Source: Ancylostoma caninum (Eukaryota; Nematoda; Chromadorea; Rhabditida; Ancylostomatidae). From it: a stretch of DNA of 64,000 bases. This document shows, piece by piece, positions 1 to 64,000 of the stretch. The stretch's first letter is position 1. Every line of letters starts with the position of its first letter. The notes below the pieces were generated by a model, which saw only the letters and a program-made list of their open reading frames with translations, ran no database searches and had not been told where the DNA came from. The stretch spans positions 1,049,001 through 1,113,000 of the forward strand of contig JBAJFG010000604.1 of assembly GCA_037903475.1 (NCBI GenBank). Direction: 5' to 3'. The position numbers and the translations under genes are program-made.

Positions 1-224
1 ACGATGGCGATCATCGCCCTCCAGGGCGATGAGATCAGCGCCCCACACATAACGTGCTAGCAGCACCGCCATGGATGGTGATGGTCTTCTACTCCCCAGT
101 ATGGGCAGATCCTCGCGTGTGCGATCATCGCCCCAAATGTAGCGACGAGTTGTGCAGGGTCTTCCTTCCGATGTTTCCTTAAGGGTGCCACCAGACTCTC
201 TCGTTCCTTACTAGCTAGATGTTA

Positions 225-308
225 ATTTACGCGTACAGAGAGCGGTCGAACGGTCTTCCCAATATACTGTGCACCACAAACCAAGCATTCGATCCCGTAT
301 ATCACTTC
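225..308 (-). pseudogene. Penelope-like GIY-YIG endonuclease, N-terminal piece
   Basis: The minus-strand frame reads YGIECLVCGAQYIGKT followed by RPLSVRV. This is the start of the GIY-YIG nuclease domain found at the C-terminus of Penelope-like retroelements: the G-I motif, a Cys pair, the Y-I-G motif, then the conserved R-P/T-L-x-V-R stretch. In an intact domain this nicks DNA for target-primed reverse transcription. The expected continuation after the R-V-R stretch is absent on this strand, because the frame stops at 222-224. The next part of the same domain lies on the opposite strand at 331-509. I infer a broken and rearranged remnant. No reverse transcriptase is recognisable nearby. Confidence 0.55.
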
Positions 309-330
309 CGTTTTCATTGGAAGGAAGACC

Positions 331-509
331 ATGGTGGAGTTGACTTTAATGTGAAATGTACCACTCTTGCATATGAAGGACAAACATCTGCCAGGAAAAC
401 CCTTGCGGCATTCTGGATCTGTAAGCGGAATCCTAGAACAAACAGCAGAAATGAGCATCTGGCGATCAAAAGTGACCTTATGCCTTATCTATCATTATGT
501 GAGCTATAA
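331..509 (+). pseudogene. Penelope-like GIY-YIG endonuclease, C-terminal piece
   Basis: The plus-strand frame carries an H-G-G-V-D-F-N-V-K stretch, then TLAYEGQTSARKTLAAFWI, then an L-A-I-K-S-D-L-M-P-Y-L stretch, ending in a stop. The A-R-K-T-L-x-A-F-W-I block followed by K-N/R-N-P and an S-x-L-x-P-x-x-x-L tail is typical of the second half of GIY-YIG domains in nematode Penelope-like elements. It lies head-to-head with the first half of the domain at 225-308, so the remnant contains an inversion breakpoint at about 308-331. No intact element surrounds it. Confidence 0.55.
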
Positions 510-511
510 GA

Positions 512-1745
512 TTCCAAGGACTATTTATGCCCAGCAGTTGTCACCAGCACGGCAAGTAGTCTGCGTTAGCTCACTCGTAGTGGTTCTTTGCATACTCAGT
601 GCATTCTCACACCGGAAATCCATCACCGCCATATGAGTGGGAGCACGTGGTTTCATTTTCGGCTAAGGACCTCACAGTGCTGTAACTAATACGAGTCGAA
701 CGGCTGGGTTGAACCTTGATAATTTAATTGGAAAACGTTTGAGCAGTATTCTTCAGGAAAATTGTTGTATTTATGCCACTTTTCTCAGCTCCAGAAGCTC
801 TTCTTCCACACGAAAAATTCGCCGAACATATAAAACATAACGGGTATGACTATATGAAAACGAGTTTCTCGTTGTTTTTCATTTCGTAGTTCCATGAGAT
901 TTAGGCGTACGACGTCTAGGACCTACTCATACGATTATCAATTGTCCCTGCTGAAGAAAGGAATTTCATGGTCTGCGGAAGTTATCGGTCATCAAAGTTG
1001 TGAAAGAAAATAGAGTCAAGGAGGAAAAGCGCCATTTCTTTTGCATCAAGCTAATACTTGTTGGCGAGTTCGCGTTTCTATTAGATGCCAACCACCAGCA
1101 AACAAAAGTAAAGAAGGGGACATAGTCAATTCGTATTCTCAACAAATTTTTGGAACAATAATGTGGAGTTGAAGGACCAATTGGATAGGTAACTACTAGG
1201 TATCATTTGTGGAATCGGTTGGAACTTTTATTTCATCAGTACAGATCGAAGGCTCCTTCTCACAGTTTATCATTGAGAATTGGTTCAGAAAACTTGGAAA
1301 ATTGTGGAAATTGAACTGACTAAGCGAGTTTCGCACAAGTTTTTTTTAAAATCACAACAGTCCCGCAGCTAAGCCAATACATCCCGGGCCTGATGCGTCA
1401 TTAAGGTTACCCAGGGCAAACGCGTTGACGATCGTCTCAAAAATGGACGAATTTCTGTGACGTGAAAACGTACTCTTTGGGCAATCTCAATGATGCTGAC
1501 CCTGAATATTTGTTTGAAAAAATTCGGAAAATTACAAAAGAAGCAAGTAGAGCCTGTTTGAAACGAAATCTGATCAAAAATCAGAATGAGATAGAAAGCT
1601 TCCATTTTAATGCATCCCTTTTCCAAAGCATAACCACACAAGCACACTGTGAATCAGAGAACCCATTAATCGCTTTTCATTGTAGAGACCCATTGTCTAC
1701 AGAAGATTTTAGTGGTCGAGACACGCATTCACGCGCTACCTATAT
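512..1745. other. No recognisable gene
   Basis: AT-rich, unannotated DNA. A 101-codon plus-strand frame (1462-1767) runs into the tandem duplication and has no recognisable domain or clear splice context, so it is not called. Confidence 0.5.
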
Positions 1746-1935
1746 CCTCCTATATAAAGACTGGTAAGGGTCCAGATTTTTCTGGCGTCAGACCATGAGA
1801 GTCTTGTGAAATCTTTTGTGCAACGCAGTGCATAGACAATCCTCCTATATAAAGACTGGTAAGGGTCCAGATTTTTCTGGCGTCAGACCATGAGAGTCTT
1901 GTGAAATCTTTTGTGCAACGCAGTGCATAGACAAT
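1746..1935. repeat. Perfect 95-bp tandem duplication (2 copies)
   Basis: Copies occupy 1746-1840 and 1841-1935 and look identical base for base. Each begins with CCTCCTATATAAAGACTGG and so carries a TATATAAA box. The absence of mismatches in otherwise decayed surroundings suggests a very recent duplication or an assembly artefact. Confidence 0.9.
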
Positions 1936-2449
1936 GGTAGAGGGAGAGATGCCAGACGTCACACGAAAAACCGATTTATGGAGCGAGATGAGACTACATC
2001 TTCGCGGGACCCGCAATTTCGAAATCCTTGCACAGTGACTGTCCTATGCTGGCGGTCTCACAGCCAATCAATGAGACAGAGCTAGCAAGGCTTTAAGGCA
2101 GCACATTATACGGAGCAGGATAGCCACTGCTCTTCACTCAAAACCAACTGCTGCACCGCAGATCAGTATGAGCGAGATCCGTGTGCGACCTGGGAGCTCT
2201 CTAGCCCCAGTGCAGCGGTGGTATCCGCCGCACTTCCCACATGCCGCACGTTCTCGTCCTAGCATCCGTCCGAAAACTCTGAGCGATTCTGCAGCCACTT
2301 AAGAGATTCCAATTGTACACTCACATGCATAGAAAAAGTGCGTCATTACAGACCACTGTGACAAGTCCTGTGATCAAGTATGTAATTATTCAAATTTTCT
2401 GGATAACTCCTAACTTCCTCCCGTTGCTCTCGTGATTTGCAAAGAGTAA
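1936..2449. other. No recognisable gene
   Basis: I see no gene or repeat structure here. The stretch leads into the satellite array. Confidence 0.4.
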
Positions 2450-3900
2450 GGACGCACGGACGATAGGTGTGCCAGGGGCGAATAGTGACAGATACCGTTA
2501 TGTCGATGGAGAAGGGGTTGTACTGTGACTCAACGTTGCGGAAAAGCCAGGATACGGGTTCGCAGATGGAGGAGGGGTCTGACATAGCCCAGGTGGGAGA
2601 AATGCCAGGATAGGGGTTCACCGATGGACGATGGGTCTGTGGTGGCCAAAAAGTGAGTGAATGACAGGAAACGGTCATCCCGATGGAACAGGGGTCCGCT
2701 GTGGCCCAGGTGTGAGCAACACCAGCATTCTGGTAAACTGAAGGGAGGATGGGTCTGCTGTGGCCTGAAAGTTGAGGGAACTCCAGCATTCGGGTCTAAC
2801 GAAAGGGCTCTTCTGGGGTCTGAATGTTAAGGGAACTCCAAGATACGGGTACGAAGATGGAGGACGGGGTGCGTTGTGGTCTGAAAATGTGGGGAACGCC
2901 AAAATACGGTTCGTTGGCATAGGAGAAGTCCGCTGTGCCCCTGGTGCGAGGAACGCCAGAATGTGGGTTTTTGTAGCCAAAACTGTTAGAATGACAGGAT
3001 ACGGTTATGCAGATGGAAAGGTGGCTCAGTTGTTAAAAACGCCAGCATTCGGGTCCATCGAAGAGGGAATAAGTCTGCTGTGGCCTGAAAGCTAAGCGAA
3101 CTCCAGGATACGGATTCCTGAGTGGTGGAGGGGATGTGCTGTGGTCCAAAAATGTGGGGAACGTCAAAATACGGGTTCGCTGGTGTAGGAGAGGTGCGCT
3201 GTGCCCCTGGTGCGAGGAACGCCAAAATATGGGTCTGTTGTGGCCAAAACTTTGGGAATGCCAGGATGCGGTTATGATGATGGAGTGGGGGTCCGCTGTG
3301 GCCCGGGTGTGAGGAACGCCAGGATATGGGGTAATGAAGCGGGATGGGTCTGTTGTGCCCTAAAGGGTGGGAATCCCAGTATGCGGTTATGCCGATGGAG
3401 GAGAGGTTCGCTTCCACCCAACTGTGAGGAACGAGAAGATACTGTTGACGGATGGAGGAGGGGTCCGTTGGCCCAAGTGTGAGGAATAGAAGAATTCGAG
3501 CTCACCGATGGAAGATGGGTCTGCTTTGCCCTAAAGTGTGGGAATCCCAGGGTCATGCCGATAGAAAGGGGGTCCGCTTTGGCCCAGATGTGAGGAACAC
3601 CAGCATTCTGGTCCACCGAAGGAGGGATGGGTCTGCTGGGGTCTGAAAGTTGAGGGGAACTCCAGGATACGGGTTCGTGGATGGAGGAGGGGCTGCGCTG
3701 GTCTAAAAATGTAGGGAACGTCAAGGTAGGGGTTCGCGGGTATAAGAGAGGTCCGCTGTGGTCCAGGTGCTAGGAACGCCAGAATGTGGGTCTGATCTCT
3801 GCTTAATGTGTGGGAATGCCAGGATGCGATTATGCCGATGGAGGAGAGGTCCGCTTTGGCCCAGGTGTGAATAACTGTGTGAATAGCTCAAATGGCAGGA
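2450..3900 (-). repeat. Degenerate ~60-bp satellite array
   Basis: Roughly 58-62-bp units repeat about two dozen times. Recognisable words are GATGGAGGAGGGGTCCGC, then GTGGCCCAGGTGTGAGGAA, then CGCCAGGATACGGGTTCGC. The reverse complement matches the unit of the array at 20828-22075, so the two arrays are one family in opposite orientation. Units here are far more diverged than in that array. Many long open frames occur on both strands because the repeat unit lacks stops. They are artefacts of the repeat and are not called as genes. Confidence 0.85.
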
Positions 3901-4207
3901 ACACAAAGGTAGATGTTCGTCCAACAACAATCTCAACTTGAATTACTTCGAGTTCTTAATTACACTGTGTCGGTTACAGCAGATAGTCGACAGTTACTAG
4001 ATTCATATAAATGATAAGCACGCGCAGAGTTGAGGATGACTAGCCATGGTAGGTGACATTTAAGAAGTGCGGTGACAGCAAAAGAGGGATGTATCATTGC
4101 ATCGGAAAGTGAATTTACATGGTGATGTGTGATAAAGAGTGCTCGAGCAAGGCGCATACAGGAAGTCCGGAGTTGGCTAAGCGGCCAGACTGGTAAAATG
4201 CACGCAA
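3901..4207. other. Spacer between satellite and SINE-like repeat
   Basis: No gene is visible. A stretch near 4172-4185 (TTGGCTAAGCGG) resembles a tRNA A-box and may be the head of the repeat that follows. Confidence 0.3.
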
Positions 4208-4360
4208 CTCATAAGGAGAATTTCGTACTCAAACTCAATTAATTGGTATTTTCGCTTCTATTTCAATTTCCTAAGGATTTCATAGGCGCGAAACTTTTGC
4301 ACCTACCTCAAGTGGCTGCCCCACCCCACTTTCTAGCGACCCGTAGGGGCGCTAGTATCA
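4208..4360 (+). repeat. SINE-like dispersed repeat ending in a hairpin, copy 1
   Basis: This matches the reverse complement of 20641-20790 over about 150 bp, most strongly in AAGTGGCTGCCCCACCCCAC followed by TTTCTAGCG. The 3' end folds as a stem: CTAGCG, a 3-bp C/G extension, a short loop, and CGCTAG. Loop and bulge bases differ between copies while the stem is kept. In both places it lies on the same side of the ~60-bp satellite. The SINE identity is inferred from an A-box-like upstream word and the 3' hairpin. Confidence 0.5.
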
Positions 4361-7300
4361 CATAAAACTTGACAATCTAACTGTTTGCGCACCCACACAT
4401 TCAGTGACTTCGGTGCTGTCATTCTAGTCCCACCTTCTCACTTCCTGTTTTATCATGTCTGGTGCTGAGGCGCGTGCGTGCGAACTTTGGCCATTGGAGT
4501 CATATGACGACCTTAGATAGCAATAGCAATGCAGGAAAATGATGAAAAAGGAGAGCAACTTTTTCCGATAACCCTTTCAACAGAGGTGTGGGCATCGATT
4601 TCCAACAGTTGTGTTTCATCTATTTTCTTAGTCAAAACATTTTTTTTTTGAAATTAGCTTTGATTATTTTTTATGGATCACTATGCGTGCACATATGAAT
4701 GGCATATGAATAAGTGATAAACCAAGAGATTTCTTTGCAAATATTCGAAGTAGAAACTATCTTTACTAAGGCTCCAGCTATAAAGAGTGAGCAGAGCAGC
4801 GGGCCGAGTATTGTGAAATTGATGCGAAGAAACGGAGATTTGTGTGGTTCCACTGGAAATAAATGGGAACTTCCTGAGGGAACTAAATTTTACAGCATTC
4901 GCATTGGAGAACAGAGCTTTTGGAATGTATGGCAGACCGAGACAGAGAGCAACTATTGATCCAGAGTCTCTTCAACAGGAAGGGCAAAAGATAGCAAAAA
5001 GCGTCCACAGAATTGGTATGCTCGCGATGACGTCGGTGTACCGCCAATAGTTTAACGAACAGAACAAGGAAAAAATATTGGGAGAGCGGCGGCTGAAAAT
5101 CAATGCATAGCGCCCTGTAAAAAGTGCGACGCTTGCTGCATGAGAAACCCACGAAAAAGTGCGAAATAATGTCGTAGCCAGGTCTGCAGCATGTACAGCT
5201 GAAAAACCACCTGCAGCATTCTTCAGAAACCAGTTCGTGAACAAATCATGAGAATAATTAGACCCCATTACACGCTTAGTCTCACCTGTTCTAGAACTGA
5301 CTGAATTCACCGGAGGGGAAGGGAAGGGCTGTGTGGATATGGTGGTGACGAAGATTGGCGCCTGAAACGAGTTCAGGTGAACAAACAAACAAGTGGAAAT
5401 AGGTGGATGAAAATGAATAATTTAATATTTATTAAAAATGACATGAGCTTCAATTTCAGCCCCCTCATAAATATTATTTTAAGATATCTGTCGCATCGTC
5501 TTAATGTCCTACTACAGACTGCAATTGGTTCGCTGCGTAACCCCATTTCCAGGGCCTGAACACACCATCGGAAGGATGGGTAAACTCATATCCATTGGTA
5601 GCAGTAGCTGCGTATAGCCAACATCGCGCCACGTATGGATCAACATGTTGGTAGATGCAATGCAAATAGTAAACCCTAGCATGTTTTCAAGTTTACCATG
5701 GGTGATCTCAGTGCTGCACCTGCGCCTAGCACTCATTTTGATTGGCACGGCTTGTGCTACGACTGGTTTTAGGCAACTTTCTTTAAGAAATAGAAGTGCA
5801 ACTGCTCCGACACGATTACGCATATGCACTTTCTCATTTAGGTGTTTGTATCATCGAGTACCTATAAAAACAGCAAAGTTGCGGCTCCTGCTGTAGCAAT
5901 CGCGGCGATAGAATCGCACCACTGAAAGCATGACCATGAATGCGAGACGATCGCACGAGTTGGCGGCGGTTGCACCTATGGTCTGCACAGGAAAAAGACC
6001 CAAACGTCAAGGATTTAGGAAGAGTTGTGAATAAATTACAGGAACCCGAATGAATACTCGAAAGACCCTCCAATTTAAGAATTCATTCATTCAAGACAGG
6101 AAAGCGGTCACGTTTCTGTCGCGAGAAATGCTAGAACTTGCCTCGGAAAAATTTCTTAACTCCATTCTGCTTAACGAATATCTGAGCAGTTTGGATGCAT
6201 TTGCATTGTTTTTACATCACGTAATTGCCTGTAGGATAGCAGGAACTACACGAACACGTAGAGTTCGAACAGCTTTGGGACGGGAAATTGCAGCAAACTA
6301 GTACATAGACGAGTAGATAAACCAGAAACCTCGTCGTTCGCCGTGTTTTGCAAAACATTTGCGCCAATTATTGGCCAGTACCTGCGATCAGGCTGCGGTC
6401 GTTGCGGCTTCACACCTCTGGTCGTCTTTCCATGTTTGCGGTAGTAGCTGAATCGGCGGAATAAACCGACCAACCGGTTTTGTGATAAATTTAGCGGTGG
6501 TGGTTGGTTCTTATAATAGATACACGTGTCTCTCTAGCGATTGTTTGATTGCAATTTTCCGACGATTGTCAGATCGTTCCTTCATTTTGTGACCATGCAC
6601 GATGAGGATATTTCCTTCTAAGCAGCAGAAACAGTCTACAAATACCATCGGGGCCGAGCGGCGCTCCAACTGTCGGAGATCAGCGCGGGAGCCACTCATC
6701 TGTTTGAGGTCACTGCCGAGTGATTTCATTTTGGATGAATGCTCCGCAGTACTGCTTCTGACTCTCCAGTGTTTCTTCTGAAATTTCATATTGTTGCGAC
6801 TGACTGATATTGATGAGCAATCCTCTTTCTTTCGTGCTTTTTTGCCCCTCTCGCCATCTCCGGTGAGCGGTAGCCACGCTGCTGTACCACAATCAAGCTC
6901 CTTGTCTTTCATGCAGGGTCATACCACGCCTCTGTCAACGATGAATCCACCTTTGGTACTGGAGAAGCTTCGACATCTTCCGGTTAGAAAGCCAGGGCCT
7001 CCTTGGAAGTATTCACTGCGCCATGAAGCAGAATACCAGCTTTTCCAAATTCAGACTTCGTAACAGTTTTTGAATATTTTTGTGTCTAAGGCAGCTTCTT
7101 TGACAAAAAGTACGTGATAGCTCTGCTGTTGTCATTCCTTGTTTGGTACCGTATAAAGCAGGAAAGGAAACTCCATAATTTTGTCGGTGATCTCAAGTTT
7201 TTTTTTCGAAAATTGAAATTTCGACACTATTGAACGACTCGTCGTAGCTCTCGTCGCCCCCGATACTCTCCAAAAATGAGAGGTTTAAAGAGGGGATTTT

Positions 7301-9354
7301 TTCGCTTCTGTGGGCTAATTCGCATATCCTTGTGATCAGCGTCGCCTGCAGATTCTTTTGATGTCAAAACCTCAAAATCGATTCAGAGCTGAGACACTAC
7401 TTTTAAAGACAACTCTATGCAGAGTCTGGTGTTACTCCTTCGAGAAACTTGTTACCTCTTCATGGAAACATTTTCCTCGCTTGACTGGAACTTTGGGAAA
7501 ATGCGTTTATGAAGGTGATTAGAGCCAGGGGCAGGAAAAGAAAACCAAGATAGCTCACCTGACCGACGCTCATCTTCGAGGAACCCTCATTGACGAGCCT
7601 GGAAGACGTGGAGGATTACAAGCCGTCTCCGAGGAGGAATCTCTGGAGAGGAAAACAATTAATAGCAAAAAATATTTTTTCCATGGGAATAGAGTACATT
7701 TTAAGTGCGCGAAAAGCAGCAGCATATCAGGGAGATGCGAAAATTAAGGATATAAGGGTGACAAATACAATGTGCTAGGAGAAAATGGCTAATTTCTCAC
7801 AACGACGTGCACCTTTACGTTAGAGCGTGCTTTGTATAAGACGAAGCTACACAGCAACCATGACGTTCGAATGAAACCTGAAGCGTCGATGATGGTCGCG
7901 CAACGCTGAGCGATTATAACTGCAGCGCTAAGGGCCCTAAGTGCGTTTCATTCAAAGGCAGACGTCGAGACGAAACAATTGCAAAGAGACAAAAACAGTC
8001 AATAGTGTCCACACGCTTCGTCACAGCGGCCAAAACAGTGAGGCGCTGTAAAGGTGGGATGATGGCGGCAAAGAAAGCGGCTGGAACAAGATGGAAGCCC
8101 TGTTCCGGCCTGCTATTCATTTTATGAAAGTCGTCAAGTGTAAGCGCACGTAGAAAGCGCGATCCATATAGAACGTACTATGTGTGAACAAAGGTTCGTG
8201 CTCTTTTCTCAGCTGCAGCTTCCTCTTTCTATTCGAAGTTTTTAGCTAGCAGCGATTTCTCAATCATTTTAAAGCTCTTTCTCTATTTTTTCTAATAAAA
8301 CATTCGATTGCCAAGGAAGGTTGTGTTACTCAAGCATTATAGTTGAGAAGAAGCGTATCGAGCCTTCAAAGAGCACTGCATACTGGATTTCACTTATTCC
8401 ATTGACGGGATTCATAAGCATTCCCGGTGAAGTTCTGAGCGTCCCGTTTACACAGAGGGACGAGTTGTTCTCCCAAAATGCGGTATAAAATACTGTTATC
8501 TTTAACATTGTTTATCCTCGCTGACGTGGACACTTGGACAAGGTGAGCCCATTTTAGTCTTGGGTACTCGTCCACTCCCGGAGAAAGGAAAGGTCACAAC
8601 CACCCGGGAATGTCCATGATTCCGGCCATAGATTTCCCAAGCGAGAGTGGGGTTACCCATAAGCAGAAACAATTCCAAATAGCTGCGGTTGTTGCGAAAG
8701 GATAGGAATACAGGACCAGAAACAACAGCACTTGATTTCTTATTCAGTTTTGATGAAATGCGATGTTTTCAAGGAATGAGCGAACAAAATACGGAGGACG
8801 TCGACTTCATTGGGTCTGCTTAGCAGTGTTGGAAAAACATGAGAACAGCATCGAGAACGAGAATTATCGTGGGTAGAGAATTGCCATACTGCTTAGTTCC
8901 GAGTAGAAACTGTAGCGGCAAGGGAGTAGCAAAACATCTTCAAGGGAGCAGTTTTTTAAGCGAAAAAGGTTCACTCTTGCAAGATCAGGTGGCATGGAAG
9001 CAAGGTAGACAACTAGGTTTTTTTTAAGATTATTGTGGCAGGTGCGGCGTTTTCCGACATTTGCGACAACCAACAACTCGAAAGACCTTCACGATTTTAA
9101 GCCGTTCAATTGTTCTGAGGTTCTGAATAGGGAAAGGCAGTCGCGCAAGGAATTGAGTGTACCTCTGGTCGTCGGGTCTAATCGAGATGGCTCGCAGCCA
9201 AACGGGTTTCCGTTTCAAAAGGCGCCCAACCGCGCGATATCACTCAGACTGCAACCACTACTCTCTCGACTTTGCTAGCGTTCTCACTGTTTCATAGCCG
9301 AAACCGACCAACAAGGGCCGATCACCTATGCAGCGTTTGAGAAATGAGCACAGT
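4361..9354. other. About 5 kb without a supported gene
   Basis: Several 60-138-codon frames occur on both strands (for example 4972-5388 minus and 6511-6912 minus). None shows a recognisable domain together with consistent splice sites, so I call none. No tRNA or ordered repeat was seen. Confidence 0.4.
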
Positions 9355-9520
9355 ACATATAGGAAACTCCAAACGTACGTAGACAAGGGTCGTGATCGCG
9401 GCGCGGCTCTCATGGGCAGAGACGCAGGCGCACACTATGCTGAGCTCACGTGACTCTGCCCAAGAGAGCCGCGCCGCGGTCCTGACTCTTGACCGCGTCC
9501 GTTTGGAGTGCTCTGTATGT
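9355..9520. mobile_element. Palindromic GC-rich MITE, copy 1
   Basis: The 166-bp element is almost entirely inverted repeat. The left arm (ACATATAGGAAACTCCAAAC, then GCGGCGCGGCTCT, then GGGCAGAG) is mirrored by the right arm (CTCTGCCC, then AGAGCCGCGCCGCGG, then GTTTGGAGTGCTCTGTATGT). A short non-palindromic centre separates them. The transcript would fold into a long hairpin. A partly deleted second copy is at 54489-54616. There is no coding capacity, so it is a non-autonomous element of unknown superfamily. Confidence 0.8.
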
Positions 9521-10221
9521 AGTTCGCAGAGATAGGAAAATGATTTGATCCCTGAAACTCGGGGAAAAGGGACTGGATGAGTTCAAAATGCTTGGGTTCA
9601 TTACGGCTTATGCACTGGATTTGCACGGTCAGCACGAATAAGTGGGTTATGTGCGACGTCATAACAGGGTGGACATGTTTGAATGAAAAAAAGAACTTTG
9701 AAGCATGTCAAATCTCACCTACTAGAACCCATCCAAAACTCGATTCCGCATCGGATTTGCATTGAATACGCGCACTCCATTTGATTGCATCAATAGATAT
9801 TTTGAACAGTTGGGCCAATACCTTTTTGCTTTTTCCTTGAAAATTACTGATTACTCGACCATGGTAAATTTTCTAGCTGTCAATGTCAAATAATTTCTCG
9901 AGATCTTTCGAACAGCAGGGGACTGTTGGGCAGACTTAGTCGTAAAACCATGTAAGTGTTTTTCCGACTCTAAATTTGATTTATAATTATCGAATAGATA
10001 CCAGATTTGTGGAACACTGTTATGTTGCATGAGGCTTGTGACGAGAGGAGTACCCTGAAAGTATTAGGTTGTTGCGACATTAATTGCCGAAATGGACACT
10101 CCAGTTCAAAGCGTTGTAACTCGGGTCGAACGCAATCCTGGCATTTTGGTTGATTTTCAGCTCAAAACTGAAATTGTGGCTGCTTTTGAGCCAGTTGCTG
10201 TTTTTAAGCAAAAATTCGGGG
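9521..10221. other. No recognisable gene
   Basis: No supported gene, RNA or repeat was seen. Confidence 0.4.
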
Positions 10222-10400
10222 CTGATGTAAACCAAGGCTAGGGGTAGGCGCTAACCTCTCGCGCAGTTGCTGGTAACAAGGCGCGAATTTTTTAGGGTTC
10301 TTGATCCAAAGGTTAGGGTTGGCTAACGTCTTGCGCAGTTGCTGTGCGTCTTTGTCCCAAGGTTGGGCTCAGGTGCTAACCTCTTGTGCAGTTGCAGAAC
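10222..10400 (+). repeat. Three imperfect tandem units
   Basis: Three units begin AAGGCTAGGGGTAGGCGCTA, AAAGGTTAGGGTTGGCTAAC and AAGGTTGGGCTCAGGTGCTA. Each then has a C-T-C/T-T-G/C-G-C-A-G-T-T-G-C core. Spacing varies (about 60-85 bp), so this is a short degenerate minisatellite. Confidence 0.55.
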
Positions 10401-10645
10401 AAAGCACGAAAGTACTCCTGGCCCCAAAGTTGTTAAGCTTTGACGGAGGAGATTTTGTCGGCTTATTTGGCTGATGCATCAGAAAATGTGGTGGCTTACT
10501 GAAGTGGTTGGGTGGCGCCTGTATTTCGGATTGTTGGGTGGCTCCCTGTTTGTGTGTATTACATGGTTGGTACGGATCGTTATTCGTCCGACCTGCACCT
10601 AACGGTGCAATGGTAGAATACTAACCCAAAAAGGGCGTGGTAAGG

Positions 10646-12224
10646 CATAATCAGGGTCAAGCATGACGATGGAAAAAACCGACCTTCAGTACGACCCCCC
10701 CCTATTCCCTATCCCCTCGTCCAACCCCCACCTTTTCACCCCCCCCCCCCCCTTCTGCTCTCGCATGGTTTCTCTGTGCACTGAGCAGTTTCAAGGAAGA
10801 AGACACAAAAGAAACATATTAAAACCCGAAAATGGAACTAAAACAACCTTGAAGTCGATATGCGTCCTTTCTTGTTCCACAGGACCAGACTGCCAGCAGG
10901 AGACCAGAAACGATCATGTCATTAGGTGTCAAAACAGGACTGGTTGGCAGAAAATACGAGGAATCGGTTTCAGCGTTGGCATCTGCGCGCCCACGGGTTC
11001 GATTCCCGGCGCCTCCAAGAAATTTTTGCACAGGTTGGAACCGTGTCAGGATTTAGTGTGGAGTAGAGAGGATTTAAAGGTTTGAAAATGAAGTGAGGGA
11101 AGCGAGATCGATCGATTGCACATGCGAGAATTCTTCTACAGGGAACACCAGTTTGTGGAAAACTAGGGTCATTTAGACCTCGTAATGAGGTTCTCTGACT
11201 CAAAATCAGCGAATGCTTTCCCGAGTTTTTATAGAGGACGATCAGCTCTATCTTTACTCAGAGCTTCAATGTTCTAGACCTTCACACTTTTTCGGGAGCT
11301 CGATGGGAAATCGATGAGAAATTTGGCGAATTTCCCATCGATTTTCCATCTAAATTGCGGGAAAACGAGCGAACTTCCTGGAGCCAGATTCTGTACTCAA
11401 ATGGGAAATTTCCTCAACTAATACTCATGGTAGAAAAGTTTACGTGATATCTGCACATTGCTTCTCAGTGATTTCCCGAACAGATTTACTCCATTTTTAC
11501 CATCTGTTCAAATTGCGAGATTTTCACTTCTTCAACTCCCGTGGAAAGAGTTTGCATTTTAACGAAATTTTGCTACCTTCACGTAATAGAGCTCCAAGCG
11601 ATGGATCTTCATTCCCATCATCACACCCCAATAATTGCTCCTGCTTGCGTGAGTTAGATGGCAAATTTCCCCTCGAAGATCCGAAAATTTGAGAAATTTC
11701 TCATCGAGCTCCCAAAAGCATATGAAGTTCTAGAAGATTGAAAATCTTTCAAAAGATAGAGCTGATCGTCCTCAATGGAGACGTAGAAAGGCACTTGCTG
11801 ATTTCGAGTCATCACCCTACTTTTCCACGTCCTGACGGGCTCTGCAGGCGAATCCTCGCACGTGCAATCGATTGATCTCGCTTCCCACTCTCTATTTTTC
11901 GACATTTCCACCCTCTTTACTCCACATTTGATTCTGAAGTGAATCCGACCCGTGCAAAAATCTATTGAAGGCGCCTGTAATCGAACCTGTGGGTGCGCTG
12001 AATTTGATTTCTCTCATACGCTGCCAACCACTCGTGTTCTAACACGTAATGACGTGATCGTTTTTGCTGGAAACGGAGGACCGTCTGTCATAATGTCATA
12101 AAACAATCATAAATTTGCACTCAATGGTCAAGCCACCCCTTCAATAACCCCACTTCCCCTCCACAACGACCCCCCGATCCCCTCATGGGAAATTACCATC
12201 GGACGCTTGACCCTGGGCATAATA
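10646..12224. mobile_element. Giant imperfect inverted repeat (fold-back element)
   Basis: The left arm (10646 to about 11400) is mirrored by the right arm (about 11640-12224). The outer ends read CATAATCAGGGTCAAGC and GCTTGACCCTGGGCATAAT. Internal landmarks match in mirror order: a tRNA B-box-like word (GGGTTCGATTCCCGG at ~10994; mirrored as TCGAACCTGTGGG at ~11980), TGGTTGGCAG, TGTGGAGTA-AGAG, GAGGACGATCAGCTCTATCTTT and GGGAGCTCGATG. It is either a fold-back DNA transposon or two tRNA-derived repeats inserted head-to-head. The open frames inside are fragmentary. Confidence 0.75.
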
Positions 12225-14135
12225 CATGAAGTATCTGTGACACATAAACATACCAGTTAGGTCATGAATAGTGGCCCTCACCTGGGCAATACAGAAGTGC
12301 TTAAGATACTACAGTTTACATCTAAAGACGGTGCCTTCTGTACCGGCACAACCTCCCTAATGTTTAGATTTGATTTAGGAAAACGTAGACATGATAGGAC
12401 ATGTCTACCAATACAAAGTCACGTTTCCTTTTATCGCATAGAAACCGGGATCTATCGATAGCTATTACACGGTCCAAAAATGGACAGTTTTTGGGGATAA
12501 AATAAATTAGAAAAGACGTCACAGTAGGTGAGATGCTAACCGTCAGTCAGATCGTGGGGTATTCACCTCCACACCTTTCTTGCCATGTTGATTGAAGTCA
12601 AATGTTGAAACTGTAGTATAGTCAGCCCCCATCCCTGCCTTCAACGTCCAAATGGTTAAAGCCGGTTAAGGTTCCACGGCTGTTCTCAACGCTTGATCGT
12701 TAGGGAACAACCTGTGGTCACGACCATGGTTGATCGACGGAAGCAAAATTTTCGATGGAATACCTTACCGCCCAATGGGAAGGCGATTCCATGCCAAAAC
12801 AAATGCAGGGTTACCGCCTACCTCCGGAGAGGAGTGATCGAGTTTGAAGTCATCAACCATAACCACCCGAAAATAGCGTCGGCTCAAGATTTGTTCGCAA
12901 GTATATAAAATTTTCAGGAAAGAGCTAGCCAAAATATTTAAGCAGCATTCGAAAGAGGAGGAGAAGCCCCACAGAAGCTTACATAAGTTGGGCTGAAGTT
13001 GCTGAAATTTGGCAGTGTGGATTCTTTATATTGAACAAGGATTCATGATTCATTTTTTCTTAAATCATTCCGGACCAAGAAAACACGCGGAGGAGCAAGA
13101 ACAGAATGCTTGAAAGTAACTCACGGTTCTGTTTCAAACTATGTACATGTATCCGATCCTATAGCATACTGTTCGCTGTCTTTTGCATTTTTTCACCTAT
13201 TCTTTTTTTGATGCGAACATGAGCTCTTGATCATTCTTTTTTCAATTGCAATTCGCTCCCACTTTTTGTTATCCTCGAGGAAGTGCTATGCTTTATTTAC
13301 GTAATGAATTAACGGCCATTCTTCCAGTAACGTAACGGACTAACGATCCAAAGAAAGACAAGAAAAATCCGTTGAAATTCGTTCCGTAAAAGATCGAGAT
13401 GTTGGCTGAGAACTGCTTGAACAAAAGCACAAAGGTTCTTCATTTCCTTCCTCGAAATATCAGCTCACTACTACGCGCAGCACTCCGACTTCATAATCAC
13501 CCAGTAATGGATGTAAACACGAAGATAGTGGCTGTGGACTGTTTGCTACCTTTAGAAATTCTACACATTTTGAAGTTGATGTTTGTCTGAAAAAAAAATG
13601 CACTGATTCTTCAGTTTCATGAGTATTTTTTTTACAGAAACCTCCGTTTTTTCGAATGTCACCGAATTATGGCGACGCTCAGCATTTTTCACAGAACAGC
13701 CTCTTCAGTGAGGCAGTCTCAGAAAACTGTTCACATAAACAATTTATATGAATTGTTCACAGAGACAAATTCATTCAGAACGTCATTGATGTAAGGTAAT
13801 CACAAGGATGTAATGGAATCAACCGTATTCACATGAAAAAACATTCGCGAGCTTCACAAAAACAGTCACTGTATACATAACAACATCCACAGCCTTCATA
13901 AACACACATAATGGACAACTATGGCACTAAACCTCAGCTCTCGAATCCAACTGATCATCTAAATCGATCTAAAATGTGCCGAAAGTTCTCTAGCCCGCTC
14001 CCTAGTAGATGTGCGAACAACGTGGGATTGGCCTGCAAGAACTTCTTGCGCTCGTAATCACTATAACAATGCCAATATCATGAATTAATATCAAACTACA
14101 TATATAATAAAGGGGTTAGCCTGTTTAAATACGTG
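12225..14135. other. No recognisable gene
   Basis: A 71-codon plus frame at 12693-12908 has a short stretch (R-G-V-I-E-F-E-V-I-N) faintly like mariner transposases, but nothing around it supports that. No RNA gene was seen. Confidence 0.35.
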
Positions 14136-14457
14136 TATGTAAAAATAGAGGGCGCGTGTGGCGCAGTGGTAAGAGGCTCGCTGCGCACGCACACGATCGA
14201 TGGTTCGATCCCGCCCGAGGCCAACCAAGCCTTCCATCCCTCCGGGGTCTGGTAAATTGGTACCAGAGGAGTCTGGGAGGATGAAGCACTGACTTGATAC
14301 ATCGGGTGCCCCCCCCCCCGCAAGTCATTGTACAGGGCACATACGCATTCAACGCCTCTACGATGCTCAGATGAAGTCGAATGCGTGGCGCATCCCTCGT
14401 GACGGGATTGATTAACGCCGACCACTTTATCCACTTTATCCTTTATGTAAAAATAGA
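14136..14457. repeat. SINE target-site duplication (flanking 14-bp repeats)
   Basis: Direct repeats TATGTAAAAATAGA bound the SINE exactly and show no mismatch. The insertion is therefore young compared with its surroundings. Confidence 0.88.
14150..14443 (+). mobile_element. tRNA-derived SINE with 14-bp target duplication
   Basis: The ~294-bp element has an internal RNA polymerase III promoter. The A-box is TGGCGCAGTGG (14159-14169) and the B-box is GGTTCGATCCC (14202-14212), 32 bp apart, as in tRNA genes. The tRNA-like head is followed by a unique body with a C-rich run (about 14311-14323). The 3' end repeats CCACTTTATC twice. It is flanked by an exact direct repeat, TATGTAAAAATAGA, at 14136-14149 and 14444-14457. 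This is a target-site duplication from LINE-mediated retroposition and proves insertion. The apparent minus-strand frames across it are artefacts. Confidence 0.88.
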
Positions 14458-14473
14458 TATGGTATTCTAACTA

Positions 14474-14548
14474 CATAGTCTATAGGGTGACCGACCACGC
14501 TAATTATCGTTGATTTGCGTGGTTGAAGCTCTATGAATCCCAACCCTG
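14474..14548. mobile_element. Fragment of dispersed TIR MITE family
   Basis: It contains GACCGACCACGCTAATTATC and, after a short gap, CTCTATGAATCCCAACCCTG. These match the right half of the copy at 56076-56232. The left half is missing. Confidence 0.5.
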
Positions 14549-16439
14549 ATGGTGAAATGTGTAGGTATGATAGCGATTGATTGCCCAGAATCATGTATAA
14601 CCACTGGTAACCTAGCGGTAATACACGTAGTTTATCAGAAAATTACCGCAAGTAGTCTGTGGATCCATACAATTGGAGACAAAAAGAAGCTGAACTGAAG
14701 AAACTGGGCGGGGTCGCAACTGACCGATCATCTCTGAATTTCTGGTTGGCTCGTAGCTAACGAAGAGGTGAATGCCCTTCGAATTTATGTTGATTGTTGA
14801 CTTTCGAAAGAGGCGGAAAATTACGGCAAATCTCTCACAATAGAACCTGGCCGTGAACTTTCTTAATAACGCATGCAGGGTCCACGTTCGACTTCCCTGA
14901 AATCTTGATGTGATGGTAGATGCTGGATGTTGACTACGTTCAGCTGTAGGCCAAGATTGATATCGATCTTTAATAAGGCTAACGTTCCCACGTTCCCATC
15001 CTCGTCAAAGCCTGAAAAAATCGAGACTTTTGCAACCTACCCTCTCAAAAGCCTCAACTTCCTTCAGAAACATAATTCAAGAGAGAAAAAGACTGAGAAA
15101 CAACACCAGAGGCACAAAGCGGTAAGCGCTCACACCTCAATAACCGGACTGTGGGTAGAGTAGTGGATCACCTAATGCCAAATCTTGCCGCTAGGGGTAA
15201 ACGAGCGATGTACTTTTGACCCACCGCGTATAAATAACACAATTAATTGTGATATGGGCTTCAGGCACGATCAATAGCCACGACTGGTTCCGTAGCAGCA
15301 AGAATAGCGCACTTGCCTTTTACCATTCTACCCTCTACAACACGGAGTTCCGTGGATAAGTGACCGAAGCAGATGTAATCAGTGGATGCTAGGATGTTTA
15401 CAATCGCTATCATTTCATCTTTGCAACACAAATGTGATCTAGTCACTGAATCGGGAAAAATATCAGTCTCACGAGAGTCTGTGCAAAACAATTTCACAAC
15501 GAAATATAGTTCGCTGTTAGACCGTTTGGACATAAACTATCTCACCAAAGCCGAGGGTTAACTTGCTGCCCAAGAACACAATGCAACTGTTGCTTGATAT
15601 TTGTTGTCTCGGCCATCTGTTCACATCATAGATGTTCCTTCCGTACTCGCGCTCCCTGAACGCAACTGCGTCAACAGGGAGCAGTATTTGTTCCTCATCA
15701 GATAGTTCTGACGATGGCAGAAGAACTGCACACGACGGGCATTTCCCAAGCCATAATATCCTTGCTTGGACTTAATACAGAGTATCGCCTAAGCAGTTCT
15801 GCTCGAACTTGCTTTACCATCGCGGAGCGGGAACCTTCCAGTTCTGGGTCACCATTTAAGTGTTCGCTGGTTAAAGGTTTGTAAGAGAATAAGAATAGGA
15901 ACACCTCTTTCACATTAGTGGTATTCGATTAGTTTTGACGTAAGCGTTGGTGTTTGCAAAGGGAAGGCTTCATACAAAGCACTGCTCTTGTCCATTGTAC
16001 TTCCATCCGTTTGCGAACATAAGCAAGTTGAAATAGGATTTGCTGTGAAATGCAACAGAAAAGATAAAGTACACAGATTGCACCCCTGCTTCAATTGCAG
16101 GTAATGTGATCTAAAGGACCCCACTAGTGGCTCAAGTCAGCATGGAACTATTTTATCGTGCCTATTTATAAGAGCGCAGCACACTCTATAACTTCGGTAA
16201 AATTTCGTGATACTTCAAACTTGGGGTCATTAGGACGTACTAGAACCAGCTAGGAGTCTGATTAGCAGATTCTAATTTCCCGAATTCATGCCTATCCCTG
16301 TGAAGTGGATACTTTCATGTATTATAAATCATTTGAGCAATAGGGAAGTAATTAGATGTGTTAGCGTTGACAGAACCTAATCACTAAAAATGCTACGAAA
16401 ATTGGGACAAAAAAGAGCCATAACTCTTCCAACTCAGGT
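14549..16439. other. Unassigned DNA with coding-like minus frames
   Basis: Minus-strand frames at 15261-15533, 15698-15913 and 15915-16124 have fairly protein-like composition (for example V-K-Q-V-R-A-E-L-L-R-R-Y). They show no domain I recognise and no confident exon borders, so I do not call a gene. Confidence 0.3.
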
Positions 16440-16659
16440 TTGAACCTGCATCCACGCTGACCGGTTGACCGCTGCCTGCTCCACTCTATTTTCCCCTTTA
16501 TTCACTACCTATCACATTTCTAACACTGGTACCATGGTCAAATAAGCCGCTGCACGTGCGACTAACGTCGAGAAAGCCACGGAAGAGATTCCATTATGGG
16601 CAAGTCGTTTAATTGAAAGTTTTGATTCGTACGTTTCACAAATTGAACGTTCGTTAAGT

Positions 16660-17345
16660 CAAACCTTCGACCGAGTGTTCGCATGCGTTTCTGACCTACA
16701 AAAGACACGAAAGTTCGTTTTGAACCGCCTGGCATGCATCGAATCTAAACTTTCTGCTCTGAACTCGTCTCCTTCTGTACAACAAAGCTGTCTGTACTCC
16801 GCGATGGTACAAATCCGCGCAGATTCTAATAAAATGGACGAAAAACTGAGAACTATCACTTGGGGATGGGTGGGGATCGTCGAAAAAGTCGATGAACGTA
16901 GCACATGTCGATTCGATCGAGAGATCGAATAAGAGGAAGTGTATACATAGGAAGTGGATATGATGACCTCATTCGAGAATTCGAAGGAGGTCGCATCCAC
17001 ATCCAACGCCACCCAAGTGGTAAGCCTCGGGGACCAGGAAAGCGTGGGACAATCATAAAAGTAACTCTTTCAAATCAGGCATTGAGGGATTCTCTTCTTT
17101 CTCACCTGAGGAGTGGTCGCCAAAGTCTAACACAACAATTCGTGCACTCTTTTGCCAGACGAGACTATACAAAGGAGGAGTTGGCAGTAGATCGCTCTTT
17201 GCGCAAACAAGCAGGGGATTTAAATGCACAATCAGGTAAGTTACAGTATGTTGTTAGGGATTTCGATATTGTTAAGCTAAAAACGCAGCGAGACCTTCCT
17301 AAATGTCCATTAACTGCTTATACTTCTGGTACCACCATTGCTTAA
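16660..17345 (+). pseudogene. CR1-like ORF1 protein, frameshifted
   Basis: Two overlapping frames (16675-16932 and 16905-17345) together give a helical N-terminus, F-A-C-V-S-D-L-Q-K through A-C-I-E-S-K-L-S-A-L, and a C-terminal block, ARRDYTKEELAVDRSLRKQA, then G-D-L-N and LQYVVRDFDIVKL. The block R-D-Y-T-x-E-E-L-x-x-D-R-x-L-R-x-x-A-G-x-L-N followed by Y-x-V-R-D is the signature of ORF1 proteins of nematode CR1-type LINEs, which bind element RNA. A frameshift lies near 16905, where the frame must change from 1 to 0. No intact start-to-stop gene exists. Confidence 0.7.
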
Positions 17346-17584
17346 AATTACCCGTCCAGGCCAACTCCAACTCTTTCGCAACCCTTCGCTTCGTAACCAT
17401 CAGCTTCAGTCTCGAGCACTTTGGCAGCAGACGACGCTGGAGAAAGTTCACAGCAGTGCAGCAGGCCCAATAACTGCTCTTATTCTGCTTAGGATACCTT
17501 GACATCAAATCGAACCTATCCGTCCGCCGAACCCTTCTCTGATCCATATCTTCAAGCCCAAAACTTCTCTAATGGCAAATTCTC

Positions 17585-17650
17585 ATGTTCAACGCCCGTT
17601 CCATCTGCAACAAATTCCCAGATCTTCACCATCTCCTTTCATCCAGTGCA
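17585..17650 (+). pseudogene. CR1-like ORF2, first part of AP endonuclease
   Basis: The frame reads MFNARSICNKFPDLHHLLSS, ending at 17650. The N-A-R-S-I/V-C-N-K-x-x-x-L motif opens the APE-type endonuclease domain of CR1/Jockey ORF2, which nicks target DNA. It is cut off exactly at the left terminal repeat of the insertion. The expected next motif, I-L-I-T-E-T-W, is found at about 24095. Confidence 0.75.
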
Positions 17651-17665
17651 CGTAGTAATCCCCCA
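17651..17665 (+). repeat. Left terminal inverted repeat of the 6.43-kb element
   Basis: CGTAGTAATCCCCC matches the reverse complement of 24066-24079. A near-palindrome follows directly (about 17664-17683, centred on CCGAGCTCGG). Confidence 0.7.
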
Positions 17666-17683
17666 GCCGAGCTCGGTTGGCTG

Positions 17684-18436
17684 TCACCCCAATTGGGCTG
17701 GGATCAGGGCGGACCCAGCCGAGCGGCAGCCGATTGCATCGATGGCAGAGGCAGCTGGGCTGTGCTGTAGATCGCTGCCTTATCAATCGATCGATGCTGC
17801 ATGGGACATTGCTGGTAGAGAACGAGCTACCTTTCCATGTCGGATGTGTGGCCGGCTGGGTAGTGATACCGAGTCATGCGCAGTAACTCGAGGGTTCGGA
17901 CCTTCTCGCCGCCGAAGGTTTTGCGAACTAGTGGGTGATAGTGGCACGCAAAGGGGTTGCATACCACTAGGTATGCATACACGAACGTTAGATTCTTCTT
18001 TTTTCTTCAATTTTCCAAGAATTGGTGTAGGGTGGTGTTCCTTGAATACCCAGGGCGACATCTAACGTGCAACTTCGCAGACCAAACGTAGGTCGTTGAA
18101 GTTGCTTGACAAGAGAACCACCATCAGCGCAGATGGAGATGAGTCATGAAACTATTGAATCCGAGGGTTTTATATTCACTGGGAAAACGTCACAGCAACC
18201 TTTTTTATCTAGATTTTTTCACAAACTAAAAAACAAACAACTAAAAAGACTTTTATCTAAGTTCAACCAAATTCTGCACAAACAATGGACACGATGGAAC
18301 TAACGGGAGAGCAGACACAGCACAACTGAATACGGGCAACCAAACCTAAAGGAAATGCCGAAGATCTGAGTTGTGAACATTTTGTAGAATGTTATACGAA
18401 TAATCAAAAAAAGAAAAGGATAACAAGATGATTACT
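17684..18436. other. Left subterminal region of the element
   Basis: It is rich in GGGCTGGG and CAGCCGAGC words and includes a short hairpin at about 17958-17975 (GCATACC loop GGTATGC). The long frame 17499-18065 crosses the insertion boundary and is spurious. The 18.07-18.43 kb stretch is AT-rich and would be 3' flank of the plastin fragment. Confidence 0.4.
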
Positions 18437-18766
18437 CTAACAATAAAACTCAGACATCATCGGAGTGACGGGTGCCGCTGATTTCCTCATATCTGGCATG
18501 TAGTCCCGTGCCATTAGACAAGCAAACACCGTCATAACCATTTTCGGCTTCACCTAAATTGACTCACAAAATCGCTCGGAGGTAAAAACATTACTCAAGT
18601 ATGCGGTTTCTTAAGAGAAAAGCTGGATAGTCATTACCTCAACGATGTCCTCAGGCAATGCGTATATTTTGGCGCCAATTTTTCGTCCACATGTGATGGC
18701 GTATTTGGCATTTTCCGTGTTGCTGTCGAGGTTTCCGTCAGATTTTATCTTCAACAAGCCCGTTTT
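18437..18766 (-). pseudogene. Plastin/fimbrin C-terminal fragment (two exons)
   Basis: Plastin cross-links actin filaments through four calponin-homology domains. The upstream exon (18638 to about 18766) contains the residues [20 protein letters not shown] followed by P-E-D-I-V-E, then a donor G-T-A-A-T-G. The downstream exon (18437-18553) begins after an acceptor ATTTAG, reads VKPKMVMTVFACLMARDY, and ends in TAG. The N-A-K-Y-A-I-S/T-x-x-[13 protein letters not shown] and P-K-M-V-M-T-V-F-A-C-L-M run is the last helix set of the final CH domain. Both exons are phase 0. About 40 residues of upstream domain sequence, and everything before it, are missing: an in-frame stop closes the frame at 18767. 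The fragment sits within a transposon-like insertion, so it is inferred to be a captured copy. Confidence 0.75.
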
Positions 18767-18930
18767 TCAAAATGTCGAGACGTTACAAAGACACTGAAGT
18801 GAAACAAAGTTTAGAATTGATAAAATCGCAATAACAATTGCATTTTTAGCTATTATTCCAGTACAGAACAATACAAGAAAAAAAACATACAATACAAGAA
18901 AAAAAACAGAAAACATAAACAATCGCAAAC
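18767..18930. other. Intron-like spacer between ING and plastin fragments
   Basis: AT-rich, with a ~20-bp tandem duplication near 18870-18909 (ATACAAGAAAAAAAACA twice). The join between the two gene fragments lies somewhere here. Confidence 0.4.
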
Positions 18931-19022
18931 CTGATAGCATATACAGTATGTAGGCTCGTTTGGATCAACAGGCATGTCGATAGGAGCTATAGCAGCAGGC
19001 TTAAAGGTGTCCATGAACGCAG
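18931..19022 (-). pseudogene. ING-family exon: linker and first half of PHD finger
   Basis: The exon lies between an acceptor (ATTACAG) and a donor (CAG/GTTTGC). It encodes F-M-D-T-F-K-P-A-A and then IDMPVDPNEPTYCICYQ. D-M-P-V-D-P-N-E-P-T-Y-C-x-C-x-Q is the near-invariant entry into the PHD finger of ING (inhibitor of growth) proteins, which reads H3K4me3 as part of histone acetylase/deacetylase complexes. Only the first zinc-ligand pair (C-x-C) is present. The expected V-S-Y-G-E-M-I-G-C-D-N exon, with the remaining Cys/His ligands, is not found downstream, so the finger cannot fold. Start phase matches the end of exon 20046-20124. Confidence 0.82.
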
Positions 19023-20045
19023 CTGTAATTTGTATTTGAAAGATAGGACATAGAAAATTCAGTAACTTGAACAAGTGCTAACCACCATCTGGAGCTCTAA
19101 GATTGCCTGGTTTCTTCCTCCTGTCACCCCCTCTCACAAGGTCTGGGCTAGGAAGGAATACCGAATCCCTGTAGACCCAACAGATTGAACGTGATCTGAA
19201 TGCCTCCTGCCCGGTGGCGGGCGATTCCAGGCCGAGCGGCGGACCTGAACCCGGCTGGGCCGGTTTTCCGGCGGCCGCTCGGCCGAAATTCGCCCGCCGC
19301 TGGACCGGCACGAGTGTCTGAGCTTTTACCTTCCACTGCTACCTTTCAAGAATCAAAATTGCCAATTTTATAGAATCTCATCTGTAGACATTTTTCGATT
19401 ACGAGTTTCTGTGGATTACTTGCCGTATTCGTGATCAACGTGATCAAACGTCAACGTACTTGCGACATGATTCATCAAAAGCTACTGCTCGAACACTGCA
19501 CAGCTATGACTAAAGCTTTTTTTCTCCAAGAAATGTGCTTGATATCATTAGATTTTTGGAGGTTAATGAAATGTCAGCTGCTGAATGATGTTGTCTGAGT
19601 TTTTCCATGTAATTCTGGACTACCTTTCAGACTTATGCAGGTTCAGATACTGTTTTCACGGAATTTTCTTCACACACAAAATGCATGTACAGTCTGGTCG
19701 CTCACAGGGGGCACCTGATCCGACTTTGTCCGCAACTACGACCTCATTTTTTTTCTTGAGAAGGAAGCGCCAGGCGCGTACGTGCGCAAGTGACCGCGCG
19801 TGGATGAGTTTGCGCGGGTGGGCAGCAAAACAGCCACTTCGACATCAGCGCCCACCTCTACCTCATATAAGTAAGCAGAAGCTTCGCAGGAAGGTGGCAA
19901 TTCTTGATGTTCTGCTTACTGATATAAGCCTGTAGCAATCGACTGCACATCGACTTAAACCGGAGTGAAAAATTTCGTGAGTGCTGTCTTTAACACTAGT
20001 GAAGGCCTTAGCTCCCTCCCACAGCATGAAACAGAAGACGAATAC
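19023..20045. other. Intron-like region within captured ING fragment
   Basis: It contains a very GC-rich patch (about 19205-19315, CGGCCGAGCGGCCGC words) with open minus frames. A possible extra exon ends at 19083 (R-R-K-K-P-G-N-L-R-A-P-D-G before GTTAGC), but its 5' border does not agree in phase with the neighbours, so it is not called. A small inverted repeat (ATAAGTAAGCAGAA / TTCTGCTTACTGATAT) lies at about 19866-19925. Confidence 0.4.
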
Positions 20046-20124
20046 CTTTCTGAATAGCAAGTCGCTGAAGTAATTGAACGCGACCATTCTTTGTGGGAGC
20101 AGGATTCACACGAGGCATTATAAC
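20046..20124 (-). pseudogene. ING-fragment exon (linker region)
   Basis: The acceptor is TTTGTATAG and the donor is AAAG/GTATTC. The encoded peptide is IMPRVNPAPTKNGRVQLLQR followed by L-A-I-Q-K. Length is 79 nt, entering in phase 0 and leaving in phase 1, which fits the neighbouring exons exactly. The peptide is basic and proline-containing, as expected of the variable linker between the ING helices and the PHD finger. Its assignment rests on position and phase, not on a family motif. Confidence 0.6.
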
Positions 20125-20256
20125 CTATACAAAGAGATCATAATTAGAAATTAAAGGCCTTTCACAGGAAGAAGAAAAAATTGTCAAGAGGCGACTAGTG
20201 AAAAAAGTGAAAAAGAATTTCATAGATACAAAGTGATTTACATCAAGGTAACTCAC

Positions 20257-20350
20257 CTCTTCTCTAGTTTTACCAGCATGAGCAGCAAGAAGAGAAGCGG
20301 ACGCGAGGACATCGTCGACGAGTATACGAGTGTTCCACGCATCTGATACA
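20257..20350 (-). pseudogene. ING-fragment exon (helical region)
   Basis: The acceptor is CTTTTTCAG (strong) and the donor is GAAGAG/GTGAGT (strong). It encodes SDAWNTRILVDDVLASASLL, then A-A-H-A-G-K-T-R-E-E, with no stop. It enters in phase 2 and leaves in phase 0, matching exons at 20419-20459 and 20046-20124. An amphipathic helix fits the second half of an ING N-terminal domain, though similarity is too weak to be sure. Confidence 0.62.
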
Positions 20351-20418
20351 CTGAAAAAGGAGTGGTATCTCGATGCACAGAAGAAACTCGATAAAAAGCC
20401 GTCCACAACTGTGAAAAC

Positions 20419-20459
20419 CTGTTTACGTAGTCTTGAAACTTGGACTGTTTAGCCAAATC
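20419..20459 (-). pseudogene. ING-fragment micro-exon
   Basis: A 41-nt exon between CTAAG and AACAG/GTTTTC encodes DLAKQSKFQDYVN. It enters in phase 0 and leaves in phase 2. Borders are weaker than those of its neighbours. It is called mainly because it keeps the reading frame from exon 23270-23374 to exon 20257-20350. Confidence 0.45.
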
Positions 20460-20640
20460 CTTAGTAGGACTTCCACAGTAGATGTCGTGTTGTAATAGAG
20501 CATACCGTATACAGGTTTCACACTAGGAGTCCAACATGCGACAAAGTTAAGGATAGCAGGACAAGTACGAACCAATTCTGATTAACTTCTCCGTGAGAAA
20601 AAAGCTAAGACAGGAGGAGAGCGAAGAATGGAACTATGTA

Positions 20641-20790
20641 AATACTAGCGCCCCTTCGGGACGCTAGAAAGTGGGGTGGGGAAGCCACTTGGGACATGTG
20701 CAAACGCTTCACACTTGCCAAATCTCTAGAAAATTGATAGAGAAGCAGAACCAATCTTCCAATGGGCCCAAACATGAAGTCCTTCTTATG
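20641..20790 (-). repeat. SINE-like dispersed repeat ending in a hairpin, copy 2
   Basis: The reverse complement matches 4208-4360. Here the terminal hairpin is CTAGCGCCCC TTC GGGACGCTAG. It sits in the large intron of the captured gene, next to the satellite array. Confidence 0.5.
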
Positions 20791-20827
20791 AGTTGAGTAT
20801 GAGCATGAGAAGTTCGTCCTCCATCGT

Positions 20828-22075
20828 ATGGCGTATTCGTGCGTATTCCTCACTACCCGGCTAACGCAGACGCGTTCTCCATCGGCGGAACTGTATCCTG
20901 CCGTTCCCCACACTATTGGACAAGGCGAAATCGTATCCGAGTGTTTTCCAGACTACTGGGCCGCAGCGGGCTTTTCTCCATCGGTGGACCCGTATTCTGG
21001 CGCCATTTTCACTGTTAGGCCTGAACCATATCCTGGTATTCTCCACTTTACTGAGTCACAGCGGAACAATCCTATATTGGCGGACCCGTATTCTGGTGTT
21101 ATCCATACTACTGGGCCACGGCGGGCCCTTCCTCCATCAGAGCGACCGTGTTCTGGCGCCCTCCTCACAGTTAGGGCAAGCCGGATCCGTTCTCCAAGCG
21201 CGGGTTCGCATCCTGGCATTCTTAACACTATCGGACTAAAGTGAACCCGTATCCTGACGTTCTCCACACCATTATGCTACGACGGGTCCTTGCTCCATCG
21301 GTGGACCCGTATCCTGGCATCCCCCCACACCACTGGGCCACAGTGGGCCATTTCTCCATTGGTGGACCTGTATCTCGGTGTCCCCCGCACCATTAGGCCA
21401 CGGCGGGCCTTTTCTCCATCGGTGGACCCGTATCCTGACGTCCTTCACACAACTGGGCCACGGCGGGCCCTTTCTCCATCGGTGGACCCGTATCCTGTCA
21501 TCCCCCACACCACTGGGCTACAGTGGGCCCTTTCTCCATCGGTGGACCTGTATCTCGGTGTCCCCCGCACCACTGGGCCATGGCGGGCCTTTTCTCCATC
21601 GGGGGACCCATATCCTAGCGTTCCCCACAGCACTGGGCCACGGCGGGCCTTTTCTCCATCGGTGGACCTTTATCTCGGTGTCCCCCGCACCACTGGGCCA
21701 CGGCGGGCCCTTTCTCCATCGGTGGACCTTTATCTCGGTGTCCCCCGCACCACTGGGCCACGGCGGGCCCTTTCTCCATCGGTGGACCCGTATCCTGTCA
21801 TCCCCCACACCACTGGGCCACAGTGGGCCCTTTCTTCATCGGTGGACCGTATCTCGGTGTCCCCCGCACCATTGGGCCATGGCGGGCCTTTTCTCCATCG
21901 GTGGACCCATATCCTGGCGTTCCCCGCACCATTGGGCCACGGCGGGCCCTTTCTTCATCGGTGGACCCGTATCCTGGCGGGGCCACGTTTCTCGGTGGAC
22001 CCGTATCTCGGCGTCCGCCGCACCATTTGGCCACGGCGGGTCCTTTCTCCATCCGTGGACCCGCATCCGTATATA
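20828..22075 (+). repeat. ~60-bp satellite array with higher-order pattern
   Basis: From 21301 to 21840 the unit is exactly 60 bp and starts GGTGGACC at every 60th base. The consensus parts are CCGTATCCTGGCG, CCACTGGGCCACGGCGGGCC and CTTTCTCCATC. Two subtypes alternate: A (CCGTATCCTG) and B (CTGTATCTCGGTGTCCC). Units at 21661 and 21721 are identical, and the block at 21481 recurs at 21781, which shows recent multi-unit duplication. Flanking units (20828-21300) are more diverged. Long frames on both strands (up to 280 codons) arise because the 60-bp unit is a multiple of three without stops. They are not evidence of a protein. Confidence 0.9.
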
Positions 22076-22674
22076 GTTGATTGGATATACAATGTCATGC
22101 CTTCCTATTTAGAGGCTTTTACTCTTTGTTAGTGCAGAAGCTTTCTCGAAACGAACGAATGTTGTAACGAACGAACGTTGTGACTACACAATCGCCGCGA
22201 AAATTTAACAGGGGCTGACGCGACCGCGTAGGTCCAGCCTCCCCGAAGCTTTCGAGACGCGGCAGCTCTCATGGCACGCGTCCATTTTCTTCCTGCGAGT
22301 GCACGCAGCGTCGCAACAGTGGAAGGCTGGTTTTCCTGCTGCGTACATTGTGCAGCCTAAAAGCTCGTAAACACTCCCTCACTCCTATGCGGTGAGACCG
22401 CCAGCGAAGGTGATGAAATCACCATCCCGTGCATGCGGGAGAGCCAGCAGTGACGAAATTGCGGGTCCCGAAGCGAACGTGTCTGCGTCCATGGAAATCG
22501 GCCATTTCGCCACACAGTCTGCGCCTCAAGATTGCGGTGTCTATGTGTGCCGCCCCGTATCTCTAACCGCTCTAGCCCCCTTACGGCGCTTTGTTTAATA
22601 GATCCAATCTACATTGAACAAATTTTCTAAACATGACCTTTATTTTCGACCATTTCCATGCGTAGCAACAAAGA
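22076..22674. other. Spacer after satellite array
   Basis: A GC-rich stretch without a recognisable gene. ACGAACGAA words repeat at about 22153-22180. Confidence 0.35.
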
Positions 22675-23119
22675 TCTCAAAATCAGAAATTTCTCTGAAA
22701 CTTTGTCTAAAGGGACCAAAATTTGGGTAGGATTTACGGCAGGATTAGGGTAAGTGAGATATCTCACGAAATCGCTTGAATTATTGTCTACGGGGGCTAT
22801 TTGACATGCTGGTCACGGATATCACATTGACTTTGCAAGTTGAAAGCAATCTGAGGTTTCCCTATGGACGGTAACTGCCCTAACCCTGTCGTTACCGTAT
22901 CCTAATGGGGTTAAATGGGCTAAACGAATATGATATTCATGATCAGCATATCAAATAATCCCCCTAGACAAAACTTCACATGATTCTGTGTGATACAGTA
23001 GTTTCCCTATCATAACCCTACCCAAATGGGATTACGGCACAAAATTAATGTGATTTTCGTCATCAGCATATCAAATAACCCCCGTAGACGGAGTTTCAGA
23101 AAAATCTTTGGTTTTGAGA
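22675..23119. mobile_element. Fold-back repeat with three copies of an internal motif
   Basis: The left end reads TCTCAAAATCAGAAATTTCT and the right end is its mirror (AAAAATCTTTGGTTTTGAGA). A motif of about 26 bp beginning CAGCATATCAAATAACCCCC occurs at 22785-22811 (inverted), 22944-22969 and 23064-23089. The element is 445 bp and non-coding. It lies in the large intron of the captured ING fragment. Confidence 0.65.
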
Positions 23120-23269
23120 TTTTGAGGCGGAACAAGTGGAATAATGCGAAAATTTCCTTTATGAAACCGAGCAGTGGGGTAATGAAAACCATGACAACGT
23201 CAAGAATTACCACGAAAACTGAAAACAAAAACAAAAACACAATTGGCCAACAAAAACATATTCGCTTAC

Positions 23270-23374
23270 CTGGACTTCTTTGAAGCACTTGTCCCACTGC
23301 TCTTTTGTAGTCTTCTTCAACTTTTTCACGTATGCTACGGTGCGCACTTCGATTTCATGGATGATCTTCTCAAC
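23270..23374 (-). pseudogene. ING-family exon: N-terminal helical domain
   Basis: The acceptor is AAGTGCAG and the donor is TCCAG/GTAAGC (strong). The 105-nt exon (35 codons, phase 0 at both ends) encodes VEKIIHEIEVRTVAYVKKLK followed by K-T-T-K-E-Q-W-D-K-C-F-K-E-V-Q. Together with the preceding exon (R-E-L-D-G-K) it follows the ING N-terminal pattern L-P-x-L-x-x-x-x-x-E-I/M-R-E-L/M-D-x-x-V and then an amphipathic helix. This domain dimerises and contacts acetyltransferase complexes. Confidence 0.7.
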
Positions 23375-23434
23375 CTGCACTTGCAGAAATATTTAAAAGA
23401 ATAGTAAATAGCAAATTCAAACAAAACGACCAAC

Positions 23435-23495
23435 TTTTCCATCCAGCTCTCGTATTTCTCCAGCATTTTTGCTAATGAGTGGAGGCAGATCCCAA
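23435..23495 (-). pseudogene. ING-family exon: start of N-terminal domain
   Basis: The frame reads WDLPPLISKNAGEIRELDGK and then a GT donor (AAA/GTTGGT) at 23434. The L-P-P-L-x-x-x-x-x-E-I-R-E-L-D motif is characteristic of ING N-termini. The 5' border is uncertain: the frame stays open to 23644, with a possible start methionine there. Confidence 0.6.
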
Positions 23496-23670
23496 CTTTT
23501 GGCGTAGGAAATATTTGGATCAAAGATTAGGTACGAAAAGGGCGATTTGTCACCCAGCAAATGAATAGTCCTTCTTTTACAATGAAATGTTTTCTTCATG
23601 TCAAAAATGGAGAGACTGGAAAGACTCATATGGCAATTTAACATAACGAACCCAAAACAATTGAAATTTA

Positions 23671-23972
23671 GGCTGATGATGAATTAATTGCATCATCAGC
23701 CGAAAATTTTTGCGCGGAAGACTCGTCCAAACGCACTTTCCATGCCTAAATGGTGTGGGCTGCCGGCAGCCCACACTAACGCAATTTTACACGGGCTGAA
23801 CGAAATAGTGGGTCAGCCGAGGAGAGTCACGTAAGTTCCTCACGAGCAACTTACGTGCCCCTACTCGGCTGACCCACTATTTCTTCTTTACTTTGGCAGC
23901 CCAGCCAGAGGCTGAGCTGGGTTGCATCCCAGCTCAGCTGGGATGGGAAATAGAGAACCGAGCACGCTCGGC
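23671..23972. repeat. Cluster of five hairpins near the right end of the element
   Basis: Successive palindromes lie at 23671-23701 (GGCTGATGATG arms), 23753-23776 (perfect 24 bp, GTGTGGGCTGCC and its complement, no loop), 23802-23883 (36-bp imperfect arms, starting GAAATAGTGGGTCAGCCGA), 23911-23938 (GCTGAGCTGGG arms) and 23958-23971 (CCGAGC/GCTCGG). All end within about 110 bp of the right TIR. The left end has a smaller counterpart at about 17664-17683. Confidence 0.8.
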
Positions 23973-24065
23973 TTACCCCTAGGCTGCCTATCCTACAACA
24001 TCGCAAGGGAGCTGGGCTGCCTTTGGACGAGTTTTTTGGCAGTCGACTGGTCAACCCAGCTGAAG

Positions 24066-24080
24066 GGGGGATTACTACGG
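24066..24080 (-). repeat. Right terminal inverted repeat of the 6.43-kb element
   Basis: GGGGGATTACTACG mirrors 17651-17664. The flanking GCGCA is the probable target duplicate of GTGCA at 17646-17650. Confidence 0.7.
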
Positions 24081-26625
24081 GCGCAGGCCTTGGCTCATCC
24101 TCATCACTGAAACTTGGTGCAAAGCTGATACTATAAGTGACGCAACCATAACTCAGGGTTTGGGTTAGGACATTCATAGGTGTGATAGACTTGGTTCCAT
24201 CGAAGGTGGTTGAGTTTTGGCTTTAGTGCTCAGCGGTGCTCCTCATCATTTCTTATCATCCCGAAGCTTTTCTCCGTACTGTCAGTGCCTTGTCCTCTCT
24301 CTCTCTTAACATTCCACCCAAACCAATTCGTCTACTTCTCGTCTATCGTAGTCCAGCTTGCGCACATAACTATTTCAAAGATACTCTCAACTTCGTAACA
24401 GAATTCGTAGACGAGAAATGCGACATTATTGTAACCGGCGATTTCAACTTCCCAGGGTTAAATTGGCGCCATACAAAAATTGGGGTCGTTCCTTTTCCTC
24501 ATCTCAGCGTTTCCTTCAGTTTTGCTCATAATACTCATTGTCTCAGCTGGTCTCTGCTCCAACCCACGCATTCAGCACTCTTGACCTTGTTCTTACCGAC
24601 AACAATCATCGAATGACCAACCTCCAAGTCCTGCCCCCTTTTTCCACACCTGACCACGCTGTTGTCTCCTTTAGCATCCGTGGTATCCAGCCTCAACATT
24701 CTAAAGCATCACTTCGCCTAGACTATGCTCATGCGGACTATGATAGTATATGCGCTAACTTTTTTCTCATTGATTGGCGTATTATGTTCAATACTGCTGC
24801 TACAGCGGATGAGTGTTATAGTATCTATATCAAGACCTGTACCCAGCTTATTTCTTGCTTCGTCCATGTCCTACCCTCAGAACAGTACTAAGAAATATCC
24901 ACTTAGAATTCAAAAAATTCAAGCTAAGGTAGTGCGACTATATAGAGACCGCTTCAAAATTGGAGCTGAAAAGTAGCTGCGCTATTCCAGAAAACTGAAA
25001 CGGGAGCTTGCCCTTCTCAAATTGACAGAGGAAGAGAAGATAGTCGTAACCCAAAGACATTCTATAGATATATGTATCAATAGAGTTCTTAAATGCAGAG
25101 GTGGTATTGGAAGTATCCGCAACTCTGGTGGCGATCTGTGCAGATCCGATAAGGAAAAAGCAGAAGAGTTTGCTATTTTTTTTCAAATCCGTCTACAAGA
25201 AAGCATCGAGCGGTAATATTATTTGTCAACCTTTCACCGCGGCATCACTCGACTTTCTTGACATTAACAGTGAGCGAGTATACAGAACTCTATCTGAACT
25301 ACCACTTCGAGCTTCTCACACTCCAGACTCTATCCCTTATTTCTTCCTCCGGAAAAAAAGCCCTGGGTCTTACCCCGATTCTAACCCTGCTTTTTAATCG
25401 GTTCCTTCTTCAGGGCGAGAGACCATCCATGTGGCGGTTGGCGTATGTGAAACCTATTTTCAAAAAAAAGCTGCAAATTAGACGTGAGAAATTATAGACC
25501 CGTTTGTCTGACCTTATGCACAAGCAAAGTTTTAGAGAGAATCGTTTGCAAACTACTATGTTGGTACCTCAAAAACAATAACATTACCACTAAGGCTCAA
25601 CATGGCTTCCTGAGTAAAAGGTTTACCCAGACGCCACTCTTGTCTTCCCTACCAAATTGGAACAGAACTGTTGACAGCAATGAGTACATAACGGCATGTT
25701 TCACTGATTATCACAAAGCATTTGATCCAATTCCATTGGATCTTCTTTTTGTTGAACTCAGGAGCTACGGCGTACAGGGCTGTCCTCTTCAATTCCTTCG
25801 ATCCTTCCTTTCAAAACATTTGCAGCAAGTGTGCGTGAATGAGTCTTGCTCGAGCAAATATCCCACCCCTAGCGGAGTCCCTCAAGGGGCCTGAATAGGG
25901 CCAGCTGGATATTTCTCATGAAAACACCACAGTTATGTATATAGGCCAGTTGGGTGTCGCTTTTTTTAGAAAGCCGGGAGCTGCAGGTATCTACGACAGT
26001 CCGAGATCTTGGCGTCACAACACTCTCAATTTTGACATGTATATAGCTAAAATAGTTAACACTTCTCATGCTAGATCCAACTACATCTCAAAAGCATTTT
26101 CCACTCGGAACCTGGAGACACTTTACAAACTGATCGTGACTCGAGCTCGAGCTATACTTGAGTATTGCACACCTATATGGTCTCCTGCCAAGAAAGCTCT
26201 CATCGATGCCACAGAAAATGTCCAAAAGAGATTCACATATCGAATATTTGCTAGGAACGGACTTTTTCGTGTTCCTTATAGAGAGAGATTTTTGCGCCTC
26301 GGAACATCATCACTGTTTTTTAGAAGAATTATCTTTGACCAAAATCTGATTTACAAAATTGTAGAATCCAAAGTCGACGTCAATGTGGAAGAGCTTTTTA
26401 CTTTTTCTAATTTCAATCGTAGAACAATAGGGCATCAGTCCAGATTTCTTGTGGAAAAGCTCGCACCCAGCAATTCCGAGACTCCTTCCTAATTCGAGCT
26501 GTAACAATGTGGAATGATCTGCCGGAGGCCATTGAACGCTCGTCAACAACTACTTCCTTCAATACCAAGCTCGAACAACTTGAGAAGAGGGGGTTCCATT
26601 CAATTCCGTTCATGCAGCTCTAACG
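24081..26625 (+). pseudogene. CR1-like ORF2 (endonuclease and reverse transcriptase), dead
   Basis: The protein order is collinear with CR1 elements but spread over several frames. Endonuclease: I-L-I-T-E-T-W (~24095), DIIVTGDFNFPGLNW (~24425-24470), S-T-L-D-L-V-L-T-D (~24575), D-H-A-V-V-S-F (~24655). RT: N-Y-R-P-V-C-L-T...S-K-V-L-E-R-I (~25487-25540), H-G-F-L-S (~25600), T-D-Y-H-K-A-F-D (~25705), PTPSGVPQGA (~25864-25893). C-terminal domain: L-Y-K-L-I-V-T-R-A-R-A-I-L-E-Y-C-T-P-I-W and M-W-N-D-L-P-E-A-I, ending M-Q-L-stop at ~26623. The catalytic Y/F-A-D-D box that should follow P-Q-G is missing. The sequence jumps after a stop at ~25893 to post-catalytic sequence at ~25935, so a deletion removed it. 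Several stops and frame changes also exist (for example ~24166 and ~24890). Confidence 0.8.
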
Positions 26626-26980
26626 GTGAACTATCCTCGATTTTTCGGCAGCACGGTCTTTCATGCTCATGGAAACCAGTCAGCAGCCATATCACATGTG
26701 TTTTTAATCTCAGTTTTTCTTTTTCATGTTGTTCTGTTTTGTTTCTAACATAATAGTTCTTTCATTACCACTAAAGGTGTTTCTCGTCTGCTTTTTCTTG
26801 CTGACTGTGGAACTTTGTTTTGGTTTGTTTCCTCCTTCAAAAGTACTGCTCGTCAATGTAGTCGGGGGTCGTTTGCCAGTTAGCCTCCGCACCCAGGCTC
26901 TCTGGTACCACGCCGTTGGGAGTTTAGCAGCGCTTTTCTAAAGGAAATGACCTCCTGCAGAGAATGTCAATAGTTTTTTT
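26626..26980 (+). mobile_element. Probable 3' untranslated tail of the CR1-like element
   Basis: T-rich DNA follows the ORF2 stop. The exact end is unclear; no target duplication was found. Open frames here are short and not called. Confidence 0.35.
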
Positions 26981-27842
26981 CCTCTTTCAATTGTTACTCC
27001 GCGATTGACTGATAAAAAATGAAGTTATAATGAACTAATAATACAAGCATGCTTACAAGGATGACATGCATCTTTGGGTTGGTATTTGGGTAGGTGAAGT
27101 ACAATAGTACTTTCACAAGGAAGTGCTCGAAAAAAAAACAGACAAAAACCTAAAACCTAATCAAGCTCAAGTTTTGTATAAAAAGATTACCTGGGTAGAA
27201 CTCACGTGGAGCCTCATTGTGAGGCGATCATCCAGCAAACTGAGCAACACGATACGCAAATTAGCGTGAATCAATTTGATTTGCTCTCCACCAAAATTCA
27301 AGTCGTGTAAGATCATATCCAGAAACCAATGGCAAGCACAACCACGGAAGCTCTGATTTCATCGAACATGCGCAGAAGTGCAAGTGGTACACACAACTCT
27401 CAGAAAATATGTTAACAACTGGTTTTGAAGAAGGATGCTCCTATCCTTTCCTACTCGATGAGACATCCTGTGGGCATAGTGAGCTTCTGACCATTACAAG
27501 GTGGAAATTTGACGGCAATCGCTGTTAGACCAAGATTTTTTTCGACTCAATGACTCATACTCTTCGAAGACGCCCTCCAAGAAGAAACTGGCTCTTCGGC
27601 GGTAGCAGCAGCAAATTTGCAAGGGACAACACCTAGAAGTCGTTATCAGGAATTGAGTCAACCGTTCACTCATGTTAACGTATTTTAAGGGAAGGGCCTG
27701 TTGATGAACTTCTACACATAGCAATTCGCATATGTCTACAAATCAATAAGGATTATAACCTGCAAAACTAGCTTCAAGCATCCTTCTCCGAATGAATGGA
27801 AGTGGTCGACACAAATTCCATGTACTGGGCATAGCTTGTTTA
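26981..27842. other. Unassigned; possible minus-strand exons
   Basis: A minus frame at about 27197-27345 ends at a good donor (CCAG/GTAATC) and reads I-L-H-D-L-N-F-G-G-E-Q-I-K-L. Its acceptor is unclear, so no gene is drawn. Confidence 0.3.
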
Positions 27843-28110
27843 TTATAGAGCCATGCCCACTCCTAAGCTCTCTTCTACCGAAGAGGAAGTCGTGCTGAGC
27901 TCTTTCGCCCCTTCTAACATATTTTCTCTCTAGAAAATATCACAGCATTATAACGTTGAACCAGCTAAAAAAAACGATCAAAAATCAAAAATACCCAGCC
28001 GGTCCCTCATCATACCAAACCTACCCCACTAATAGATCTCAAACCTTGCGCCGCAGTCTTGCTCTGCTGTCGTACACGACCGCCGTGACCCATCAACAAG
28101 CCAAATTTTT
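27843..28110 (-). CDS. Candidate terminal two exons of an unknown gene
   Basis: Exon 28045-28110 follows a strong acceptor (TTCCTTTCAG) and reads KFGLLMGHGGRVRQQSKTAA before a donor (CAAG/GTTTGA). The next exon, 27843-27913, follows ATGTTAG and completes the phase-1 codon. It reads G-A-K-E-L-S-T-T-S-S-S-V-E-E-S-L-G-V-G-M-A-L and two consecutive stop codons. The intron would be 131 bp. I do not recognise the family, and upstream exons were not found. The evidence is splice-site quality and phase agreement only, so it could be a chance structure. Confidence 0.35.
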
Positions 28111-29052
28111 CTGAAAGGAACTATATTTTGATAATTTCTAAAGCCAATACGGTGTGATGAAAATGCACCAAAAATCGGAAAAGAACATAATGAGAAGTGC
28201 TTCATTCCGTAGCAGTTCTCAGGTTAGATCTGCTTCACTTTGCAGCGCTCGCATGCAGCGGCACAACAGGGTCAACATGCGGCCAATACGTTTGGTATGA
28301 TTGGTTTGATGAAAGCCTTCCCGAGATGCTTAGGTGCATCAGTTGCATGGCCCCACCAACTCCTACTTGTGCGACTACGCGGGCGTGCACGGCGCGGCGG
28401 GTACCTCGAGTGGATCCGTGGACGCCCTTTGAAAGAAGGCGGGGAATCGCGGCCCTCCTTTAAAAGATGCAAAACTACTGTATTGGACCTGCTTGGAACT
28501 TCGTAGTACAAAAGAACAAATGGTAAAATACGAGAGCTGAGAGGATCGACCACTATTTTGCCTTCAAAGACAAGAAGATCGTTCAAAATTTGTTCATATA
28601 TTAAATAATGAGAGATAGTGGAGTACTGCAATATATCATTTGGAAGCAATCTAAAGGTCTTCAAGAGGTCTCGACTGTTTATCTTCTTCCATCTCTGGCT
28701 GTCTCCTTATTTATGAATTAGTGTACAGTTGTAACTTCACTCATGCACACTTTCATGACTGACATGACTTAGCCTTTTCGTTGAAATTCGAAAACATACA
28801 GGAAGCTCCAAATGTCCGAGCCTTTTTGTTGAAATTGAGTTTAAATATTCATGAGTTTTGAGTAAAAGCTTTATTTTTGTCTACGTTTCGAGAATGACAT
28901 TGTTCACCAGAGATCAGAGAAGAAGAGGATGCCTGCGCAGCGAGACTTACAAAAGATGCATAGACGGCGGCATCCCGATTTCGCTGACCTTTTGCATGTT
29001 TTGTGCTATTTAAGTGTTGGATATGAATTCTAGGTCTCTCGTAACCCCCAAA
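28111..29052. other. No supported gene
   Basis: A GC-rich patch at 28240-28480 has overlapping frames on both strands (88-130 codons). Neither strand shows a domain, so neither is called. Confidence 0.35.
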
Positions 29053-29563
29053 TCAAGCAAAATCTCGAACACGAAGAGCGGGTGCTGCCCTCAAGTAGGA
29101 ATGAATACCGCCAAGTTGTGCGCGAACATCATTTCTGGAGTCGTTGAGACACGACCATGTTACTGAAATTATTGGGCATGTTAAAATGCATACAGAAATA
29201 ACGCTGGTATACCCTACAGCTCCAGGATAATCGTGAGCGGATCGCAATCACACATCTTTTCTCCAACTTAGGCGTGACAACTGTGTCATAACGAATAGTG
29301 CGCTCGATGTAGCGGCTCTCACATTTAAATTCGAATGCAATACAATGCCACAACTCCATGAATAATGCGAAAGGCAAGCTTTACCTCTGCGCTTGGAGTA
29401 GGGTGAAGCCTGAATTAGATACTGAGAGGGAAATTCAATATAACCGTGGTTTGTAGAGGAAAAGAGCACCATTGCAGATAAAGCACCATTGTACTTGGTC
29501 TCCTCACTGATGTGGTAGAAACATTCAGTTGAAGAAGAATAATGAACAAAATTTAGTTTTTGC
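29053..29563 (-). CDS. Candidate last two exons of an unknown gene
   Basis: The first exon (29385-29563) follows a strong acceptor (CTTTTTGCAG) and ends at AGAG/GTAAAG. It reads Q-K-L-N-F-V-H-Y-S-S-S and then SEETKYNGALSAMVLF, with NHGYIEFPSQYLIQ near its end. The second exon (29053-29162) follows AATAATTTCAG, completes the phase-1 codon, and reads V-T-W-S-C-L-N-D-S-R-N-D-V-R-A-Q-L-G-G-I-H-S before a TGA. The ~222-bp intron is of ordinary nematode size. I do not recognise the family. The second exon's composition is less convincing than the first. Upstream exons were not identified: the frames at 29659-29958 and 30121-30408 (minus) could belong but lack clear borders. Confidence 0.42.
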
Positions 29564-32123
29564 CTGCAAAAAGTAGCTTCATGAAAACATAGATAAATTC
29601 TCGAAGCCATTATGTAACAACAGAGTAATTGATTGATCGAAGGATCCAGCAACAACCATCAATTGCATGATATAAATGCGTCATTCTCCATGTGTGACAC
29701 CGCTTTGGGCAATAATGGCCAACACATCAAGCACTGGACGAAATATGTGGTCGAAATTCTTTGGTGTGAGATTATCCCGTGCAAAGTACGTGCCAAGCAC
29801 AAGTATGTTCTCCAGTCGTATCCGTCGCTCGAGCGCAAATCCAGTATCTGGCCAAACATGGGCCAGACTTTATCACTGATACATGCTATCAAATGGTAAC
29901 CCGTTTCGCAACCCACCAAAATGACAGGATGAGATAGGAGCTCATTATTTTCACCCAAGGCTTATCCTCGAACCTCCACTTGAAAGCGGGCACACTGCAT
30001 CTGTTTCGTTTTGATTTGTGCATATTAACTAAAGAAGATAACCGTCTCTTGAGAATATTCTCGAGCTGATTTCGATTCTACGTCGTTTAGACAGCGAACC
30101 AAGGCAATCTAACATTTATATTATATAATACAAACCAACCTAGATTGCAAAATCGTGTGCCTAATATATGTGCAAGTGCAGGAAGATCTTCGTGTATTAC
30201 TAGATAGAGAGCCACGATATGCTTTTTCTTCTGCGGTGTACATATGCGCCTTCCATAACATCACTGCTCCTTGTTCACTTCGGCTCCAAGGGGATCCATG
30301 TTCACTTGGCTTACTGGTTTCGTGAAAGCTGCAGCAATTGTAGAAGAGGCATCCTCTTTCGCACCCGCTAAAGTATGTGTACGCCCGTTGTGTCATGAGA
30401 CCCTGCATTTACCTGAACAGAACACCCTGCTCATCTGGAACAAAACTGAACATGAAAATTCTCATTAATACAAGAAAGAAAATCACCGACATACGTATAC
30501 AGGGTGCATATTAACACACACTATCAAAGCCACACAATAAATAACCAATCCCACCACTATTTTTTTTTGAAATAAAACACTGAAAACAACAATAAACAGC
30601 AGTAGGAATATTATCCTGCCTCAAAAGGGAAGCAATGAAAAATCAGAAATCATGATACCCGCCAAAACAATCGACACACAAATCACACTAATGTGACACG
30701 TTGGAGGATCATTCAGTATCTCTCGAGAAGCTAAAAAAACACTTGTTCCGCAAAAATAATGCGAAGTGAAGGCACATCCTTGAATTTGTGCCAATGATTG
30801 CTACATGAAGGCTTTTCATGTTCAAGTATCAGTGCCGAATAATTTCACAAGTGCACAAAAAAATTGTACACTCAAATAGTGGCACGACCCCTGTCAAAAA
30901 CGGCAAGGCTGCAGCGAGTGCAGTTGCGCATGTGAAGCGGGATGTAGTAGATGCGCTGGCGAATGGGATATTAGGAAATTGTACAAGGAGAGGGCCTATA
31001 TAAGCAGGAAATCAATTGCGATAATGCTACTGCGACATACATATATAGCCTCGTCATCAAGCCATACCTCCATTTCCACTCGACATAGTGTAGAGACGTA
31101 GAGGAAAACATGTGCACTGACAGTGACTTCAGAAAACTATAACGAAACATTGACAAACATAAGTACATGTTCGAAAAAAATTATTCAGGTGCAAAATGAA
31201 ACATCACAAAATACAAAAACTCACCAATTTACAGATGACTCATACCGACGGTTGGATGGAATAGCGGACAACAAGTTTAACTTGTTAGTACTCAGTAACG
31301 GTGACTTGACGTTTCCAACAGCACAGACTTCTCAGACCTGTCGGGACCATTCGTAAGGCAACGAAGCATTCAAAATTCAAAGACGAAGATCACAGCATTG
31401 CTTTGCTCATGCTGGAGGAGTAGTGCACGAATCTTTCCTTCATATCTCTACGTTTCCAATACTGTAAGAAATCTTCCATTTTTCCAGAATTCTGATAGAA
31501 TTAATGAATAGAATCTCTCACCAAGCTGTAGAAGTCTTACGGATTCTGTTTATATAATGTACAAGGCCCAACATCATCAGTGAGCTGCCCTAGAATTATA
31601 ATGGTGCTCGAATCTTACACTTCAGGCCTCGTATGCCCTACCTGTGCTGTAGAAATTTTCATATTGCGCAACTCACACGTCCTCTAGTTCTCACAAACTT
31701 ACCACTTCTTGCAGAATAACTGGATAGGATTTCAAATTCGTGCTTAAGTAAATAAAGTCGAATGTCCAAAGCCTTCATTCATTTTTGTTCCCGACTATCA
31801 CCTCTTTCCTACCTTTTTTCTAGATCTTTTTGTTCTAGGCAAATATTGTTTTCGTCTTACCTCCTAGTCAGAAGTATTGTTTGCGTCTTCCTGCAAGCCG
31901 TTTACGCAGAGGCCACCGCCAAAGTGGGTTTATAGCATATCACCATTTCAGTTCCTCATTTCGGGTCAGTAATATTCTGGATTTTATTATTTTACTATGA
32001 GAAATCATGCTTGCTCTGCAGTGTATTTCAAGGCAGTCGTGATTGCATTATCGATGTGGAATACGATCACATCTTCACCGAACTTTGGAATTGAAGCGTT
32101 ACTGGCCAAAGTATTACGATGCT
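29564..32123. other. Unassigned DNA upstream of the LTR element
   Basis: No gene is supported. Minus frames at 29659-29958 and 30121-30408 are open and moderately protein-like but have no motif. Confidence 0.35.
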
Positions 32124-32127
32124 CAGA

Positions 32128-32485
32128 TGTCAGAGGATCACAGTGATCTAGGCGACCACGCGGAAGAGACGGTTCCTTGACCACCCCAAGCGGGTATAAT
32201 AGAAGGCCAAAAGGAGGAGCCACGAGTTTCTCTGATAAGCTCCGAGAAGGGAGACAGAGCCGTTGAGTAGAGAGGCGGTCCTCTCGTAGAACGAGAGAAC
32301 AGAAAGAAGTAACCCGCTTGTGTGGCCAAGCAACCGCGTGCCCTCACCTCGAGGCCGCCCAAGTTTTGTTAATTTCATTGTTGAGGTTGTTGACCGATAC
32401 CGGTCGTTGTTGTTATTTGCTTTAAGGATAAATAATGAGTACAGAGATCTCTCTAATCATACCCCTAGACTAGATTCGACCCAAA
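32128..32485 (+). repeat. 5' LTR
   Basis: It starts TGTCAGAGGATCACAGTG. A promoter-like GGGTATAATAG lies near 32190, and an AT-rich GATAAATAAT lies before the end. It lacks a 64-bp segment present in the 3' LTR after GTACAGAGA. A perfect small hairpin (CTCTCG/CGAGAG) near 32279-32297 is destroyed in the 3' LTR. Confidence 0.92.
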
Positions 32486-32507
32486 TGGGGGCCGAACCGT
32501 CTCGAAC
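32486..32507 (+). promoter_or_regulatory. Putative tRNA primer binding site
   Basis: TGGGGGCCGAACCG starts directly at the LTR end. TGG complements a tRNA CCA tail, and further on TCTCGAAC would pair with a T-loop. The tRNA species is not assigned; the spacing is off by about one base. Confidence 0.5.
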
Positions 32508-32598
32508 ATAGACCTAATGATCAAAAAGTAAGCACATCCAGGAAAAATCGATCGAGATCCACGGTGATCGCGGGGTCCAAGGTTCAGATACAGGGACG

Positions 32599-33876
32599 GT
32601 GGTGCAGTCATTTCTTTTGTGTGGAAGTACAACGTTGTGCGTCCAAATTTCTCTCATTCTTCTGCTGAAATCCGTCATCTACCTACCGCACAAGATTCGT
32701 GTTCGTGTCGTACGTGTTGTTAAGATGAGGATGCAAAGAAAGCGTATTGTTCTACTTGCAGGCAGACCAAGTAAAAAGAAAAAGGCAGGAGACAAGCCAC
32801 AGGATCCGACCAGAGGACAGAAAGACCAGGTCAGGATCATTTCAAACTCCATGCTAGCTTCAGGTATAGAGAAGGTAATACACTCTACAGAGGAAATACC
32901 CGTTATGATGAGTAAAATGCTAGATCAATGTTGCACTTCGTTAAGATACCGGGTAACGTTAGAGACAGAGTTAACGGCAAGGGTATCTAGCGCGTGCGCA
33001 GACCTGAAATCTTTGATGCTTGAAAAAAAACGTATTATATACTGTCCCACAAGAAATTTTTCATACATTAAAGGGCAGAGGCATAGAAACTCCACAAGAT
33101 CTCAAGAGCTTCCTGGCAGTAACAGAGAGGGACGGGGATCTGATAACGGAGTTATGTCAGTTGTTAAATACTGATGTTTTACAGATCAAGGAGAAGATCG
33201 AGGAAATGCAAAAGGAGTCTGCCTTGAAGATCAGGATGATGACATGGAAGTCAATGTGATGCAAGGTAGGCAACAAGAGCTAATAGACACAGAGGACGGT
33301 CACGAGCGATTCAAGTTTCAGATGCCGAGTTTCATGAGGCCGTTGAAAGAACGAAGATCAGAGATTGGGCGGCAGTCAGAGCTGCATTGGAGGCTATCGG
33401 AGCCAACGAAAGTAGCAGACCAGCAACACCCTCAAGGTATGGATGAACATTTATTAGCCTATTTTCAATCGATGACATGTGCAGACCCAGGAATCTTCAA
33501 AGGGCGCGAAAACGAGGACCTGTATGAATTTATAAGAAAATTCAAACGTAAATACGAGGAAGTCGTCCGAGATAGCGCCACCTTAATAGACATCCTAGCC
33601 GACGACCACCTCAAGGGGCGGGCCAAAACCATGTTTCTGAGCATCCCCCAGCACATAAAAGATCAAGGATTTGAGGCAGTAGATGCGGAACTAGGATCAC
33701 TGCTAGCTTGGGATTCTTCTGCGGCTAGAATAAAGGCACTCACGGCGCTAAGAAATTTAAAGTTACGGCCAGTGCAGGAAATCGCAGATTTCTGCATAGT
33801 ACTCGAGAACCTGGGTAGAAAAGCGAATCTGCAATGCTCGATTGAAGATCAGTGGAGTACGCGCAAATACTCCTAG
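32599..33876 (+). pseudogene. gag, capsid region, frameshifted
   Basis: Gag forms the virus-like particle. Frame 1 opens at 32599 with a basic stretch (R-P-S-K-K-K-K-A-G-D-K). It shifts to frame 2 near 33030 (PQEIFHTLKGRGIETPQDLK) and returns to frame 1 near 33245. The capsid-like part is C-A-D-P-G-I-F-K-G-R-E-N-E-D-L-Y-E-F-I-R-K-F-K-R-K-Y and D-D-H-L-K-G-R-A-K-T-M-F-L-S-I-P, the usual retrotransposon gag pattern (F-x-G at the start, an aromatic-rich helix after it). A third shift near 33855 moves the frame to the nucleocapsid/protease part. Confidence 0.75.
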
Positions 33877-35009
33877 AGAACGTAGCGAACTGGCCCGAAT
33901 ACGTACAACTAATCGGAGCACTACATCGAAAAGATCCGAGGCAAGCATACAATGAAATCAAACAGCTTGCAACAGTCATTGAGCAGTCGAGGCGAATTTG
34001 TGGTGGAGAAAAGGGATATAACAATGTGAGAACTCATGCATCATGGAGAGACCGAGCCAATGCATATGCCAGGAAAGACCAACAGAGCAACAGAAATGCA
34101 GCACCACTGACAGGGTCGCAGCAACACTGGGACAGAGCTCCGTTGAGGCCGGAAAGAGGACAGGAGCCGACACAGGAAACTCCGCGAGGCGCACCACCAC
34201 AGCAAGGAAGGCGATGCTATGACTGTTCGCAATACGGACATCTAGCCAAGGAATGTCCACGACGTCGCCCCGAAGAAGGCCAACAGAGAAGAAACTCAAA
34301 CCAACCAAGGAATCGTATGTCAGCAATAATCAACAACGCGCGGAATCTAGCTGTGAAAAGTATGATCTCCAAGGAAAAGGAATTGGTTGGAAAAAGAACC
34401 GTCCTGCAAACTCGTCTCACGGGGAAGGAGGTACCAGCACTTCTGGACACCGGATCAATGATTAGTATTATCCCAATCAAGGTTCTGGAAGAGGCACAGA
34501 AGAGAGGGTATGATGTGGACACACTGGAAGTCCTGAGCAGCGATAGCAAAGGGATATACGGTGCATCGAATGACGAAATGACTTTCGTGGGCGCGGTACG
34601 CATCGAGGTACAACTTCAAGGCGGAGCGTAACAAGCCGTGGCATTCGACATATCAAAAGAAGATGACGAGGAAATCTTAATAGGGACAAACGCCCTAGAA
34701 AATCTAGGAGTTTCCGTGGTGACAGAAGGAACAAGACTGGAGAAGACGTCTGGAACGGGTGAAGACACAGCGAAAGTCGTTCAAAGAGTGACCATTCCAC
34801 CGTGTAAGACCGCATGGGTCAGGGTAGGATGTGAGAAATCGGAGACGGGAGAGGAGCGGATCCTGTGGCCCCCACGAAAGGAGGTAGCGGACGGCGTCTT
34901 CAAAATCACTAACCAAGAAGCAAGGGTACCCATCTTCAACCCAAGTGAGGAGGCGATTGTACTTAGAAAAAGAAGAGTTCGGCACATGGGCAACCGACAA
35001 ATGGCATGA
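33852..35009 (+). pseudogene. Nucleocapsid zinc knuckle and aspartic protease, one internal stop
   Basis: Residues at 34215-34256 form a CCHC zinc knuckle (CYDCSQYGHLAKEC), which binds genomic RNA. The protease follows: L-L-D-T-G-S-M-I-S-I-I-P, with catalytic D-T-G at 34445-34453, and a later E-I-L-I-G-T-N-A-L flap-end motif in the same frame. A TAA at 34629-34631 splits the protease before that second motif. The frame is otherwise open to 35009. The protease would cleave the Gag-Pol polyprotein. Confidence 0.82.
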
Positions 35010-35094
35010 TACGCTGAGATGACCCAAACACTACGATGCTGGATAGTACTGGATTGGAAATTGAAGGAGGTGTTAGAAGAGAAGAACTTCGCGA

Positions 35095-36530
35095 TTAAAT
35101 CAGGAAAAACCGAGGGAAAGAATTAATCGAACAGGATATCAAGGACGTGCTGGAAGAGTACCCCGACGCCTTCGCAATAAGCGACAAAGAATTGACGCAA
35201 ACAGAACTCGTGAAAATGGAGATAGACACGGGCGAAAACACACCAGTAAAGTTGAAGACAAGACCCGTACCACTTGGGATCCGCATGAAACTGAAAGAAA
35301 TGCTGCAGGACCTAGAGAAAAGGGCCATTATTGAGTAAAGCCCATCGGAATGGGCTTTTCCCATCGTACTAGTGAAAAAGAAGGACGGGTCGATTGTGCG
35401 TCGACTACAGAGAGTTGAACAAGCGCATCAAATTGGATTCATATCCAATTCCAACAATCGAGGCGATATTGCAGAATATAGCAGGGAAGCGCTTCTTTTC
35501 AACGTTGGACATGTGCAGCGGGTATTGGCAAATACCGCTTGAAGAGAGTTCCAGGGAGAAGTCCGCGTTTACGACTCCAGAAGGACTGCATCAATTCCGA
35601 GTGGTGCCATTCGGATTAAGCACAAGTCCAGCAGTCTTCCAAAGGCTAATGGATGCCGTACTGTCAGACCTACTGGGAAAGGAAGTATTCTGCTACATAG
35701 ATGACATCATGATTTGCACCGACACCAGAGAAAGGCACATTGAACTCCTCCGGGAAGTATGCAAGCGGATGAGAGTAGCTGGTTTGAAGCTGAAGGCCAA
35801 GAAATGTGTCTTGCTCCAGACTTCGGTGACATTCCTAGGCCACATTATCGATGTGGAGGGAGTTCACACGGATCCAGCGAAAGTCGACGCAATCACCAAG
35901 TTCCCTGTCCCAACAAATGAGAAGGAATTGAGGCGATTCCTGGGAATGGCATCGTTCTATAGAAAATTTTACCTAGGATTCTCGAAAGAAGCCGGATGCC
36001 TCTTCAGTATGACATCAACCAAGAAACAGTGGATGTGGGGAAAAGAGCACAAGGAGGCTTTCGAAAAGATTAAGAAAATGATATCGTCAGCCCCCGTGCT
36101 GGTACAACCGAACATCGAGAAGGCCAGAAGCCGCGACAGGCCCTTCATTATTTGTACAGATGCATCAACCACTGGACTCGGGGCAGTTCTTTCTCAAAAT
36201 GGTGACGACAACGAGGTCCATCCGATCTTCTTTGCTTCAAAAGCGCTAAGCAAGGCCGAAAGAAACTACCACGTGACCAACCTCGAGGCGCTGGCGGTCG
36301 TTTTCGTCGTGAGAAGATTCCACATTTTCATCTACGGCCTACCTACGATAGTATACACAGACCACCAACCACTAACAGCACTTTTCAAGCGGACGGACGT
36401 TTCCACTCGAGTTCTCAGATGGTCACTTGAGCTGCAGCGATACAGTTTGAACATTGAATACGTGAAAGGAGAAGCCAATGCTGTAGCGGACGCGATAAGC
36501 GGAGGAGCATCCACTACCGACACCACTTTG
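35095..36530 (+). pseudogene. Reverse transcriptase and RNase H
   Basis: The RT N-terminus (35147-35338, V-K-L-K-T-R-P-V-P-L-G) ends at an in-frame TAA (35336-35338). A frameshift near 35394 precedes the main frame, which is open from 35394 to 37001. RT motifs are C-V-D-Y-R-E-L-N, F-S-T-L-D-M-C-S-G-Y-W-Q-I, VVPFGLSTSPAVFQRLMD, and the catalytic Y-I-D-D at 35694-35705. RNase H follows with F-I-I-C-T-D-A-S-T-T-G-L-G-A-V-L, NYHVTNLEALAVVF, and Y-T-D-H-Q-P-L. All catalytic acidic residues I can see are kept, so inactivation is by the stop and the frameshifts. Confidence 0.9.
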
Positions 36531-36749
36531 GAAGGGTACGGTGAAGCCGTCGTGGGCGAGATAACTGTAGCTACAAAACCAACCTGCTTGAAGGAACTCC
36601 AGCAGGACGATGAGTGGTCTACAGTAATCGAGAAGGTGAAAGAAGGAAAAACGGAGGAGTATGTGAGAATATCAGGAATGCCACGACCTGTGCGAATAGC
36701 AGACTTCGGAATAAGCAATGGGGAACTCACTATGTATAGAGAAGACGGA

Positions 36750-37900
36750 GCAGAAGTACTCATCGTTCCAAGAAATGCCAGACGCATAGTGTTTCCAGAA
36801 GCACATGAAGGTGTGTTAGCGGGACATTGGACATTTCAGCGCGCAAAAGATTCTCAACCAGCTACGAAGGAGAGTGTTCTGGACGGAAATGGCTCAGGAC
36901 GTTCACAAATGGACGAAGGAATGTCAAAGGTGCTATATAGAGAACCCATGCAGAAAAACAGTGCCGCCGTTGAAGCCGATAATCACAACAAGGCCATATG
37001 AAGTTATTGGCGTCGATATATTCGAGCGGGCCCGACCACCAGCGGAAACCGATACGCAGTTACAGTCATCGACCACTTCTCTAAATACGCGGCAGCGTAT
37101 CCGGTACCAGACAAGAAAGCCGAGACCTTGGCGAAAGCGATATTCTTGCGATGTATAGCAGACAGGTGTCGCTGGCCACAGGCAATCCTATCAGATCGCG
37201 GTGAAGAATTTGAGAACAAAATTATGGATGAAATAAAGAAGATCACAGGAATGAAGCAGATGTTCGCGAAGGGCTACAACCCAAGAGAAAACGGGATAAC
37301 GGAACGGATGAATGGAACAATCGTAACTATGTTACGCAAAGCCACGAAAACACCACTGGAATGGGACGTAAGACTCTCATTCTGCATCATGGCGTATAAC
37401 ATGATACCGCATAATGTCACAGGAGAGAGTCCATATTTCATACTCCACGGAACAGACCCCGTTTTTCCGTCAAACACGATACCACTGGACTAACTCCTTA
37501 CCAAATCTGGAGTGGAGCAGTCGACTACAAGGCGGAGTTGACCCAAGCTATCGCGGAAACACAAGAGCGCGTAAGAGAAAACAACGACCGCATGCGTACA
37601 TGAATGAAGAACGCGTACGATAAGAGAAATGACGTAGAAAACATGACATATCCAAAAATTGGTGATCGAGTGTACATGAAATGCCCAGCAGAGAAAGCCA
37701 AAAACACACATCCAAAGCTTACTTACGAATGGGGAGGGCCTTTTAGAGTTCTAGACGTAAGCCAAAACTCAGCATTAATCACAAGAATAGGTGACAATGC
37801 AGACCCGATACGTGTCCAATTTGACATGCTCCGCGTAGTCCCGTTAACCATCTCGGACGACCGTATCGATACCGTTAAATCAAGGGGCAAAAGAGGACGT
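36750..37900 (+). pseudogene. Integrase with GPF module, frameshifted
   Basis: The HHCC zinc-binding part begins E-A-H-E-G-V-L-A-G-H-W and continues in another frame, with its C-x-x-C at 36922-36933. The catalytic triad is present across frames: D at 37014-37016 (V-I-G-V-D-I-F), D at 37194-37196 (L-S-D-R-G-E-E-F) and E at 37302-37304 (N-G-I-T-E-R-M-N). A TGA lies at 37601-37603. The C-terminal GPY/F-type module reads K-I-G-D-R-V-Y-M-K...Y-E-W-G-G-P-F-R-V-L-D-V-S (~37660-37760) and is followed by a basic R-G-K-R-G-R-K-P-K-P-K stretch. Confidence 0.87.
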
Positions 37901-38347
37901 AAACCAAAGCCAAAGGTTAGGTGTGCAAAAATAGAATCATGTTTCAGAGACGCCTACATCACGGAAGTGGCACAACCAGGACATCTACTCCACGAATGCT
38001 TGGATGGATGCTTGTTACGATCACAGCTAAACAAGATCGAAGGCATTATTTCCCCTGGAGCGTTCGGCCGAGAGACGGTCGGTACCGCATGGAAGGCATG
38101 CAGCATATTTGGAAGGACGGATATGGATCTCGGTGAGAAGATCAAGCTATATCGAGAGGAAGCTGTATGCATAGAAGCCAAGGCACTCGAAAAAATCTTG
38201 AAATTTGCCTTCGACAAGTGTACCGCATGGACCGAGTTCATTTGCAGTTGAAGCTTGAAGCACAATCCAGTCGAGAGTTACGGAGTGACAAGGATATACG
38301 ACGAAACACTGAAATCTCTGAAGCTGGACATGGCACTGGCAGAGCGA

Positions 38348-38557
38348 GGGTGTGGGTCATGATGAGGCAAAAGTGGGTGGGCAATGTGTCTGCGATTGGT
38401 TCAATCAAACCCTCGCTCCGCCCTTCAGGACCTAGTCGCACTAATTCGCGCGCGATTTCACCATAGTTGCTCTTGAAATTTGGATGTACGTGGGGAAGAG
38501 TTGACACCGAAGGGCGGGAAGACACCGCCCCATTTTGCCTCATCATGACCCACACCC
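38348..38557. mobile_element. 210-bp MITE with 9-bp target duplication, nested in the LTR element
   Basis: Terminal inverted repeats of 25 bp begin GGGTGTGGGTCATGATGAGG at both ends. The flanking direct repeat GCAGAGCGA is at 38339-38347 and 38558-38566 without mismatch. A 9-bp duplication is typical of Mutator-like (MULE) elements, so a MULE-type MITE is likely. The insert plus duplication is 219 bp, a multiple of three, so the host frame on both sides stays in register. Confidence 0.92.
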
Positions 38558-39133
38558 GCAGAGCGAAGCCGAAGGCCCATAAAAGAAGGACCTGTCGGAT
38601 TTTTGGCACCGCGGTGTGCAGCGGCATTGGAAAGGGACGGACTACAAGGAGGAATACAAACTAAGGTGATAGTCCAATTCAGCCAGCTGCCAAGCATATT
38701 GGAGCCAATGAAGCATTTCCGCACATGGGTTATTGTGTGGCCGAAGGACCTACGCAACGACAATGATGCAATCACGAGTACTGTAGTGATTTGCATGAAA
38801 TACCTCGAGGAAGGAGGGAAAATTGTCTCTGCATGGCCCCCGGTGATCAACAGCGAAGTATTCGTATGGAAGACCATGGTAGAACTATGGACACTACTCG
38901 ATGACACGCTGGCGAACTACGCAGGGCCAACGCAGTTTTTCAAGACGGCCTTCACAAGAACTGAGGAAGGGAAAATAATAAGTGAAATTGGAGCGCCCGA
39001 GTCTAGTTTTCAGTTCTATGGAACGTATTGCGGTGTTGGAAATGCCCGCTACCTCCACGACGTAGTGCGCAGGCGAACGCCAGGAGCGATGCTGGAGAAG
39101 ATGAACCCTTCACCGACGAGGACGTCGGCTCCC

Positions 39134-39146
39134 CGGAGGGGAGGGA
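39134..39146 (+). promoter_or_regulatory. Polypurine tract
   Basis: GGAGGGGAGGGA lies immediately 5' of the 3' LTR, as needed to prime plus-strand DNA synthesis. Confidence 0.8.
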
Positions 39147-39568
39147 TGTCAGAGGATCACAGTGATCTAGGCGACCACGCGGAAGAGACGGTTCCTTGAC
39201 CACCCCAAGCGGGTATAATAGAAGGCCAAAAGGAGGAGCCACGAGTTTCTCTGATAAGCTCCCAGAAGGGAGACAGAGCCGTTGAGTAGAGAGGCGGCCC
39301 TCCCCCAGAACAAGAGAACAGAAAGAAGTAACCCGCCTGTGTGGCCAAGCAACCGCGTGCCCTCACCTCGAGGCCGCCCAAGTTTTGTTAATTTCATTGT
39401 TGAGGTTGTTGACCGATACCGGTCTTTGTTGTTATTTGCTTTAAGGATAAATAATAAGTACAGAGAGCTGTCCTTGTGCAAAAGAACCGCGCTGTCGGTA
39501 ACACATCCTTCTCAAGATAAGCCGTCTATCTCTTTCTAATCATACCCCTAAACTAGATTCGACCCACA
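39147..39568 (+). repeat. 3' LTR
   Basis: It starts TGTCAGAGGATCACAGTG and ends GACCCACA. It is 64 bp longer than the 5' LTR owing to a segment after GTACAGAGA (about 39461-39530). Confidence 0.92.
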
Positions 39569-39572
39569 CAGA

Positions 39573-41054
39573 TTCATTTCTGATCACAGCGCAGATGGCT
39601 AGGAATATCGGCTTAGTCAGCGGGAATTGCTTGAGCAGTTGGCCAAGATTGTTAGGTAACTTTATTCCGGCTAAAGTTCCGGCGTCATCACCTTCGTCAG
39701 AGCCTGGAAAGTCAAAGTCACTTGCGCCTCTCCTCTCAGAGCCTCTCAAACGCCTTATCCCACTATTAGGCACTACATAATTTAACTAATTGATAGGATC
39801 AAAAACAAGCGTCAGGAAGAAGACCACTGTGATGCTCACCTTCGTAGCCCTGAACCGCGATGACAACAGACCAGCTAACGTAAGAGTTGAGCCGTGCCCC
39901 CGCATCTGAAAACGTAGATCAAAGCCAAGGTGCTCGATAGGGCGCCATTTAGTTGGTCACAGCTATGCAGTCTTCCTTGCGATTCATTTTTGGGTTTTTA
40001 GCAGAAATCCGAAACGCTTCCAAAATTTACGAGCTAGAATTTCGGGCCCGTACGCCAAGGTTATGACAACCGTTAACGCTCCACAATGCCAAGATTCAAA
40101 GATGGTCCAATATGGGATCTGATGAGAATATCAGCTTAGTTTCTGCAAAATGAGCGTAAACAAATACGAAACACGAAGTTATTTTGAAATTTTCCTAGTG
40201 GTGAATTTTGCTACCATAACTAGGGAGATGGCGTAGAGTATTCTGGAACTGGTCCTACGCTAACGAAAGCTAGTCGAATCTCTACACTCAATATGCCCAA
40301 CATCCGCACCTTTAAGAACCTGAACGAGCGTATGGAAGAGTTAATTGCCCTAAACTTTAGGTCCAGTGAGTTCTGGAGTGACCGTCCTTGTCACTCTGGC
40401 CATTTTGGGTTTCCTATTCATGATATTGGTGTCGAAAGATAATGGTATGGTCTTTCTTAAATCCTTAAATCTTTTTCTTTCGCACGGCAATATGGATAAA
40501 TGAACTTCTCAATGGTATAGCATCATCTTTCTCTAACTCAAAGTTTTCAGGGGGCGCCTAGCCGGAATCGATGTGTTCGAAACCCTTAAATTCAATAAAA
40601 TGTAGCAATATTACTTTTCCAAAGAATTCGTAACCACTTCATCATAGTTGACCATTACTAAAATCTAATGGAGTGAGCAAATTCCATCCTTTGCTATAGT
40701 ATTAGTTTCCTTTTTTCTGTTTGGTCTGTTTTAGCATTTTCATGCCAAGTTCTTGGCTTGTTCTCCAGTGCACCCGCGAGTGCACAGTAAATAAACAGAT
40801 GAATAAAGAAAAATCCGTTATATTTGCTTCTGATCGTTCCATGTTGATAGTTAGCACTCTTTTACTCATCGCCGAACGTTTCGTCATAACGACTTCGGCC
40901 TGCAAATGGGAAAAAGTTCGGATCTGTGTGGGTAATCTAAAAAAGATCTGTGTGGGTAATCTCTGTAATCTACAGAACGTCTCTTCTCTACTGGCCGGAG
41001 CGACACTGTCCACGTTGCACTAAAAACAACCCTGCGTAGGTGAGTTTTCTGCTT
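39573..41054. other. No supported gene
   Basis: A 23-24-bp tandem duplication (GATCTGTGTGGGTAATCT twice) lies at about 40919-40961. Otherwise nothing is recognised. Confidence 0.4.
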
Positions 41055-41185
41055 GCTCGCACGCCAGAATACGGGTCCAACCGTAATCTGACGTGATTCA
41101 CACTAATGGACCACAACGGACTCATATACCTATTGCGCAGTAATGAGGAAAACGCAGGAATGCGGGTCCACCGATGAAACATCGG
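41055..41185 (-). repeat. Remnant of the ~60-bp satellite
   Basis: About two decayed units: CGCCAGAATACGGGTCCAAC and CGCAGGAATGCGGGTCCACC with GATGAAAC, spaced about 90 bp. This is the third location of this satellite family in the window. Confidence 0.65.
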
Positions 41186-42159
41186 TTTTCCTTGAAATTT
41201 TGGGATCGCATGAGCACAATGTTGCACTTTTAACAATAACGGGGTAGTGAGGAACATTTAACCTATTGGCGACTGCGTGGCTCACTCGTGAGCCACGCCT
41301 TTTTTGCATGGTACAGTTTGAGGGATCACCGGGCCCGAAGGATGTCAGCGGTTTTCTGCCTTTGATGAAGGAGCGTTCCCTCGAAAGCAGCGGTACCGGT
41401 AGATGATCAAGACTCAACTCTGCACCCGTAGTGATGATTTCTGAAATTTTGCATGGAGAGCTATTCGGGATGCAGATCACGAATTCTGCATCCATTTAGC
41501 AAACTATTATAAGGAAATATGGTAGGTCGATGCAGAAACTGCACACATGTATTGCACAGACAAGGCCACAACTTTTATCGCAGTGATTCAAGCAGGATGC
41601 GAAAACTTATCGAGATCAGCATTGTCAACTTCACGGACGTCTCGTATCTGTTCGTCGTCAGTGCACTTGTAAACGATCAGTCGGGAATTATTCAGTGTGA
41701 TAAAATTACATGATGCTGCCAGCTTTGTCAGCCGTTTTCCTTCATCTCTTGGGAATTTAAACGAGAAATAAATTCAACTTGACAAAGAAAGGAAATTCGA
41801 GATGAGGCGGATGACAGCCGCTACGAATACTTCCACGACATGTTCGTATAAATAAGAGCTGATCCATTGATCTATGCATACTAAATCTAGAGTTGTTTAG
41901 GGCTGTTATAAAGCTTTTGGGAAACATCCGGGTTCAGGCAACGTGAAGGTGTACCCTTTTAGAAGTAACTCTCCTGTTCATCCCAGCAACGGCCGGGTGA
42001 GGTGTTTCAGACGAATTGGTGAGTGCGTCGCTCAGTTGTCGCCCAACCAGACCGCTTAAATACTTATGCGATTTGTACGTGGCGCAGCACGCAAAAACGT
42101 CGTTTTCCAGTTTCGGATCGAAATGCAATAACAAGTCACGAACGCTTCATAGACAATCA
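41186..42159. other. 3' flank of the Ly6-like gene; no other gene seen
   Basis: No supported feature. Confidence 0.4.
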
Positions 42160-42165
42160 TTTATT
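42160..42165 (-). terminator. Candidate polyadenylation signal of the Ly6-like gene
   Basis: AATAAA on the minus strand, about 215 bp after the stop codon at 42379-42381. Confidence 0.4.
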
Positions 42166-42378
42166 TTACACCTGTATGTACAACCAACATAAAACGTGAG
42201 ATAATAAGTAAAGCTGTCAAAAACACCAAAAAAATCTCTGTCAAAAGTGAACAACATCAAGCACATTTACTGCCTTTTAAGTATAAATCATCACAGGGTG
42301 AAATCAACGGCACTCTTAAAGAGTAGCAGCTGTACCAGAACAAGATGTAAAGCATCATAAAATTAGATTATGAAGTTG

Positions 42379-45300
42379 TTAAATGTACCGATAGAGAAGG
42401 AACAGAAAAACAGCCAGCATAGGTACTGAGTACGTCGACAACGCGGACGAGTTGCATAGGTTCCCGGAGCAGCAACAGATGAATCCGAGATTCGGGATGG
42501 ATTCGCACGCTTCAAAGACTCGATATGTTTGACAGATGGAGGAGACGCCGGTACCATCGCAGTACCTGACCTGGAAGCAGCGTATGATAGAAGGGCCAGC
42601 ACGTTCATGACCCGCATAGAAATTTCAATGCGTAGAATTTGGAAGGGGGGGGACGAGTATCTCAACCACAAATGAGCTGAACGAATGGACTCTACTCAAA
42701 TGGATGGGCTAGACTTCTCGTCTTTTTCTAACCATGGGGAGTTAGTGTTGCTGAATAGAAATGAATGCGTTCTTATAAAGATGCTCGTTTGAGTATCATT
42801 CGGGCGCACATAGGGGTTTTGGGAGGGCGGGGGAGGGGGGTGGCAAAAGTTACCACAGCACGTCTGATGCGTTGTTACCTTGTAACCACATGCCATGTTT
42901 TTGCATAAAGCTGCATATTCTTAAACACTACAATTTTTCAATAATTTTTTAAAACATTTTTGACAAAGTACTGCCTAATGGCTGTAACTCATGCTTCTAA
43001 AAATGTATTATCTCCAAAAAGTCATGACCAGTTGAAAAAAGAACAATGCTTTCCCAGAAATTGGCTTGGATAACAAAGTCAAGCCTTTTTTCTCGCGAGA
43101 GCCACGATCGACCATCGGTAGGAAAACTGGTAGGACCTGCTCATTTTTAACCTATATGCCAGTGGAAAAAGTTTTTCAAAACGAAACGGGTACACAGAGG
43201 CTACTGCAGAAGCACGGAGTAGTCGGATTTCTTCTTTCATCTTCTTCCCTCTTTTGCCAGACCGATTTCATTAAAGAACATGTAGGATAAATATTTTTTT
43301 TCAACCGATTGCGAAAGAAGCCCCTCAACGAGTAGTGGAATTTCCAATCAAGGATACAATATCTCTAATAGGTGTGCAGCACGAAAGCAGCCCAAACGGC
43401 GTAATTGCTCGAGTAGAAACCTTACCAGCAACGGTTCCCAGTAAGCATGTACTGCCGAAGAGACGTAAGCTTGAGCTGCACAGTTATCAGAGATGGAGCG
43501 AGATATTTTAAAAAATGAGTTCTAAAAAACTGCTCGGAAGCAGAAATCTTAGCCTTAGCCCAGGAATACCTTTTTACTTTCTATTACAGAAAAAAGTATG
43601 GAGACTCGTGTTGCAAAAATAACTGAAAAGACTCTACAGTAACTGATTTTTCCTTTGTTCGTTGGAGTCAGGAATGAGCAAACGCATCCCTTGGCCCGTA
43701 TAGGCATACAAGGGCCAGATTTCTTTTGAATTTTGTGATTCTTCGAACTTCGACAGGTTTCGTTCATCTCTTTATTCCTTTTTGTGAGAGTTGGTTCCCT
43801 TATTGTCTACTACTTCGACCGTTCCTTTTACATTTATTATTTCGACTGTTCTTATGCAAATGCTGTTATTGTATTGCACTCTTTCACAAGGCAAAAGATT
43901 TTTCTTCACCTCGATGACTTCGACAAAAACCACAAAATTAGCAGCCAATCGCTGAGCTGAAAAACTCGCTCAGAGTCCCTCAAATCGTCGAGCCAAAAGT
44001 GTCGAGAGGAAGGTTAAGTTTGACGGACGAGACGTTGCGTAAAGTGTACGAATGTCAGTTAAAGCCATCCTTGGCGTCGCTCACAATAAGGAGATTTGCA
44101 TGGCAATGAATGGGCGCGCCACGGCTTCGTCGCTCCGACGCGCGTCCCCGGAACCACCAACCACAACGCCCTTCAACGAGCTTACGTCCGGTGAACCCTG
44201 ACTCCATACCCGATAACAAGTCTAAAGCGAGCCCGCGAGGCAACAGGATCCTCGTGAACGATTGGTCGGATCGTTGAAGGGGGTGTATCTGCATCCTCTG
44301 CATAAATATCCCCATGTTTTTAACACATATGGTCCGTAGCGTATGCATAGGGTGTCTCAACACGAAAACTATGCACTTTGTGCAGCGATACGACCCCCCA
44401 TTGTTGTGCACGCGTAAGGAGATACTCCGCGAAAGAGGAAATCAAATATGAGCGGTGAGGTGAGGACACGTGCGATCATATGTCCATCAAAAGGTCGTAG
44501 TGCCAGCGTCGCCTATATGGATATGCACTATGTGTAGAGGAAAAAACATCTTTACAATGCTCTTGTTCCAATCCACTTATCCTCAAACTACAATAGGAAA
44601 TTGTTACCAATTTTTCCAAGTTACAAAATTCTTTTTCATTTTTCTCCTCTAACGTACAAGATTCTCTTCATGTCGTTTTTTTTTTCCTTCCATACTTTGC
44701 TAACTATAATTGATAACTTAACACCTTTGGTTCTTTGTGGGTTCAAAGAATGCCCACATAAATCATGCGCTTAATCGCATTCTGATGATTTTCCAGCAAA
44801 TTTTGGTTAAAATTTGCGTGACTCGTGCGCTCTCAGAGCGGCAAGCAGATGTCGTTTTGATTTCTTTTCGATTTTCTCCTGGCTTTTGTAAGAACTTCAA
44901 ACAAGATCTGCTTACTTTCCCGCCGCATTCCTCACAACTTTCCAAAAAGCTCTCGATGGAATAGCGAGTATTTTTGCATGGACTCTAATAAATACGTACG
45001 AGACGAATGAGAGGCCTTGACTCAGATGTCATTCCTAATTTGGGTTTCCTCATCTGCTAAGTAGACTTGTTCAGAGCTTTACTTCCTCAAGCGGATTAAA
45101 CGGATGGAAGGGATGACCGAGTTTTTACTTTACTTGTTTTCTGTATTTTTTCCTAAAAAAGAGCAAAAGACTGGATAAAAATGTGCTTTATTGAATCCCA
45201 TCCACATTTCTCCCATGTGGTCACTTTTCTCAAGTTTTCAGCAAAAGGGTAGTTTAGAAATCGGATGTTCTAAGCTGAGAAAACTTCATAGCGTTTGAGA

Positions 45301-46166
45301 TTCGGAGGGACAAACACAGCAAATCCAACTTGGCACAATACACTTATTATGGAAATCCTCAAATCTCGGGGGGATGACTTCAGAGCCTAGTCACTCCTAG
45401 AGTGAGCGGAACTCTTCTCTTGCTTGGTCTTGACAACGGTTCAGTCAACTGGAAACGTTCTAAAAGCGTAACCATTCGTAGCGTTCTAAAAAGCAAAACC
45501 ATTCGTAATATGCGCACCGGAGATGAGCAGAAGTATTGCCTAAGACTGGAAGTTCGGAAGCTATAGGAAATCCGAAGTTTGGCAAAATTTTGAGATATAA
45601 AAAGCACGACTTGACGTCATTCAACCACTGCCAATCCTCCAGTAGTATAAAAGCCAGACACCCACATAACGAAGTAATCGGGGAACTTCCGAAGTTCCGA
45701 AACCGGGATCCTGCTCATCCCTGGTCTTCACCTATTGACGGACAGAACTAGAAGGACCGGTAGATTTGGAAAATCCACTTTCACCGCCATAAACAAAGCC
45801 CACCGCTAAGAGCAATTACGCAGCACAGCCCTTTTTTGAGTTGACAGATTCAATGAAACAGCTCAGCGCCTAAACAAACACCTCGACGGCTAAGGGTCCG
45901 GCTCGACAAGTGCAGGATAATCGCCGCGAGGCGATCTGTGTACGCTGATTGAGGAGCATCCGAGTCAAGTGGTCACACTTGACTCGGACGAAATGGCACA
46001 CATCCATGTCCGAATAGTTAGCCAAACCCACCGTATCGAATCCGAGCGTTTGTTTGATGCAGCTCAGCGCCGGACATTCGATCACTTGCAGTTGACTGCC
46101 AGAATAACACTGGATCGCGGAGCCCAACAGTAGCGAGGACAGAAATGTCAATATTCGCAGCCACAT
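42379..46166 (-). CDS. Secreted GPI-type Ly6/uPAR (three-finger) domain protein, two exons
   Basis: Exon 1 (46032-46166, 45 codons) reads MWLRILTFLSSLLLGSA, a clear signal peptide, then I-Q-C-Y-S-G-S-Q-L-Q-V-I-E-C-P-A-L-S-C-I-K-Q-T. It ends at ACG/GTGGGT. Exon 2 (42379-42570, 63 codons and stop) follows the acceptor GCTTCCAG. It reads YCDGTGVSSICQTY, then C-E-S-I-P-N-L-G-F-I-C-C-C-S-G-N-L-C-N and a hydrophobic tail, S-V-P-M-L-A-V-F-L-F-L-L-Y. The C-C-x-x-x-L-C-N ending and ten-Cys pattern fit the three-finger fold. The hydrophobic tail suggests a GPI anchor at the cell surface. The total is 108 residues, usual for the family, joined in phase 0 across a 3461-bp intron (42571-46031) that is otherwise empty of recognised genes. 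A TTCCAG acceptor ends one base before the start ATG, so the mRNA may be trans-spliced. Ligand and role are unknown. Confidence 0.88.
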
Positions 46167-46445
46167 CCTGGAACACTGGAACAATTTTGTGACAGGGGAA
46201 GGAAAGTGCGGCACGGCACGAGTTCACATTTTTCCGTGGATCAGAACAAAAAACACAAAGAGGCTAATAATTCAACGTCAGGAAAAGTTCAAATTGCTGC
46301 TAAAAACACTGTACAAACGACTTTGCAGCACTGAAAAGAATGCATGTAGCAGTTAACCTCAATTTAATCCCATTTACTCCGACCCTTTCATAAGAAGCAC
46401 TACCAAGTGACAGTTAGTCATTCGAATTCAAGCAAGAGGTTTTGT

Positions 46446-46595
46446 CCAGAGCTAGAATTCATGGACGTATAACAGAGCAAAACCAGGTTAGCTAACCACA
46501 CTTCGAATCCTGCGTCTTCTAACAATAGTCTATGTGACAACTGACCAAGCTAAGCACGTCCGTCTTTTAGCTTTTCATAAACCCCAGCCAAGAAT
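46446..46595. mobile_element. Dispersed TIR MITE, copy
   Basis: It starts AGAGCTAGAATTCATGGACG and ends in a mirror (GCTTTTCATAAACCCCAGCC). Inner words GGTTAGCTAACCA, CGAATCCTGCGTCTTCTA and GACCAAGCTAA align with the copies at 56076-56232 and 62148-62282. Non-coding. It lies just upstream of the Ly6-like gene. Confidence 0.6.
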
Positions 46596-49500
46596 TCCAC
46601 AAAACTTGTTGAGGATCGAGGTGGGAGAGCTACGATATTGGATGAATGAATGCAACATTGCTGCTAGTCCGGCGAAAAAAAAAGACGTGGCAAGTCAATC
46701 CCCTGCACTGTTGTACATCTCTCAAGAACGAACCTACTCAATTTTTCAGAAACAGGTAACCTAACATTTTCAGGGAAGGTACATCTCATTTCCACGGCAA
46801 GCTAACAATGGATGACCTTCTCAGTTATTTATTTATTCATTAATTTATTTAACCATGAACACCATGTGCTATTGTGATTAGTTAGTGCAGTGGCGAGTAA
46901 AATGTGGCATCAGCAGCTAAATGCAATTGAAAAACCAAAAAAGGCAAAAAATGTAAGCTTGGATATGCTTAGATACAAAAGGAAATGAATGCGATTCTCA
47001 CTGTCAAAACTATCCATGAAGAAGAACCTCTGGAACATGCTGTACATAGACGAGATCCGCTGTGCGTAATCTAATTCTAGGTTCCAGTTTTATTTCCTCA
47101 ACTGAAAAAAATTTCCAAATCCTACTAAGAACCTATGGTAATGAGCTCAAAGTTGAGTTACAGTACTAAAATGTCCATCTAAACAGTTCATGGTTGGAAG
47201 ATGCATCGCATCGATGACTGCTATGGAGCCTCGCTCTAGAAGGCTCCGCATAGACATTACTTTCGGAAAGCAGAGCTTTCAGGAGAAGAAGAGCCAAGGA
47301 TGTAGAGGTAACGCTAATGGATGAAGGTACTAGACTCTTGTCGCAAAAAAAACAGGTCCTGTGCCAAATGTCCCTTCAATGTTGATGTTGAAAAAAAGAA
47401 CAATAGAATCTGAATTTGAGGAGCCTGATGTTTTTGCTTCAAATTAGGCTTTCTTTCGTAGGGGTCGTTTTTCTAAAAGAAAGCAACGCTACGTGTCTGC
47501 ACCAATCATTTTTATTTTATCTCCTTAAATTTTATTTTCGTTTTTAAATAATTTTTAAATGCCTTTATCTGAGCCAAAGTTGAAACTTCACCACTGAAGG
47601 GTTGAATCAAGTGTCGATGCTACTAAAATTAATGTCAGCTGTCAACACAGTTGTATAGTGTTGAGCCACCCACTCTTTTGAGATTGAATCTTTCTTCAGT
47701 TCCAAGTCCATCATTCATAGAAACTACATTGTAAAGACCGACCAGTGTCCTTGTGGAAATTACGGGATTATTGCTCAAATTTTGCCTGGTAAGACCGGTT
47801 CATGTGGGAAATTGCACCAAAATTTGAGAAATTAGGAAATTTGCCGCGATATCGTTGCTACCATTCCGCTCAAATTCAGTTTTATTCTCGATTTTTCACT
47901 ATGGGAGAAAATCTCCGCGAGAAAAATCGAGATGTTTGAGAACAAATTGAAGGAGAAAGAATGGAAAAAAGAGAAGAGGAAATGAAGAAACTAGGCTCGA
48001 TTAGCCATCTGTGTAGATTATTTTCTCTCTCTTTTTTTTCTTTACTATGTAACTCATCTCTATTTCCAGATAACAAAATTGCTAGATAACCAGTGCCTTT
48101 GGCGTTGATTGCAATCAAAGACCACATCCGCAAAAGAAAGGATTCACTCTTATGGTTTCTCCATCGCAGTGAGAAAAAAGCCACCAATTCTTTTCTGGAG
48201 ATGCTACTCCCTAATGATCCACATGTATCATTATGCGGTGCAGCCAGTGGCTGTCGTAGAGGAAAGGAATAAGACCGAAACAGTAAGATAGGAGGAACAA
48301 TGGAGTCTCAGCCAGAAAGTGGTTTATACAGCACGGAATTCTATAATCTGCAGCCTAGAGCTTTAACAACAATAACCACAACAGCTTTAAGGATAACTCT
48401 TTATTTGTGCAAAAAAGTAAGTATTTGAAGATAATAACCTGCCCCACCTACTCAACTCCTCACACTCTGAATAGAATCAGAGTACTTCGATTTATTTTTT
48501 CTTACCTTCCTGCTGATAATGAGATAACGTAGAACTCATATCAATTCATGGATTTTGAAAAGGTAAGTAGAACCAGGAATCGCTCATAACGTGAATACCT
48601 TTTTACAGGGAAACTCAGACGGAAAGCAGTAGTTACTAGAGTGGGATGGAGTACAATGCTTTAATGTGCACTCCAATTAGAATTGCAAAATAGGGTCATT
48701 TTGATACAAACGAGTGTGTTTTGCGTTTCATGAATCGAAGTAACTTAGCCTGCGGTAGATCCTGAGTAGTCAAAAAGAACAAAGAGCTGCAATTTACCCA
48801 TCCTTACGAAATTAGCAGTCGCATTTTTCTGTGCACGAAAGAAAAACCATATTCCAAGCGCTTGTTTTATCCTTTCTAAGGATCTCGCATATCGGGCGCA
48901 GTGCAAATTTGAAGCTACATACTGCTGCTTTGCAGTAGGTTTTATTCGCGTCCCTTGCTAGGAAAATTATGAAACTCGCCCATGTCCATTGAGTGAACCA
49001 CAACTTCTGCAGCTGCTCCCACCAAATGGAATGATTATGATTTTCATTATCGCATTTATTCATTTCACCCATCATAGAGGTGGACCAAAACACCGAGAGA
49101 AGAACAAGATACACGTGACCAGCTGAAATAAAGAAATTAAAAATAAACAAAACGTATTTGATTAAATGTTTCTGTGTAGGAATTCTGTAGCTAAAACGAA
49201 TTCAACTCGCGTCTTCGTCCTTACTTAGGAGACTTAGAAACCGTGTTCTGCATCGGTATGCATGGATTCTGAATGAAATCGGGACGGGTTTTCCGTGGAT
49301 TTTGCACGGGATTCGCATCGTATTTGGAGACGCATGGATTCGGCGGGGAAATGCATGGGTGTGTATGGGTTTTGTTGGCCATTGCTGGTATAGAACTACT
49401 GATTTTAAGAAGACGTTCTTTGCACGAATACGCATGTCCTAATCGTGGGACTTGCATCTTTCTGGCTCATGCAAAGCATGACTCCTAGGTTTTGTTAGTA

Positions 49501-51181
49501 CAATATGGCCTCTTGGTTTCCTACCGGTTCAACCACTTCACCACTCCAACTTCTTCACGAGACATGGAAGATCGCGAATTTCATGCGGGCCCTCACGGCG
49601 ATGCTTGATTGCGCAGCGGCATGGAGTACTAATGATGTACGGACAGAGTGGAGCGGAATAATGGAGGACAGGAGTCGCGACGAGGGTGGGGCTGGAGAGT
49701 GCGACATCGCGACGAAATTAAGTGCGCGCTGCGAGGCGACGCCGAACGACGGGCGGACAAGATGGTGCGACGGTGGCCGGCGGATCGGTGGCGAACGAAA
49801 CGACACGAGGACACACCCACAAAACACAATAAACTTCCCTCGTCCGGGCAAGAAATTGATCCCGTAAAGTCGCCTCGTATTCGCGCAATTATTAGATTAT
49901 GCCAAGTAGGACGAGCTGAATGCGACATGAGCTGCAGAAAAACTGAATTTGCACTCAGAAAAAAAAACATCCCGTTTCTCCATGGTCATTTCGCTCAATG
50001 ATTTCGGAATTCAAACCCAATGATTTTGGAATGAGAACAATCCATCCCGTGCGTGTTGGAGAAATCCATTTAAAGTCATAAAAGCGAATTTTACTCACTA
50101 GCTTTTTAGGTCCTTTTCTTTTCGACACAACTTCCTTGCACTGAAGCAAATAAGTAATTAAAAAACAAAACTAAGTAGAAGTAAATAAGACCCTTTCGAG
50201 AACTTATTGTGAAACTTAAAAGTAACAGTGAACAAGAATAAGTACTTCTCAACCATACTTCTCAACCAATCATTACGAACAACCTCTCAGAGTAAAAAAA
50301 TAGCCATTCCAGTCCATTTATTTTCCTTCTAATCCTTCCAAGTGCAGCTGGCTCAGGCCTTGCAAAATAATGGATTGCACTGCTATCGGAATGCTTTCCC
50401 TTTTGCATGCTGGTAATTCATACCTGACGTGACGTCCTCTTAAGCACTTCCTACGGAATTTTCCTTCGATAGCCGTTCTCCTAGAGTAGTGCTCACAACG
50501 TTTATCACTACGTTCTCAATTTTTTTGGATGTTTACTTGGAGTGTTGACGTTCATGCTCTCTTTGGTGTGCTACAAATAAAATAAATAAATTAATAGTCT
50601 CTATGGAACAAGGAGTAGAGATTTTACAGTACCACATTTGAAAAACAAAGAGGGGATATCTATACCCACTTGTAGGGTGAGCAGTACTGTTGCATAAAAC
50701 ATTAAAAGCAGCACCCACCGAAATTTTATGTCTGAGATTTTGATCGTTTTCGAATCTTAACAACTGTCTCAACAATTCTACGAAAGAATAGCACGAAAAA
50801 CTCAACCGTTTCTGAGATGTAACGAGTTGAAAGTCCAAGATCCTGGATTTGCGGGATCAGCGTGGGGTCGTTCGATCGAGTTGTAGCGGCAACGGACTGT
50901 CGCTGTCAGCTGATCAAGTGGGCACCCATTTCTTTACTTGTAATTATAAAGCTCTTTTTTCATTCCTTAGCTCCCCCTTTTTTGTATTACCTGCCACAGC
51001 AATATTTTCTACTTGTTACTTACTACAAATCCACTTGTTTAGTTACTAGTGTTGCCCAGTTTTATCACTTATTTCAACGTCGAATTCTTTCATTGTATTG
51101 GGATCATTTTAGAATTCATTATTGTTTTTGCGATATATCGACTAAATATACAATCCTTTTCATGATTTGTTTTCTTTCCTT
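46596..51181. other. About 4.6 kb without a confident gene
   Basis: Possible small plus-strand intron: ATGGATTTTGAAAAG/GTAAGTAG near 48548-48562, spliced to TTTTTACAG/GGAAACTC near 48608, would give a short C-terminal peptide ending at TAG. On the minus strand, a hydrophobic exon (A-G-H-V-Y-L-V-L-L-S-V-F-W-S-T-S-M-M) follows a perfect TTTATTTCAG acceptor near 49123. Neither is supported enough to name. Repeated CATGGATTCGG-like words at 49250-49380 create spurious frames. Confidence 0.35.
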
Positions 51182-51442
51182 AGCCCCAGATACACTGCAA
51201 AGCAAAAGAGCGATTTTGCCAACAAAACAGCTGACAAAGAAGGCAGTGATATCAACTTTTTTTGGATCGATCCACATGCGACAGGTCGGGCAACTCGGCC
51301 CAACCTACTCGAAAGCGATGAGCGACAGGTTCCAGAAAACGGGGATTTTGAATGTTTCGACTGTTTTCGGCATTGTAGCAGTGTTCAGCGCATGCGGTTA
51401 CCCCCCGTTGTGCTGAAATCTCGATGTAGAAAATTTCCGCAG
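51182..51442 (+). CDS. Candidate exon of an unknown gene
   Basis: It follows a strong acceptor (TTTCTTTCCTTAG) and reads P-R-Y-T-A-K-Q-K-S-D-F-A-N-K-T-A-D-K, then DINFFWIDPHATGRATRPNL, then NGDFECFDCFRH. It ends at CCGCAG/GTGCTG, or at a stop ten bases later. The composition is charged and protein-like. A second overlapping frame is also open, so the frame choice is uncertain. I do not recognise a family, and no adjoining exon was found. Confidence 0.3.
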
Positions 51443-51454
51443 GTGCTGCTTTAA

Positions 51455-52878
51455 ACCAAACATTGTACGTATATTATTTATTTTTTAGTTGAATACAATG
51501 CTCTTTTGCTGCGCAATTCCCAGCAGTCCTATTGTACAATACTTTTGAATGAACCCTGCAAAATAAGATCATGAAGTACTTTTCATTACGTCTTTATGTA
51601 GTGATAATATCAAAACTGTCGTTTTTTTTAAATTTCCCAGTGGAAACATCAATAGGAGAACTTTCAGAGATGCCTAGCCTACAGAGTCATGACGTCATTG
51701 CAAATTCAGTTGTGAACCACTTCAACATCTTCGATAGGTGATGGAAAGCCATATTTGAGGTCCGGTTGGAAGCACTTTCTAACCTTTGGCACGGCCGAAG
51801 TCAGCAAAAATAGTTGAAAAGAAGAAAAAAACTAATATTCAAATGCTGAGCGAAGGAATGCTACGTATATGTTTGGTCTTTCAGAGGAATGTCCACATTC
51901 AAGTGAAGTAATGACAGGGATATAATTATAGTAAATCGTTGATGGCTAATGATGCCAACAGAACTCGGCGGCTGAGTGACACACCTCAACTGAGACTTGT
52001 GTAAAAAGGAAAAGAAAGAATGAAAGGACCAATGCGCATCGAGGGTTAATATAAAAGAATAATGGTTCTGAAGAGCATATCACCACAGAACAGAAGAGCT
52101 TGCATGGTTGTTGCGTCTAAGAGGAGATAGTGAAGCGTAGTCATATTCGAGAAAATAATGCTTCGAAGAATGCTTCCAAAGATGTTTGAAACAGATGTCG
52201 ATCTATTAAAATAAAAGACTTGAATCATGAGCTATTACCACAGAATTCTAGGATTCTATGAGGACTAGCACGCCCCATCTGCCAGTCCTTTCATGAATAC
52301 TTTCTCTTTTGTCTTAGGCCGCCCTTTAGCAGAGAAAATTAAGTAAAAAGATGATTTCATACATAAAGTAATTATGCAGTTTGTAACTCTAGTCATGTCC
52401 GGCAAATGTTTTCTCCAGGGGAAAGTTTAGATTGACAATATGTCCAAAAAAAGCGCGGAAAAAGCTTTCAGCCGATTTCTAAGGCAAATCAACATTCCCA
52501 ACTTTGGATTTTTTCCGAGATTTGAAACTGAGACGTGCTTTGGAAATCCAGTGTATAATACTTGGGGATCTATAAAATAGGATTTCCACTCAAGTCTTAT
52601 GGCTCGAGTCCATGGCTAGCAAGGAGAGCACAGAAATTGCAGTAAAAAGAAAATTGTGAATAGAAAATGCCTCATGAGGAAAACCATCTTTTCCTTTCCG
52701 CCACCGCTAACCACATGTAGTGTCGTTAAATATGAGTGAAAGAAGCTGGCGAAGCTGATGTTCTGGTTCTCAATCCTGTTTGAATCGAATTGTGCTTTGA
52801 GTAGGCCAGTGGAAGCTTCAATAGAGCCCCAACACATAGTACATATTAAGTTATTTTCATTTCTGAGTGCTCATCCCA
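51455..52878. other. No supported gene
   Basis: AT-rich DNA with only short frames. No repeat structure seen. Confidence 0.4.
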
Positions 52879-52886
52879 GTGCTTAG

Positions 52887-53166
52887 CAGTGGCGGACGCA
52901 GGGGGGGGCGGGGGGGGGGGGGCCCCCCCCCCCGAGAATGGGTCGCCAAATTTTCGAAATTACTTTACAATACAAACAAAAATCTTGTGTTAGTTTATTT
53001 TTAATTGTTTATTTTTATTATTATTTTTAATATATTTTTTATTTATTGTTTATTATTATAATTAATATTACTATTAATTTTATTTTCCGTCTGGGTCCCC
53101 AAAACGGCGAGACCCCACTTTTCTTCCCACGCCCCCCCTCCCGCCCACTTTCTGCGTCCGCCACTG
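52887..53166. mobile_element. hAT-type MITE (280 bp) with 8-bp target duplication
   Basis: The ends are CAGTGGCGGACGCAG and CTGCGTCCGCCACTG, exact inverted repeats of the form seen in hAT elements (CAGTGGCGGA...). The flanking direct repeat GTGCTTAG is at 52879-52886 and 53167-53174, 8 bp as expected for hAT. Inside are a long G-run then C-run (about 52901-52933) and an AT-rich core. Non-coding. Confidence 0.95.
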
Positions 53167-53174
53167 GTGCTTAG

Positions 53175-54488
53175 ATATCTATTTCTCTCGTTTTTTTCTA
53201 GTGTTCGCCTTCTAACTTTTGTTTAAAGACCTGTTGCCTTCATCTCATGATGTAAATAAATGAATAAACATCGCCAAGAATTCTGTAGTGCATAATGGTG
53301 AGTGTAATAAATACGTATGTGACCACAAATGTTTGTATGATAATGGTGTTATGAGCTATGGTATCCTAGCACTAGTGATGAAGACGGAAGAAAAGGAAGT
53401 GGGTTCTTGGCGGGAGGACGGTGCAGACAACGAAAAAAAAGGGGGGGAGGTGGTTAGCTCAAAATAAATAATAAATCGGCAAGTTTATTGAAGCCTTCAA
53501 AAAATTATTTTGCAACATAGACTAGTGAAAATGAGCAAATTAGGAGATTGTTTCTAGAATGATGAACTAAAAATGAGAATTTTCATCTATTGCACTTCTT
53601 AATTATTTTTTACTTGTTCTCGTGGGATGTGCCCGCTCACCCGCCCCTCCACCCTCCTGCTTTTCCCACTGCCGATCACCCGTACATCCAATTCAGAATT
53701 CATTTATAAAATTGAGAAGAAAATTTAGCTGAGGTCAAGTGGATCGAAGCATTCGATTCAGATAGAATATACAGGCTTCTATAATATTTTCGGCAGGGCA
53801 AAGACAATGATTATGAGTAAGAATCGTTTGGAGGAAAGGAATGAGAAAGTGAAAAGAAATCCATAAGACTATAATAATGACAAAATAATACCAGAATTTG
53901 AAGTCTTTGGTCTCGCTGGCGCTAACCAGAATCAAAGCCAAGTCAACTTTGACAGCGAACGCGATTGTTGTGCGTTCGAAGCGCGTCGGTCGCAATCTCT
54001 TCCCGACACGGGGCGGAGTCTGTCGCGCCATGAATAGAGACACGAGGGCGATTAGACACGGTACCCGCGACGGATACCTACTTGAGCCAATTATTGACGC
54101 TGAAAAACCTGCCGCAGGTGTCGGAAACGCGATATGTATACAGGCCTTCGGAAGGGAAGATGTTGAGGAGGAACTTCACAAGGAAGAAGAGCTCTTAGCT
54201 GTGTACTGTATTTAAGATCGAGGAACAATCGATTGATCCAATTAATATTTCAGGACCAGGTTGACGAAGAAGATAAGACCCTACAGCCTGTAGTATCCTC
54301 ATTCCAGACCTGTATGTTTTCTTGTCTCTCTTCTTCGAACATTCAAATTTCCTATTTCACGAAGTCAAGTATCACGAATGTGGCGAGCAAGGTATTTTAC
54401 GCAGGCAAGGGAGGGGAACGGGGTTAATCCCGTGGATCGGTATGGAACATCTATGTTTAAAAGCCATGTCTAATATAATGTCAATGTA
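53175..54488. other. No supported gene
   Basis: A 105-codon plus frame (53898-54215) overlaps an equally open minus frame. No domain was recognised on either. Confidence 0.35.
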
Positions 54489-54616
54489 AACACAGGAATT
54501 CCAAACGAACGTAGACAAAGGTTGGGGCCGCGGCGCGGTTCTCTTGGGCAGAGACATGGACGTTCAACATGCAGGTCCCGACTCTTGTCTGCGTCTGTTT
54601 GGAGTTTCCTGTATGT
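54489..54616. mobile_element. Palindromic GC-rich MITE, copy 2 (internally deleted)
   Basis: The left arm (CAGGAATTCCAAACGAACG, GCCGCGGCGCGGTTCTC, GGGCAGAG) matches 9355-9430. The right end (GTTTGGAGTTTCCTGTATGT) matches the right end of copy 1. The inner part of the right arm is lost. Confidence 0.75.
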
Positions 54617-56075
54617 CATTTTTGCCCAGCGATCTTGGATTCATGAAATATTAGCTGCACTGGAAATACTGACAAATCGGATCCATGGACGCGTACCCGG
54701 GCAAAATCAGGTGCATACCAACGTTTGCGTCCTAAGTTTCGTGAACCCATGCTCTACACGTCCTCCTAATGCAGTACTAGTAAAGTAAATCTTTGAAGTG
54801 TTCTCTTATGCGTTCCAGGGCCATTAGGCAAAGTGATTTGCATGCGTAACATCATGATGAACAAGGCTTCTAAGTGTAGATGTTTCATTCCGGTCCCCGT
54901 TTTGAACTTATGCCCTTTCCTTACGAGTATAATGACAAGCGACTTCAACACCCATCCGTACCGACATGGGGGAGAGTTAATGAATATGACTACACCTTCA
55001 TGCGTTAGATCGTTGAGATGTTATGCACAACCCTGGTGTAGGGATTTTCTCATGTTCCAAAGTGTCACAGAACTTGAACTCAGGCTTGCCTCCATTAAGT
55101 AAACACAATGGATTGGAATGCTATCAAGAAGAATCGACTCAGAGCGGTGCGCCATTCGGAATCACTGACCGCAAGAGACGAATGGCTCAGTTAACGTGTC
55201 GCTAGGAATTTGACTGAGGATTGACTTGCATTTAGTCACAACATACAGAACGCATAGTTATAACTCATGGGAAGGGGATGCACAAAAGTTCCCACTTCGT
55301 CTTCTCTCGTCATTCCCTAACAAAAATTCAAAAAGAAAGATAGAAGAATGAAATTAGGTGGAACCACCTACCCTAGAAAATGAAGCAGCTCAAAAGTCAA
55401 AAGTTGTGCCAAATGACTGCAAGGATAATAATATCGAGAATTTTACGGCGTGAAACAAAGCAAACCCTATTGACCTCCGAAATAAGGACTTTAAAGCAGT
55501 AAAGAAAAGAAGATTTCAAAAACCCTATAAAAATGTTGGCTAGCCGAAACAAGAAAGAAAAAAGCGCCTAACAAATTCCCAACCTTTCTTTATATGCATG
55601 ACTTAACTGCTTTTTTATTAAATAGTGAACCTCACCACTGAAGCGATGTTGAAGTGGAAAACATCTCGTTACAAGCGATCCAGAACTTGTACTAATGCGC
55701 GAAGCAAAATGGTGTCTGCGTATTTTCTACCTCAAATCTAAAAACGAGTGTCCTTTCAAGGAAAAACTGAAGTGGACTTTAGCAATTGAGAACGGAAGTT
55801 GTACTAGTTATTCAAATGCACATTTAGCTACAAATTCTATATTTCTTTTATCTTTCCACATTTTCTACGGAATTTCACATCAGAGGCTTTCGCAGGAGGA
55901 AGTTTTGTAGTCAGCATGCATGTGTTGTTATCTTTCAAGGGCAGTGTCTCACCTCACAAGGGAAAGACACGAAATTAAGCTGCTAATTCAATACGGCACC
56001 TACACGACTAAGGAGTCTGTCCAAGAAAAATGTAGTTACAGCTACATTTGAAACTTACAAAATGGTCTACAGAAG
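54617..56075. other. No supported gene
   Basis: Only short frames. Nothing recognised. Confidence 0.4.
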
Positions 56076-56232
56076 GGCTAGGATTTATGAACGCATAACC
56101 AGGCAGAACCAGGCTAGCAAACCGACTTTCGCATCCTGCGTCTCCTAGCAATTCGTGGTCTATGCGATAACCAATCACGCTAACCATCATTGGCTTGTTT
56201 GGTTATCGTTTCATGAATCCCAGCTCTGGATC
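56076..56232. mobile_element. Dispersed TIR MITE, best copy
   Basis: The left end GGGCTAGGATTTATGAACG and the right end, reverse complemented (CCAGAGCTGGGATTCATGAA), are inverted repeats of about 26 bp. The element is 157 bp and non-coding. Family members are at 14474-14548 (partial), 46446-46595 and 62148-62282. Confidence 0.7.
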
Positions 56233-56411
56233 CCACCATTATATGCCGCACAGCATCTCCTTTTAATAATACTTACGTATGGAGAAAATTCCCCGTACTC
56301 AAATATTATCAAAGAAAATGTGGAAGTATGCAATCAAACGAAGAAATATAGCAGCAGAAAGCAACGATTTCACTTGTTGGTCCTCTAATTACTCCTTTCC
56401 TTTTGTATATA

Positions 56412-57650
56412 CGAGGGCCGTTTGAAAAGTTTGCGGAATCACCGCGAAGGAGTTGTTCTTTCTCGAAACTTCGAATGCATTTCTGTTCGAGAGTTCTTCG
56501 AATGACTTGGCTGTGAATATCAATTCGATCTAAAAAAGCCTGTGTATTTGACAACGGGGTCGAGTCGAGCAACTGCGACTGCGTTCAGTTACAGAGAGAT
56601 GCTAAATTAAAGTGGCCATTCATTTTTCAATTGGAAGAGAAAACCGCAAGTTAACCAAACACCACTGGGACGCTGATTTTGGAGGATCATCACCTTCATT
56701 TATCATCCGTAGTTTCTGTGTTCCGAAAACCAAGCTTATCTGGCCGCTAGCAAACAGTAAGCCATATGCCATATGTATGTGTGTTAGGAGAAGGTGACTA
56801 CATCAGAGAAAGTGAATGAAATGGTTGACAAGGTTTTGACAGACAGGATACAAATGCATGCTAAACAAGGGAGTCTAGCGCATCTGTTATGGATCATTAA
56901 TTTCATTTTACCCATTTTTTTGAGAAAACGTTTTCAAGAATGAGTGCCGCATCTGCTCAATCCCGAACAAAAGCTCAATCGAACATGAAAATCAAAAAAT
57001 AGTTTTGAATGGTTGAATTGGATTTGAAATGGAAACTGTGATCCATATCAAAGATCAGATTAAGCGCTACACTGCGATCACAAATATGCTATGAAAACAG
57101 TAGGTCACACACGAAGAATGGATTCTGATGAAGAGAGTACCGTTCACGGAGGTGGAATGATGACGGCGTCTGTTATGGGAGTTCCTACGGATTGATGGAA
57201 AAGTCATTGCAGTTGAAATATTAGCAGAATGTTTTAGAAGTTTTAGTTTGGTAACCTGGCGCAGGTTGGACAGGAAAAAGGAATTTTACCTCCATGTCAT
57301 GTCATGACCGCTCAAGCCGGTGCTACGGCACATCAAAAAACTTGTAATAATGAAATCCAAAATTCCACCTAATTCAACGATATTACTGCATTGGCATCCA
57401 TACCAGTATCTGTCTTAAAACCTTAGAATCTTCCCGTCAAGTACATGATTCCGATCAAGAGAATCCTGGCTTTACCCGGTTATTCTGAGTACTTCAGAGA
57501 AATTCATTCTAGATAGAGATTGAAAAATCAGGAGCGGACCGGACCACATGTGTTGACTTTTGAGGGGATTGAGTTATGAAATTAAACATTAAAGGCATGA
57601 GATTTGTTTTGTTTTCAGTGTTATTCCGGGAACTTTTCAAGCCGTCCTCG
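56412..57650. mobile_element. Mariner-like element relic
   Basis: The left TIR CGAGGGCCGTTTGAAAAGTT and the right TIR (reverse complement CGAGGACGGCTTGAAAAGTT) are near-exact over about 28 bp. Both are flanked by TA (56410-56411 and 57651-57652), the mariner/Tc1 target. The 1239-bp length is that of a complete mariner, which normally encodes a ~345-residue D,D34D transposase. Here no frame longer than 87 codons exists and no transposase motif can be recognised. Either the gene has decayed or the interior has been replaced. Confidence 0.75.
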
Positions 57651-57652
57651 TA

Positions 57653-60385
<2,733 letters not shown>

Positions 60386-61702
60386 ATCTACTACGACTTT
60401 GTGGCGGTTTTGAGTCTTCGAAAGCTTGCTACGTTGATCTCAAAGAAGCTACGTACACCTAGCACATGAAGGGAAATCACTATAAAGTGCTTAGGTTGAA
60501 AATCGACTAGAGCTAAGATGCTGTGAGGGTATTGGCAACGATGCTCACCAATCGCCATGTCACATCTAATCGCATCGTCTGTACCCAAAATCTGGTCAAT
60601 TGAGGGCAGCCTCACTCCGGGTATCGCTTTCGTGTTTTTGAAGTATTAGAATCTAAATTAGAGGAAAGACGAAGGTAAAAGAATATTCTGCCGTGAAATC
60701 CAATTTTTGAGGAACCTTTTCTCTTTTCTTGGTCTTCATATCACTCGGTAGAGATGAACGGCACCGCGTCGAAGACTGCTATGACGGCAGCGTGGCTTGT
60801 GCAAGAAACTTTCGTTATGGAGACTACGCACAGACTACTGAAATGAACCACAACATGTGGGCCACCGAATGCACTCGACCTGGAGAAGTGTGCGCGAGGT
60901 AGAAGGTGTGGCGGCACAACCACTTTCTTGCCCGAAAAAATTGAATAGGCGCAGTCCGCCTTCTACTGAGGTGTAAGCATGTAATTCCGAGATTTGTCCA
61001 TGGTATATATTGTGATCCTTCGCCACGTTCTGCCCAAAAACGAGCGCTTTCGCAGACGAGGTCGCTGCGCCTGAGACAAAATAGCGACTCGTTCACATTT
61101 TCATCCTTCCACAGCTTCTGAACTTTTTCTGTTCCAGGGAGAGCCTTTTGCAGGAGATCAAGTGAAATGCCGATAGCGCCAAGTGTTAGCTACACGGCGA
61201 ACATGAACACGACTTACCAGCTAAGGTTAAAAGATGAAGTCATCGAAAGTTCGATCAATATTCAAAATTTCGGCTCAGTTATGTACCCAACGTTGGGGCA
61301 TGCTAAAGAAGTCATTTTCAAACGAATATGATCTAGGAGGGAAACAATTGTTCTATAAATATTCATAATGAAGTGCGGGTGTAACGCATGAGTGGAAAAT
61401 CCACAATTATGGTCGATTGCTTCCTAAAATCCTTTAAAAATCGGGAACTGAAATTTACTCAACGATTAAACAATTTTCATATATATGTGCCATGAAATTG
61501 TTCCTTCGGGTACTTCGGGTGTAAAATATTCTAGGAAGGGGGCTCATTAACAAGTCCATTAAGACAGCGCGCATCCATGGTTCCACTCCTACACCTTAAC
61601 ACATAGCTTGTGTCTCCCATCTCGTTTCTGGAATTGTTCACCTGGTGGGTTTTGTTTTGTCAAAGAATAATTAGCACAAACCTTAGATTTCCGCGCATTT
61701 TA
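60386..61702. other. No supported gene
   Basis: Minus frames at 60741-61096 are open in two registers without a domain. Confidence 0.35.
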
Positions 61703-61887
61703 TTTCAGTTTCTCGTTTGCAATGTCCTCAGAAACGCTACTGCAAGTGCACACCTTCAAACTCCGTGACACATCTGTAATCAGCACAAGAGCACTAGAAT
61801 CCATGTCAGCAGCAGTAGCAGCAATTTTCGCTTGCACTTTCCGTTGTAGTTCTAGCGTCTTGCACTTAGGGGACAACTTCATACCTC
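61703..61887 (-). CDS. Candidate 3'-terminal exon of an unknown gene
   Basis: The minus frame reads F-L-R-G-M-K-L-S-P-K-C-K-T-L-E-L-Q-R-K-V-Q-A-K-I-A-A-T-A-A-D-M-D and then S-S-A-L-V-L-I-T-D-V-S-R-S-L-K-V, ending N-E-K-L-K-stop. A possible acceptor (TTTTCGAG) sits at its start. Composition and a predicted amphipathic helix look genuine, but no family is recognised and no upstream exon was found. Confidence 0.3.
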
Positions 61888-62147
61888 TAAGAAATCTCGA
61901 AAATTATAACTAGGAAGAGTAGCGAGGAAAATCAATTCAGAAGGGAAGTATAATAGTAACAAGCAACTAAGTACCACAAAAAACCCTTATTCATCTCACA
62001 TTATTTTAGCATGTATAACAAGGCAAGTTCATATGCATAGATAGCTGCTCGTGTCAAATTTGTGCAACTTGCATTTGTACGTATTTTCGGATTTTATTGT
62101 CACAAGAAATGGCACCTTCGTTCACCAGGCGTGCTGAGATCCATGAA

Positions 62148-62282
62148 ACTTGAAACGGTAACCACGCAAATTATCGACGGTTAGCGCTATTGGTTATCCA
62201 AGAGACTACAGAATGTCAGTAGACGCATGACACAAAGGTGGTTAGCTTACTTGATTTCTATTGGGTCACGAATTCTAGCCGC
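62148..62282. mobile_element. Dispersed TIR MITE, inverted copy
   Basis: The left end, ATGAAACTTGAAACGGTAACC, and the right end, GGGTCACGAATTCTAGCC, match the right and left ends of 56076-56232 in reverse. Shared inner words are ATCGACGGTTAGCGCTATTG and GGTGGTTAGCTTAC. Confidence 0.6.
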
Positions 62283-64000
62283 AAGTGGACGCTCATGGTT
62301 AGACAGGTAAAACTGAGAGTTGGGGGCAGAACCTAAAGAGTTGAGGGCTGAACCTAAACAGAACAGTAAAGTAAGATTTTATGAGCATGAAAGAGGTCGA
62401 AAAGTGCCACGCAGTAATACAATCATGTCGTAAATCGTGCAAGCGAAAACCATGAGAACAATGTCAGGTTTCAAGGTGACACGACGCCGTAATTACCGCA
62501 CTCGGAAATACTAACCTCGGCGAGCGACGAGGTTCACAGGGAGGCATTGGTGCGGACACTCATCACTGACAGGAAATATTGGGGGAACGAACGGAGGTCG
62601 TTGCCACGAAATTTAGTGTTAGCGCAATGCGACTTGCCCTCATTAAGTACATATTTCCACAGCGTTGTAATTAATCGACACTCCAGCAGTGAGTCCTCTT
62701 CTTCTGAATGCTAGGGCTTTCTTCATAATTTTGAGAGTCATAACACTTGTCGTTTCCCTACCCTTTCAGAGGCCGTAACCAGTCTCAACGCAACGCATTT
62801 TGTAGGTGAAAATTGCGCTCTTGACACCAAAACCGCGCAATTTCGAGCGCAGATGAAATTCGTGAAAAACTATGGCTCCGCTCCTCTTCGTCGTGCTTAG
62901 CACAAGACATTTGGAAATTTATATGACACCAGAACGAAACGGGGGAGGTCTATGTTCGGCTGCACGAGGGTAACGGACGACCAAAATGGATAATTTGCAC
63001 ACGACTCATACTGATTTTTTTGGATAACTTTAAAACAAGCATCTATGTATGTGGCTTTGAACACGCGGAAATTATCCAGAGAAGAGTGAAATGCGACAAA
63101 ATCGAGGTGGCTTCGACAGGAGCATGATTTATCGTCACCGCATGCATGATTGAACGTGCAAGAGGCTATACCACAAAAAGAAAATGAAATCTAGTATGAA
63201 GTCTTGCCCAACAAGGTGGGCTCAAGTGCTTAGAATCCCGGGAGTCTTCCTCTATTTCGCAGCTGTATGAGCTCATCCATGAACAGTAAGTAGTCGAGTA
63301 AGTGACGCAGTGGAAGATACACACGTCCACAATGGATTAGGTGCTACTCATGGCTCTTTCCTTGAATTTTTTTTACATTTTGTTCTTATCAAGCCCTAGA
63401 GGTAGATACCATGTTAGAATTATCTGAGATTTACGCACTCGGAAACCCCCGTGCAACACCGAGTAGAATCTTTCACATAAAGTCGTTTCTGAGAGATGAG
63501 AGATAACTTCAGTAAAACAAATGCACCTGCGGGATTAGCCCGATCACTACACCAAGAACTTTTGAATACTACCCATCCATGTCAAGCATTGAGAACTCCT
63601 ATACACATAGTTCACATTTGAATTCATTGGACTTCCTTGCCGGGCTATAGGTGCAGAGTCAATCTGCGCTTGAGGTAGCCTTGACTCAGGAAGGACGGTG
63701 CAGATACCAGCGAGATGCAAGCGACCTCATTCCTTGACTTCTGAGGGCCTGCTCTGGCTCTGGTAGCCGGATTTTTGAAAACATCTCCGCAGTCATTGAT
63801 TATAGAACAACCTGCAGACCGTCACAAAGATCCGGACTTTGATGAACTCATCATTCAATTTTATCACTGGCACACTGCAGCACGGTCACTATCTGGCCTC
63901 ATCAGCCTCCAAGTGATCTCGTGAGGGCCATAACGAAGTTTTGAATCAAATCGGTAACATTCATCCATAGTGTCAAGAATTAATGGTAAAAATCTCAGGA
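62283..64000. other. No supported gene
   Basis: No gene or ordered repeat recognised up to the end of the window. Confidence 0.4.

Follow-up and report, generated by a model that had tools for sequence, protein, structure and literature searches.

How a segment with inverted ends and pieces of host genes came to lie inside a CR1 endonuclease frame, and what kind of element it represents, are the questions raised by a 64,000-bp stretch of the Ancylostoma caninum genome (contig JBAJFG010000604.1, positions 1,049,001 to 1,113,000; hereafter the window). The original prediction, made from the letters of the window, was a Pack-type gene-capturing transposon, that is, a Pack-MULE or a similar element. 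The gene-capture interpretation is supported by our results, whereas the element is not a MULE but a member of the PIF/Harbinger superfamily. Our joint reading, to which we assign a probability of roughly 85%, is that of a non-autonomous PIF/Harbinger element that acquired host-gene pieces stepwise, most likely via faulty gap repair, and whose cargo is decaying.

Borders of the element and the interrupted CR1 copy

The element spans 17647-24083 (6,437 bp). Its inverted matching ends had been recognized correctly, but the borders had been set at 17651 and 24080, and other family copies, in which the terminus reads [C(A/T)G]TGCCCG, move them outwards. The motif CGTAGTAATCCCCC is found at 17651-17664 (+) and 24066-24079 (-) with no other match in the window at ≤2 mismatches, that is, 2 real matches vs. 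a mean of 0.22 in shuffled sequence, and the left and right 18-bp terminal inverted repeats agree at 16 of 18 positions. The 5-bp target duplication proposed earlier (GTGCA/GCGCA) has to be abandoned because other copies place those letters inside the terminus; the real duplication is the 3-bp CAG. The flank CAGTG had also raised hAT membership, which was dropped since flank agreement is limited to 3 bp and hAT elements make 8-bp target duplications. The features of the locus are as follows:

17588..17646 (+): left part of the split CR1 endonuclease frame, aligned to C470; ends in the target copy CAG
17644..17646: target-site duplication CAG (3 bp), left copy
17647..17664 (+): left terminal inverted repeat TGCACGTAGTAATCCCCC
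17647..18024 (+): left end region, subfamily A, 80-82% to L046 and L043; other members match shorter parts
18025..18225 (+): inner backbone common to sister element C437 and, distantly, C22
18283..18810 (-): captured plastin piece, 86% to C597:1136494-1137031
18923..19128 (-): captured ING piece, 87% to C621:77436-77646
19145..19322: nested dispersed short repeat with many genomic copies, up to 93%
19402..19670 (+, opposite to the 19964..20643 piece): second C252 piece, 75% to C252:403895-404182
19964..20643 (-): captured RabGAP/TBC exons and introns, 83% to C252:402920-403608
20641..22616: region with a 60-bp tandem array (array at 21241-21979)
22721..23147: nested dispersed repeat, arms inverted; many copies in the genome at 77-81%
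23148..23491 (-): N-terminal exons of ING with an intron, captured, 71-77% to C621; breakpoint the same in C437
23489..23660 (+): backbone past the ING breakpoint, common to C437 and C100
23687..24083 (+): right end region, subfamily A; members are about 84-86% identical
24066..24083 (-): right terminal inverted repeat, reading inwards CGCCCGTAGTAATCCCCC
24084..24086: target-site duplication CAG (3 bp), right copy
24087..24285 (+): right part of the split CR1 endonuclease region, aligned stretch

The two nested dispersed repeats and the 60-bp tandem array had been overlooked in the original prediction. Within the array-bearing region, 20641-21978 and 22220-22616 are 91% and 96% identical, respectively, to parts of a subfamily-B element, L037_38. 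Stretches such as 18811-18922 and 19671-19963 were assigned in part or not at all, which leaves the series of steps described below incomplete.

When the flanks are rejoined with a single CAG, they align over 258 bp without gaps, at 67% identity, to the uninterrupted CR1 at C470, and the reading frame continues through the join (LLSSRPWLILITETWC vs. LLSSRPLLVFITETWC in the C470 relative), which bears out the predicted insertion into one CR1 endonuclease frame; further along, the window copy has a stop codon. The concern that the two CR1 halves might be separate copies was also addressed, and the halves fit one copy with a 3-bp duplication. Five relatives of the host CR1 were found (6 matches, 63-83% identity), leaving it too isolated for its age to be informative about the date of the insertion; the insertion may be old, since no close relative of the host copy is among these matches.

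Captured genes and their donor loci

The element carries introns as well as exons from three unrelated worm genes, plastin, ING and RabGAP/TBC, whose parent loci are on separate contigs (C597, C621 and C252, respectively). Pieces of two host genes had been expected; ING and plastin exons are indeed present on the minus strand, while the third gene, RabGAP/TBC, had been missed. Both ING and plastin have further copies in the genome, namely the parent genes on C621 and C597. The plastin piece comprises the last two coding exons (limits drawn by eye), introns and 3' flank, and its exons match the Pfam CH domain (E 5.6e-8). The ING piece at 18923..19128 is an exon running into the PHD finger, plus flanks. 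No individual ING open reading frame (ORF) had a Pfam match at 0.1 and the ING exons joined by eye gave 3.4e-4, below the cut-off; the ING assignment is therefore based on DNA similarity to the full ING gene rather than on Pfam. A search for an ING paralogue as a nearer donor of the N-terminal piece returned only C621, at 77%. The TBC piece derives from a part of the C252 gene, presumably TBC1D22, that precedes the TBC domain; RabGAP-TBC exons are located 2.4 kb downstream on the same strand.

Captured DNA travelling with the element is seen for the ING N-terminal piece, which is also present in C437. The plastin and TBC pieces match, among the matches listed, only their donors and the window element. 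With this element as the one carrier found, they may have moved after capture or may have been added in situ.

The family and its superfamily

The suggested search for paired ends elsewhere in the genome revealed 44 exact termini (vs. 0 for a reversed-pattern control), which include 13 convergent pairs with a spacing of 0.4-15.7 kb. The 3-bp flanks match in 15 of the 17 elements read at both ends; the other two include the transposase-bearing L039_40. Target duplications in the family are CAG or CTG, once CCG, that is, mostly CWG. Comparison of cargo among copies, also suggested previously, showed subfamily members with common ends and interiors that are often different. Long interiors move as units: L033 and L042 are 99.7% identical across 6,277 bp at two sites, and family members with long interiors recur at two sites with 97-99.7% identity. 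Paired ends, common ends with unlike interiors, and a sibling sharing the ING breakpoint are the reasons to consider the family one of gene-capturing transposons with terminal inverted repeats (TIRs).

No transposase was found in the ORF lists of the window element or among 10 of its ORFs searched against Pfam, as had been predicted. A family member with the same ends, L039_40, encodes a DDE_Tnp_4 transposase (E 7.6e-35), and for this reason we assign the family to PIF/Harbinger and not to MULEs; the window element would be a non-autonomous member. The 3-bp target duplication expected of PIF/Harbinger is present in the 15 elements above and is corroborated by the CR1 empty-site relative. The TWA target preference of plant PIF/Tourist elements is not seen, and the family is not placed in that branch because its targets are CAG, CTG and CCG; CWG duplications may be a Harbinger trait, for example in zebrafish Harbinger3. 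According to excerpts of one report, the second protein (ORF1) of PIF/Harbinger elements has a Myb-like domain (PMC2836001), and L040:1279-1560 showed a weak match to Myb_DNA-bind_4 (E 0.0061, 17.4 bits, cut-off 27). The window element also has the traits of Pack-TYPE elements: no transposase of its own, TIRs, host-gene fragments inside, and parents of these fragments elsewhere.

Other members hold host DNA as well. L046 contains pieces of three further donors, i.e., UTP20, a DnaJ gene and one unnamed. The donor loci to which its interior was matched are on C45 (93%), C231 (86-90%) and C20 (92.5% across 1,675 bp). Its DnaJ exons are each below the Pfam cut-off, and DnaJ is counted as a capture since two of these exons correspond to consecutive parts, in the proper order, and fall within the 1.67-kb donor match. 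L036 has a Mago nashi exon inside, the donor of which was not found among the 40 of 2,795 candidates scored. Spt5 CTD in L032 and C1 in L041 were below the Pfam cut-off and are not counted as captures.

Apparent stepwise capture and its probable mechanism

C437 has the ING N-terminal piece with a breakpoint identical to that of the window element, which holds more captured pieces than C437, while C100 shows no ING match across 4.3 kb. Capture thus looks stepwise, from C100 to C437 to the window element; alternatively, C100 may have lost the ING piece secondarily rather than never having had it. The ING N-terminal exon differs from its donor at 19 of 109 positions vs. 36 of 610 for the other captured exons (P=0.0002). 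Comparing the two ING pieces directly gave P=0.054, and exon rates may differ, so that two separate capture dates for these pieces are suggestive only. The second ING piece, apparently the younger one, derives from further along the gene, with order and orientation as in the donor. It is conceivable, though in our judgment unlikely, that capture is self-feeding, with a captured fragment providing the homology by which subsequent gap repair returns to that gene. If so, a PIF element in the animal germ line would grow stepwise into a multi-gene collector.

Microhomology at the four resolvable joints is 6, 3, 3 and 0 bp (one of the three joints with microhomology was read by eye); the 3-bp ATC at the join of ING breakpoint and backbone near 23489 is one example. 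Such microhomology fits repair-based capture. We envision that a transposase, probably supplied in trans by members such as L039_40 given the common ends, would recognize the terminal repeats. Insertion duplicates a 3-bp target, mostly CWG, as the family copies display. The ING 5' piece would have been taken first, which C100 and C437 support, and the ING-PHD, plastin and TBC pieces plus the nested repeats would have been added then. Excision would leave a gap, and faulty repair of this gap is, judging from the four joints, the likeliest capture route: repair synthesis would use short microhomologies to jump to templates elsewhere in the genome that are unrelated to the element, which would then be closed again. 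The product would be a carrier of gene fragments rather than a functional chimeric gene.

A different scenario is that an empty element entered the CR1 copy and the gene fragments were added in place afterwards, by nested insertion or ectopic repair, without ever being cargo. The nested dispersed repeats show that in-place growth occurs, and the restriction of the plastin and TBC pieces to donor and window element, together with the possibly old insertion into an isolated CR1 copy, is in agreement with it. However, C437 has the same ING piece and breakpoint, the restored CR1 site indicates that the ends moved as a pair, and long-interior members recur at two sites, which makes this scenario improbable. 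We give similarly little credence to capture by fusion (the Pack-CACTA/Pack-TYPE model), in which two elements flanking a host gene merge and move as one, even though, according to the excerpts available, this model has been put forward for Pack-TYPE elements of plants, Pack-PIF among them (PMC8903248). A single internal terminus-like match (3 substitutions), possibly due to chance, exists in L033/L042 (the same stretch) and L030_31, but no internal terminus was detected at ≤3 substitutions within the window element or L046, nor in the six donor loci (0.8-3.0 kb each). Exact termini are absent from donor contigs C252, C20, C45 and C231, those on C597 and C621 are 0.28 and 3.3 Mb away from the donors, and several donor contigs would call for several rounds of fusion. 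The fusion model is unsupported in the window family.

That selection maintains the minus-strand ING-TBC-ING-plastin series as an exapted chimeric gene could be argued from the fact that all recognized coding pieces (ING twice, TBC and plastin) share that strand, but we find this highly improbable. Plastin and TBC differ from their donors at 29 of 508 exon positions vs. 64 of 560 non-exon positions (ratio 0.50, P=0.001), as a neutral copy compared with a constrained donor would, and they are therefore decaying copies of constrained genes. Further, the ING start codon falls outside the breakpoint, the captured plastin stop codon is altered, and one captured TBC exon has a 7-base gap. Because the cargo is decaying by both the ratio and these lesions, the element is a carrier and not a working chimeric gene. 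An assembly chimera might come to mind for an assembly of 638 contigs, but it is scarcely credible with a 3-bp duplication, a restored CR1 frame, an ING joint repeated in C437, and 17 elements with ends of the same kind.

Relation to known systems

To our knowledge, gene-fragment shuffling by TIR transposons is known mainly from plants, and animal precedent is scarce. Pack-MULEs likewise capture gene fragments with introns, but they make 8-11-bp duplications and depend on a MuDR-type transposase, in contrast to the 3-bp duplication and DDE_Tnp_4 of the window family. Helitrons have neither terminal inverted repeats nor a target duplication, unlike the window element, which has both. Excerpts of work on maize Helitrons nonetheless describe a similar capture of several genes in steps (PMC3288121). 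Plant Pack-PIF elements, in the part of the account available (PMC8903248), are also non-autonomous TIR elements with common ends, a unique interior, host-gene fragments and successive acquisition; plant PIF duplications are there mostly TTA/TAA vs. CAG/CTG (once CCG) here, and the gene pieces of one example are 163 and 58 bp.

The view that such elements are little described in nematodes overlooked a direct precedent, Turmoil-1, a Harbinger transposon of C. elegans that, according to excerpts of its report (PMC2572040), is comparable in superfamily, nematode host, and fragments of unrelated genes, intron included. The same excerpts describe fragments of two genes, rsp-2 and cpg-3 (205 and 131 bp, one with an intron), that lie within the long terminal repeats of a family in which a single full-length copy codes for a transposase. 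In contrast, the fragments here reach about 1.7 kb and occupy the interior of transposase-less elements, two of which have three donor loci each, and the cargo varies among members.

The window family shows this process at work in an animal and combines donor loci, siblings resembling states before and after capture, and base-resolved joints, so that gap repair with template switch vs. fusion of neighbors becomes directly testable. For gene annotation of this genome, partial ING, plastin, TBC, UTP20, DnaJ and Mago models should be treated with caution, as they may be transposon cargo.

Ends and insertion site of the element

The matching inverted ends of the original prediction are present in the window. 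Searching the assembly (348 Mb, 638 contigs) with the left end gave 26 matches, the window copy included, and the readable termini of other copies start with [C(A/T)G]TGCCCGTAGTAATCC or a near variant. That is, the letters previously taken for a 5-bp target duplication recur in the termini of other copies and are thus part of the element, whose boundaries, initially placed at 17651 and 24080, we replace by 17647-24083. The proposed genome search for paired ends yielded 23 forward and 21 reverse exact termini, 44 in all against 0 in the control; they include 13 convergent pairs spaced 0.4-15.7 kb apart. Together with three further candidates and the window copy, these pairs make 17 elements with both ends readable, and the 3 bases flanking the two ends are identical in 15 (CAG, CTG, once CCG), the mismatched ones being L032 (CCG/CTG) and L039_40 (CAG/CTG). 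Such agreement has P ~0.001 by our own arithmetic, the null being independent CAG or CTG flanks, half of which agree.

The host CR1 has an uninterrupted relative on another contig (C470), to which the window's CR1 flanks, joined with one CAG, align over 258 bases (67%) with no gap across the joint and with the reading frame preserved. This alignment bears out the interruption of one CR1 endonuclease frame and, being ungapped and in frame, indicates that the two ends of the window element were inserted as one pair.

Family and transposase

The family has two end types, A (CTCAGCCC...) and B (ATTCAAGTGA...). When copies were compared, as had been suggested, the window element and subfamily-A members had in common a left end of ~170-390 bp and a right end of ~240-410 bp, with mostly unlike interiors. 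The 15.7-kb element L039_40 has A ends and codes for a DDE_Tnp_4 transposase (Pfam 7.6e-35); it also contains, both below the Pfam cut-off, an HTH-like piece (0.018) and a Myb/SANT-like ORF (0.0061). A DDE_Tnp_4-type transposase was recognised in this 1 of the 17 elements (listed ORFs, at most seven per element, a subset being put to Pfam); as originally predicted, none was recognisable among ten window-element ORFs put to Pfam. Such a transposase together with a 3-bp duplication places the family in PIF/Harbinger. Nine proteins are similar to the family transposase, the seven named all being from Ancylostoma caninum, duodenale or ceylanicum (65-82% identity).

Two further elements, L034 (coverage 97%, identity 99-100%) and L028 (coverage 89%, identity mostly 95-98%), look like deletion derivatives of L039_40. 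Recent movement of the family is shown by the pairs L033/L042, 99.7% identical across 6,277 bp at two different sites, and L035/L041, mostly 97-99% identical.

Captured pieces and their donors

Pieces of host loci in the window element (the first four from a genome search with window 18060-20620, among the best 40 of 955 candidates scored)
18283-18810: plastin piece; parent on contig C597, 86%
18923-19128: ING-PHD piece; parent on contig C621, 87%
19402-19670: second piece from contig C252, 75%, in opposite orientation to 19964-20643
19964-20643: piece of a third locus (TBC); donor on C252, 83%
23148-23491: ING N-terminal piece; C621 locus, 71-77%

Introns are present within captured pieces. 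Parental loci, whose existence elsewhere had been put forward as a check, are found on C621 for ING and on C597 for plastin: the former has a complete ING gene once its exons are joined by eye (ING domain 1.1e-16; PHD finger above threshold for one PHD family and narrowly under it for PF00628), and upstream of the plastin donor, on its strand, there is another calponin-homology match. The predicted cargo of two host genes thus holds for ING and plastin but missed the third donor locus, C252, where RabGAP-TBC exons lie 2.4 kb downstream of the donor stretch on the same strand. Most of the remaining interior consists of nested dispersed repeats (19145-19322; 22721-23147) together with a tandem-array region common to a subfamily-B element (91-96%).

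With exon limits set by eye, differences from the donor number 12/211 in exons and 35/307 in other sequence for plastin, 17/297 in exons and 29/253 in introns for TBC, 7/102 in the exon and 7/54 in the flank for ING-PHD, and 19/109 in ING N-terminal exon 2. Plastin and TBC pooled (ING excluded) give 29/508 in exons vs. 64/560 outside them, a ratio of 0.50 (P=0.001), which is the pattern expected of an unconstrained copy compared with a donor whose exons are constrained. The lesions in the captured pieces (ING start past the breakpoint, plastin stop altered, gaps in TBC exons) agree with their being copies without constraint. The N-terminal ING exon has diverged more than the other captured exons (P=0.0002), which suggests that this piece was captured earlier, with the caveat that exons may differ in evolutionary rate; the two ING pieces compared directly give a borderline P=0.054, subject to the same caveat.

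Probable stepwise growth

Itself aside, 23140-23660 has as relatives in the genome C437 (88%), the C621 gene (77%) and C100 (86-87%), the last restricted to the part beyond the ING breakpoint. In C437, a sister element, the left terminus can be recognised, the left end gives matches and the ING breakpoint is identical; beyond this breakpoint lie 167 homologous bases of non-ING sequence with 20 differences (divergence from the window element is about 0.11-0.12). None of the plastin, TBC and ING-PHD pieces gave a match in C437, and no right end was found up to position 170,400. C100 carries the backbone from the ING breakpoint onward, broken by other sequence, plus the right terminus; no ING-gene match was found within 4.3 kb, nor a left end. 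The simplest order of growth would be a C100-like backbone that acquired ING and then the remaining pieces, a possible alternative being that C100 once had ING and lost it. Right of the C437 ING piece (stretch L050, about 2800-3171) lies a degraded ISXO2/IS1595-like (Merlin-like) transposase stretch, one fragment with E 0.012, below the cut-off.

Captures in other elements and the capture mechanism

Of the 16 other elements, 9 contributed 150 ORFs, among which Pfam recognised UTP20_C (9.2e-20) in L046, where DnaJ also occurs in two exons, each below the cut-off, and Mago nashi (3.8e-8) in L036, for which no donor was found among the best 40 of 2,795 candidates. The interior of L046 is largely accounted for by matches to contigs C45 (570 bp, 93%), C231 (pieces of 1,227, 269 and 196 bp, 86-90%) and C20 (1,675 bp, 92.5%); the C231-derived part has a nested dispersed repeat inside it. 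L039_40 likewise contains some of the C231 piece (97%), so cargo is shared among family members. In this partial survey, captures with a donor or above the Pfam cut-off occur in 3 of 10 elements examined, the window element counted. Possible further cases are below-cut-off matches to Spt5-CTD (L032:682-1014, 4.7e-4) and a C1 domain (L041:3407-3610, 0.0095), and a possible further donor is G000:C164:7650253-7650968 of the same assembly, with which L036 shares ~700 bp (78-80%) split by a dispersed repeat.

Four joints have known sequence on both sides. Shared letters number 6 at C45|C231, 3 at C231|C20 (read by eye), 3 at ING|backbone (where C437 differs by one letter) and 0 at TBC|tandem-region, whereas random joints with equal base frequencies would share at least 3 in 5% and at least 6 in 0.13% of cases. 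Capture could alternatively have occurred by fusion of neighbouring elements; however, no terminus was found at up to 3 substitutions in the interior of the window element or at the six donor loci, and no exact one on 4 of the 6 donor contigs. This absence of end remnants, coupled to the microhomology at the joints, leads us to prefer, over fusion, an inferred capture step in which synthesis during gap repair would switch template.

Gene capture by an animal PIF/Harbinger already has a precedent in the C. elegans Harbinger transposon Turmoil-1, described as having two captured gene pieces in its long terminal repeats (Sela et al. 2008, PMC2572040), and Pack-PIF elements have been described in maize and rice (Gisby and Catoni 2022, PMC8903248). 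Besides Turmoil-1, our literature search, with subscription journals mostly outside it, found no PIF/Harbinger gene capture in an animal.

Other repeats

Two subfamily-B elements contain retrotransposon sequence (by eye): L030/L031 (G000:C164:3259292-3273232; matching CAG flanks) an LTR-retrotransposon-like insertion with RT-like ORFs, and L037/L038 (G000:C482:169698-183339) a non-LTR retrotransposon with endonuclease- and RT-like ORFs, as well as long 60-bp tandem arrays akin to the ones in the window element. Elsewhere in the window, an LTR retrotransposon lies at 32126-39444: two 300-bp direct repeats (97%), spaced 7,019 bp, flank ORFs in which zinc-knuckle and reverse-transcriptase-like sequence was recognised by eye. 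A perfect 95-bp tandem duplication is present at 1744-1935.
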